64,000 bases of DNA from Branchiostoma floridae (Eukaryota; Chordata; Leptocardii; Amphioxiformes; Branchiostomatidae): NCBI RefSeq assembly GCF_000003815.2, contig NC_049983.1, positions 19,165,508-19,229,507 of the forward strand, in the 5' to 3' direction. A model generated the notes under the pieces. The model did not search any database. It had not been told where the DNA came from and saw only the letters and a program-made list of their open reading frames with translations. Both the position numbers and the translations under genes were made by a program. Within the stretch, counting starts at the first letter, position 1, and every line of letters begins with the position of its first letter. Positions 1-64,000 of the stretch are shown in pieces.

Positions 1-90
1 ATTTTGCAACAAATTGAATATGACATCAGTACTAACAAATTTAGGTAACTTAAATTTTTCAAAGCAGTACCAGAATGCGGCTTTGTCACC

Positions 91-96
91 TTTATT
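91..96 (-). terminator. Candidate polyadenylation signal of TRMU
   Basis: The minus strand reads AATAAA about 380 nt beyond the TAG stop at 477. No other canonical hexamer on this strand was noticed between 1 and 476; that stretch otherwise looks like 3' UTR or intergenic DNA with no feature I recognise. Confidence 0.35.
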
Positions 97-476
97 AGTT
101 AGATAATCTATGTAAGATTGGCATCACTGCAGACTGCTCATAATGTAAAATTCCACCCTTGTTTGGTTCTATTGAAAAAAGTATGACAGCAACTACAGCA
201 TGGTACAAGTACACTGATCAAAATGAAGTGAGTTGGCACAGGAACCTTTGCAATGTGTTACAATCATACAATGAATAAAGCAATTTAAGTACACATGTAA
301 CTTATTCAAAGCTAGTGCAACACACAGTGGAACAATAAACTACAGCAGAACAAGTATGGACCTGACATTAACATTCATGAGTTACATTCCTCGGCGCAGC
401 ATATACGACAATATTGGTACTAAAAAAAGATACATCTATATACAAAGTCTCCATCTAAAGATGACATGTGTACTGT

Positions 477-3400
477 CTATTTCTCTGGTCTCTTCTCAAT
501 CTCCTCTATTCTGATGGTTCTCCTTCCTCGCAAGTCAAATAACGTGGGTCCGAGTTTGATGATCTTTCCTCCACCCAGGCACTCGTCCCCTTTGTAAAAC
601 ACTGCATACTGGAAACAAACATTGTTAAGTATCCTCTTCCTTTTTGGCTTAGCTCAAAGCCTTGTACTTTTTGAAACCTATTTTGAAGGGGGACAAATTA
701 AACTAAGTGCTAAGATTGAATGCAACATCTTAAGATAAGAACCAAACCTTTATGTCACAGAGATGCAATAAAGGAATTGGGAAAGCAGTTCATTTCCTAA
801 TAGTTGTGAAATCTTACACTGTCCTACATGGATGTGTAACCCAAAAGCAAGGACAATCAACGTAGACCCAAATAATCAGGATTAAATCAATTTCAGGTTT
901 AATACCTCCACTTTCTGTACTACCTGAGAAACTCTTACCTGTCCTGGTGTCAGCGCTCTGATTGGTTCAGCCAATGACACCCACACCTGGTTGTTGCCAC
1001 TCAGAGTCAAGGTGCACTTAACTAGTGGAAACACACATTTACCCAACTTATTCCAGTGATATACATATATCATCTTGTCAGAAACAAGCCGTAAACAATG
1101 CTGCAGGTAGATGGGAAATGGAAAGGGAGGACAGGTCCTTCACTGTAATAGAACCTGCAGAGCTCTTTTGTTATACTAAAAGGCAGTTATACTGGCTATA
1201 TAGACACAAAAAAAACTATTGACTTTGTAGCTTGTCTTAATTCTTTTACCAAGATACTGCACCATCAGTAATAGCTGGGTATATAAACACAGCGTGCAAA
1301 AACAATAAATCTACCTATTCTTGGCAGTAGTGGCAAGCTGATAACCTAACCTTCAATTTAATGATATCTTATCCCATAATTTTGACAAACCAATTTATAA
1401 GATGCCATGCCAAACATGTTACAGTTATGTCATCCCCTTGATTGAAATATAATCGCATATTTCATGATGATATCTTAAGTCAAATGGGCAGGTGGCTTCA
1501 CATACAAATGTATGATGATGACTTCCTGAACCTCACCTAAAGGCATCTGATGTTGGAACCTGAAGTGACAGTCGTACATCTGGTCTACATACAGGTCACG
1601 TGGAGGGTCGGCTATCCAGTGTACAGGCTCGGTCATTATCAGCTGTCTGTACAGGGCAGGGTGGTCTGTTGTAGGGCACTGAGAACAGGAGATACATAAA
1701 GGTAACACTAGTACAGGGCAGGGTGGTCTGTAGTAGGGCACTGGAGATGGACAATGATAATCCATTGTGAATACAGGTCGTTTCGTTACATGGTCTTTTC
1801 GTTACACGTCTTTTCGTTACATCATGAAGTCATTTCGTTACACCATGAAGTCATTTCGTTACACCACGAAGTCATTTCGTTACATCTCGAAGTCATTTCG
1901 TTACAGATTAATGTCAGGCCGTTATAGTACTTCTTACTACAAATTTATTACTTTTCGTGGTAACAAAAAGCCGGGACTCAAAATTCAATTTCTTTTTCTT
2001 GTTTTTCGGCAGATATTGAACGCCGCTAAGCGCTGGAGGCGCTGACGGGCCACGCTGCATGTCGGCTTGAACGGTCATCTGAACCAAGGAGAGATTACAC
2101 ATAATATATCTGTTATGTAGTAACTTGATCATATATCATATATGCTGTGATGTGCACAATAAATCACGATTAGATGCCTTTAGTATCGTTGATATACAGT
2201 GCGCGCAGTAAAGAACCTATTGTTGTTTATTAGACCGGCGGGCACGCACTTTTGTAGGCTTCTGGTCCGTTCGGCGCCGACAAAATGCCTATAAACCGAT
2301 ATCCAATACCCCTTCGAGGAAAAAAATTCAGGCTTATATCTCTCCTTACCATTTTTTCTTACTAAACACTACCCATGCGCCAGTTTAAACGGAGAAAATA
2401 TAATGTTTCCGTACATTTCCTACAACACACACGAATATATTCTTATGCCAACAACTGATGCTAGACCGTCATGCATTGCATGACGCAAGGGTTCATTGTC
2501 CTCCTTCCCACCACGTACGTAGTACTGTAATAGTGAATACCGTAATAGTATACAGGACAAAGGACGGTGGGGAACCCAAATGGTACAATAATCTTGTTGT
2601 GTATTTCTGACAATATAAATATGAAAGATTCAATGCAAAGTCGGGTCAAGATACATTACCTGAGTACTCGTATTGGTCTTTACAAATACAAGGAAGGCTA
2701 TGGAATTTGTAACAGCAATGGGTTTACAACAATAAATAAAGCGGGGAATTTTCATGACTAGAACCGTGGCAAACACAACTCCGCTTACATGCCGAAAATA
2801 AGACGTTCGTTTCATACTTCTGAGTTAGAACTACTGTAAATATGGGAGAGATAAACTCTTCACCTTCTTGTGTACAACTTGTGTCCACAAATTACGCTGA
2901 AAGTTTAAAACTTAGCGCCGTCTTTCACGCTAAATATAATTCAAAATGGCGCCCGCGCCGCTTGTTCAGGCGTGGGTTACGCCTGTGCGGCAAATGTGAT
3001 TGTAACATAGCAGATGTACTTCTACATGGTATGGACAGAAACCTATGGACAGTTTGTGCCAGTTTAGAAGGAGAAAATATAATGTTTCCGTACATTTCCT
3101 ACAACCAAGCAGCTTACAACGCACACAAATATTTTCCTTTGTCGACAACTGATGCTAGACCGTCATGCATTGCATCACGCAGGGTTCATTGTCCTCCTTC
3201 CCACCACGTACGTAGTACTGTAATAGTGAATACCGTAATAGTATACAGGACAAAGGTCGGTGGGGAACCCAAATGGTACAATGGTCTTGTTGTGTATTTC
3301 TGACAATACTTTGAAATATGTAACATTCAATGCAAAGTCGGGTCATACATTACAGCAACGTTCTTCTAAGCCGAGCCGCAAATTATTCCCCGACTTACCT

Positions 3401-6400
3401 TTCCCGAAATTCGCATTTCCCCGGTAAAAATTGAATACCCTTTCTTGAAGATATAGAAACATTGAACAGTGTTAGTAGAGAGATATGAGAAACAGGGACG
3501 TGTTAGGGATGAATGATATGTGTCTATTGGTATCACGGAACGGAACAAAACCGAACGATAAAAAACAAACAATTACCAAAACCAAACGTAAAATTGAGTG
3601 TCATGTCACGTCTCTAATGTCAACCAAGAAAGATCAACCTGGAAAAGATAACAGGAAAACACTTATAGCGTTTAACATGTGACCAAGATAGGATAATAAT
3701 CAAGTGTAACGAAATGACCTTCCCATGTGTAACGAAATGACTTCCCCATGTGTAACGAAATCACTTTGTGATGTAACGAATCGACTGTAACGAAAAGGCG
3801 ATGTAACGAAACGACCGGTTACCATCCATTGTACATTGTGAAGATGCAACATCCTGTAGGATTTTGCTGTACTTCATTCAAGACTTTGTAAGACAGCTTG
3901 CAGGACTTTGCAGGCGAGCTCTCAGGATTTAGTGGCACCTCTTTCAAGATTTCCAGGGATAAGTTGCAGTATTTTGCAGGAAAGCTCTCAGTATTTTGTG
4001 CCATAGCTTGTGGGACTCCCACGGGAGACTGATTGTGTTTTGCAGTCCTTTTATGATGCAAACAAGATACTGCAAGATACATTGCAGGATAGCCGCAGAG
4101 ACGACTGTTGGCCTATTATCGCTTATACTACTAACGCTCCCGGCCAACAGTCGCAGACTTCAACATTGAACGGAATCAAAAAATCGCCGAATAAACGAGC
4201 CGCTGCCCTAATCCTCGGATCTCTGGGTGTCCCTCACTTCCTAACAGCCTTACCTAGCCAGCCGGAGCGTTTTCCGGCTCAAAAACCCCCTTCGCTAGCC
4301 GCGCCGGGACTAAATGCACTCCGATCGCACTGTTTATACACACCGAGTGGCGGCCATATTGGAAATACCAGCTTAGCCGGCGCGCCGAATCAGCCGCGCG
4401 AATAAGAGACTACTTTTCTGATAAGCCATTCCTATGTGGGGAAAGTTGGAAAGTTCCCTGAAATTTCAAATAAACTATATTCAAGCAGAATAACAAACTG
4501 GAAAGGGCTTTGGATATTTTCAATGAGTTCAATATGTTTTTGATAATATTCCATTGTGATTTTGAGACAAAAGTGTTTCATGTTTTAATGCTTGAATATA
4601 GTTTATTTGAAATTTCAGGGAACTTTCCAACTTTCCCCACATAGGAATGGCTTATCAGAAAAGTAGTCTCTTATTCGCGCGGCTGATTCGGCGCGCCGGC
4701 TAAGCTGGTATTTCCAATATGGCCGCCACTCGGTGTGTATAAACAGTGCGATCGGAGTGCATTTAGTCCCGGCGCGGCTAGCGAAGGGGGTTTTTGAGCC
4801 GGAAAACGCTCCGGCTGGCTAGGTAAGGCTGTTAGGAAGTGAGGGACACCCAGAGATCCGAGGATTAGGGCAGCGGCTGGTTTATTCGGCGATTTTTTGA
4901 TTCCGTTCAATGTTGAAGTCTGCGACTGTTGGCCGGGAGCGTTAGTAGTATAAGCGATAATAGGCCAACAGTCGTCTCTGCGGCTAATTGCAGGATATCC
5001 TTAAGCCTTTACTGTCCTGGACATGAAACCAAATGGCATTGGGTACTGGTGAAAAATATCATAGCCAGTGCAGACTGGATATCCACTTTTTCAAGAAAAA
5101 AGTTGACATATCAATCAGAAACCACAAACGCCTCACCACAAAGATGTTGTTGGTGCTGGTGTCCCTGTCCACAACAAACCATGGCTCCTTCATCCCACCC
5201 AGGCCTGCTCGCTGCCCTATAGTGTACATACAGGCTCCTATAGGAAGAGAAGTTTCATTCTTTAGTCATTATAAAGAACTGGCCTCACTTCTTCTTTTGT
5301 CATCCTCATTTATCAATTGAGATGAAGCATGATGCTTCTTCAAGTAGCTAGTAGTGTGATATGGCTTCACTTAGTGGCTTGTGTCTTCTAGCTGAGCATA
5401 CCATGTCGCCCTTAAGTGTTTTGTTCTTTTACATGCAGAGGCTTGATGCCTAGGCTATGCCTTAATCTCCCTCCTACACTGGGCCTTTAGCTTTAAATCA
5501 CCATCTGAAATTACACATGCAATCCCTTACAATATCTCCAAGCTAGGGCCTAGCAATTGAACCCAGGCTCTCGTACCACTTACATGACAGGCGCAGCAAT
5601 ACCTGTAAGAACTGAAATGCTAACACGACTAAAAGTCAGTACAGCAATGTTACCCTATAGGCCATGTGTACATACCCTTATGTTCTCCTAAAACCTTTCC
5701 ATCCACCACTGACACAAACTGGCCTGGTTCAGTCTCCAGGTACTGCAGAAAAAACTACAGTTAGTTGAAGCATATGAGATTTGTAATATGAATATAAATA
5801 GCCTAAGGAAGACTTTAGTAAAAGACAACAGAATCACATGTTACCTCTTGTAAAAAGGTTGGAAAATTCCTGGTGCCAATGAAGCAGATCCCCATGCTCT
5901 GTGAACAGAAAAACAACATTGGCAGATAATGAATCTGTCAGAGTAAAGTTATTGAATGAAATAAACTTTATATCACCAAAATATACTGCCAGTACGTGCT
6001 TTTTATCCTTTCAATAACAATTTAATTTCAGACATATGATGTGATGCTGATACATGTATACTACATTTCTCAATAACCTGTACATGTAACCTGTACATGC
6101 CTCTTTCAAACATCCTCTTATGCCAGTGCAGCTGCACATTTTTATTGAGCGATGACCCTGGCGTATGCGCAGCCTGTGATCCATCCTTCACTCTGCAGTA
6201 GCCAAGGCCAAACATAGATACTCCCCTCCTGTTGTTAGAGGGAGAGTCGTCAGCCAATCACGCTGTCTCTCAACCTAAAGCAGTGATGTGATCGGCTGGT
6301 GATGGCTAGCCAGTGCTAAAGCAGTGAGAAGGATGGCTTGCAGGCCAGTGGGCATTGGTCGTTGCTTGATATGCACACAAGTGGTGGGCTTGGCATAGAT

Positions 6401-9400
6401 GATGCTTTCAACTTCAAGGAGGAAAACAAAAGAAAGTTTCACTCTCACCTCTTTCTTCTTGGCTATATGAGTAAAGCCAGCGTCCTGCGCCATCTGTTTG
6501 ACCACAGGTTTGGTCAGTTCGCCCAGCGGAAAGAGCGCCCGCCGCAAGGCCTGCTGGGGGATCTGGGAGAGGAAAAATGTCTGGTCCTTCCAGCTGTCCA
6601 GGGCTTGTAACAATTTCACATCTGGGGAAACATGATGAGAAAAATTGTCTCTTTCTGTTGTCTTGCATTTGGGTTCATTTTTCCTTCATGAATTTGGATT
6701 CCTTGAGTCCATGGAGATGGGACAATGCCAAGTCATAATGTAGATGACAAAATGAACACCAGAACTTTTTTGCTCATATATGTCATTTTAGCAAGATTTG
6801 AAGTACCCTTTTGCAATTAGAGAAAAAATCAAAACATTAGTCAGAAGATTATACATGTATGGCAATTCGTTTATTATTAGTAGCTCCTTTTTTCATAGCA
6901 CTGTCCACCTCCATAAACACTGTTAAGCTAAATGTGGATCCAAATAAGTCAAAGTCTCTCATTGGTCAAGCCACTCATTGCCATGCTTTCATTGATTGAA
7001 CCTCTTTTGGTTGAGAGAAGAATGGTCTATACTTACTCTCTGTGTTGTTCCGTGGTATGATGTTCATAGACGACAGGACGTTCTCTGTACAGATGTTACC
7101 ATGGATGCTCGTCCTGGCATAGTGGCCTGTCGCCAAGGCATCTGCCTCAAATTTGTCCATCACATAATTAAAGAACGTCCTAAACTTGATCCTCTTATTG
7201 CACAGGATGTCTGGATTTGGGGTCCAGCCATGTTGATACTCCTTCAGCATTTCACTGGGAAGAAATGTTGCATATTTAGTATACTGGTCCTAGAAAAAAA
7301 CTGCTGCTTTGAGTGTACAAAAAATAAAGATTGTGAATAATCCATAGAAGATCAGGTAAATGTAAATTGACATTTCTTTTAAATGATATACTCTGAACCA
7401 AGTTGACTCTGAACACTGGAAAAAATGTTGTGACAGCTTTTTTACACCCCTGTGTAGAAAAAAAATAAACCTATTTTAAAAGTTTTTAGCATTTGGAAAA
7501 CCACAAACCCTGTGGCCTAGAATTTCTGTCAGTTGAAATACAAGGTTGATAGATTATTTCGTCTGGCAACTTTGACTTTTTGCATTTTGCCACTTGCAGT
7601 GGCAAAATGCATTGTCGCCAGAGTATTCGCTGTTGTAATGTTGAGATGTTGGAATCTTGGAATGAACGGACCTGTTCAAAATCTGCAATGCATTTGTATA
7701 CCTCTTAAAAGCTCTGTCATGAGTCATTGTTTGTGGTCCGTAATGGCCCCTGATATTTGATTAGATTAAATGAATGAAGTACGATATTCCTTAGATTGAT
7801 GCAGCATATAATCAAATTATTGCCCTTACATTCTAATTTGTATTATCAATTCANNNNNNNNNNNNNNNNNNNNNNNNNNNNNNNNNNNNNNNNNNNNNNN
7901 NNNNNNNNNNNNNNNNNNNNNNNNNNNNNNNNNNNNNNNNNNNNNNNNNNNNNACCCTTCTAGTACTCCTTAGCTAGGAGAATTCTTGATTCTCCTAGGG
8001 GAGATTGGAATCCAGGGGGATTCGGAATCCTCCTAGGGGACATTGGAATTCCAATCTCCCCTAGGGGAGACTGGAAATACAGAAGAACCTAGGAGGATTC
8101 TGAGTCCCCCTAGGGGAGATTGGAATTCTAATCTCCCCTAGGGGAAATTGGAATTCTTCTGTATTTCCAGTCTCCCCTAGGGGCATTCCAGATTCCCTAG
8201 GGGACATTGAAATTCTTCTGTCATTCTACTGCAATTCCAATCTCCCCTAGGAGAATCAAGAATTCTCCTAGCTAAGGAGAGATTGGAATTCTACCAGAAC
8301 TATACTCAAGGATGTTACACTACCGGTATTGTCACTTTTACAATTATACTGAAGGATACCAAACTTGTGTCACTTCTACAACGTTAACTACACTTAAGTC
8401 TGACTAGTGAAATGTACTGATCTGAATAGGTGTGAAACTGTAACATCTTGAAACTGTGATTGATATTTTTGGCATTTTGGCACTTTGATCACTTTACAGT
8501 TGTTATTGTTCTTCCAAAGTTGCGAAATGATTCTATGTCAATGTTAACTACACTGAAATGTACTCAATAGCTGTTAATTTTGCCAAATTTTGAACTGCAG
8601 GCTTTGATTGGAATATGACCTCTAAAGTATGGAGTCACTAACTTATAATGGCATATGCAAATGTGCTAATTTACATATTGGTGACATTTCCATACCGTTA
8701 TATAATTATGAGTTAGTGACTCAAATGATTCAGTCTACTTTCCAAAACAATTTCATCCATTCTGATTATTGGTAACATCAAAGATTGTCCTGGTAGAATT
8801 CTGGATTCTCCTCTATTACTAAATGTTTGAAAATATGATGTTTAATGAGCTATAGTATAGAATATAGTATAGGATAAGGTGCTATTGTACACTATAGAGA
8901 AGTATTCTTAACCTTAGATTGTCAGCAAAAATGATAAGTGTTAGATATGAAGCATAAGATATGATGATTTATTCTTAGAAATAATTATAAATCCTTTGTT
9001 GCATTGTTTGAAACTTTGAATCCATGGTAGATTCAAAGATTATCCTGGTAGAATTCCAATCTCTCCTAGGAGAGATTGGAATCCCAGTAGAACTCCAGAA
9101 GGATTCTAATCTCCCCTAGGGGAGATTGGAATTCCAATCTCCCCTAGGAGGATTCCAGATTCTCCTAGGGGAGATTGGAATTCTGATCTCTCCTAGGGGA
9201 GATTGGAATTCCAATCTCCCCTAGGAGGATTCCGAATCCTCCTGGATTCCAATCGTGCCTGTGACGTATATATATAGATATATATAGATATAGATATCGT
9301 GNNNNNNNNNNNNNNNNNNNNNNNNNNNNNNNNNNNNNNNNNNNNNNNNNNNNNNNNNNNNNNNNNNNNNNNNNNNNNNNNNNNNNNNNNNNNNNNNNNN

Positions 9401-10566
9401 NCCCCCCAGGTTTTTTAAAGCACTTGTTTTATTTGTCACTTAGACATCTCTGACCTTCATTTCCTGTCAGTACACATGGCCAGTAAATGGAAAATAGATA
9501 ATGCAGAAACACAGATAGACAAACCCGATGAAAACAATACCTCCGTTTCACAGAGGTATCAGTAGGTACTAGGGGTGGGTACCGGTACAGAAACTTCAGG
9601 TCCAGGTCCGGTTCAGGTCCAGAGGATCAGGTCCAGGTCCGGACCTGAACCTTGACCTGATTCAGTCTGAATGATACCAATGGTTCATTTTTCTACAAAG
9701 AAATCAGTTTGGTGGGGTATTACTAGTAGACTCACACTGGTGTTTTAAAATCATACAACGCTAACTGCACCTGTACGATTGACTGTAAAACTTGGTAGAA
9801 ATGCCTATAAACTATAATCTGCTTCGGCTTCTTATTTTCTTCCACCTGCAAGCGTCAAAACGTGTGAATGCATGATCAAATAATCTGTTAACTTTCTAAA
9901 AGGTCCAACATCCGGTCCACTTACTTTTTTCAGGTCCGGTTTTTCTGGACCGGTCCAATAAGAAAAAACGGTTTTGTACCGGTACACTGTACCGATACCC
10001 AGCCCTAGTAGGTACGTGGATTACCTGAAGACATCGTTCCAGTAGTCCTTGACCAGGTTGACCTGGTGGAAGGGTATGTCAAGCCTCCTGCAGACGTACT
10101 CAGCATCCTCACAGTCCCTGTCAGCCTGACACACCCCCAGCTCATTCACAGTGTCCCAGTTCCTCATGAACACTCCGGTTACCTGGTAACCTGGGGGAGG
10201 AAAATAAGCTTTTAATAAATCTGACATGCTATATCACATACTCACAATTTTTGGATGTAGCTCATAATCTTTGCAAGAAGTGACATAAGTTTGGACCTTT
10301 TAAAGTTGTTTTGTTGCATAAGGCTATAAACCTCAAACAATGAGGTTTCATTTATTATCTTAACCTGTTGTCTCAAACTCGCGTAGACTCAATCAAAATT
10401 CCGTTTTGGCCAAAGGGCCCCTTGTCTAAACTCCAAGAGACATCTGCTTACAAATCTGAAATTCTGCAATTGCAAGCTGGTCAGTACCTTTCCTCTTGAG
10501 GAGCAGGGCCGCAACACTGCTGTCCACGCCCCCTGACAGGGCAACAACAACGTGCCTGAGGCTCAT
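477..10566 (-). CDS. TRMU: Mitochondrial tRNA-specific 2-thiouridylase 1 (TRMU/MnmA family)
   Basis: TRMU catalyses 2-thiolation of the wobble uridine of mitochondrial tRNAs for Lys, Glu and Gln, using ATP and a persulfide sulfur donor. Ten exons join with GT-AG borders and consistent phase: 10488-10566, 10025-10190, 7037-7254, 6449-6621, 5845-5898, 5676-5742, 5137-5237, 1537-1678, 939-1021, 477-608. They total 1,215 nt, 404 codons plus stop; the human protein is of similar size. Visible motifs are the PP-loop ATP site SGGVDSS (residues 11-17), [25 protein letters not shown] with the first catalytic Cys (about 100), the ATGHYAR motif, KDQTFFLSQ, and SMGICFIG with the second catalytic Cys (about 217). 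The chosen ATG is the first in frame after an upstream TAG. A mitochondrial presequence is not obvious, so an alternative first exon is possible. Introns carry several mobile elements. Confidence 0.95.
1649..1742 (-). repeat. Duplicated TRMU exon 8 acceptor region
   Basis: A 32-bp segment spanning the exon 8 start (1649-1680) recurs at 1710-1742 with one or two differences, including a CAG-ending acceptor-like site on the minus strand just upstream of the real one. Confidence 0.8.
2381..2660 (+). repeat. Internal direct repeat, copy 1
   Basis: This segment, running from GGAGAAAATATAATGTTTCC to CAATGCAAAGTCGGGTCA, recurs nearly unchanged at 3060-3354 inside the same 2-kb element. The two copies differ by scattered substitutions and small indels. 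Confidence 0.85.
3060..3354 (+). repeat. Internal direct repeat, copy 2
   Basis: This is the partner of the repeat at 2381-2660, in the same orientation. A segmental duplication within the element, or nested insertion of two related elements, would explain it. Confidence 0.85.
4091..4986. mobile_element. Foldback element with about 400-bp inverted arms and 10-bp target duplication
   Basis: Left arm 4091-4487 and right arm 4590-4985 are near-perfect reverse complements, starting AGCCGCAGAGACGACTG and ending CAGTCGTCTCTGCGGCT, around a spacer of about 100 bp. The flanks carry ATTGCAGGAT at 4081-4090 and 4987-4996. Long arms with 9-10 bp duplications fit Mutator-like non-autonomous elements. 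No transposase is present. It lies in TRMU intron 7 on either strand. Confidence 0.85.
7854..7953. other. Assembly gap (100 N)
   Basis: Exactly 100 N, a placeholder of unknown true size, in TRMU intron 2 beside a palindromic cluster. Confidence 0.99.
7954..9250. repeat. CCTAGG-centred palindromic repeat clusters
   Basis: Two clusters (about 7954-8300 and 9045-9250) consist of repeated, mutually inverted units built on GGAGATTGGAATTCCAATCT and CTCCCCTAGGGGAG. They bracket about 750 bp of unremarkable AT-rich DNA, and both abut assembly gaps. A foldback element or palindromic satellite is likely. The sequence can form many hairpins, which may explain the assembly failure. Confidence 0.75.
8630..8722. 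repeat. Short inverted repeat
   Basis: GAGTCACTAACTTATAA at the left pairs with TTATGAGTTAGTGACTC at the right, enclosing about 60 bp. It may be a small MITE lying between the two CCTAGG clusters. Confidence 0.5.
9302..9401. other. Assembly gap (100 N)
   Basis: Exactly 100 N in TRMU intron 2, just after a TATATAGATA microsatellite and the second palindromic cluster. Confidence 0.99.
9570..10007. mobile_element. Non-autonomous hAT-like element in TRMU intron 2
   Basis: Ends read TAGGGGTGGGTACCGGTAC (left) and GTACCGATACCCAGCCCTA (right), with internal 'AGGTCCGG/CCGGTCC' repeats. An 8-bp duplication GTAGGTAC flanks it at 9562-9569 and 10008-10015, as expected for hAT elements. There is no transposase. 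The right target duplication ends 9 bp from the TRMU exon 2 donor boundary at 10025. Confidence 0.8.
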
Positions 10567-11293
10567 CCTCTTCTCTACACTTTCCACAAGCGGTGAACAG
10601 CACGTGATATGTCTATTGTTGGCATTTGATACCTAAAAACGTCAACAAACACATCCCAACTAACTCCACGTGACGATCTGTCATTCTCCTCTTCTGACCT
10701 TCAACCTTTGTTACTGTTGCATCATGGGATAGTGCTGCACCCACTACAAAAGGTCGATGGTGATTGGCTAGTCACACTAAATCGACCAATCAAGTCTCTT
10801 GTAACAAAATTTTCACCCGTAGCCTCGTGTTCGCCACGAGTTAAAAACATCATGGATGCCGTGTGATGAAATTTTGGTAACCATGGATTGTTTTTTCTGA
10901 AAATCTCCGTATAAATAGATCATAGTCGGGCTCTTTGATGGAGGAATTTCAGAATGTCACCTGATACGTAAGTGTTGCTTGTAAGGGTGTCCGTTTGGAG
11001 CTGAGAAAAGTTTCTACAGCGTTTTGAGAGGTGTTTGTTGACGCTAGCTGAGGGGGAGGGGCATGCTTGTATGTCTTCACGCCAGCTGAAACTGGAAGTG
11101 AAAGTGTCCAGGACAACTTTCGCTACTTGCGCGGACTGCACTTGACTTTGAGAAAAGGCGACCAGTCATCCGTGCTGACCTAACTGTGCTCAAAGGACAG
11201 AGCTCATATATCAGTTCCGTGTTCAACAAGAAGTGCGCAGGCTATTTTGTCTAGTCAGAAGGCTGAAGAAGTCTGTCAGTGAAAGTTGTGCCC
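10567..11293. promoter_or_regulatory. Head-to-head promoter interval between TRMU and MTMR14
   Basis: The 727 bp between the two start codons holds no repeat or ORF that I can support. Divergent housekeeping genes this close usually share a bidirectional promoter. I see no clear TATA box for either gene. Transcription start sites cannot be placed from sequence alone. Confidence 0.5.
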
Positions 11294-14200
11294 ATGGCGA
11301 GTAGGGAAGATGGAGGGAAGATTCGGTACGAGGAAATTCACTCCCTTCTAGACTTTTTCTCCAAGAACACATTCAAAACCAAGGACACACAGGGGAATTC
11401 GAGGGTAAGTTTAAATGTGAAACTTTATTGCTAACTGTCAAATGTAGCTCATGTCAGATATCTTCCAAGGTTCAAGTTCAGTCTTGTAGGACCTGCTGTT
11501 GGTGCCTTCAGAGATATGACACTGTAAGTCTTAAAATTTTGCAGTGGTTTTATTGTTATAGTTTCTGTGACGATTTGTTGTTGTTGTTGTTGTTGTCCTC
11601 GTTTAACGTCTATTATTTCGCTAGACGTGGCCTCTTGGTGCTGAGTAACACATGGTTTGCATTTGAGTCAATAGTCTCTCTTAGTATTTAACTCTTGGTT
11701 CCTTGTGCTTGAGAGTTGCTGGAGGAGTTTCTAGGAGAGTACGTCGAAACGATGTGTACTCTCAATGTACTGGGAGAAGGCCAAGTACATCTGTTTGTTG
11801 ATTCCTTCTGACGAGTCACTCAACGACTTCTCCACTGTAAATTCATGACACCCTGAGTATGCATTTCCAATGTACCACAACTTTACTACAGAATTTTCCT
11901 CCCAAAAATTTAAGGCACAGAGAAACCTCCTTTTTCGTGCAGCTACGGTATGAGACCACTACAGAAGTGAACGGATTTACAGTAAAAATCTGTGTTCAAT
12001 GATATAAGTTCTCAAACTACTATATCGTAACCCCTCAACGATGTCCGTTGGGTAATTACATGGTAACCCAGAGAAACATGTGCTGTGAACATTTTGCACC
12101 AGGAAATGGGAAGTAGCTAAGTTAAATCAAGTGAAAGTTTCAGCTGCCTGCATTTGTATCAGATATGTGGGAGGCTACATGTGAGATGCTACAAATCACC
12201 ATGAGGAAGTATTGAGGAAAGTTTCATCAGCCATTTCACTTTCTCTGTACTAGTAAATGTGTCATTCAGTTAAAGGAAAAGCATGGGAGATTTATATTCA
12301 GTAATGATGTGCAAACAGTGCAACAGGTTTGATTTTCTTTTCTATGACAAAACTTAGCTAGAACTGAACATTTAACAAAATTACCAATTTGCTCCCATAG
12401 GCATTTATAGCATGTTGTTATTAAAGCAAATGTCTGTATTTAACATGTGCTGAACAAACAATATATCTTTGATTTTGCAGCTGAAAGTCATCCACAGAAA
12501 GTGTCTTGATCTCTTTGCAAAGGACTACAAGTACGCTGTAAGTGGTTTTCCTGTTCATGCCAATACTTCTATCTGGCAATCATTCATCACCATCAAGCAA
12601 GCATTATGCATGTTGCTATCAGAGTTATAAAACATGTCACATTATGTTATCTTGTTTGTTTGCTTGCTGGAAGATAGCAATGATTACAGAATGTTAACGT
12701 TCTAAGTCTCAGATAGGTAAATATTTTTTTTTAAATTTACATGTACTCATGGCATAACATAGTAACAAAGCTGGCTAAGGAGTGTAGCCAACCAAGGAGT
12801 GCCTTTCAGCCACAGGAGATTATTTAATTTGCACAATTAGTAATGATAATGTTGTTTCTTACCTGCCATACTTCCACAGACCATAGATAACAGTGGTGGG
12901 GAGCTGTGTGGCCATTATCCAGCCAAGCTGGTCTTGCTGGAGTATGAAGTGGATGATGCCACCAGGAAGTAGGTCAATTGATATTCATACAATAAATTCC
13001 TGTTAAAATATCTTTTGATACAGTGGCCTATGGTCGAGTACAATTTGTAAACGTATTCCTTTATTTGAGTATACTGCTGCTGGGTTCCCTGACATGGGTG
13101 GGCAGCAGTCAACCAGTTTTTATGATCACACACCGCTTCCAAGCAGCTCTGCAGGTTCACACTGGTACTGGTTAGGCTGCACACTTTGATGTCCTTCCTG
13201 ACACCCCAGCCAAGATCCAATCCTATGCTATGATATTGCAGCAACTAGTTTGTATAGTGCAGAATACAAATTTTTTGTAACTTACGTTATGCCTGCCCTT
13301 GGTGCTGAACCAGAAATCTGTTCTGTGAAGTGTTCTGGTACAGTTTTTTTTCTTCGATTTTCTTGTCCCATTGCACCCTTTGGCACCCCATAAGAAAAGT
13401 TTAACATAACACCTTGTGTTCCATTTCTCTTTCTCTGTTGATCCCATGGTAAATTTCATATCAGCAAACTTATTATGATGATTTCTATAATGTCTAATGT
13501 TGTTGTTGTATGTAATGTTGCCCGTCGTTAAACAAGTCATCTGTATTATTTCCCAGTACCAAAGTTGGCTCCTTGTATGACCTTGGCTGGATGCATGACC
13601 TGTTTACCAAGGCCAGACTGGCGCGCTGCAGGTCCCGGTTTGTAGTGCCTGTCATGCTGTATGAAGGCAAGGTAAGAGCTTGGTATCATTAGCTTTTTTT
13701 GTAGCATATGATTTCCATACTATTTCATAATTAAAATGATAGATAAAATCTTTGTAATGGTCTTAAAATGGTCTGATTCTCTTAGAACAATCTAAGTTAT
13801 GTTTGAAAAGTGTCCATTCTACTGTATCAATGCAAACTTTTTTCTATACTATTAAATGTAAGACAAAATTTGAAGCAAATGACTCTGAATGATGCAGCAT
13901 GCCTTGACCTTTCACCCCTTGTGTTGTTTGCAGCACATCTGCAGGTCAGCGACCCTTGCCAGCGGTGCGGAGGTGTACGGCAGGTCGGGTCTGGACTTCC
14001 TCTTCTCAGGTAGGTACTGTAAACTGTGAAACATGTGTAGTAGCTATACTTCGATGCTCATGTTTTTCACGGTAACCTCACACTGCAAGCATATGGTTTG
14101 TCTTGCATGTCATAAGCTATTTTGCACATTTGACTACGCATGGTAATATGTCAAAGGTAAAGGCCCCTGAGATGTCTTGTCTCAACCATTGTTTTGACTT

Positions 14201-17200
14201 ACATAACAATGTCCAGACAGTAATGGCGCCTACAAAATGGTGGAATGTTTACAGTAAGGGGCTTTCACCTTTGATGCATTATCCAGAATTCATGTCGCGT
14301 GTGCATGCATAGCCACTTATTGTTCTTGTTCACTATTTGAACTCTCATTAGTCGAACCACTAGTTGTCATACTTTCATTGCTTGAACAGCTAAAATTCAC
14401 AGATTCATCTGTAAGCCTTGTCACATGACAACTTTTTGTGATTGTACAAATTTCAGGTGACAGATTCTCTGCTCACAAAATGTTTCGATCTTGTCCTGTT
14501 CAGGTGGAGAGAGCATCCCTTCAGAAGACGGGATGGTGAGCAATGGGATGTCCCGGGACCAGGCAGTTTACGTCCCCAATGGGAACAGGTAGGTTGGAGT
14601 AGTTTTCACTTGTATGATCTTTGTCATCAGTCCTGTAGCTAGTCAGCTGTAGGGGCAGAACAATGTTCATCAAAGGTCCTGCACCTCTGGCAGTTTGTTT
14701 GTTTGAACCTTTATTTATTCATTGTTCTTCAGTCCTCTGACAGTCTGGCCAGCTGGTTTTGTGAGAGTTTGACATTTCACACCTAGGATATAGCCTACAT
14801 ACTATATATTGGCAGGGTTGACAAGTTGCACAGAATATTTTCTTTACTGTGTTAAATCTACATGTATTAGTCATCTTTACTACTATTGTTTATTGTAGTA
14901 AGCCAACATGTAATTCAATATGTTACAGTGCTTATCGGATCGAGAGCCCTAGATATTTTAGGACAATAAAATTCACAGATTCATTTTAAATTCCAGGCAG
15001 AAATACTGTATTCTCCTTTCCTCGCACCCTGTTTTAAGTACACCAACCAATACTGAAAAAGTCCATAAATAAATGTCACTGATTCCCATTATTTTGTTTG
15101 TCTTGAGAATAAACTTTGATTCCACACTTAGGAACAGAGCTGTTATGCAGAGGTCATTTTTCTCAGGTTTGCCACTATTGTGGAATGCCTTCTTCATCCC
15201 ACCAGTGTCTGCTATGAGGTAAAGATGAAATGATGACTTAATCCTGTATTTATCGACCTCAGTGCTAGTGGGTGGTGATAGGTGGCACTGGCGGTGGCTT
15301 GGGGGAGAGTTTTTACAAGGGTTACTTTCACCTTTGGTGTAGTGTCTTCATTTGTTTTACAGGATCTTGGAAGAAACTGGCCAATGGTTACATGTATTGT
15401 TGAACATTGTATTTTCTAACCTAAGATCAATTGAAGCATCACCATTTGTCATTGAAGCAGGTGACCACTGTCTGGTGTGATTGTCTATCAAAAGTATCAT
15501 GGTGGATTTATGGTTGATAACTGATGCTCTGTATGGTGAAAGTAAGGGCTATACCATCTCTAAGTTTATCAAGAGGGTTTTATAAATGAAACCCTTGATC
15601 CATTGAGAAATGTTAGGGGAAATACCGTATCTGCCCTTAAGCCTTTGAAATGGAATAACCCTACTGTTAGTGCATTTGTCACTGTAAAACCTAACACAGT
15701 TAATAGCCATTGAAATGATGTGGCTCCCTGAATCTAAATGTGTTTCAAAATGATGCATGTTTTGTTTGTTTGTTTGTTTGTTTACCAGTGAATGGCAGCT
15801 GGTGGACAGTATCCGTATGCAGGACATCCGGCTGCTGAAGGCCCTGAACATCGGCACCATCGTGGACCTCATGGTGGAGAACAAGAAGGTCAAGTTTGGC
15901 ATGCAGTAAGGCTCTGTTTGTACTTCTGTTTAGGCCACAGCCGCCACACCAAATTTGAAAAAAATCGGAAAAGATACCAAAAAAATTTTTTAAACGTCTG
16001 CGGTGCAGATACATGTATACAGCTTGAATAACACAAGGAAACAACGGCCTGAGGAGTGTAGTATTTTTTCTCGGGATGTAATTTTTTTTCTTTTTTTTTT
16101 TTTAAATGAAAAAGAATAGACAGACGAATCCCAAAAGCAACAAATAAGATTGGTATGGCCTTTAATATGGTCTGTCTGTTTGGTGTGTGTTGGCCTGGTG
16201 TATGTGTAGATGTATTGGTGTGTAGTTGGCATGGGTCCAAAGTTGTTCCTTCATGTTAGCTTGGCCCGTTTATTTGTTCCACAGGCATGCAGAAAATAGA
16301 TGTTGCTCTTAATGAAGTGGAGCATGGTTGTGTTACATTTCGTCCAGAAATTCACAAAACCTCTTATCTACATGTAGTACCTCCAATTTCTTGTTATACA
16401 GTGTGATCTTCTGAATATCAGGCTTTCAACAAGTTTTGTGACATTCTTTGTTATTGATTAGCTCTAATCACCATAGTGGAAAATGCAGCATTTGATTGGT
16501 TGTTGGGATTGACTGATTGTTCTTTTCCTTTAAGGGTTACATCTTCAGAAAAAGTGGACAAGGAACACAGATATGCAGACTTCACATTGATATCGGTGCC
16601 CTATCCAGGTATGTACAATCTATTTGTATTATTTGTTCAGTCTCTTTTCTTGCTTAAGGTGGTATCTCACTGCACTTGGGACGATGGTGTGGCACTGCAG
16701 GGTTCAAAAGATTACTTATTGAATGATAACCAATTTCAGAGATAAAGAACAAATTTTCTTACGTTTTGTGTACAAAATGTATTTTGTTGTCTTTTAAGTC
16801 ATACTTTTACGCATTACGCCATTTCTAAATTATTTTCAAAAATCGGCAAAAATAACACAATAGTGCCACAGTGAACAAACCCCACAGTACCGCATGGGTG
16901 CCCCAAGTGCAGAGAGAGCTTGTTAACTTCATGTTGCTGTCTTCAACGTAAAAATGTTATCAGCTGTTGACACCTTGTACTTTGTTTTTCAGGCTGTGAA
17001 TTCTTCAAGGACTACAGAGACAATGACTACGTCGCAGAAGGGCTAGTGTTTGAGTGGAATCAGGTACAAATTACTGTACATGTATTTACTGTGCATAGTA
17101 CAGTAGTTTTACTGTGTGGTAGGAGGATAAAGAAGATTTATGTGATGCTTCAGATGCCATAGTACAGTAGTAGTACATGAAAAAAATGCTTCTTCAGGGT

Positions 17201-20200
17201 TTCATCAATTCATGGTGGAAAGGTCGCTGAAAAAGCAAAAATGAGGCCACAGATTAAGTTTCAAGATTTATAGGAAATTCATACTTATCGCCAAATGGCA
17301 AATTTTCTGTTTCAAATCAAGGCTTAACATGACTGTTTATACCCCCAGGGCTATGTTGATGCAGACCTTCAGGTTCCACAGTCACTTATAGAGAAGTCAC
17401 GATGCCTGGGAATTGACTGGGACAGATACAGGGTAAGTTTATGAATAAGCTAATATACAAGTACATGTACTGAAATGCGGATACATTTTTAGTAATTCTC
17501 TATGTATATACTACATAATGCTTTATATTTACACTACATAATATAATATTTCCTTTGTTCCAGTCTTGGGACCTCATCAAACTTACCCAGAACTACCTTA
17601 GGCTAATGCTCTACTGTCTGCACCATGGTAAGTGGAATTCATCTTACCCCCACAGTAGACCGGTCCTGACTGTCCATTACAATTAGCACTTCAACCAATA
17701 ATAGCATGGCAATTAGCATATTAACCGATGAGAGTGTGGACGTCTTATAGAATAGTTGAAATTTTATGTTTTTTCACTTGTGTATCTATGTTTTGGCATT
17801 CGGTGGGTAGAGGTATATGATCCCTCCAGGCTGTGTCAGGCTAAGGATCAGTTTATTGTTCAAAATGTCTTAGTTTTCTAGTCTTCTTCTGTTAACTGTT
17901 ACCAAGATTTTGAAGAGTTTTTAGACTGCCATCTACATGTATGGCAAAACATTATTATCAACTAAGATGGAAAGGCTTGAACAAAAAGCATTCCAGTAAT
18001 AGATTGTAACATGTTATATGTCCAAAATGTTACGATCTAGAATTTTTTTGTTTGTTTGACCTACAGGTGAAAGTGGCCTGCTGGTCCACTGTATCTCCGG
18101 CTGGGACAGAACACCGCTCCACACATCACTACTCAGGCTGTCCCTCTGGGCTGTAAGATATCAAACATCTCTCTCATAACTTGTAATGTGTGTATTGCTC
18201 AAAATACGTTGTACTTTTTCCAGTTACATACAAAACTGCATGCTTGCAAAAATTGAATCGTCAGTAGTAGTTTTTATATGCAGAATCGCATCTTCAGAAA
18301 TGCAAAGCAAAACTTGAAAACAGTGTGCAAATTCTATGATGTACAATGTCATTTAGTATTTTGACCTCTGTGTTAGTGTTAACAAAAATCAAAATGGCGG
18401 CTATTACCATAATCTATGTACGATAAAGTTTTTTGAATAATACACATTTTGTAGAAATGGAATTTGCTGAAATCAGTTATGGATCAACGGTAAAATTACA
18501 TTTTACAATGATAAATTGATTAAAATTGACAAATCCTCACACACTTGTGTTGCTGCAGGATGGTAAGATGCACAAGTCTCTGAGTGCCCTGGAGATGCTG
18601 TACCTCACCATAGCGTACGACTGGCAGCTGTTTGGGCACAATCTGCAGGACAGGCTGAGCAAGGGGGAGGAGGTACAGGATACTTGGATACTTAATTCAC
18701 CATTAGTTATCATACATTAATTTGCAGGTAGCTAATCTTCCTGGACTTCAAGACATTAAAACAGGACATACAAACTAAATGTTTATAGCAGGTGTTGTTG
18801 TTGTTATTGTTGGATGTCCATCGTCACTTCGATGATGACTTCAATGGCGTCTCTGGTGCGACCGTAACCCGAAGGCCAAGGCGCAGGTATTTACGGACTA
18901 TAGTACAATTACTAAGGAAAGACATGTTTCTGCAAATACATTTACTTTTGCAGTGGTTGTATTGCATGGTAGGAGGGCAAAAAATGGTTTCTGCCCTGTT
19001 TTAAATTTGTGGCGAAAACAATTAAGTATTACAGTAGCTAAACAAAGGGGGCATAGTTGAAGTGTCCTGTAGAGAGGTCTCTGGTAGAGAGGTCACCGCA
19101 ATAATAGCAAAAGAAAACCACTGTGAAAGTTCCATAGTCTATAGTACTTAATGTTTAATTACATCACAGTGACTGTAAAACAATGTTTATTTAAAATCTT
19201 GTCATTGTATATGTTCTTCTGCACTTTGCTTATATTGAAAGTAATCAATGTGATATAGATATATAAGCTGTGATTGTTGCTTAGATGCATGTACAGTATG
19301 TACCTGATATTGAAATATTTTTCTTTCTCTCACAGATCTTTTTCTTCTGTTTCAACTTTTTGAAACACATTGCTGGGGATGAATTCTGCATAGACAGGGT
19401 TAAAGGGTAAGTAGTTGACTAAAGCTTTTAGTGTACAATGTGATTTGGGTGCTGGCCTTAATAGTCCCATAATCATAATCCCAAACAAGGCAGATCTATG
19501 GAAGTATGTCAAAGAACCATTTCAGACTGTTGTAGTGAACAAAAACATCTAGTTTAAGCTGTTTTATGTCATCGATACTCAAAATGTCATATCCATTGTG
19601 TGATCTCATGTACTAAGCTGTTAGTAAAATTCATTGTTTGTTTACAACACGTCTGTGTAGTGGCAAAACTTTGCCTTCTTGTGATTTGCCCTCACAGAGA
19701 AACAAACAGACCAACAAGGTCAGACTCCGAGCCCCAGTTTGATGACACAGTGCTGATAGGTAAGCTTTACATTTTCTTCTTTTTTTTTTAACATAAAGTT
19801 TGGATTCATGTTATACTAGGTAAATCATGTCTGTTGTACAGGGTAACACATGTCTGTTATACAGGGTAACACATGTCTGTTGTACAGGGTAACACACATC
19901 TACCGGTAGTACAGGGTAACACACATCTAATACAGGGTAATACACATCTAGTACAGGGTAATACACATCTAGTACAGGGTAATACACATCTAGTACATGG
20001 TAATACACATCTAGTACAGGGTAACACATATCTGTTGACTGTTGTGCAGTCAGATATATCTTGTACAGGGTAACCCAGGTTTATTATGGATGGTAACATG
20101 TGCCTGTTGACTGTTGCACAGTATTCAGGATGGCTCCAGCCCTGTGTAACACATCTCTTTTGTACAGGGTAACACATGTCTTGTACACTGTAACATGCCT

Positions 20201-22685
20201 GGTAACACATATGTCTATGTCTGTTGACTGTTGAACAGGTATTGAGGATGGCTCCAGCCCTGTGTAACACATCTCTGTTGTACAGGGTAGCACATGTCTG
20301 GTACACTGTAACACATGCCTGGTAACACATATGACTATGCCTGTTGACTGTTGTACAGGTATTCAGAATGGCTCCAGCCCTGTGTAACACATCTCTTTTG
20401 TACAGGGTAACACATGTCTTGTACACTGTAACATGCCTGGTAACACATATGTCTATGTCTGTTGACTGTTGAACAGGTATTGAGGATGGCTCCAGCCCTG
20501 TGTAACACATCTCTGTTGTACAGGGTAGCACATGTCTGGTACACTGTAACACATGCCTGGTAACACATATGACTATGCCTGTTGACTGTTGTACAGGTAT
20601 TGAGGATGGCTCCAGCCCTGCCAGGAGACATCGGGACAGTTCAGGGTCGATGAGCTCCATCGGCAGCATGAGCAACTGTGTGCTGGATGGTACCACTGTC
20701 CCCTTCACTGTGGGGGATGACAGCCCCTTTTCAGGGGAGAGACACCCCAATGGGTAGGTGGCCACTAGGGCCTACATCACATTTCCAAACCAAGGCCCGG
20801 CCCGGCAGCATTTGGGAACAAAGCGTATGATATAAAAGACACTAAACTACACTCGACGCAAGGAGAATAGTCTTGGGTATTAGTAATGTGTATTTGTCGT
20901 TTCCACAAACTGGCCGGGCCCTGGTTTGGAAATTTGACGTAGCCCAAGTTGGAGTGCAGCTAATTTATAAGGGGGGTTAAAGATGGAATAAGTCATGCTG
21001 GCTGTGTGAATTCCGAAGATGAGTTCTCTTACAGTGCCATCTATATTCTTCATTCTGCTTTTAACTTGTGAACTTCTGAACTTGTTAGTCTAAAATTCTA
21101 TAATTCTGTGTTTTACAGTATAAAATTCTATAATTCTGTGTTGTACAGTATGAAATTCTATTCTGTGTTTTACAGTTTTAAAAAATTCTCTTCTGTGTTT
21201 TACAGTTTTAAAAAATTCTCTTCTGTGTTTTACAGTAATATTCCCATAATGATGCAGCCCATGGCCCAGCGTGCAGTACTCGGCTCCGCCGCATCCTCAG
21301 CCTGCAGCAGCCCCATGGCTGTTCCATCCAAAAAGCCCACCCCTGTGGAGGCAGGGAGTAAGTCAGGCTCATCTGTTGGCAGGTAAGGGATAGGAGCCTT
21401 AGGTTTTGAAGCCAGGAAAATATGGTTACATCTGTAACAGATGCTTAGGGGTGGCGCCCATCTCCACATCTCCATTTCTGTATCCCTTGGACACATTTGT
21501 GCAAACCACTACAGCAGGGCACTAATCCACTGGTAGTGATCTGTGTTTAACTCCCATACTCTTGCTCATTAGTGCAGAGTGCAGAGCAGAGAAAGCAGCA
21601 TGTACCATTTTTAAAGTCTTTGGTGTGACTTGGATGGGAATCAAACTCACGACCTACTGAATGCAAGGCGAACACTCTACTCACTGTGTCACTGCACTGA
21701 TAGCATGAGCATGACCATAAATTATGGTAGTTTCTTCTAACTTTGACTGTTCTACTAGAATTTACAACTTACAAGCTACAGTCAAACTTTTACTAGAGAC
21801 CACCTCCATGTAGGGACAACTTGGCCAATTTTGGTTTTCCCTTAGATAATATTTTCCATTGACACATTGGCAATTTCTTTGCAAGATAATCACAAGGTTA
21901 CATGGTAAAGTTTAACAATCTTCTCTAAGTGCTAAGCTGGATATATGACATGTAGCAGCCCAGGGATGAATATATACCATGATCCTTCCAGCTGGCAGAT
22001 AGTGACAGAGTCCGGCAGTATCCGAGGGTTCACCACATCGCGGGACTCCCCTGTCCTGGTGGGGTCGGAGAGCTCAGGCAGCAGTGGGCCGGGAAGGTCA
22101 GCATCCTGAATATGTTTATAGTCCTAGTTATACACAAAATGTAGATAGTTGTTGCAGTCTTCACACTTGCCTATTGACACAGGGACTGTAAATTTTGAAA
22201 TGTTTGTGGCAGTTTTATTTTTGCAGCTTTTGCAAATTCCTAACACTTCATGCTAATACCAGCTGCTTTCATTGTAGAAATCCTTTTAGTTTCAAGCCTT
22301 TTCCTGCTTCTTAGCTGTGTGATCAGTACACATTTGTGCCAAAAAGCTACCTTAGGAGAAGAATACAGTAATGAAAGTAAAGGAGTCATATTTTGGCATA
22401 TTCTTTGAAACATCTAGTGAGCTATCTGGCAGCTTTGGCTGGATGAGAGTTGACTTGATGAGTTTTGATTTGTAATGTCTAATTTTGACTTGCAGTTCCC
22501 CTCCGGAGCCCAAGGAGGCGTCCATGAGAAAGATGCGTCTGGAGGAGGTGCGGTGTATCTTCCTGGCACACTACAGCGCCGTGGTCGGCATGAGGAACGG
22601 GCCGGAGTACGGCGGGGGGTTGTCGGGCTTCATGGGACAACTAGCTAGCAAAGTAGGGTTCAGGGCAAGGGCCAATATTGTATAG
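11294..22685 (+). CDS. MTMR14: Myotubularin-related protein 14 (Jumpy-type phosphoinositide 3-phosphatase)
   Basis: MTMR14 dephosphorylates PI3P and PI(3,5)P2 and in vertebrates restrains autophagosome formation and muscle calcium release. Nineteen exons join in phase: 11294-11404, 12481-12537, 12880-12968, 13557-13671, 13934-14009, 14504-14588, 15789-15905, 16535-16608, 16993-17063, 17349-17432, 17564-17627, 18067-18152, 18559-18672, 19336-19406, 19698-19759, 20597-20753, 21236-21382, 21992-22096, 22496-22685. They total 1,875 nt, 624 codons plus stop, against about 650 in human. Family landmarks are VDLMVENKKVKFGM, EKVDKEHRYADFTLISVPYPG (split here as EKVDKEHRYADF and LISVPYPG), the CX5R active site HCISGWDRTPL with Cys about 323, and LSKGEEIFFFCFNFLKHI. 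Like its family it lacks a visible FYVE or DENN domain. The C-terminal third (exons 15-18) is Ser/Pro-rich and probably disordered. Acceptors of exons 16 and 17 lie in tandem repeats. Confidence 0.95.
11405..12480 (+). other. MTMR14 intron 1, no recognised element
   Basis: Apart from a short stretch at about 11520-11560 resembling the dispersed 'TTTGCAGTGGTTTTA' MITE family and a short TTG-repeat run near 11577-11594, I see nothing functional in this 1.1-kb intron. Confidence 0.4.
16658..16921. mobile_element. MITE in MTMR14 intron 8
   Basis: The left end AAGGTGGTATCTCACTGCAC pairs imperfectly with the right end GTGCAGAGAGAGCTT, and both continue into CTTGGG and CCCAAG. No coding capacity is seen and no certain target duplication. 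Confidence 0.5.
19815..20040 (+). repeat. Minisatellite of about 20-bp units in MTMR14 intron 15
   Basis: Repeated units of the form GTACAGGGTAA(C/T)ACACATCTA or GTTGTACAGGGTAACACATG, roughly eleven copies. It runs directly into the longer tandem array at 20041-20620. Confidence 0.85.
20041..20620 (+). repeat. Higher-order tandem array carrying copies of the MTMR14 exon 16 acceptor
   Basis: Units start at about 20121, 20239, 20359, 20477 and 20597, spaced 118, 120, 118 and 120 bp, so the higher-order period is 238 bp. Each contains GTATTGAGGATGGCTCCAGC or a variant preceded by CTGTTG-ACAG. The last copy is the real exon 16 start. Confidence 0.9.
20768..20945. mobile_element. MITE in MTMR14 intron 16
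   Basis: GGGCCTACATCACATTTCC at the left pairs with GGAAATTTGACGTAGCCC at the right, and further inward CCAAGGCCCGGCC pairs with GGCCGGGCCCTGG. This gives a 178-bp inverted-repeat element. Confidence 0.65.
21095..21235 (+). repeat. Tandem copies of the MTMR14 exon 17 acceptor
   Basis: Five copies of TTCTGTGTT(T/G)TACAGT, separated by TAAAATTCTATAA- or TTTAAAAAATTCTC-type spacers, end at the real acceptor (exon begins 21236). Unit length is about 25-31 bp. Confidence 0.85.
21449..21712 (-). mobile_element. tRNA-derived SINE in MTMR14 intron 17
   Basis: On the minus strand about 21635-21705 reads like a tRNA head: an A-box-like CACAGTGAGTAGAGTG, then CGCCTTGCATTC, then a B-box-like GGTCGTGAGTTTGATTCCC. 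The adjoining body (from 21449) resembles the sequence at about 44800-44930, in a lobe 4 intron of the giant gene. Confidence 0.6.
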
Positions 22686-23193
22686 GCTTTATTGTATACC
22701 CAACCTTGTTCCTGGACACTGTATATTACTTAGTACATGTACTTCTCTTTATAGCAGTCGTATTATTGTACTATTATACTAACAGGGATGAACAGCTTGA
22801 AGAGCTGCAATGAGTCTGTCACCACCATGGATAAAAAAAAAGGACTATATTTTTTCTCTCAAGAAATTTACATGAACAGTGTTTTGTGCATAGAATTGAT
22901 CTATTGACTAGTTTATCAAGAACAGAAATTTTTAGCCAATATTTATGCTTGAATAACCCGTAGGCTCATAGAAAGCTTAGTTTGTACTATTGTTGTAGAT
23001 TTCAATGAATGTAGCTGACACTTGCTTAATAAGGGAAATGTCAAGTGTGATGTTTCTCCTTGCTGTACAAAAAGTGCAATTGGCACAAGTTACAAGAATT
23101 AGATAGAAATATGCAATTTAACAGTGTTGATTAGAGATATCAACTGTGACCACATTACATTTTGTATGTTCCCCTTGTTTCCAATGGTGCTTA

Positions 23194-23392
23194 GGCCCCC
23201 TTTCCACTAGATGACCACTTTGTGACCCCTAGATTTTCGAAATTGCAATTAATTCCAGGATGTTAAAGTATGATGTCAAAGACAACACAACACTCAGAAA
23301 TTGACAAGATTTCAAATTGTTATTTGTGAAATTCATTGAGAAAACTGTCAGAGTTTTGCTCTGTGGTTGTAGCCTATGGTGGAAAGGGGGCA
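23194..23392. mobile_element. MITE downstream of MTMR14
   Basis: GGCCCCCTTTCCACTAG at the left pairs with TGGTGGAAAGGGGGC at the right. It is short and non-coding. Confidence 0.55.
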
Positions 23393-24090
23393 TTACTGGA
23401 AGGGCTTCATAATACCATGTTAAAGTTACTTAGTGTAATCATTTCCATGTCTTATATCAGAAGATACAATAATCGGACTCAGTGGACCAAATAGCATAAA
23501 GCTTCACATTGTTGTTTTTTTAAATCCTCTCTGCAGACTGTACTGCAATGGGATGCAGTATATACATGTACAACAGTATGGCTTCAGTTTTATTTGACGC
23601 ACTTTTATGTGATGCCTGCAATTTCCAGTCCTTTCAAAGGAAATTCCTGGAATAAGAGCTCTACAGAGCCTAACATGGTATTCAAGTCTGCTCCTCTGTT
23701 TAAAACAGCAAAATCAATTAATTTCATTCAGTGATAGTCTTGTCAAGGTTAGCCAACCACACGTATGCCAGAATTTGCAATGTATTACAGGATGTTGATT
23801 TTGTGTTCTATTCCCAGTATACCCAGTCAGTCTCTGAAGTGCCTGAGTCTGTCAGCTTTTGTTTCATAACCAAGACCTCAGATTATGTTAATTACCGTAT
23901 ATCCCATATTGGTTCAAGAAGGATTTGTGCTTTTGTATTTATGATATTCAGACAAATATAAGTGCTGTAATATAATGAGCTTTAAAGTCATTTACTTGGG
24001 CTGAGTAGTTTAGAACATACTTGACTATTTGGCTTTCATCCATGTTTCTCATATTTTTTTCTAAAAATTGAGCAGATACTTATGCAAGAC

Positions 24091-24096
24091 AATAAA
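24091..24096 (+). terminator. Candidate polyadenylation signal for MTMR14
   Basis: An AATAAA hexamer 1.4 kb beyond the TAG stop. This would imply a long 3' UTR; a noncanonical nearer signal is equally possible. Confidence 0.25.
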
Positions 24097-25308
24097 AAAT
24101 TACATAGTTTACAGTTGGGCAGTCATGAATTTGTGTTAGGCCTATGGTGAGTCAACTAGTCCAGATTTGATGCAAACTAACATACACATACATGTACATG
24201 TATAGCAAATGGTGTATTTTTTGGGAAAGCCTTGTTTTCTGCTGGCTTTTAGTACCTTCTGTACCATGTAATACATGGCCATTATTACTAGTACGTACAC
24301 ATGTATAACGTTGTGAAAGTAGAGATTGCTATTTCAGAAAATCACTACTTTTACCCGTAGAGATTCGAGATTGCAAAAATATACGTCAGTCTCTGATCTT
24401 ACTGGTAGAAATGCCGATCGTACTGGCATAGATAAGGATCTGTCTCTGATCTCAATCTCTCCCATCCCAACAGAATACGTGATCCTGCTAGATTGCAATC
24501 TCTACTACTATGTTTACCAGTACATAGACATAGAAAAAGCTGCATAAGTTTTGTTTAAACCTTGTACAGTATTCACTAGTTAAAATTTCTTACTCATTCT
24601 CAAGGATCCAATCGCTGCAAGTTTTGTAAATAGTCTACTTTAATTTCTTTCATTCAACTGTATAGTTGGAATTTGTCACTGATTTTCCTCTAAAACTAAT
24701 TACTACAATGATCACTGCATATTTGTAAAAACATTGTCAATCTATGCATAGTTGTGTATTCATACAACCTGGCACCAAGTTGTCATCTTTAGGAAAGTCA
24801 TTAGTGTACAATTTGATGTTTATTTGTGTTTAAGTCATTGTTATATGAGATGAATAATTTGGCCACACATTGCAAGTTTCAAATAGAGGTTTTCTGATAT
24901 GTATGGCATAATTTCAAATGCAATTTCTGGACAGACAGAATTGTAACAAATCTTCCTGTGTTGTGAAACTGCACTTTGCAGTTTTCTGCCGCTGCAAATT
25001 TAAAGTGAAGCACTTTCTTTTCATATCTCAGGGACGTAATTAAGTACCAGTTACTGTGTGGTCCGAAATGCAAAGGACAAAACAGTAATTTCTACTAAGT
25101 ATATCTCTACATCTAATTTTATCCAATTGCCAATATATCTTATCTCAATACATCTATATGGTCCTATTCTAGATGCTCTGTATTAAAATGAAATGTGTAC
25201 AGCTGGAGTCCATTTTTTATTGAATCTTTTAGTTGTCGTTTTTTGGACTTGTTGATTCTATGTTTTCATTTGCCAAGGTTATGTTATCTGTGACTGTTGT
25301 GGTTAATG

Positions 25309-25330
25309 TGTGTGTGTGTGTGTGTGTGTG
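25309..25330 (+). repeat. TG microsatellite
   Basis: (TG)n run followed by CATGCATGCACG, in the convergent intergenic interval. A second TG run lies at about 43069-43091. Confidence 0.8.
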
Positions 25331-25508
25331 CATGCATGCACGTGTATGTGTGTTTGTATAGCATGATGGGCACATATTTGTGACATTGCAATTTGTTCAG
25401 AAGTTATAGATGCAAAGGTTTGGGTAAGATTACAACAAAAAAAGACTTGTTCAACAACACACACAAACAAACAAAAACACAAAACAAATTGTGGACATGC
25501 CTGTTCAA

Positions 25509-25514
25509 TTTATT
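25509..25514 (-). terminator. Candidate polyadenylation signal of the giant transferrin-repeat gene
   Basis: The minus strand reads AATAAA 293 nt beyond the TAG stop. It is the first canonical hexamer I saw downstream. Transcript ends would settle it. Confidence 0.45.
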
Positions 25515-25806
25515 TCAAAGATGCAAAAAGTACAACAAATGGTATCAAAAGTGAGAGCAGCACTGCATGAAATGCACAGCTTCAAAACCTACACCAGCTC
25601 TGATGTAAACCTTGCAAGCACACAGAATAATCATTTATATCTCATTGCACTAACGGATGCCCTGCCCTAACGGACTACAGACAAACTGTACCCCATCATC
25701 ACTGGCCATATAAAATTTCCTGATCATTGTAGAGAAATACAGGTGACGAAGGTCGGACGTATAAAAACATGGAAGGCACAACGTGGAACGGTCCTATGTA
25801 TCATAT

Positions 25807-25884
25807 CTAGTTCCAGGGGAAGCCCAGCTCCTCGCTCCACCGCTCATTGGAAGATGGCTGACGCTCGGTGGAGTGCCATGACTC
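25807..25884 (-). other. Terminal exon and stop of the giant protein
   Basis: A CCCCCAG acceptor precedes a short exon ending in ELGFPWN and a TAG stop. The preceding exon ends on a complete codon with a GTTTGT donor, so the frame is consistent. Confidence 0.75.
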
Positions 25885-28800
25885 CTGGGGGAACACAGGC
25901 AAAAAGGGAAGTGAGTGCTGGCCTGTTAGCATAATTATGAAAATAGGGTGCTAGAACTTGGTAAAAAGTTTCAACATTAAGAGCAAGGCTAGTTACACTT
26001 TTTAGACTTTAACCCTCTTGTGTTGGCTGAAGATTGTGGTGTTCACAATAGAAATGACTGCTTTGCTATTAAAAGAAATACCGAAACCCATGATTAGCCC
26101 AACTTGATTGTAACACTATATCAAAGACTTGTATTAGCTCTTATTGTTATGTTAATTAGGATGTTCAGTTTTATTCTATACATCTCTTTTGTACTTTGTG
26201 TAATAGTTGTTGCCATACATTGTACCATGTACAATTGTCGTGCAATAAAGTTCTTCATTAAAATTAAAGCTCTTCATTATAAAGAAAGTGTTGAAGAGAT
26301 GAAACTGTTACAGTATTAAGTTTGACAAACCTTGGTGTGTTTTGCAGCACATTCCAGGCAGGCACAGGCCTCGTGGATCAGCACATCCTTGTCCAGGGTG
26401 CGGCCGCGGCAGTCGAACTGCTCCTCCACAAAGCTGGTCTTGGTGGGCTTGCAGGTCTCGGGACAGCGGGGCACCTGGCGGACGGTCTGGCAGTCCTGGA
26501 AGCTGGGAGACGGGTGCTTCACGAACTGCCTCTCCGGCTTACAGCCTGAAACATAAAATGTGATGAAAAAATGTTATGAATTCAATATTAAGCATCAGCA
26601 GAACCTTTAAAAACATCTTTCCAGCATCCATGCATCATAGAATATCAGTGCAACTGTAACCATTAGTTGTTTTTGAATCATACAATGTACATCCATTCAA
26701 TTCAGAGCATGCACAGAGAATACGTTGTAGAGCGTGATCGTTCAAACTTTGAGACAAAGCAGGTTTTTAATCTGTACTGTGTCAATGACATCCAGGTGAT
26801 AAGATGCACCAAATAGCAATTACCCAAGCAACTGGATATGGTCAGACGTTTCAGATAGGATCCATTATCTTTTGTCATGTGTCACTGATGAATGATAACA
26901 GATGTTATCTGAAACGTCTGACCGTTTCCAAAATCATATCCAGTTGCTTGAGTAATTGCTATTTGGCATTAATCCGTAGTGTTTCAGTTTGAGAGACTGA
27001 CCACAGTTGGTGCACTGCCTCTGCTCACGCTGCGGCTGACAGTAACGGTTGGAGGCAGGGTTGACGTTGCGGGTGCGCCTTTCGCGCCACTGGCTACCAG
27101 CCTGGCAACTGTTGGCATCACACTCCGACCACTCCTTCCAAGGCTCCGAGGGAACACACTCTGTTCAGCAGGAAGGTGGACATGTTAGTGGAGAGATCTA
27201 GGTATACTTGCCATGCATGACAAGCTTAAGGAATAAGTTTTAATTCATCACACAAAAGTGGGGACTAGCCCAGTGATCATGAGTAGTGATAATCATCAAC
27301 CTTACATTTAATAGGTTGAGTTTGATCGAGTTAGACAAACAAATCTTAAAGATGGTACATACTGCTCTCTCTGCCTAGTACTAAGCATTTGGGAAATAAT
27401 ATGGTAATTGAACACATACCACCAGTGTCGGACTAGCCTCCTGATGTAGTGATTGCACAAAATTGTGTGGCCCAAGGACTATAGAAACAGAGAAGTGTGC
27501 TGCCCTCTTTTCAACACAATATTCCAAAAACCTTGAACCAATTTTTTTTTTTTGCTTTGCTTTTTCACCTACCTGTATCTGAGGTCACCTCCACCTGAGT
27601 TGAGGACTGCTCCACCGACCAGGGGCTCAGCTCCAAGGACCACTCAGAACTGACCTGCTGAACACAGTTATAATGTGAGACAATGAAAACACAATCATTG
27701 TTAACTACAAAGCCTTCATCATTCTGCAGGTGCCACACAGATTTACTGGTTTACTGTTTACTGTTTAAAGTTTTACAGGTCAACTGATGAGTAACTGCCA
27801 GTACTTGTACTTAGCTCATGATCTGACAAGACAGGCTACAAGATGAAGTCTTTTGTGAACATTTAAGATTTATAAACTTGGACCTTTGAATCATTGCTGC
27901 CCTGTATACAAATAAGCATCAGGCAGACTATCTGATGTAAGTACATGTGACTACTACAAGGACTAAAAGATTAAGACTTTTGTACAGACAGGCAGTAGAC
28001 CTGAGCCTCATGTATGATGTATCTGATGTAATTTTAGCTATAGTGTGATTATTTTTTTAGTCTTTTAGTCTTTCTGTCATGTCCGTTATCACAGTGATAT
28101 TGTATTGATCATCATATGACGTTACGTGTAGAACCACAGTAAGAATAGCTAACAGAAATGTCAAGCTAATTGTGGATCCAAATAATGTCAAAGACTGGTA
28201 CATACCCCATGGGACTCATGAGACTCGTGAGACTGCTCCTCACTGGACACACTATCGATGGACCATCTCTGCTGCTGGTTCTGGTGGCAGTTTACAGTAA
28301 CCTGGATCTCACTGGGAGTCACATGCTCAGAGCTCACCTCCTCAACCTGGGGGGACCAGAACAATGCACCATGAGATGGAAGAATTTTGTGACTTTCATG
28401 GTTTGAGTCATAATTGGTAAAATTTATCCCAGTCAAGCTGCTATGTGTCTTACATTTGTATCATTACTTTTTCTTTAGGACAGTATTGAGATAAAGAGAT
28501 TGCTGTAGGTGTAATTTTTAGTTACTAATTGCGTGTGAATTGTAATTCTTTTTAGTTTGCCTAATTTCTTTGTATGATTTACTGATCCTGAAGGTTCCTT
28601 ACCAATTTATGCTGTATTCTTGTATCTTGATTAGTTATGATTTTATAAGGCCTCCCTTGGAAATAAGTTTTAAGTTACATGTAACTGAAGGGATCACCCT
28701 GAAGATTCTTAAATAAATAAAAAAAACTTAATAGATAAATTTAGTGGGTTTTCTCACCTCCACGTGGATGGTATCATGGCGGATGGGCTGCTCAGACGAC

Positions 28801-31800
28801 ACACACTTGTTGGGCTTGTACCAGACCAGCTGGTTGTGCAGAATGTGGCGCACCACCCAGTCCTCGGCAACCACCTGCAGCCAGGAGCCAGACGCACGCT
28901 GACGGTGCTGTACATCAAGATCTGTTGGGCAACGAAAGGGTACAGGTTCACAGGTGAGTTCAAATTAGTACGGACATGCATCTAAGTGGCATTTTCAAAT
29001 TTTCTTTTCAGCAAAAGGACACATTTTCTGTCCAATCTGTATAGAATCTGATTTTATTCATATTTCATTCTTTTCTATACAACATTTAAATTTGTCTAAA
29101 TCAATCCAGAAATAACACTTTGACTTGCCTAACATCACTTGTTACATCAAGCTCACACACATCTGTGGGTGCAGGTTCACAGGTGGTTTTGAATTAGTAC
29201 AGAAATATGTCTCAATGGCATTTCCAAATTTTCCTTCTCAGCAAAAGTTGAACTAATTCGTGCTCCCTGAGTGCTTTTCATTTTTCATTTGCCCATTACA
29301 TTTCTGCACAACTTTTGTCTCTACAGATGCAGTGCAAAAATCTTGCGTAACATTTCTGCACAGCTTTTTTTCCTTATGTCTATACAGGTGTACAGCGAAG
29401 ACTTACCCAGATGAACCATGTCACGGTGGTGTTCCTGAGAGGACTGACGGGGGTGGAACTGCTCCTGCAGCTTGTGTTTGTTGATGTTCACGTCACCGCT
29501 GCTGGCTGTTACTGTCAGCTTCACCTGGTAGGTAGCAAAGAATGGCTTAAGCCTTCGATTGTAAACCTTGGACTTATGAAGGACCATAGTCCTCTTTTCA
29601 CCCACAGTAAGTCCAATGGTCTGAAAATGGATTTACTCAGGAAGGACTGAAAATGGACTTGCTCCCTTAATTGGTGTGAAGGAATTACTCTGGGATAATA
29701 GTCCACCCAAACTAAACCAATTGCCCTCAGAGACATGGCAAAATGAGGTGGACTTACTGTGGCAGTAACTCCCCCTCTGGCACAAACAAGTCCACCTACA
29801 GTGTACAGTCATCCTCTTTAAGGTCCCAGATTTGCAAGAATGCAATTGATTTCTTGCACTTTAATGCATGGAGCTTTTGTTGCAATCTAACATAAGGAGC
29901 AAGAAATAATACCATGTTGGGAGCTGGCTGGTGCCACAGGCTCTGCAGTTCCAGGTTGGTGTCGATGTGGGGTAGGGGGCGCTGTTGCTGCTGCACACAC
30001 ATGTGGGACGGGGCCTGGACCAGGATGGGGGAGGAGACGGGCCGCACCTCCACCTTGTGAACAACTGTCATCCTGGGATGGATCTTATCTACAAATGTAA
30101 ATAGATGGCAAGATGTCAAGTTACTCTACAAATTCTTGTTTTGAAAGGGACGTAAAACGGGGGTCCCATGTTCGAAGAGGTGCCTCGTCCACATAAATCA
30201 GCCTAATTACCCTAACATTGGGTACATATACCTACTGGCTGCAAATAATACACCAGATGTATTAACAGTATTTGTCTGTTCACAACCTAGTTCAATCTCA
30301 TCATGAGTGTACCAGCGGTAATAGATTTCTTCTGCACTTACATTATATTTATATTCAACTCTGCACTTACAAGACATATTTGACTTCTCCCTGAATAATT
30401 TAGGGTTGTGGAAAAAAGAGTCTCTTTATTCAGTGACGTACCAATCCCTACAAGCACAATGCATCAAGTTTAGATGCCAAGTTTACCTGGCGACAGTCTC
30501 ATGGCAGTGCGAGTGGTGCCGTACTCTACAGTGATGTTGTCGGTGCCTGTGAACGCCCTGATGGGAGTGTACTTGATGGTCTGCAGGGCCTGCTTGACCA
30601 TCTCAGCTGGTCCGGACACGCAGAGGTTGGTGGGGATACGCTGGCGGACGCCCATGTGGTCCATGAATGTACGCAGGCCGTCAGGGGCGGTGTAGGTCAC
30701 CAGGCCGTGAGCAGCGCGGATTGTCACATGCAGGATACCTGTGTGTGATGTCACAAAACAAATTCATGACACGACACAAAATCAGAAACCGAAAATCTCA
30801 TAAATGTACTTCTGTGAAATGTTTTCAGTTTTTGTAAATTACTCCTTTTATTCTCTATCGAGATTTCTCACTGTTCTGTTAAATGCATTTTTCTCTGGCT
30901 CCCATAAGGTATTTGAAGACAGGAAGTGAGATAACCCACTCTGGGACCTTTGAACTAACTTCCTGTCAGTGTCCCTGACATGCAGCATGTGTAAAAGCAC
31001 ATTATATATATCCAAATCACTATGGTCACACAAACAAACAGGCACACCAAACTTCTACACAGATTTCTATTTTCAAAATCATTTTACTTTTCAAATTAAC
31101 AAACACTGGAAAAAATGATGGTCACCAACCGTTCAGAGACTCCTCGTTCCAGAGGTCCTCAGAGATGAGGTTGATGTTGACTGTCTGGCCCTGGTTAGTC
31201 TGGCTCCTCTGCTTACTCAGGTGGAAGTTACCGTTGGTGGCCCATGGGTCCACACATCGCCCGGACGTCTGGTAAGCCCAGACTGTCAGTAGGTCAGACG
31301 GGACGTCTGAGTTGTCCTTGTACATGCTGATCTGTGGGTGTAGAATAAGAACACTTGTGGTCAAGGATCAGATGACTTGTCTCGATAGACATAAAACAGA
31401 TTTCTTGTTGTGAGGGATAAACTGTGAAGGATATTACAAGCTGTGTGAACATGTTTTAGATTTTTCAAGAAACATTTTAGTACATATTCAATATCTTTCC
31501 CCTTTGGTTTGGCACTTTTCTTATAATCTTTCGTACAATCGTTTTTTCCACTTATCTTCACACAGCCTCTTTCTTTTACCTTTTCAGGAATGTTCTTTAC
31601 TCCTTTTCTGAGAAAATAGAGATAGACAGCATACCTGAATGCCCAGGTGGCAGATGTCAGTGGCCCTGACTCCATTCCTGAAGTGGACCTTAACTGTGCG
31701 CAGGTGCTCGTTACACTCCTCTACAGATGTACAGGTGAACTCTGGGTTCTCCACACTCTCAGCCTGGACTGTGGCAAGCTTAGAGAGAAGAAATAAGTCT

Positions 31801-34800
31801 AAGACTTACGATTTGGTCTTTTCACATAAATGATTATCATACATTCAAATGTAGCAGTATGCTTAACTTGCTATAATGTACATTTGTAGCATCAGCACTG
31901 TCAGATTCTGATGGCAAAGAAACAAGAAAATGGTAATTTGAGAAGGTCTGGTAGCTGCATTTCTTCTGAATTCTAAGCAGTCATGCTTTCTTTACAAGAA
32001 AACGAATATGCATTTTGTTACTGCTCACAGTTTTGGTACTGTCCTTGGTGCTGAATAACAAGTTTTCCATTACAACATGGTAACACTTTGGTTTTTAAAC
32101 ACTGGATGGGAAACCAACAAAACCAAGATTCAACTACAATGTATGTAGATCCAAAAGTACTTTGAGACTTGTATACATCATAATTACAGTGACTAATAAG
32201 AAAGACAAATAAAGTCAAAACTGGTCAAGTACTGTCTCTGAGCTGTCATTGTCGCAAAGCTACGAATGAGATCATAATTACAGGAGTTTCAAAAAGCCTT
32301 TAGCATTATTCTTTAGCTACAATTTTGAAAATTGCTATCAAAGCCATGACTATCAGGAAGCTTCCCTTACATGGTCCTCCATAACCTTGAAGTTGAGATG
32401 AAGGTTCACATCAGTAAGCTGGGAGCGGATGTGGATGTCGTTGATGGGGACGGACTCAGCATCGGAATCAAAGTAGTAAAACAGGTTCCTACAGAACAAA
32501 TACAATAGGTCAATCATCAAGACAGGTATTGTAAATCCATTCAATAATGCGGTCGGGAATTTTGGTGGTTTGGGGGAAAGGGAGAAAGGGAGTAGTTCAC
32601 AGCATTTAATTTTAGTGATGAGAACAAGGTTCTACCTAATAGAACAGTAGCTGGCCTCAGCACAGCAATCAAATAATTGCAATGATAAAATTTTAGCGGT
32701 TGAATAGTACTCGCTAAGTTTAAGTTACCGCTAAGAAATCAAGAATTACTGTTGATATATCAGATAAAGAATGCAACAGATCATGGTACACTGATTTGAA
32801 TCTTTGCACACTGCCTGAAATTGGTTGCAATGGACCACAATACACAAAAGGTCACACAGTGAATGCAGAGTTTCAGAGAGCCCATACTTTGGGATGAGGC
32901 TGATCGGAGTGTTGGTGCGGGACTGAACGTGCACAGGGATGTCCATGTCAGTCACAGGGCGGTCCTGCCTGTCCTGCTGGCTGGCGCAGGAAGAGGGTGC
33001 TTCTTCAGAGACAGAGATGTGGATCATGCTGGTCCAGTCCTGACACTGCTTGTTCAGCCAGTACGGCGGGAGGACGCGGGGCCACCAGGTCCAGGACTTG
33101 GTGGGGAACGGGTACCAGAAACGTGGGTACCTGGTGGGGATGACAAAAATAGACAATAGTCATGATCAAGTCTGGTTTAATGAAAAATGACACATCAGTC
33201 AAATCTTCAACACATGAAGGTTTCAGTTTAATCTGAGAAAAGCATGCTATATTTGCAGCAGCAATAAAAATTTGATACAATTTGATGAGAAACTAAATCT
33301 AAACTAAAGTGAGCTGCTTTACAAAGCTGGTCTCAAATACTTATTAGTTGTAATATTAATGCGATTTATTTAATAACACATGCATGCTTTAGGTAGAGCA
33401 GCTGGATTTAAAAAAAAAAAGATTTTTCCCTAGATTTTATATCTAAATCTCATATGTTATAGTTGAATGAAACAATCTATATTCAAAATATTGAGCAGTC
33501 CTACCATGCAGGCCAGATAGCAGGGTGGTTGGGATCCTCTGACAGAGCCTGGTCCTGCTCGCTGGGGAACATCCATGTGGTGGGGGGCAGGTCCCAGTTG
33601 GGCGGGGTCGGCCACTGCTCGCACCACGGCACAAACACCATGCTGGACACAGCCTTCTGCACTGAAGCCAGGTCACCTGGGGGAGGGGGGCGGTTGTGTT
33701 GTAAGTACTACATACTTTTAGTTTTCCTTCCCTGTCACCAAGGGGGGCGATTGTATTGTAAGTATGAATAATATATGAGTTTTCCTTCAGTGTCAACAAG
33801 GCTAAACCAGGAAAATGTCAGTACAGTTTCCTGCTGACAAATATGACTTGATTATAAATCTAAGCTTTTTAAACTTTTGTGCAAAATCAGCATCAATTCT
33901 GAACAAATTTCTGGAATAACTGGATCTAAAATCTGTAGTGCTACATTAGTACATTAGCTACAAGTGAAGACCATCAGAAGTGAAAAAACTTTGTGGACAA
34001 ACAGACTGCCCCTTCGGGTACCTGGCAATAGGACTGACGATGATGATACTATAAAAATATTTCCTTGGCTCCCCTGTTCCACTCAGTCAACAGTACTTTA
34101 GTCTACACAAGGTACGATGTACGAGGAACTGAAACGCACCAGAGAAGGACAGAGTAGGACGGCCGTTGTTGGAGTACTGGAAGTGGTGGTGCCTGTAGTG
34201 CTGGTAGAAGTCATCATCAGCGGTCAGCTCCTGCCTCTTAGTCTCAGTACTGGTGTGGACATCATGCTGCAACAGTACAGAGAAAATGTCATTATGATCT
34301 GAAAAAAGAAAACAAGTCTGTAAAATTGGCATGTAACAACAATCTATGTAATCTCTCACTATCAGTAGCATACTGCTAGCTAGTGGTGCACAAAATCTAT
34401 TCATCCATCTATCCTTCTATCCATTCAAGCACACAAGTACGCATACATGCACTCATCCATCCATTAATCCATCCATCCATTTATCCATTCAACCACACAA
34501 GTACTCATCCATTCATTCATCCATCCATTAATCAATCGATGCATCCATCCATCAATTCATTCCAGCAGGCCAACAATCTCTTGCTTTTCCACTTAACAGC
34601 AAAATACTATCCATCCAACAAGAAAAAGTTGAAACAAACTTTTTGCTTTCCCTTACATTCTACATGTAACACCATGACATCACATACCCAGGCCTTGCCC
34701 TGATGCCTTTCCTCAGAGCTGTGCCTGTGCTGTCCCTCCTCGGAACTCTGCCATCTCTCCTCGGAGCTGTGCTGTCCCTCCTCTGAGCTGTGCTGTCTCT

Positions 34801-37800
34801 CCTCTGAGCTATTCTCATCCCACATTTGCCAGAGGCTGTCCCACAGGTGAGAGATGGGGTTGCTGTCCTGGTGGTTCCTCCTCTGATGATGCCTCTCATG
34901 GCTGCGGCTCCCATGGCTCTGACTCTCCTGGCTCTGACTCTCATGGCTCTGACTCTCATGGCTCTGACTCTCATGGCTCTGACTCTCATGGCTCTGACTC
35001 TCGTGACTGCGACTCTCGTGACTGTGTCTCCTGGAGTGTTCCTGATGTCGGAGGAAAAACATACAGTACTCTTGTTATGTCTCCTCTCCCTTAGTGTACT
35101 TCAATGGTAAAAATTAAGGCAAAATATCAATTTGTTTTGGTCTTAGTTAATGAACTACCTGTGAAGAGCTGTCTTCCCTAGAAAGCTCACTCTCCACAGA
35201 GTGTTGATGTGGGTCCTGATGACGATGATGTCGAGAATGATGCTGGTTGGTAGACTGATGAGAAATAGGAAAACATATCTTAATATTGTGCATGTATTAT
35301 CAAATAGAATACACATGGTTGCTACAGGTAGGGCCAAAACTTATATGTTTGTAGTCATCGTCTGAAATTCTACAAGTGTATAATTTGTTCACTATCTTCC
35401 ACATTGAAAGAAATAGGATGCAAACAGAATTAGAAACTACCTTGGCATCAGAGGTGAAGACGACGCCATCCAGACCATCCCTGATCCACAGATGTCCACC
35501 TTGGTTCACGGAAGCGTGGACGTGGTAGCGACCGTTGTGACCCTCGGCATCTTGAATACGCAAGTTCGACAGAAGCACGGGACGACCTTCGCTGGTGCTC
35601 AGAGCACGCTGTTGGCCACTGGTCCTCATGGAATGCATGTCTGAAAGGAGTATGTCATGTGCTATGGATTACACCAGGACTTTCACTTGCAGGTACCTTA
35701 AAAAGTAACATTTTGCTAAATAAGTTTATGAAGGTTAGACATCCAGGTAAACAATATTCAAAAACAATTCAATCTCTACAAATGGGAAACTAAGCAATCA
35801 TGATTTACATTTGATTGACTTTTACATATGATCTTTAGGAGTTAGTGGTTTAGCCAATTTTTTAGTTAGCTGTACATGTACTTGTATTGAATTGTTCTGC
35901 CAGTTCATTCTAGTGATGCTGAAGAGTGATGGATGTCACCTGAAATATCTGGAGTAAATATCCGTTTTTTATCCAGTTGAAGAGATTAAATTGTTTTTGT
36001 ATTTGAATTTTTGCTAAATACAATAAGTCATGAAAAACTAGTACAAGATTGATTAAGGTGTTACATATCGTCTGTCTGGCATTGCACATTAAAAAACTGT
36101 GAAAAGATGAAGATACTTGTGCCTACCATGATGCTCGCCAGTATGGTGACTGCGGAGACAGCGCAGGTACTCCTGTCCCAGCCACTCCTCCCAGCTGTTC
36201 TTGCTGCCCACCTCCACCAGATGATGGGTGTCGTCACGGAACAGCAGGTCGTGGCCGCCGAAGGAGGAGGAGTCAAACAGGTTGAAGCCGCGATCGTTCT
36301 CATCGGAACCAAACTGCTCCTGTGGATGGAGACAGATTCAAGGGTTAAAAACATCCTCGACATTATTGACTATAGGAAGCTTATTTGCTTTGAAAATTCT
36401 TCATATACTGGAGAGAGAGAGTTCTATGTGTCATTTAACATTTACAAAATTTGGATACATGTAGCCATGTTTTATGTCAACTTGAAGCATTATTGGTACC
36501 CATCAGCAAGCTAGCTTGCAAAACCTGCAGATCTCACCTACAGACACATTTACTTACAATGTAGTCTACTATTTTACTTTTTTTGCCTGCCAAAGGACTC
36601 TAAGGATATTAGGAATGACCTTGCTATTAACAGCTGGCAATTGCCCTTGCAAGTTCCCTTTTCACTTACAGGTTACAGGCATGTCAAGCAAATAGAAAAA
36701 ATCTAGGCTGTCCTAACAGTCCTTTGTGCACCTAGAGTACTATGATATATTTTAACCCAGCATTCAGCCTACCTGAGCTTCCTTCAGCATACGCACAACC
36801 CTGTCCACCCACTGCTGGCTCTTGTCCTCAGACGTCATCACCGCGTGGGACGGAACACGGGCCAGGCTGCACTCACGCCACTGGTCCACGGGGCGGCGGG
36901 AACCATCCGGGCACAGCAGCTCAAACTCGCTGGAGCGCAGGCCAGCGGCCCAGTTCTCAGGGTTGTGTCCATCAGTGTTGTCCTGGACAGTCTGGTGGTT
37001 GATAAAGGCAACATCTCCGGCTCCCTCAACAAGGCACCTAGCAAGGCAAGGTCCGATTAATGATTTGATGTCTATATGATGTTTTTCAAGTTGATGTCAA
37101 TATGATGTCTTTCAAGCTTTTACCTTCTGTTTTCTTTTAAGAGATAGGAACCAAAAATTTGATCTATCTTGAAGATGTGGTTCATATTATTCCTTTATTT
37201 GTTATACCTGAAGGCCCCAGCATATCCATAGTACGGCTCGTTCTTGTTCCTCACACAGTGGTTCTCTCCAGCACCAGCACACAGGGAGCACAGGTTGGAG
37301 GGGTTGGTGTTCTGGGGATCATACTCGGGGCTCTTGGCACCTATAGGTTTATAAAACAATGAATAAGTTAGATATGTACATGTAACAAGACACAAGAGGT
37401 GATTTACAGTCTTTAATGAGTTTGCAATGTTCTGTAGTGTAAGGCTAAACAGTGCCCTACAGCTTTAACCAGACTAGTCTACTATCTGGAATACAAGATT
37501 AACCAACTCACCAGGCACACAGCTCTGGCTGAAGAAGTCTCCCACAGCCTGAACCAGACTAGTCTGACCATCAGTGTGAACAAAGTCCTGGTCTACCAGC
37601 CAGCCGGTGGGGATGATCCAGCCAGACGTCTTGCCGATACCGGTGTGGCAGGACTTACGGCCATGCAGGTTGTTCATGTCGATTTCCTGGTTGTCCTTAC
37701 GGACCACAGCAACAGCCCAGTAGCTGGCATCACCTGAAAGTGACACAACGCAAAAGAACAATCACATTTCAGCACCAAGGACATTGCCTGGAATAAAAAA

Positions 37801-40800
37801 TTTACAATCACATACACACATACATAACTTCAACTACGCTACAACTAGAAGTTTCTGTGTGTGTTTGCTTGTTTGTTCGTTTGTTGCTTTGCCATTAACG
37901 AGCAAAGCCTGCATCTTATTCAGGTTGGTCTGGTAACAGGTCGTCTCCCTGACACCATGTCCAACATGATATGCAAGCATCAAATTTGTACATTCTAATT
38001 TCAGTTAGACACATATGAAAAGCCAGCTGCTACAAATACCTACCATTTCCATAGTCCTCCCCCATGATGGGCCTCATGTCAAACCTAGATCCAGCCTGGT
38101 AGATGTCTCCTCCATCCAGGGTGATCACATCAGCCTGGAGATATATATATAAGATAGGATCATTGGCCTTTGTCCTTCTGTTTTCACTTTCCCCCCTAAT
38201 TTGCCCATGGGGATATTCAATGGTGATGATAAAGTACCAGTATAAGGGTCCAGTCACATGTCTTATGACTGTTCTATGATTGCAAACAGAAGACATTCTT
38301 GACAGCCATACGTGTGTCGTGTTACTGAAAGTGCTGCCTTAGATTTTTGTAGATGTAGGTTCTGTCACAGCCTGCTTAAAAATCTAACATCACAATTGTA
38401 TGACATCCCTCCACAAATATCATCCCTTCTCCAGATGATATATGAATGGTGATTGGTAAAAGCAAGACTCCAAGAGAAGCTGTCATTCATATAACCAGTG
38501 ATAAAATGGCCTTTCACTTGATGTAAGTTCAAACTGTATCCAAACTTTTGAAGCCAAAGTGCGTTGCTTTCCATATATATTTGACATTCTCATACTTTAA
38601 AAATGATGGAAATGATGGAAACGCTGACTTAAGTAAACACACCTGGTTCATGTGGATCTTCTGCATACACTGTTCAGCATTGTCAGCCTGCACACACTTG
38701 ATGGTGGGGAAGGTAACATCATGAGATTCCATGGTCCTGCTCAGCTGCTCACACTTCTCCCTCTCAGCGTCTGCGGTCACGCACCAACGCACCTGGTTAT
38801 CTGTATAATGTAAGACAATTTCATTTATTTATCGGTTTGTTGTTCAGCATGCACAGACAGGACTGCCCAACTAGCCTGTGGCTATTACAAAGGGCTAGCC
38901 TTACTGACAGAGACAAAGACAATGCTAATTGGAATTGCAAATCGACAGGATACTTTAAGTACATATGTCATATGTTAAGTACATAAAATGATAAAAATAA
39001 GAATAAACAAAGAACTTTTATATGTACATGGTGTAAGATAGCGTACATAAAGGTATTTCTTCAGTTACCTATCCCATTGAGATTGTTAGGCCACAACAAG
39101 CAAATTATATGGATGACATCTGTTCAAAAATCGACTTTTGCTTCATTTAAGAAGAATGAAAAAGGAAATTTTGTATACATTCAGGAACAGTCAACATGGC
39201 AAAAGTGTACTTGTAGAAGCAACAGTAGAATTTATCATAATCACAAAAACCACAAGAAGTACCATATGATACCACATACCGAGCACACGTTGAGTCCTCT
39301 CTTCATTGCGATGGATCATGCTACGAATGGATGTCAGATAGCTGGAGCCCAGTAACTTCTGCCACGTGTTCCGCTGGCCCACCGGGACCAGGCGCTGCAC
39401 GTTGTCACGGAACATCAGGTCACGACCTTCAAACTTGCTGGAGTCAAACATCTGGAAATCACTGTGCTTTCCAAAATGCTCCTGTAAAGATATTTGGGAA
39501 GAGAACACAATAGTGAGATGCAGCGTACAACACTCTATAATTAAAACAATGACAAAATATGTAATCCAAGAAAGGTATAAGACTGTTTAATTAAGAGCAA
39601 AAATTATTCAAGGGATAATTAAGAATTGAATGGCATATGATATCCTATAAATTGAATGGCATATGATATCCTAAATAAATCAAGTGTGACATTACAACTG
39701 GTTCAATTACCTAGGTGATGGAGTGCTTGTCTTGAATTTGGGGGATAGGGGAATCTCCCAAATGCAAGGCAGGAAAAGGAGATTGGCACCTCCCCTATAT
39801 ACACTATTATGGAAGGATTCTAATGAAGTAAGATCAAGACTGTCACTCCCACCTGTGCCTGCATCAGGATGTTGACAATCTGCTGCAGCTCGCTCCTGCT
39901 ACGGGGAGACGTCATGACAGCGTGGGACGGGACACGGGCAAGGTTACAGTCCCTGGTGAAAGAAGAACACAGAAACTTTGTAAAAGTCAAAATAAAACTT
40001 TTGTTTAGACTGTTTAAATCTCAACCATTTCTGTCATTTCTTTTAATGAAGTATGAAGTTTGTGTCAAAATACAACAGATTCTGAGGTCAGCACTGTTTA
40101 GGACTATTGCAACAACATGTGTTCAGATATCATTAATGCCATTCAGCAAAATAGGTCCATACAATGCCTCCCAATGCCCATTCTTCTTGACAGGGTTAAC
40201 TACTTCATGTTGCCTGCGATGAGACTGTACTTACTTGTACTGGTGCCACTGCTTGCGGGAGCCATCAGGGCAGAGCAGCTCGTAGTCATTCTCATTCAGG
40301 TTCCTGGTCCATTGCTCCTCACTGCGGCCGTTGGTGTTCTCAAAGATGGTATTATGGTTCACGAAGGCAACATCACCAGCACCCTCAACAAGGCACCTAG
40401 TGGTAGATGGAAACATCAGGTAAGATTGATTACAAAACAGAATTGTGCTGGCCACTTCTCTTTAAAAGATTATCCTAAAAAAAGCATACTGTTAACTGTC
40501 AAAAGATAAGATACCAAGTTTCTTTCAAGATTGATACACTAAATCAAGTACCTGAATGCTCCAGAGTATCCATAGTAGGGTTCGTTGGTGTTGCGGACAC
40601 AGCGGTTTTGTCCCTCCCCGACACACAGGGAACAGAGGCTCTTAGGGTTGGTGCCGTCAGCATTGTACTCTGGGCTCTGGGCACCTGAAGATACACATTT
40701 TACAATATCACAAACAGCTTCTCAAGGTGTGAAAACTTCTGCACATTCCAAACAAAACACAATGACTGAAGGTGTGTCAGAAACCGTACTTCATCAAAAC

Positions 40801-43800
40801 AATTGATACAATTAAAGCAAAACACACCACCTACAACATTTGACTTCATAGGAAAGTACAAAAAGGCACATAGTAGTCACTTCTTACTGACCAGGCACAC
40901 AGCTCTTGCTGAAGAACTTGCCCACAGCCTGTGGGATGGACTTCTTGTTGTCCACCTGCATCTGGTTGTTCTGGATCAGCCAACCAACCGGGACGTTCCA
41001 GCCAGAGGTCTTACTGATACCGGTGTGGCAGGACTTACGGCCACGCAGGTTGTTCATGTTGATCTCTGGGTTGTTGATTCGGGCAACAGCTACAGCCCAG
41101 TAGCTGGCATCACCTGGAAATTTTACAATATGTACTTTTTAACGATTATTGCTATTTCAGCACCAAGGATATCCCTATGATAACAATACAAGAATAGGCT
41201 TCTTTTCATAGCAATATGATACAAAACGACACTCAGAGCATTGCACACAGCAAAAACATGAAAGAGATGGTCATCAGGTATTGTCTGTTTGTGACAGGAA
41301 GACAAGAACATATGCCAGCTTTACCATTTCCGTAGTCCTCTCCCATGACTGGCACCAGGTCGTACTTAGAGCCTGCTGTGAGGACGTCTCCTCCATCCAG
41401 AGTGATCACATCAGCCTAAATGTAAATAACACATTTAATATAATACAGAAAGATATATCACACATTTGTCACATTCTTTGACTGCCCCAGACAGTACCCA
41501 AAGCTATGCTGATACATTGCAAATTGTAAAAAGATGGATATTGTTGCTTGCAGTTATCACCTGGTGGTGTGCAATCTTGTACATGCAGTCCTCAGTAGAC
41601 TGGCCCTGCACACACTCCAGCCTGTGGTTCAGTCTCCTGCTGAAGGCACGGCTCATCTCCTGGCACTTCTGCTGCTCCTGGCTGGAGATGGTGCACCAGC
41701 GCAGGGTGCCTGGGGTAACAACATAGTATACTTGTTTACACACAATTTTCCATTGAAAATGATCTCACTCACTCACTCACTATCTGGTTTAGCATCTGTT
41801 GTTCCGTCTTTCAGGGGTTGGACATTTTGTCAAGTCCTTTTGGTCTGATTGCTGCCCTCCATCTGTCCCTGTCAAGGGGGTTGGCATTTTGCAAGTGCAG
41901 TTTTCTAATATCTTCATTGACACTGTCTACCCATCTCCTCTTGTGGTGCCCATGTGGGTTCTGACCCACTACAGACAAGTTCATGACCTTTCTTGGCCAG
42001 TTGCCATAGGCCATTTGTCAAGATCCAAAAATAAAATGCATGCATTATTGAAATTATAAGGATGAAATATAAAGGTTTGATCTTACTGTGGGGCTGGACT
42101 GGCTCAGCAGCATGGTGACTGTGGAGACAGCGCAGGTACTCCTGTCCCAGCCACTCCTCCCAGCTGTTCTTGCTGCCCACCTCCACCAGATGATGGGTGT
42201 CGTCACGGAACAGCAGGTCGTGGCCGCCGAAGGAAGAGGAGTCAAACATCTGGAAGCCGCGATCGTTCTCATCGGAACCAAACTGCTCCTACAAGTTTGA
42301 AGAGATGAGCTTCTTTGTTTGTTCTGCCTAACTGGTAAACCACTTTGGGACTACAAATGCAATTTGATGGTTAATGCTTTACTAATTATGATCCTATACT
42401 CATGCAGTAAATCATACTTTTTTATGTCTTTTATTAATATCTTGTTTTATTTCTTGCAGACTAAGCACCGGATTTACAAATAGCTCTATGCTTTTGATAC
42501 TTGAAACTGTTAACAATTGCTAAAATTATATTTCTGGACATAATTCACAGGATATCAAACATTTCTTCAAACTACTACCTGCTGCCTAACCCAATACAAA
42601 ATAAAAATTTGGGTGCCAAATGGTTACCATAGCAAACTGAAGTTGAAAGTCCACTCACATGTACAGCAAAGACTCAAACACAAATATGCTGTCCTTACCT
42701 GAGTGTTCTTCAGCCACTGCACCACTCTGTCCACCCACTCCTGGTCCTTGTTGTTGGAGGTCATCACGGCGTGGGACGGAACACGGGCCAGGCTGCACTC
42801 ACGCCATTGGTCCACGGGACGGCGGGAACCGTCAGGGCACAGCAGCTCAAACTCGCTGGAGCGCAGGCCAGCGGCCCAGTTCTCAGGGTTGTGTCCATCA
42901 GTGTTGTCTTGGACAGTCTGGTGGTTGATAAAGGCAACATCACCAGCTCCCTCAACAAGGCACCTGGTGAGGGTGGGGAAGAAGAGTCACATAGCTACAC
43001 AGAACTGCTGAACTACATGATATACATAAATTGATCATTACCTCCATAAAAAACGGTATAGTTTTTGGTGTGTGTGTGTGTGTGTGTGTGTTTGTCTGTG
43101 TGTTTGTTTCTTCTGGATATTTGTGGTCACCATAACTCTAGAACCTCTGGATGGATTGTAATGATATTTGGTATGTGGGTAGGTGTTGGAAAGATGAAGG
43201 TCAGGGTGACCTTAGTACTGAAGCAGAACTTTGATTTTTGCACCAGGTGTGACTTGCACCTAAGAAACCTATCAGATAAAATCACAATATCTAAGAAAAG
43301 TAGTTACACTGAGATTTTTATTTTTGATTTGATGGTGTGTTATTGTTTGGCAGCATACCTGAAGGCCCCAGCATATCCATAGTACGGCTCGTTCCTGTTC
43401 CTCACACAGTGGTCCTCTCCAGCACCAGCACACAGGGAGCACAGGTTGGAGGGGTTGGTGTTCTGGGGATCATACTCAGGGCTCTTGGCACCTATAACAG
43501 CAAGCAACAAAGTTACTGTGTGTGCTTTTTTTCTTGCAGGTGTCTTTTCTTTTCTGACTAAACTAAACTGTAATACATGTATATAAAATACATGGACAAG
43601 ACTGCCACAATCACTTAGAACTTGACTGATGGAACAGCCATCCAACCCAAAAAATTAATCTTTTCTTGAGCGATATTGTCAAAACTCACCTGGCACACAG
43701 CTCTGGCTGAAGAAGTCTCCCACAGCCTGAACCAGACTAGTCTGACCATCAGTGTGAACAAAGTCCTGGTCTACCAGCCAGCCGGTGGGGATGATCCAGC

Positions 43801-46800
43801 CGGACGTCTTGCCGATACCGGTGTGGCAGGACTTACGGCCACGCAGGTTGTTCATGTCAATTTCTTGGTTGTCCTTATGGACCACAGCAACAGCCCAGTA
43901 GCTGGCATCACCTGAAGGGGAAGAAGCATAAAGCATTAAACAATTATCTTTTGAAGTGTGAAACAACAGCAATTATGAGCTGTCATCTCCTTTTGGAGGT
44001 TTAACTTTGAACTTTCATCAACCTTTAGACTGCCAAAGAAGCCATTTGGCACTAAGTTTGTATTGATCATGTGGTTAGGCAAGGAAGAAGGTTAAGACAG
44101 GTAGGTACGTTAGAAAATAGATAAAAAACAGGCCACAGCTTCACGTGGCCGCTGTACCTACCATTTCCATAGTCCTCCCCCATGATAGGCCTCATGTTGT
44201 ACTTCATCCCAGCCTGGTAGATGTCACCTCCATCCAGGGTGATCACATCAGCCTTCATGGACAATACAAAAAAACACATGTTATACATTAGCTACTGTAA
44301 ATATAGAAATATTTTTGGTGGTTTTATTTTAAAGATGACCCCTGCAAAAATGCCTTTCCAAGGCTTTACTACTGTACAACATAGTTCTTTCAACCATGAA
44401 ATTAAAACACTGCAAATAAATTAATTCACAGTAATCTAGTTATGATTGTCATGGCCCAGGGTAAACAATCAATGCTACATGTGTCTGCTCTATGTGTACA
44501 ATTCAGATATGATAAATGATTAACAGGTTGGTAGCTGATGTGTGTGTACCTGGTTCATGTGGATCATCTGCATGCACTGATCAGCGTTGTCAGCCTGCAC
44601 ACACTGCACAGTGGGGAAGGACATGCCCTCCTTCTGCACACGGCTCAGCTGCTCACACTTCTCCCTCTCAGCATCAGATGTCACGCACCAGCGCACCTGC
44701 TTGTCTGGAGGTACATGGTTCAGATATTAAGTCAGAAATCAGGTATTATCATGCTGTATTAGTTCATGTTAAAGTCCTTCCAGCACCAGATGTATAGGGT
44801 GGCACCCAACTCTTTTCCCCTAACCCACAAATATGCGCAATCACTACGGTCAGGGGACTAGTTCACTGGAAGTGGTGCATGTTCAACTTCCATACCCTTT
44901 CCCAAGTGCTGAGTGCTAAGGATAGAAAGTATAGTGTAATACTATGTAGAACACCCTACCTGGTGAAGTTTTAACAGCCCCCACATTTGGGTCAGTCAAA
45001 GCCAAGTTTGATCTGGCCCCCTCCAAATTTGCCCTCAAAGGGGTTATTTTGGGGTAATAAAGAAGAAGAAAGCTTTGCCTATCATTGAAAGGTAACATTA
45101 CAACCTTTGCTCTTAATCATGATGAAATACGGAATATTAAGTAGTACATACCAAGCACGTGTTGGTTCCTCTGCTGGTCGTGGCTGATCAGGTGACCAAC
45201 AGACTCCATGTAGCTGGAGCCCAGCCACTTCTGCCACGTGTTCCGCTGGCCCACCGGGACCAGGCGCTGCACGTTGTCACGGAACATCAGGTCACGACCT
45301 TCAAACTTGCTGGAGTCAAACATCTCGAAATCACCATAAGACTGGAAACCAAAATGATCCTGCAATATAGAAAAGGGAGGACATCGAGTTAGCACTACTG
45401 AGGTTACCTGTATGTACCTGTATGTAAATTTACATAATCTCCAAGCAGATCCTACGGTAGCATAAGACAGTATCAAAAGCTGCCAGAGAAGCGAAGCCGG
45501 CTTAGGAGTGTGTTTTGCTACCGGGGATCTGCCTCCACTGAAACAGGGAGGAGCATTTCTATTCAACAATGGTGTTGCTGCCCCACCCTGTTGCCATGTG
45601 CTAATTATTTTACGAGCAAATTACACTGGGACAAAGTCAGTGACCAGCACAGGTCTCAGTTGGAAGTTAACACCAAACAGGAAGGAGGGCAATTAGCGCC
45701 TACACTGCAAGCACAGTTTGAATGGGAAACAATTGGATGTTAATAGCCTTTGTTCTAGCCGACTGGGGGCAGATCCCTGGTAGCAAAACACACTCCTAAG
45801 CCGGCCTCACTCCTCTGGCAGCTTTTGATACTGTCTTATGCTACCGTAGGATCTGCTTGGAGATTAAATTTACAAATGTCTTTCAAAACAAGCAACAAAA
45901 AACAAATGTCTGCAAGAAAAAACAACAAAGCATGCAGTAAATAGTAGGACACAGTAAGCTTTAGGAACTCTCACCTGAGCCAGTTGGAGGAAGTCCACAA
46001 TCTGCTGAATGTCTGTCCTACTACGGGGAGAGGTCATGATGGCATGGGATGGGACACGGGCCAGGTTGCATTCCCTGGTGAAAGAGCAAAAAGGTATTGT
46101 GCTCAAGGGTATTGTACTCATAAACTAAGCAAATGTGAATTTAGCTTGAATGTTCATATTGTCAATTTGTAAAAAAAAAAATCCCTCAGTCAGCAGTCAC
46201 GTGACAATAGAATTGCCAAGTAGAAAGCTCCAATATAGCAAATATGTGTGTAACATAGTTATACTGTTGCATCAAAGCATTCCTACTTGTACTGGTTCCA
46301 TGGCCTCCTGGAGCCATCAGGACACAGAAGTTCAAAGTCATCCTCATCCAGGTTCCTGGTCCATTCCTCCTCGCTGTGGCCGTTGGTGTTCTCATACACG
46401 GTGACATGGTTCACAAAGGCAACATCACCAGCACCCTCAACAAGGCACCTAGGGGTGGAAGACAAGAATAAGAAGATTGAAGAACAAGACATTTAGTAAA
46501 AATATATATAATGGTATGAAATTGCAACAGTTCAGTTTTCTCACAGCCGTTTTCAGTTTTTTCAATGAAGTATCATATCACAACAGTTCAGTTTTCTCAA
46601 AGCCTTTTGAGTACCTGAATGCTCCAGAGTATCCATAGTAGGGCTCGTGTNNNNNNNNNNNNNNNNNNNNNNNNNNNNNNNNNNNNNNNNNNNNNNNNNN
46701 NNNNNNNNNNNNNNNNNNNNNNNNNNNNNNNNNNNNNNNNNNNNNNNNNNCAAGGACATTTTTTCCAGAATTCATAATGTAATAATGTAAATATTTTGGG

Positions 46801-49800
46801 GAAATCTTTTTTCTTCAAAAACACAAGGTTTCAACTGACCAGGCACACAGCTCTTGCTGAAGAACATGCCCACAGCCTGTGGGATGGACTTCTTGTTGTC
46901 CACCTGCATCTGCTTGTTCTGGATCAGCCAGCCGACCGGCACATTCCAGCCGGAGGTCTTACTGATACCGGTGTGGCAGGACTTATGGCCACGCAGGTTG
47001 TTCATGTTGATTTCCTGGTTGTCCTTACGGACCACAGCAACAGCCCAGTAGCTGGCATCACCTGAAAGTGGCAGAAAGCTTTAGCATAATCACATTTTCA
47101 GCACCAAGGACAAAGAACTAATTTTACTTTCCAAGTGTGATGGGTCGTTCAGTGTAATATAACCAACTGTTGCCGCATTGCGAAGATAATGCATTATGCC
47201 GAAGGGCAGTTATACCAGCTATATAGATATATAGACACAGATACAGCAACAGATACAGAAGTAATTTCAAAAGCCATCATTCAACTATAAGTCTGAACTA
47301 CATAAAAATATCCCCCCGCATCTTACCGTTTCCATAGTCCTCTCCCATGACTGGCACCAAATTGTACTCAGAGCCAGCAGTGTAGATGTCTCCTCCATCC
47401 AGAGAGATCACATCAGCCTGAAGATCAAATCAAAGTGTGATAAAAATGAAATGCAGCTATATATCCCAGTATAATTACTGTTTAAAGAACTTTTACTGTA
47501 AGACGTAAATCTAAGTATGCTATTCTAATCTTGGCAGTCGGAAATGTTGATCTTCATGAAAGTTGTAGAAAGCAGACATACAAAGTAAATAGCAATGTTC
47601 ATTTTCTTCATGCCGCAGAATACCCTCAGTCATGTATGCCAAAAGGCTAAAAATGCATGCTGTAAGAGGCTTAAGGCTACATATACTTTCTGTTGTAACT
47701 GATGTATATTAAACTGTTGTGCTCCTCACCTGGTGGTGAGAGATCTTGTACATGCAGTCCTCAGTAGACTGGCCCTGCACACACTCCAGCCTGTGGTTCA
47801 GTCTCCTGCTGAAGGCACGGCTCATCTCCTGGCACTTCTGCTGCTCCTGGCTGGAGATGGTACACCAGCGCAGGGTGCCTGGGTAATGGCATTGCACTTA
47901 TTATACAAAATTTCCATTGAAAAGTTACAATGATTCAACACAAAAATGCTTGCATTACTCAAATTATAAGGATGGAATACAGGTTTGATCTTACTCAATG
48001 CTCAAAATACTTTTTCAGCCAGGTTACTCAGGTGGCAACCTGAGTCAAAAGCCAGGTTGCGCCATCAACAATTAAATTTTAGCTTGCCCCACTTCCAAGT
48101 TATTACTCTCTTCAAGTAGGCTACTTATCCATTATCTTCTCTTCCAGTTACACATAACTTATATGTTTGTGATAAATACCAAAGTTCATGCACATAGGTG
48201 GCGGAAAAGCATTGTACAGACTGCAAAATTTCAGATGGCACATTGAGCTACCTATATTTAGAATACGGTTGTCCTTAGCAAAATGTGTTTGCATTTGGAA
48301 GTGTGCAATTGGGTATTGTGATCACTGCTTACTGTGAGGCTGGACTTCCTCGGCAGTATGGTGACTGCGGAGACAGCGCAGGTACTCCTGTCCCAGCCAC
48401 TCCTCCCAGCTGTCCTTGCTGCCCACCTCCACCAGATGATGGGTGTCGTCACGGAACAGCAGGTCGTGGCCGCCGAAGGAGGAGGAGTCAAACAGGTTGA
48501 AGCCGCGATCGTTGTCATCGGAACCAAACATATCCTGTGGATGAAAACAGGTACAAAATTCAGCTGCCTCCACAATACAACAGTGAGATTAGATTGTGTC
48601 ATGATTATACAGTGAATTGTGAAGGTTGTCAATGATTTTGCAGTGGAGCTTAACAGCAAATTTTTGGCACTGCAAATTTGTCTCCTTTGAATTACTAATC
48701 TACTAAAGAATTGTATCAACAACAAATTTATATCACAGCACAACCCTCCTTTTTATCCTACCGCATAATAAGACCACAACAAAAGTAAATATAGTACTGT
48801 TCCCAGATTCTTCAAATTCCCCACCTGAGTGTTCTTCAGCAGCTGCACTGCCCTGTCTATCCACTCCTGGTTCCTCTCCTCAGATGTCATCACGGCGTGG
48901 GACGGAACACGGGCCAGGCTGCACTCACGCCACTGGTCCACGGGACGGCGGGAACCGTCCGGGCACAGCAGCTCAAACTCGCTGGAGCGCAGGCCAGCGG
49001 CCCAGTTCTCAGGGTTGTGTCCATCAGTGTTGTCCTGGACAGTCTGGTGGTTGATAAAGGCAACATCACCAGCTCCCTCAACAAGGCACCTGGCGGTCAC
49101 GAGCACATACCAAGGTTAGGTCTATTGAACTACCAATTTGAAATTCATAAAATCCATTTAAAGTCTTGGAACTCAAACCATGATGAGCATAGTACATGTA
49201 TATATTACCTGAAGGCCCCAGCATATCCATAATACGGCTCGTTCTTGTTCCTCACACAGTGGTCCTCTCCAGCACCAGCACACAGGGAGCACAGGTTGGA
49301 GGGGTTGGTGTTCTGGGGATCATACTCAGGGCTCTTGGCACCTTTGTGCAAAGAAGGAGTATATTTAGTGCTATACAATTTGGAGCAAGATAACAGAAGT
49401 TTGTCTAGCTGAAAATATTAACAGGCAAATATACAATAGCCAGAACATAAAAGACTTAAGAACTCTTCTCTCCATACTTTAAGCAATCAATCTGTTCAAC
49501 CAGACTGTAGACAACTAACATCGGGGTGTGTAGATTTATCTATATCTTGCATATGTGTGCTTTTTTTTACATAACAATGCCATTCGGGTTGCCATCATGT
49601 GTTTGCCTGTCATGTTGAATATCAATAAAGAGAGAACAATGACATAGTAAAAGATGTATATGCTAATTTTCTCCAAACTTTTCATTCTGGATAGATCCTT
49701 CTGACAAATAGGAACATTACAAGAGTAGTACATAAGGAGAAGTACAACAGTTACTATATTACACACACAAACCAACTCACCAGGCACACAGCTCTGGCTG

Positions 49801-52800
49801 AAGAAGTCTCCCACAGCCTGAACCAGACTAGTCTGACCATCAGTGTGAACAAAGTCCTGGTCTACCAGCCAGCCGGTGGGGATGATCCAGCCGGACGTCT
49901 TGCCGATACCGGTGTGGCAGGACTTACGGCCACGCAGGTTGTTGATGTCAATTTCTTGGTTGTCCTTACGGACCACAGCAACAGCCCAGTAGCTGGCATC
50001 ACCTGGGAAGGCAGAGCAACCGATTGTAAAACTTCAATCTCCATGTTACATCTACAGTATACCAACAGGCTAGCTCCTGAGGTGTGGCCAAAATCAAAAT
50101 CTTACGATGCTAGTAGGGAGGATCAATAGACACAAGCCTCTAAACACCTACATACACAACAGCAAGTACGTGGCTGTACCTACCATTTCCATAGTCCTCC
50201 CCCATGATAGGCCTCATGTTATACTTCATCCCAGCCTGGTAGATGTCTCCTCCATCCAGGGTGATCACATCAGCCTTCATGGGGAAATAACTGTTAATAT
50301 CTGGCATACAAATTGATCTATTGACTGATAAATTTACTGACTAAGCGCAAAGTCAAACTTAGAAGTACTTGGAGATAAGATTTCAAATTGATCTTGTCAT
50401 TGTTTGGCCACCTTACTTCTCTATTAGCCTGAGTACCATTCTCTGTAGGGACTGCTGGCTCAATCCTTTTGCTTGCTAACCACATGGGATTAAGCCAGCA
50501 GTCACTATGGAGGATGGTACTCAGGCTACAAACCTATATAATTTTAGCTTTAATAGCCTATAGCTGCCTAGTTACAAAGTTTGTACCTGGTTCATGTGGA
50601 TCATCTGCATGCACTGTTCAGCATTGTCGGCCTGCACACACTTGATGGTGGGCACAAAGCCACGCTCAGTCAGGGTCTTGCTCAGCTGCTCACACTTCTC
50701 CAGCTCAGCCTCAGATGTCGCACACCAGCGGATCTGCTTATCTATGGGTACAACATCATCATCATTGTTAGATAGGCTTGTCTTTTCTTCACTTTTCAGC
50801 TTTGATACGGCTGGTTGCATTAAAAAATGCACAATTATGACAAATATCACAAGACCAACAAGGATTTATATTTTGATCCATATCAGCTCCAAGTCAAACA
50901 GCAGTGATCAAGTACAGTGAAAACAGATGAAAGTCTAACTGTGAATCTCCTTTTACCTCCAACCACAAAATAAAACACAGCAAAAGTAAATGAGTTTAAA
51001 GCTTTATGTTCATCAATGAAAGAAGGAGAAGTATTTACTCAGGACACGCTGGTTCCTCTCCTGGTCCTGGCTGATCAGGTGACCAACAGACTCCATGTAG
51101 CTGGAGCCCAGCCACTTCTGCCACGTGTTCCGCTGGCCCACCGGGACCAGGCGCTGCACGTTGTCACGGAACATCAGGTCACGACCTTCAAACTTGCTTG
51201 AGTCAAACATCCGGAAATCACCGGTACCCTCAAAGCCAAAGTGTTCCTGCAAAAGAGAGGGAATGAAAGTCCATGCTTGTCACTGATAAACTATACGCTA
51301 TATACATGTAGTAACTTGTTACCAATTATCAATTAACTTTCTTGAGACATTTACTTTGAATCTTGAATCATTTGCAGTGGTTTTATTTTTGCAGTTTTTG
51401 CAATGACATTGCTTCACAATGTCATGATGACATCACCTCTATGTGTTTCCAATGCAATATTACTGTACTACGCAATTGCTTCAACCACAAACTTAAAACC
51501 CTTATACTGCCGAGCCCGTATATATACGGGTTGCACATATATGATGCCTGTATATGTGGGTCCAGTATCTTTATGGGTTTGGGGCATCTCTCACTTAAAT
51601 TAGGCATACCACAGCAAACCACATCGACTGGGGGGAGGGGGTAAATCTGCAGCAGCAGCATAGAATAGGTCAAGTTTTACTGATTTGATTAAGCAATCAG
51701 CTACGCCAGGGGGTTCGACTTGCAAAAATATTCCCAGCAGGACAAGGGTACAACACAAAACCCTTCCTTCCTTTCCTACAGCAAAATTAAGTTCCTGTCA
51801 ACATAGATGATTTTACAGTAAGTTCTGTATCTGCTCCTACCTGAGCCTGGGTCAGGACCTCCATGATCTGCTGCAGGTTCTTCCTGCTGTGGNNNNNNNN
51901 NNNNNNNNNNNNNNNNNNNNNNNNNNNNNNNNNNNNNNNNNNNNNNNNNNNNNNNNNNNNNNNNNNNNNNNNNNNNNNNNNNNNNNNNNNNNGCATGGTT
52001 TACATGAAGACTCCACCAAACATTCCCTTGCATCAAAATGGACCGTTGTTTTGAGTATCGCCCATTAACAATTAGTATTAGTTTATTGCAACATGGGACA
52101 GGGAACTGTAGACTAAAGCTGAAAGTCCCATTCTAAGTACTACAACCCTTTCAATAAATGTCAGGTGAGCAACACAGCCAGGATCAAACTCACGGCTCTA
52201 GTTCCAGAAGCAGGGTCACTTACCTATGAACTACACATGTAACTATTTAGCTAAGTCAGAGTTATTTTATATTTGCATGAATTTGTAGATCTATTAAAGT
52301 GTGTCTTACTTGTACTGGTTCCATGGCCTCCTGGAGCCATCAGGACACAGAAGTTCAAAGTCATCCTCATCCAGGTTCCTGGCCCATTCCTCCTCACTGT
52401 GGCCATTGGTGTTCTCATACACGGTGACATGGTTCACAAAGGCAACATCACCAGCACCCTCAACAAGGCACCTTGGGGTGGAAATAGCACAATAAGATGA
52501 AACGAAATCACAATTTCTTTGTACAATTTGCCCATTTACCAATTCACGTAACAAAATTCTGAAAGACTCTCTTATTAACTTCTTCAAGTTTGTACCTGAA
52601 TGCTCCAGAGTATCCATAGTAGGGTTCGTTGGTGTTGCGGACACAGCGGTTTTCTCCCTCTCCAACACACAGGGAACAGAGGCTCTCAGGGTTGGTGCTA
52701 TCAGGGTCGTACTCTAGGCCTTGGGCACCTAGAAATGTGCAGTGATCAATATATGAGATTGGAGGAAGAGGACAGATTGAAAAAAACAAAGTAGTATGCT

Positions 52801-55800
52801 ATATGGTAGACGTATGAAAGCATGAGTGTTTGGTTTGTACTGACCAGGCACACAGCTCTTGCTGAAGAATTTGCCCACAGCCTGTGCAACAGACTGCCTC
52901 TTTGCCACCTGCATCTGGTTGTTCTGGATCAGCCAGCCAACAGGCACGTTCCAGCCAGAGGTCTTGCCAATACCGGTGTGGCAGGACTTACGGCCACGCA
53001 GGTTGTTGATGTTGATTTCCTGGTTGTCCTTACGGACCACAGCAACAGCCCAGTAGCTGGCATCACCTGAAAGTGGCAGAAAGCTTTAGCATAATCACAC
53101 TTTCAGCACCAAGGACATAGAATGGTAATGTTTGGAAAACTTGCAAATTGCTTCAGTTGCCTTGTCATGTTCAAAATTAGTATTCACCAGAAAGCACCTC
53201 TACTTTAAAGCAAATCCATGAAGTATAAAACAATTTCTTTTAGCAAAGCAGACTACTATATCAATCAATCAGTTCTTTAGAGATTCCACCATAAGATGGA
53301 AGAAAGGATGAAGTTACTTCTCACCATTTCCATAGTCCTCCCCCATGACTGGCACCAGGTTGTACTTGGAGCCAGCAGTGTAGATGTCTCCTCCATCCAG
53401 AGTGATCACATCAGCCTATACATAGCACAAATTATCATTCCATTATGATACAATACTTTCTATCATGCCAAACATTCTGGGTAATCTTGCTAAATCCATT
53501 ACAAAATCGCCAAACAGTCCCTGCACATACAAAAATGGCTCAAACAAATCTTTAGTGTGTTGTAGATTGTATGTAGTAAGTAGATACAAGGACATCATAT
53601 AGAAGAATGTCCTTGATATGTATTACCATGTTATGAGAGATCTTGTACATGCAGTCCTCAGTAGACTGGCCCTGCACACACTCCAGCCTGTGGTTCAGTC
53701 TCCTGCTGAAGGCACGGCTCATCTCCTGGCACTTCTGCTGCTCCTGGCTGGAGATGGTGCACCAGCGCAGGGTTTCTATGTTGAAGGCAGATTTTTAATT
53801 GTGAAAAAGTATTGATTCATAAAGGAATAACCCGGTAATCAGTGATAACCATGCACAATGTGATGCATTGTGTGATATATGTCAACATTGAAGGCCCCTA
53901 AGACATACAGTGTAAGCAAAACACATCTGGACACATATCAATCATTGTCTGGAGATTTGACAAGTTAGGGGCATTGACCTTCGACCACATGCATGGGCAG
54001 TTCAAATCATGAACTGGCTTACTCTTAGGCGCGAACAAGCCTTGAGTAATATGTCCCTGATTTCCAAAAACACAGACCAAAAATTGATTTGCTAAAATCA
54101 ATACTCAAAATTTAATGTAGTCTTTAGAAGCTGATTATACTGTGTATGGTAAACCAATATTTCTGACAAGCCTAGGGTAAATTAAGGACATATCACAGTT
54201 TGCAAGTTTGCCCTTTGTACTTTGACTTGCCATGGTCAACACCTGGTCTCAAACAATAACAAGTCCAAAGTTCTGTAATTTCCTGTCTCATTCTCAGGTC
54301 AGGGCTAGATAAGTAATCAAAAGCAAATATGTCTGGCGTTCTGTCTTGTTTGCTACACCATAAATATTGCAGAACCGCAGACATGTTTTTTTTTTTTTTA
54401 TCTAGCTTTGGCCTCAGAATGGAGACTGCTCCAACTTAGTTCAAGCAAAACCATCTTGCTGATGATGATCAAAGCTATTTTCCTTTGCAAATCATGTTAC
54501 AGTAACAAAACCTACACTGCTAGAAATTGGGACCTGCAAAAAATCTGTGATAATTATATTGGATATTACAAACTGGGGAACCTATCGTATTAATGCAAAA
54601 CAATATTATTCTCAAGGTTCTTCTCAAAAGTGTTGATGTGGTTCAAAAACTGAAATGATATCTGACTGGTCTACAACTGAACTCTACAGGCTACTGTCTG
54701 AGATGTAAGAATTTGTTGGAGGAGGATGAAACCTTCTACAAAGTCTTAAAAAGGTTGTTACCAGTCTTGGAGTGGTGGGTGATGGTGGGTGCCTGGTTCC
54801 TGGAGTGGACGGTGATGTGCATGTCCTGGCTGATCTGGGCGTTGACGTGACCCTTGCCCTTCTGTTCCACAGAGATGGCATGGACGCCGAAGCAGTACTG
54901 GCCATGGGAGTTCTCAGGTACACTGCAAGTATACAGCATGATCTGAATAAATCTATTCCTATGTCCCACATACGTAATTGCAACTGTATGTTTACCGACT
55001 GGATATAAATTTTGAGTTAGAATTCCAAAGAGGACTATATAAAGAATTACTGATCACGAAGCATAAGATGCACATCACACAATACTGCAGTAGATGGCAG
55101 CTATGTATCTACTTCAGCTGTTTGTTTCCATTATTCATCTTTTGTAGAAGAAGTGATCCTAACTTTAAGAGATCTCGATGGTGTTTATGGGGAACAAAGA
55201 GTTCAGAAAACTGTCCTAAGTTTGAATTATTTGTGTTGCCAAGATAACAGTTCTAGACTAATCCAAGCCAGCCCATAGTTCCTGCTTACTGGATGGAGAG
55301 CTGGTTGGCCTGCTCCTGAGTCAGCTTGTTCAGGTTCCTGCGGGGCACACGCTGGCCACCCGCCAAGAAGTGCCACCCAGACGGCACACTCAGCTGGCAC
55401 TTGCACTTGTCTGTTGGTAAGGACAAGAGCATTTAATCCAACATTTGTCATAGACTGTGAACGAAAAAATCTAAAGCATCGCAAAATGATTAATGCATTA
55501 TGACGAATTCATTTTTGATAGAGAAAAATGGACGATTTGTACTTTATCTTGCACAGGACCTTAGGAAAGTTTATTAAGTCATACCAATAGTAAAATGTAC
55601 TACATTAAGTAATGATGTCTAGTAACGTGATACATGCTGATGCTAAAGAAAATTTCACTAGATCTCACACATTTTCAATTACATGGACCTGTGTATGTCA
55701 CCACTTATTATGCAGTAAGCCGTGTCCACACAAAGTTTATCAATACCGAAGGTTACATGATTACGTACTAGACTTGCAGGAGACCTCCTGGCCACAGTTG

Positions 55801-58800
55801 CAGAGAGTCACAGTCAGAGTCTCGGAGCCGTCCTGATCTTGTAGCTGGGCCTGGATGTGCAGGGGGATCACCTCACCTTCATTACCCTACAGGAGACAAA
55901 GAGCGGACTTAGAACAATTGTACAAATAGCATATCTACACAATACATGGCAGCACTATAGGTACATACTTTATTATAGGATATTTCACATGACTATAAAG
56001 AAAATGAGACATTGAAATTACATCAGTGTACTTCCTTTATTGGCTGAGCTTATCCAATAAATATGCTAATTGATGGTGAGAGGTCTAGGGATGACAGAAA
56101 TTGATGATGTAAATTTTAGAGTGTGAATTGGATTAATGAAAGACAAAGACCTAACTGCTGATGTAGACAGGTCCAAAGTGCATACTGTCAGTTGAAGTAC
56201 CAGAGTGTTGATCATACAATATTTGTATCTCCTGACCAAATAAAACCAAATGGAAAGCATTGCCTTTCTATTTGTTATGTAACAACTCTGCATATATGAC
56301 TATGGTCTCATAGAATGGAGACATAAAATCACTGTCATTTATCTCAAATTCATGAAAAAATTCAATATTCTCTCTTATTCTTTTTGGACAAGGATAACAT
56401 TAGGTTATACATATTAAGCACAAAGTGAGGCTACATGTGTTTTGTACCCCTCAAAATTATGTGTAAAATCATTTGGGTTAAGCTGGCTCATTACACATGG
56501 CAGGAACATTTTAAAACTGCCATAGCAAAACTGCAGGTTTATGCATATTTTGAGATTATTCTGTTTCCTGACAATGTCAAATTTTATCAAAAGGCACTTA
56601 ATTCTGGATGCAGTACAGGGCTCTAGCCAGCTCGAAATTTTTTTCCATCAGCCAATTCCCATTGTCGCGAAAACACTATTCCAGGAGTCAGAGAGACTGA
56701 ACTGAGACCTTGAAAAACAGGTTTTAATGAGATTATCGTATTGTCAACAATCATGACAATAGCAAAACAAACAGCCATGGACGGCGTCCCCAAGCCGCCT
56801 GAAGCTTCCACCATCAGATTTTTGTCCGTCAAGGTTGACGGATTGGTTTTAAAATTTTCCGTCACACGCAGCAAATTTCCATCAATTGACGGAAAAACGG
56901 ACACTGGCTAGAGCACTGATGCAATATGATGATGATGACAAAGTAAAACTTTATCCTTGCACAGTTGCAGTGGTGAACATCACACCACTAGATGGAAGGT
57001 TAACTCACCTGTACATGCTGCACCTGCAGTCTGGGCTCGTCAGGCTGTGGGCGGAGACTGATGAAGACACTGGCGGGCTCACTGCGCTCCACCTCGTCCT
57101 CAACAGTGTAGACAAAGTTGTCCACCCCACTGAAGTGTTCCCGGTCAGGGCTGCAGAACAAGAACAAGAAGACTGAGTCTCAAGGTTCTAAAACTGCTTT
57201 GAAAAACTTTTTTATCCAAATTCTGTCAGGTTGATCATAATGCATTGGACAGAGGTCCTGTGCAAGAAAGCTTTCATAAAACATGACAACATCTGTAAAA
57301 TTACTGGCTTTCTAGTTGCAACATTTTCCCCCAACAAGTCACAAATTAAAGATATTCTACTTCAAAAAAGGCATACAGGTGTGTGAATTACCATTGGTAT
57401 AACCTTAGCTACTATCAAGCAACACTAGCACAGCAACTGTTCAATTTAACATTTATCATCTGAGGGACATACAGCACTAAAATCTAATGAATCATGGCAT
57501 TGCTTATTTCAAGTACATATTTATGACTGTAAACTATCCACTGCTACACCCAAAATATTGACACTGGCACTCATATATTTTATGACCCATTGTCTTTAAA
57601 CTTGACTTTGTATTGTTTATTGGTCCTCAGCCATAAATCATCATGGACATGACATTAAACAATGGCTCAGACATGAGCACTGATTTTGTCTCAAGTTCTC
57701 AACAAACAAGGTAATGTTTTTATGACCTTTGTTGCAACATAAAAGCTCCTTGGTTGCAATTGTCTTGGCACTCAAAAGTCTCATAACCTTAACACTTGAG
57801 CAGTGTTGTTCAACTTTGTAACTAGTAAGCCCAGGTTTGCAACACACTTGAAAAATACTTCAGACAATGCTTGAAATGTCTCAACAAGACCCAAGTTGCC
57901 ATTGTACGATATGAAACTCTATGTCAAGAGCAATTTGAATTCCAAAGATATAAATTGGGCTGGTCCTGATGCTGTAAGGATCATTATCTTCAGTAGCCAA
58001 TGGGAAGCTTCAGATTCTACATGGCTTGTCCACTTTTGGTGACAATGCACAATGGTCATGGCAGAAATGGTTATGAGACAAAGAGAGAGAAACTTGTATT
58101 CAAGATCATTATAAATCAACGTGATGATTGAGATGTCAAAATGGCTGCCTTTAGAGACTGTCTTACAGCATACTATGTGACTGAACCATCTGACCAATCA
58201 CACTGACTTAACATCATTACTGCAGTTGTATCATTCACAGGTGGACTCTGAGCTGTGAACTTTTTGTGACCACCTGTTAACCAAAACTAATGACCTGTAG
58301 AAGTCATCTGATGATAACCTGATGTCTACAGATGTGCTCTACACATTTCTTGGCACCTTTGATCTGCCCTGGGCACATGTGTACCCTGCACGTGTGTACG
58401 ATCTGGTCTACACAGATATGCCACTGTTGTTCCGTGATAAAGCAATATACAGTAATTAACACTTTGCTGGCTGTAAGGCTGTATAAGCTGTTAAGAAGTT
58501 ACCTAATGTGTAGCTTTTTTATAAAAAGATAGCTGAAACTGTCCTTGTTGTACATTATACACCCCCTAATATTCTATAGTTCTTTTTTCCCCAAAAAATG
58601 ATCTGTGACATCCAACAATCAAATTTATTGGTGTGGCATTTGAGAGATTGTTCCCGTAGTCACAGGCAGCGCACATCTGGGGGACCACCAAGCCTCTCCC
58701 CAGTCTGCACATGACTGACAGTTGATTGTTACAGAAAGTGCTGACAGGACAGGTGGCGTGACCACAGGTAACGGCATGTGGTAACCCAGAAGTGTTGACA

Positions 58801-61178
58801 CACGGCACCTTAGATGTAAGGCTATATGGGATTACAGGTTACACAACAGGTACCCTTTTGCTGGGGTCAAACAGGTTCCCCACATTCTCCTGGGGTGGAC
58901 TTTGACCAAGTTGGCAGAGTGCCATTGTATGTAAATCACTCTAAAACTCAACCTGGCTGGAAAAGGGCTATTCTAAATCCTATACACAGCAAAGATATAC
59001 CAAGTTGTACCTTTAAGTTCCAGCCTTTATACTTGTAGATGTCTAAACTCCACAACAGAACACTGATAATTTCTTCCCTTCCTTTAAATAAATTTAATGG
59101 AACATTAGGTCTATTTTTTCTTGAGTCCTCTTGCAAGAGATGCCTTACTAACTAAAGGCTTTAAGGCATTTTATACTAGCTGCCCAAAAACTTTCTTCAC
59201 ATATATCAGTTCATTAATTCTGAGTCATAACAAGCAAGCAATTCATAGAAACAGCCAATGAAATTGTGGCAACAACATAATAATACCTCACCTGTATTGA
59301 AAGCTTCCAGTCTCCTCATCGAGGATGATGTTGCGCGGGTTCTGGAATCGGAATCGGAGGTTCGAGCTGAGCTCCTCTCCGGCCCGTGGACAGGCGTGGA
59401 GCTGGCCGTAGATCACATGATCCTCTTGGCTTTTTATCTTAATGTCGACCGCTGTCAAGTGTTCAGCATCTGAAAGTATGGTGGAAAGATGAGACCTCTG
59501 TGGTACTTAAAAAAAAATATACAGACCAGAATGAGAATATTTCTGCTCCCAGAAATTTAAGATCAGATAGAATTCTGGTGCCATGCACTGATAGGGCTGA
59601 CTGTCAATCAGCTCTTTCCATCTGAGTTGGTCTTTTACCTAATGGGCAATTACTTTAGAGACAACTGAGTGTTTAGGGCTCTGGACCATTTAACATGGAG
59701 GAACCTAACAGAGAAATGGACCAGCTCCTGGCCTAGGCTGCCTAAGGTATTGGACACTTCAAGAACTAATTTTCTAAATGCTGTATCACTGTTCCAGTAA
59801 CACCTCAGTGCTCCATACCAATATTAATAGGACAAAATCACTAGAAAGATGTGTCCATGCATTATGCTATCCTAGTAACATTCTTTTCTCACAGATAACG
59901 AACACTACAACAGGTAGTCAACTTTTTCTTGTTACCGTATCTCTAATGCAGTCAATGCAATAAGAGTAAAAATGGAAATATATAATATAGGATTCTTGTC
60001 TTGAAAATGTCATCCAAGGCTACCAGTTACATTCTAAGCTAGCCAGGTTGTCTCAACAGGTTGATTGGACCACTAGCAATTTTCCATTCTATTTTTTTCA
60101 TGAGGCCTTTTGCAAGTCTAAAAAAACAGATTCACACTTGTGAGTTTCCTCCTAGATTATACATTATCCAGTTTTTGAAATTAGATATTAAAGCGGAATA
60201 CACCGTTTAATCCTAACGGTTTGAAGTGCCATATGCCACTCGGAAGGCCCACATATCCTATTGTGTAACTCTTTCAGGGGGCAACCCCCACTAAAACCCC
60301 AGTGCGACAAGCCCTTTTCATCCCATAGTTATGGTAATGTGCCTCCCCACAAAAACATTAGTCCTGTTGTGATCCCATTCTTGGCATCAACAAGTACATT
60401 TTTGGGAGGTTGGCATTTGTACATGTAGACTGCCAAATTTGATCCCTTTAAATATACCATCCCAAGGCCAAGAAAGCAAACCTTTAGCAACTTGACTATT
60501 TGAGATTGAATGTGACAGAAGACTGATGTTAAATTGCCTGGCAAATTTTAAATGCTAAGCTGGCAACGGTGGTGCCATATGCCACTATGGGAAATGTACT
60601 GGAAAGTCAATTTGACCTGACAGTGTGAGTGAAAGGAAAACAAATTCATCTAATGGCATCGACTGGTTGGTTTGTGGTCAAAACGTAACATTTTCTGACA
60701 AACATGATTACAAAGAAATTGTGATATGCAACTTTCCTAGGCAAGTACTGAATTGATGTTATCAAAGTTCCAACTGCACTTAATCTTTGAGTACTCACTG
60801 CTGTACAGAGTTTCTCAAAAATTCATTGTCTCCCAAGGAAGCTGCATATATCCAAATTAAATTAATACTTATTTATAAATTCTATGTGAATGAACGAAAT
60901 TGTGATAAACATATTTTCAGCATAAAACTCTTTGCATCTCAAATGGATTTTAAAAAATTGACATTTGGCTGAAAGGCTACTGCGTGCTGATCTATCAATG
61001 CAAGCTGCAAAAGAAAATGAAACTTCGTAAAAAAAAAGTCTATTTTGTTGCAAAACTGTTTTACGGAAGAGCAATGAGAAGGTCAAATGGGGAAGAAGCC
61101 AAACTTACTGCTGTCACACTCCCAGGCGGAGGCACAGGCCACCCAACACAGGAGAGCCAAAATCGCGGGGACCCTCAT
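25807..61178 (-). CDS. Giant secreted protein with six tandem transferrin lobes and adhesin-like, TSP1-like and Cys-rich modules
   Basis: About 63 exons can be chained with GT-AG borders and compatible phases from a signal peptide at 61178 to a TAG at 25807-25809, giving roughly 3,400 residues. Order: signal peptide, N-terminal adhesin-like region (6 exons), transferrin lobes 1-6 (39 exons, 51039-53775 through 36127-38800), then 18 C-terminal exons at 35441-35640, 35159-35254, 34688-35041, 34140-34266, 33505-33676, 32888-33130, 32371-32488, 31635-31778, 31130-31331, 30487-30738, 29913-30088, 29407-29524, 28758-28921, 28206-28346, 27573-27654, 27002-27160, 26331-26545 and 25807-25884. The lobes show clear transferrin motifs. 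I know no described protein with this architecture. Extracellular iron binding, storage or matrix function is inference. Assembly gaps hide part of one exon in lobes 1 and 3. It could be two genes merged, but continuous phase through 36127-35640 and 54763-53775 argues against that. Confidence 0.88.
26331..26545 (-). other. Cys-rich C-terminal module
   Basis: One exon of about 71 residues with eight Cys, including [17 protein letters not shown] and [11 protein letters not shown]. The terminal C-x-C-x2-C arrangement and spacing recall VWC or C-terminal cystine-knot modules of extracellular proteins, but I cannot decide between these without a profile search. Confidence 0.55.
26810..26965. mobile_element. 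MITE in the giant gene, between its TSP1-like and Cys-rich exons
   Basis: CAAATAGCAATTACCCAAGC and TGGTCAGACGTTTCAGAT at the left are mirrored by ATCTGAAACGTCTGACC and CAAGCAACTGGATATG-type sequence at the right, ending GTAATTGCTATTTG. It is a 156-bp inverted-repeat element ending about 37 bp before the exon boundary at 27002. Confidence 0.7.
27002..27160 (-). other. Thrombospondin type-1-like repeat
   Basis: One exon encodes [20 protein letters not shown] followed by [18 protein letters not shown] and TNC. Two Trp in WxxW spacing, the C-x4-C-x-G pattern, the Arg-rich RxRxR strand and the late Cys pair fit a TSP1 repeat, with layered Trp-Arg-Cys elements as in matrix and adhesion proteins. 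It begins and ends in phase 1, the usual shuffling phase for this module. Confidence 0.7.
28206..30088 (-). other. Unassigned beta-rich segment near the C-terminus
   Basis: Exons 29913-30088, 29407-29524, 28758-28921 and 28206-28346. I recognise no family. Alternating hydrophobic strands such as [24 protein letters not shown] and SEIQVTVNC suggest further beta-sandwich repeats, and the last exon ends with SHESHESHG, echoing the SHESQ linker. A Cys lies in HMCVQQQQ and another in NKCVSSEQ. Confidence 0.6.
30487..32488 (-). other. Second cadherin-like/adhesin-type block
   Basis: Exons 32371-32488, 31635-31778, 31130-31331 and 30487-30738. The last reads [20 protein letters not shown], then [20 protein letters not shown] and [12 protein letters not shown]. 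This matches the second half of the bacterial-type cadherin-like repeat: xLxVxIxxxHGxVxxxxxxGL, then hxxALxxIxYTPxxxFxGxDxIxV. Exon 32371-32488 ([23 protein letters not shown]) resembles the opening of such a repeat. Exon 31635-31778 has Cys-containing [10 protein letters not shown] and [10 protein letters not shown]. Confidence 0.55.
32888..33676 (-). other. Trp/Pro-rich segment
   Basis: Exons 33505-33676 and 32888-33130 encode 12 Trp in about 75 residues, for example [37 protein letters not shown] and [13 protein letters not shown]. The junction falls inside a Trp codon and both borders are canonical GT-AG. I recognise no family. A compact aromatic domain or a self-association segment are both possible. 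After the Trp-rich part it returns to ordinary beta-like sequence ([28 protein letters not shown]). Confidence 0.75.
34140..35254 (-). other. His/Ser/Glu-rich linker with SHESQ repeats
   Basis: Exons 35159-35254, 34688-35041 and 34140-34266. The first contains [15 protein letters not shown]. The second contains tandem SHESQ pentapeptides (about six, plus SQESQ, SHESR and SHGSR variants), then [14 protein letters not shown]-type repeats. The third contains [11 protein letters not shown]. Composition suggests a disordered, highly charged, possibly metal- or mineral-binding linker; that function is inference. The frame is fixed by flanking donors and acceptors, so this is not an intronic repeat read through. 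Confidence 0.75.
34392..34560 (+). repeat. ATCC-type simple repeat
   Basis: Degenerate (ATCC)n and CATTCA-type repeats in the intron between exons 34688-35041 and 34140-34266 of the giant gene. They open short frames with no coding meaning. Confidence 0.85.
35441..35640 (-). other. Cadherin-like/adhesin-type segment after lobe 6
   Basis: One exon with sequence [20 protein letters not shown] followed by [20 protein letters not shown] and VVFTSDAK. The pattern 'xxLxxIxDxDxxxGxYxVxxSVxxGxLxLxxxxGLxF' is typical of the first half of cadherin-like/VCBS repeats. It looks like the start of a second adhesin-like block, interrupted by the His-rich exons downstream. Assignment is by eye. Confidence 0.5.
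36127..38800 (-). other. Transferrin lobe 6 (type B)
   Basis: Six exons: 38643-38800, 38044-38134, 37512-37733, 37208-37340, 36773-37037, 36127-36319. It opens [20 protein letters not shown]. All four ligands are present: Asp in [15 protein letters not shown], Tyr in SYWAVAVV, Tyr in GYAGAF and His in VPSHAVMTS. The anion loop is [19 protein letters not shown] has His where other lobes have Arg. The last exon ends SHHTGEHHG and runs in phase into the non-transferrin exon at 35441-35640. Confidence 0.92.
39280..41709 (-). other. Transferrin lobe 5 (type A)
   Basis: Seven exons: 41561-41709, 41325-41415, 40892-41113, 40552-40684, 40235-40396, 39853-39952, 39280-39481. It opens [20 protein letters not shown]. 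Ligands: Asp in [15 protein letters not shown], Tyr in [15 protein letters not shown], Tyr in GYSGAF and His in VPSHAVMTS. The anion loop is [10 protein letters not shown], as in lobe 3. The AVAVARINN segment departs from the AVAVVRKDN of the other lobes. Confidence 0.92.
41811..42014 (-). pseudogene. LINE reverse-transcriptase 3' fragment
   Basis: A minus-strand ORF contains [18 protein letters not shown] and RDRWRAAIR, the typical C-terminal tail of non-LTR retrotransposon ORF2 (R-x-R-RW-D-V-ED-L ... A-DR-W). Only this tail is present, so it is a 5'-truncated dead copy in an intron between lobes 4 and 5. Confidence 0.65.
42087..44704 (-). other. Transferrin lobe 4 (type B)
   Basis: Six exons: 44550-44704, 44162-44252, 43690-43911, 43359-43491, 42699-42963, 42087-42288. 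It opens [20 protein letters not shown]. All four ligands are present: Asp in [15 protein letters not shown], Tyr in [10 protein letters not shown], Tyr in GYAGAF and His in VPSHAVMTS. The anion loop is [10 protein letters not shown]. The coding sequence is very close to lobe 2 and lobe 6. Confidence 0.92.
43069..43091 (+). repeat. TG microsatellite
   Basis: (TG)n run in a lobe 4 intron of the giant gene. Confidence 0.8.
44800..44930. repeat. SINE-body-like repeat
   Basis: Resembles 21449-21600 (GGTGGC(A/G)CCCA, CACTAC-GG-CA-GGGACTA, TTCACTGG-AGT) but lacks a clear tRNA-like head. It is probably a truncated copy of the same family. Confidence 0.45.
45435..45865. mobile_element. TIR element between lobe 3 exons
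   Basis: Inverted arms of about 100 bp: AATCTCCAAGCAGATCCTAC at the left and its near-perfect complement at the right, with GGCAGATCCC-type inner ends. AAATTTACA occurs on both flanks (45426-45434 and 45866-45874), a 9-bp target duplication. No coding capacity is seen. Confidence 0.8.
46651..46750. other. Assembly gap (100 N) removing part of a lobe 3 exon
   Basis: The gap truncates the exon that in other lobes starts GAQSPEYN or GAKSPEYD. Only its last 36 bp (46615-46650), ending in YYGYSGAF, remain. Confidence 0.99.
48333..50741 (-). other. Transferrin lobe 2 (type B)
   Basis: Six exons: 50587-50741, 50184-50274, 49781-50002, 49209-49341, 48825-49089, 48333-48534. It opens [20 protein letters not shown]. 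All four expected iron ligands are visible: Asp in [15 protein letters not shown], Tyr in SYWAVAVV, Tyr in [18 protein letters not shown] and His in [11 protein letters not shown]. The anion loop is [10 protein letters not shown] (Lys for Arg). As in other B lobes, the CLVEG and PSH segments share one exon, which A lobes split in two. The last exon carries [19 protein letters not shown]. Confidence 0.92.
50425..50528. mobile_element. 104-bp MITE in lobe 2 intron
   Basis: TAGCCTGAGTACCATTCTC and GACTGCTGGCT at the left are mirrored by AGCCAGCAGTC and GGATGGTACTCAGGCTA at the right, with few mismatches. Confidence 0.75.
51039..53775 (-). other. Transferrin lobe 1 (type A)
   Basis: Seven exons: 53627-53775, 53325-53415, 52845-53066, 52596-52728, 52310-52471, one ending at 51841 and truncated by the gap at 51893, and 51039-51246. 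It opens [20 protein letters not shown]. Visible ligands are Asp in [12 protein letters not shown], Tyr in [10 protein letters not shown] and Tyr in [18 protein letters not shown]. The His-bearing PSH exon falls in the gap. The anion loop reads [12 protein letters not shown], with Lys where vertebrate transferrins have Arg. The last exon contains [17 protein letters not shown], equivalent to the transferrin DLLFRD/DLIFKD segment. Confidence 0.9.
51893..51992. other. Assembly gap (100 N) removing part of a lobe 1 exon
   Basis: The gap truncates the exon that in other lobes carries [14 protein letters not shown]. Only [16 protein letters not shown] (ending at 51841) remains, so the lobe 1 His ligand cannot be read. 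Confidence 0.99.
54763..59469 (-). other. N-terminal cadherin-like/Ig-like (bacterial adhesin-type) region
   Basis: Exons 59292-59469, 57009-57150, 55769-55886, 55290-55410 and 54763-54922 encode about 240 residues. Two patterns stand out. First, [19 protein letters not shown] followed by [18 protein letters not shown] fits the 'G-F-Y-P...F-G-D-F-YTV-D...A-V-I' signature of VCBS/cadherin-like repeats. Second, [20 protein letters not shown] then TLTVTL, followed by [25 protein letters not shown] and [10 protein letters not shown], parallels the repeat of bacterial RTX giant adhesins (DxDGSETLxVxI, VPxGxxLxxG, LTxxQxxxLxI, FxLxVxAxxxE). Extra Cys residues ([15 protein letters not shown]) suggest extracellular disulfides. 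The assignment is by recalled pattern and was not tested by profile search. Confidence 0.6.
56616..56918. mobile_element. Non-autonomous hAT-like element in the giant gene (intron 3)
   Basis: Inverted ends CAGGGCTCTAGCCAG and CTGGCTAGAGCACTG are bounded by ATGCAGTA (608-615 of the 56 kb block) and ATGCAATA (56919-56926), an 8-bp target duplication with one mismatch. Terminal CAG(G/T)G and 8-bp duplications are typical of hAT. No transposase is visible. Confidence 0.75.
61109..61178 (-). other. Signal-peptide exon of the giant transferrin-repeat protein
   Basis: The first coding exon begins [20 protein letters not shown], a short basic n-region, a hydrophobic core and small residues before a likely cleavage site near ASA-WE. 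It ends in phase 1 with a GTAAGT donor and joins the exon at 59292-59469. A longer in-frame ORF extends upstream, but this ATG is preferred because it gives a standard signal peptide and lies about 50 bp downstream of a TATA box. Confidence 0.85.
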
Positions 61179-61225
61179 CTTGTCAGCTGTCCCAACTGAA
61201 CTGATCTCCCCCGACACAGCACCAG

Positions 61226-61233
61226 TATTTATA
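61226..61233 (-). promoter_or_regulatory. TATA box of the giant transferrin-repeat gene
   Basis: On the minus strand the sequence reads TATAAATA, 48 bp before the start codon at 61178. With the usual 25-30 bp spacing, transcription would start near 61200, leaving a 5' UTR of only about 20-25 nt. This is sequence inference; no transcript evidence is available. Confidence 0.55.
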
Positions 61234-61239
61234 AGGTCC

Positions 61240-64000
61240 CCTTGAACAATGGGATTATGGACCAATGCACTGTTTATGCTAATTAGAATAATGCTGACAC
61301 AGGGTGGCCCTGCATGTCACCATTTGCCCACAGCAAATACCAAAAGTTGTAAATTAACCTCACAGTGTCAACTTATTTGATAGGCTAGTAAGTAGTGTAC
61401 ACTCTACATAAATTTTGTTGGTATTGTGGGGTACCACACAGTCATTGGTTGATGGGGCATTTAATCACTGCAGACCCCTAAGACAGAAGGACAAAGCCAT
61501 TTATTGAAGTCATGCCAAAGAGCATTTGCAAGTCTGGTCAGGCCACAAGTGTTTTGGGTACATTAAAATGCTGAGGCTGCCTTCTGGATCCAACCACTTG
61601 TTGTCTTCATCAGCACTTTTTTACACCAACAGGATCACCCCACGTAACATGATAGCTTGTACAATGACATCATCAGCTTGTTTTTCAGTTTGGGGGTTAA
61701 TGAACTAAGGACTTTAGCTTCTTGATGTCAAGTTGAGGTTGATGGTGTCCCCACTGGTTACCTATTCACTCATATTAAAAAAAAGTCATAAGTACATTTT
61801 CTATAGCACAACAACAATTCTCAAATACTATTTTTTTCTTAAGTAGAAATAGTAGATTGTTACCTTGGCCCGTGCCTGAATGGCTTACGTTAAGAGCCAC
61901 CAACTTGGTGACTTTTTCTAAAACTTGGTTGACAATAATTTCATAATGCTCACAAAAGTTTTCCTTTTTTGTGTTACCATGGCAACAGGTTTCTGAAAGG
62001 CATATTCTAGAATGTTAAGGTTTTAACGATGTAGTCTCCAGTTTTACTTGTTATATTTCTGTATTTTCATAAGTTTTTTTATAAAAATTGGATTGAACAT
62101 ACTTATGATACACTTAAAATATGAAAGTCCTTTTTTATTACAAAAATCCTGAAATATACAATTCATGATTGTTCATGGTTCCAATTACTATATACATATG
62201 GTTCCAAATACTATATGCATTTGTAATAGCAATTTCTTTGTTCAGTCAAACATTCCACTTTAAAAATGAGATCCCACTTAACATCTATTTCAGTTAATCT
62301 ATCTCATATATTTTTCATCCAGTCAAATACCAAGAGAACCTCAATGTCCAAAGTTACAGAAATGTGGTAACAATGCGAGATAATGACTCTATTGTTCCAG
62401 ATCTCATTCAGTATTGTACCTAAATATCATCTGCAGGTGTGCCAGGTGGCATACAACAAGGCTTTCTTTATTCCAGTGAAAATTTCAGCAGTTAGTGACC
62501 AATGACCTTGCATCACAATGATACATGATTATAGGCTCTACCATTACTTATATAATTTTAATGGTGTTACATGATAAGTCCAGGCTTTTAGTGTATTAAC
62601 CGTTAAGCGGTTAAATACAGATACTAAGTTCTTGCCAAACTCTACATCACATACATTGTGGTTACTCTTTCATGAACAATTTTTTATATATATTGATGAG
62701 ATAGACTTTCTACTAATAAACATTCAAACTTACTTTGATATCATTATATCACTTACCCATAAGATACAAGTATAATCACTATAATGACAACGTGTAGATC
62801 ATACGGTTGATACACTTTTGTCTGGGTTCAAAACTTCTGAAAGTCCTACATTCGTACCTCCTGACACAAAGATTTAATTCAGTGGATTACAGTCGACAAG
62901 GAACAACAATCTTTAGCTGGATTATCCATCTGTCCAAATAGGAGGAAACTGGTTTTGGAGCTCCTGACTTTGCATTCTGCTTGGCTGCCTTTCAAGTTGG
63001 CAAAGGGACAAGATGTGAGCTCAGCCTATTGGCGGGTAGAATCAACAAACCTAATGTGCCACAGCTAATGTTACATACAGTACCGTGCAGCTCACAAACT
63101 GCTGATACCAGCAGAAAACAGTGCTTCTCGGAAGGAAGGCAGCCTGTTGTTGTTGCCAAGGTGTGCCATGTGTTTGGTTAGCCTTACGGAGTTCTTACTG
63201 CACCACCGGAAGAACAGATATTAGGACAAAGGTCATCCCAATGTGGAAAACAACTCACAGTACTGGTAAAGATACTGATGCACTGGGCTCATATAGACAC
63301 AAAATATGAGCTGAAATAGAAGAAAGCTTCACCCTTGTAAAGGCGTTTGTTGTTGATTTGGTACATACAATGTTGTTTAACTACCGACTACAAAGTGAAG
63401 CAAGAGTAACCATTGGCTGTATCTTTTTATCATTTTATGGCTCATGCAAATGGAATTTCATTTATTGCCACTCAGATTGATTATCAGTTTCACCAACATT
63501 AGAAGAAGGCATGCAGAGGATTTCAGATCTTGCCTGTTTATTTTAAGTGCTGATTCTGTCCTGGATGTAGTCCAGGGCCAGGAAACAAACAAAATTCCAC
63601 AACATTGAAAAGCCATGACCATGATGAACCTATGAGACCACATAAGTGTCAGCTTACTCAAACAAACAGATCATTAGCTACTTTGGGTAGTACTGTAAAT
63701 GCATTTAAGTTTGCGGGGATCTAATTTCGCAGTAGCGGGAAAATGAACTTTTCGCGGTGGTTTTAATTTTGCAGTAGCACCATGCACTGTAGTCTCTTAC
63801 TGTTGTGGAAAAATGTTCGCGGTGGTTTTAAATTCGCGATGAAGCGGCCGCCGCAAAAACCACGAACATTAATCCACCGCGAACATTTCTGCATTTACAG
63901 TAACTGATGTCTGTTTCTAAGGCTAAAATTTTTTATCACTCTATGTAGTTGAAGTGTATTAGAGATTGTTTCAATGTTATATATATAATAAGAATAACAG
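61240..64000. other. Upstream flank of the giant transferrin gene, no gene recognised
   Basis: Beyond the TATA box I find only a MITE at 63692-63902 and AT-rich noncoding sequence. The short ORFs here have no recognisable similarity. Confidence 0.5.
63692..63902. mobile_element. TACTGTAAATGCA-ended MITE
   Basis: Perfect ends TACTGTAAATGCA and TGCATTTACAGTA, with repeated TTCGCGGTGGTTTTAA inside. Diverged relatives occur near 11520, 22180, 44293 and 51375, so this is a dispersed family in the window. Confidence 0.75.

Follow-up and report, generated by a model that had tools for sequence, protein, structure and literature searches.

A predicted six-lobe transferrin with mosaic flanks in the lancelet Branchiostoma floridae

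Ordinary transferrins have two lobes. The triplicated transferrin of Dunaliella has three, saxiphilin has two lobes and thyroglobulin domains as inserts, and the pacifastin heavy chain is paired with a protease-inhibitor light chain. The origin of two-lobed transferrins and the state in the chordate ancestor are still debated. Melanotransferrin is described as lipid-anchored (PMC13213057). A transferrin-like homolog from Branchiostoma belcheri (Liu, Zhang and Li, 2009) is cited as having lobes that differ in iron binding (PMC9774405); it was thus apparently described as two-lobed, and it probably represents a related gene in the same animal group. Here, a 64,000-nucleotide stretch of Branchiostoma floridae DNA (the window), belonging to a 29.6-Mb contig, was analyzed for a transferrin gene with a larger number of lobes.

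The gene was located on the minus strand, with 39 phase-compatible lobe exons running from 53775 down to 36127 (37 whole, two cut by 100-N gaps). Assignment of exon types and phases from splice sites and lobe motifs yielded two lobe classes, with six exons in each A lobe and seven in each B lobe, arranged along the chain as three B-A pairs (B1, A1, B2, A2, B3, A3; Table 1). Strict motifs recovered 36 of the 39 exons. By tblastn and translation, the 37th was identified as B2 exon 2 (47327-47417), which reads ISLDGG where the others have ITLDGG; the same approach showed that B1 exon 5b and B2 exon 4 each have a readable tail and then run into an N gap. The original prediction of 39 in-phase exons encoding six lobes without a stop gave the right count if these two gap-cut exons are included, and the chain was open. 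Its description of six full lobes stood as far as six PF00405 lobes are concerned, while for B1 and B2, in which 17 and 33 residues, respectively, are hidden by the gaps, completeness is an extrapolation. These gaps, one of which covers the B1 histidine ligand, could conceal additional or broken sequence.

Table 1. Features of the predicted gene, with positions in the window.
Feature	Position	Strand	Evidence or remark
Putative core promoter: TATAAATA, then 31 bases on initiator-like TCAGTT, just upstream of start codon	61179..61240	-	by eye
Exon 1: start codon and putative signal peptide	61109..61178	-	judged on hydrophobicity
N-terminal flank, 5 exons, Big_9 / cadherin-like domains	54762..59469	-	PF17963 E 3e-6, exon chain, controls
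Transferrin lobe B1, 7 exons, of which 5b runs into N gap 51893-51992	51039..53775	-	PF00405 E 9.6e-100
Transferrin lobe A1, 6 exons	48333..50741	-	PF00405 E 2.4e-105
Transferrin lobe B2, 7 exons, of which exon 4 runs into N gap 46651-46750	45152..47878	-	PF00405 E 6.1e-97
Transferrin lobe A2, 6 exons	42087..44704	-	PF00405 E 3.3e-106
Transferrin lobe B3, 7 exons	39280..41709	-	PF00405 E 5.6e-108
Transferrin lobe A3, 6 exons	36127..38800	-	PF00405 E 1.9e-105
C-terminal flank, 14 exons including Ser/His/Glu-rich exon	27573..35640	-	sub-threshold Big_9 trace, E 0.069
Ser/His/Glu/Gln-rich exon, SHESQ repeats (15-base unit, 8.3 copies)	34688..35041	-	
Thrombospondin type 1-like exon	27002..27160	-	TSP_1 E 0.016, TSP1_spondin E 0.005, both below curated cut-off
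Last large exon, rich in cysteine (resemblance to a cystine knot by eye only)	26331..26545	-	no family match of its own
Final exon, with the stop codon of the model	25807..25884	-	AATAAA at 25514, then GT-rich stretch

When the translated model was searched with PF00405, the expected count of six lobes was obtained, each matching the profile from position 1 to 325 or 326 of 328 with E values between 6e-97 and 6e-108, with X stretches standing for the gaps in two of them. Protein identity was 82-90% between like lobes and 56-58% between unlike lobes. Between-lobe dN/dS values of 0.28-0.50 indicated that the lobes are under constraint. The predicted iron ligands were kept throughout the readable sequence (Asp, Tyr and Tyr in six of six lobes, His in all five readable ones); the sixth His, that of B1, falls inside the N gap, and the remaining three B1 ligands were readable and kept. 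Likewise, the 12 cysteine columns common to six reference lobes were kept wherever they could be read. At the carbonate site, the Thr was retained in all six lobes, and the anchoring Arg was replaced by Lys in all six, so that the Thr and Arg that hold the carbonate in the transferrin family are represented here by Thr and Lys. Every lobe has Asn at the position corresponding to human transferrin Lys206. An Arg124Lys change in human transferrin is reported to make iron release much easier, and the N-lobe of cod Tf1 naturally carries the same Arg-to-Lys change (PMC3125230). The latter case indicates that the anion-binding Arg is a common trait of transferrins and not a strict requirement for membership. 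With Lys in all six lobes, more labile iron binding is likely; the original proposal of a secreted protein binding up to six ferric ions is favored by the six lobes and their readable ligands and qualified by the uniform Lys anchor.

Gene extent was derived by chaining candidate exons on phase, splice score, and codon use. The resulting whole-gene model (61178 to 25807, minus strand), the same span as that originally predicted for the transcript, comprised 62 exons and 10,125 bases, and 50 of its 3,374 codons fall in the gaps; gap-cut exons were assigned the length of their sister exons, from which the true gap length may differ. Upon in silico splicing, with N kept in the gaps, a single stop was encountered, at the terminus. 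The modeled order is a signal peptide, an adhesion-like region, the six lobes, and a long tail with a Ser/His/Glu-rich stretch, a TSP1-like module, and a cysteine-rich end. Most likely, the product would be a secreted mosaic protein of approximately 380 kDa, encoded by one transcription unit.

Since the codon table of the first chaining came partly from flank exons and was therefore circular, an unconstrained chain search was run as a control, its codon statistics being drawn from lobe exons alone. On the gene strand, the 3' flank scored 448 (16 exons), versus 37 on the opposite strand, and the 5' flank 96 (5 exons) versus 0. Shuffled flanks (12 each, dinucleotides preserved, up to 10% of length possibly dropping out) all scored 0 or 1. 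For the lobe region, where training and test exons overlap, the score was 1112 (37 exons) versus 51.

The only strong signal-peptide exon of the gene starts at 61178, preceded by motifs that we take to be TATA- and initiator-like (TATAAATA and TCAGTT). In the N-terminal flank, Big_9 exceeded its Pfam cut-off and cadherin-like traces fell below theirs; no Pfam family exceeded its cut-off in the C-terminal flank. Of the 121 residues in the Ser/His/Glu-rich part, 31 are Ser, 20 are Glu, and 20 are His. In a genome search at E 0.001, a 237-residue tail piece matched its own exons and no other place. In PDB searches, the TSP1-like exon matched an F-spondin module (E 0.03), and the last 150 residues gave weak matches, TSP1-like as well as to ribonucleases, the latter probably by chance. 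The cysteine-rich exon may read through to a stop near 26317, with an AATAAA at 26175, which makes the last exon of the model uncertain. As the tail is without a recognized family over cut-off, it is by splice phases and codon statistics that it would be joined to the lobes.

Because the repeat unit, a B-A pair, resembles a two-lobe transferrin, the locus might be thought to hold three ordinary transferrin genes in tandem, wrongly joined. The introns make this improbable. Those between lobes (297, 454, 447, 377, and 479 bp) fall inside the range of introns within lobes (92-615 bp, median 258), and the introns joining the 5' flank to B1 and A3 to the tail measure 986 and 486 bp. All lobe borders are, uniformly, phase-1 introns. 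Signal-peptide-like starts with a phase-1 donor were absent from six of the seven between-block introns; the B3-A3 intron contained three, overlapping or weak (donor scores -2.4, -2.4, and 0.4). TATA-like hexamers occurred in the B1-A1 and B3-A3 introns, whereas the A1-B2 (454 bp) and A2-B3 (377 bp) introns, which would separate tandem genes, held neither such a hexamer nor a signal-peptide-like exon, so that pairs 2 and 3 would be left without a secretion signal. Given how short the introns are, the single strong signal peptide, and the shared phases, we prefer a single gene, and one transcription unit is much the likelier arrangement. A single translated chain might still be cleaved afterward into two-lobe or single-lobe transferrins: B1 ends in RNQR and B3 in RTQR directly before the next lobe, sequences presumed here to be minimal furin-like R-x-x-R sites. 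B2, however, carries RNQH, and by eye the A-to-B linkers have no such site, which leaves no regular cut site between pairs; such a polyprotein is unlikely, if slightly less so than tandem genes. Six lobes in one protein is a strong prediction from the gene structure.

A different question is whether the lobes would bind iron to any purpose. With flanks that are adhesion-like, TSP1-like, and Ser/His/Glu-rich, and with Arg replaced by Lys in six of six lobes, they might serve mainly as a structural or binding scaffold, as in otolith matrix protein, with weak or incidental iron binding. The retention of all readable iron ligands speaks against this, by contrast with the melanotransferrin C-lobe, where Asp, Thr, and Arg are gone, and with cod otolith matrix protein, reported to lack the key residues except one Tyr (PMC3125230). 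A scaffold role is accordingly given about the same low standing as cleavage of a polyprotein. We favor, at a probability of roughly 0.6, one secreted six-lobe mosaic protein that would carry as many as six labile ferric sites and serve in extracellular iron handling. Joined by very short linkers between the adhesion-like N-terminal region and the long tail, each lobe would close on one ferric ion through Asp, Tyr, Tyr, and His, together with a carbonate that Thr and Lys anchor, and these sites would release iron more readily than serum transferrin. The protein could then bind iron outside cells at high capacity and give it up easily, withholding it from microbes and passing it to cells. The flanking domains might hold it in matrix or mucus or enlarge it in body fluid; adhesion-like flanks would suit a protein tied to matrix or mucus as well as a large soluble protein. 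Among the matrix, yolk, shell-like, and iron-sequestering roles originally proposed, the sequence singles out none; lancelets are not known to have a shell.

In a lobe tree without invertebrate transferrins, A and B lobes formed one clade (98/96), next to the melanotransferrin C-lobe (85/89); support for the deepest split was low (53/7). This clade points to a lobe doubling in the lancelet line rather than to counterparts of the vertebrate N and C lobes, and such a doubling is what A and B look like unless homogenization has blurred the signal. An ancestral lobe may have doubled to a B-A pair that was then copied twice more. Assembly duplication as a source of the repeated lobes was ruled out by intron divergence and the self-match result. 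Like exons were 0.81-0.99 identical, versus 0.47-0.62 in their intron flanks (100 bases on each side; one stretch 0.78), some of these intron values exceeding the maximum of a random-pair baseline (mean 0.50, maximum 0.55; up to 60 pairs, N pairs skipped). Self-matches longer than 300 bp were absent from the lobe region.

The genome (513 Mb, 431 contigs) was searched with the transferrin family and with lobe A3 as queries. Besides this gene, the matches were an incomplete copy on C397 and a diverged gene on C8, pieces of which are approximately 25-43% identical. No further canonical transferrin was found among the best-scoring candidates of the family search and protein query, in a genome where an empty family search weighs little: the Pfam GFP profile gave no match, and a query with a lancelet yellow fluorescent protein gave 74 (E up to 10). 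The fluorescent-protein relatives, a large family in keeping with a lancelet genome, were clustered on C17, C4, C14, and C3, with the best exon 97% identical to the query. The C397 fragment contained A2 exon 6, B3, and A3 exons 1-3, joined in the same order and 93% identical over 1.6 kb, introns included, as would be the case for an allele or recent copy. A second whole gene was rejected for the 23 kb of C397 covered (85001-108107 of 108,107), which held these exons only. The surroundings of the fragment do not match the window; C397 is thus possibly mis-assembled and lends weak support to the joined order. One flank (2.2 kb) matched other places on C397 and C15, except for a stretch without matches (984-1083), probably an N gap. 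No further lobes were found in the 10 kb flanking the window on each side, 1,605 bases of one side being N.

Among the open-paper matches listed (titles and abstract openings), none described a six-lobe transferrin, although database protein models may already contain one, nor did any describe multivalent, easily unloaded, matrix- or mucus-fixed extracellular iron handling in animals. A more far-reaching proposal can be offered tentatively, at less than even odds: that the sole canonical lancelet transferrin is a secreted six-site mosaic with a Lys anchor in every site, serving, while attached to matrix or mucus, as a multivalent store or buffer that gives up its iron easily, its lobes being alike since exons but not introns were homogenized. 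If true, the only canonical transferrin of a basal chordate would be a six-site mosaic. A lancelet six-lobe gene, apparently with lobe doublings of its own, would show repeated independent multiplication of lobes; six linked sites would provide a natural test of site cooperation, and six natural Lys-anchor sites could be used to study iron release.

The best solved relative of both lobe classes was melanotransferrin (PDB 6xr0; E 1.6e-182 for B3 and 1.1e-186 for A3). It has two lobes, only the N-lobe of which keeps all ligands, whereas here readable ligands were kept across six lobes; Lys in place of Arg and the mosaic flanks are further differences. Neither of the alternative C-termini of the model was hydrophobic by eye, unlike the C-terminal lipid-anchor signal of melanotransferrin. 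Serotransferrin and lactoferrin share the lobe family and the Asp-Tyr-Tyr-His ligands with the protein predicted here, but have two lobes, an Arg anion anchor in the lobes compared, and no such flanks. Saxiphilin, which matched the lobe queries in the PDB search, likewise combines lobes with other domains, and the Dunaliella protein likewise multiplies them. The crayfish pacifastin heavy chain also places more than two lobes in one chain, three as against the six predicted in B. floridae.

Among the A lobes of the transferrin gene (lobe region 36127-53775), like exons, i.e., same-numbered exons of same-class lobes, reached identities as high as 98.6% (in exon 3), with identities of 0.87-0.93 at their 4-fold sites; exon 1 was lower, at just 0.81-0.84. 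Identity in the adjoining introns was close to random. This pattern in the sequence looks like exon-limited gene conversion among the like exons of the A lobes. In a partial copy of the lobes on another contig of the same genome (C397), A3 exon 3 was nearer to A1 and A2 (99.5%) than to A3 of the window (98.2%).

Lobe exons were interrupted by two of the four assembly gaps in the window (46651-46750 and 51893-51992). The tandem repeat at 34893-35017 codes for SHESQ repeats, and the inverted repeat is possibly a mobile element.

Coordinates of features in the window and on contigs C397 and C8
Feature	Position	Details
Partial lobe copy	C397:97448-102726 (L010:2448-7726)	A2 exon 6, B3, A3 exons 1-3
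Inverted repeat	4090-4986	Arms 398 bp, 99.7% identical, ~100 bp apart
Assembly gaps	7854-7953, 9302-9401, 46651-46750, 51893-51992	100 N each
Tandem repeat	34893-35017	15-base unit, 8.3 copies, within coding exon
Divergent transferrin-like gene	C8:24355252-24361553 (L012:252-6553)	Pieces of the gene

Contig C8, which carries the divergent gene, gave additional weak matches at C8:24349523 and C8:24351058. Judging from the pieces seen, certain of the usual ligand positions look altered in this gene.
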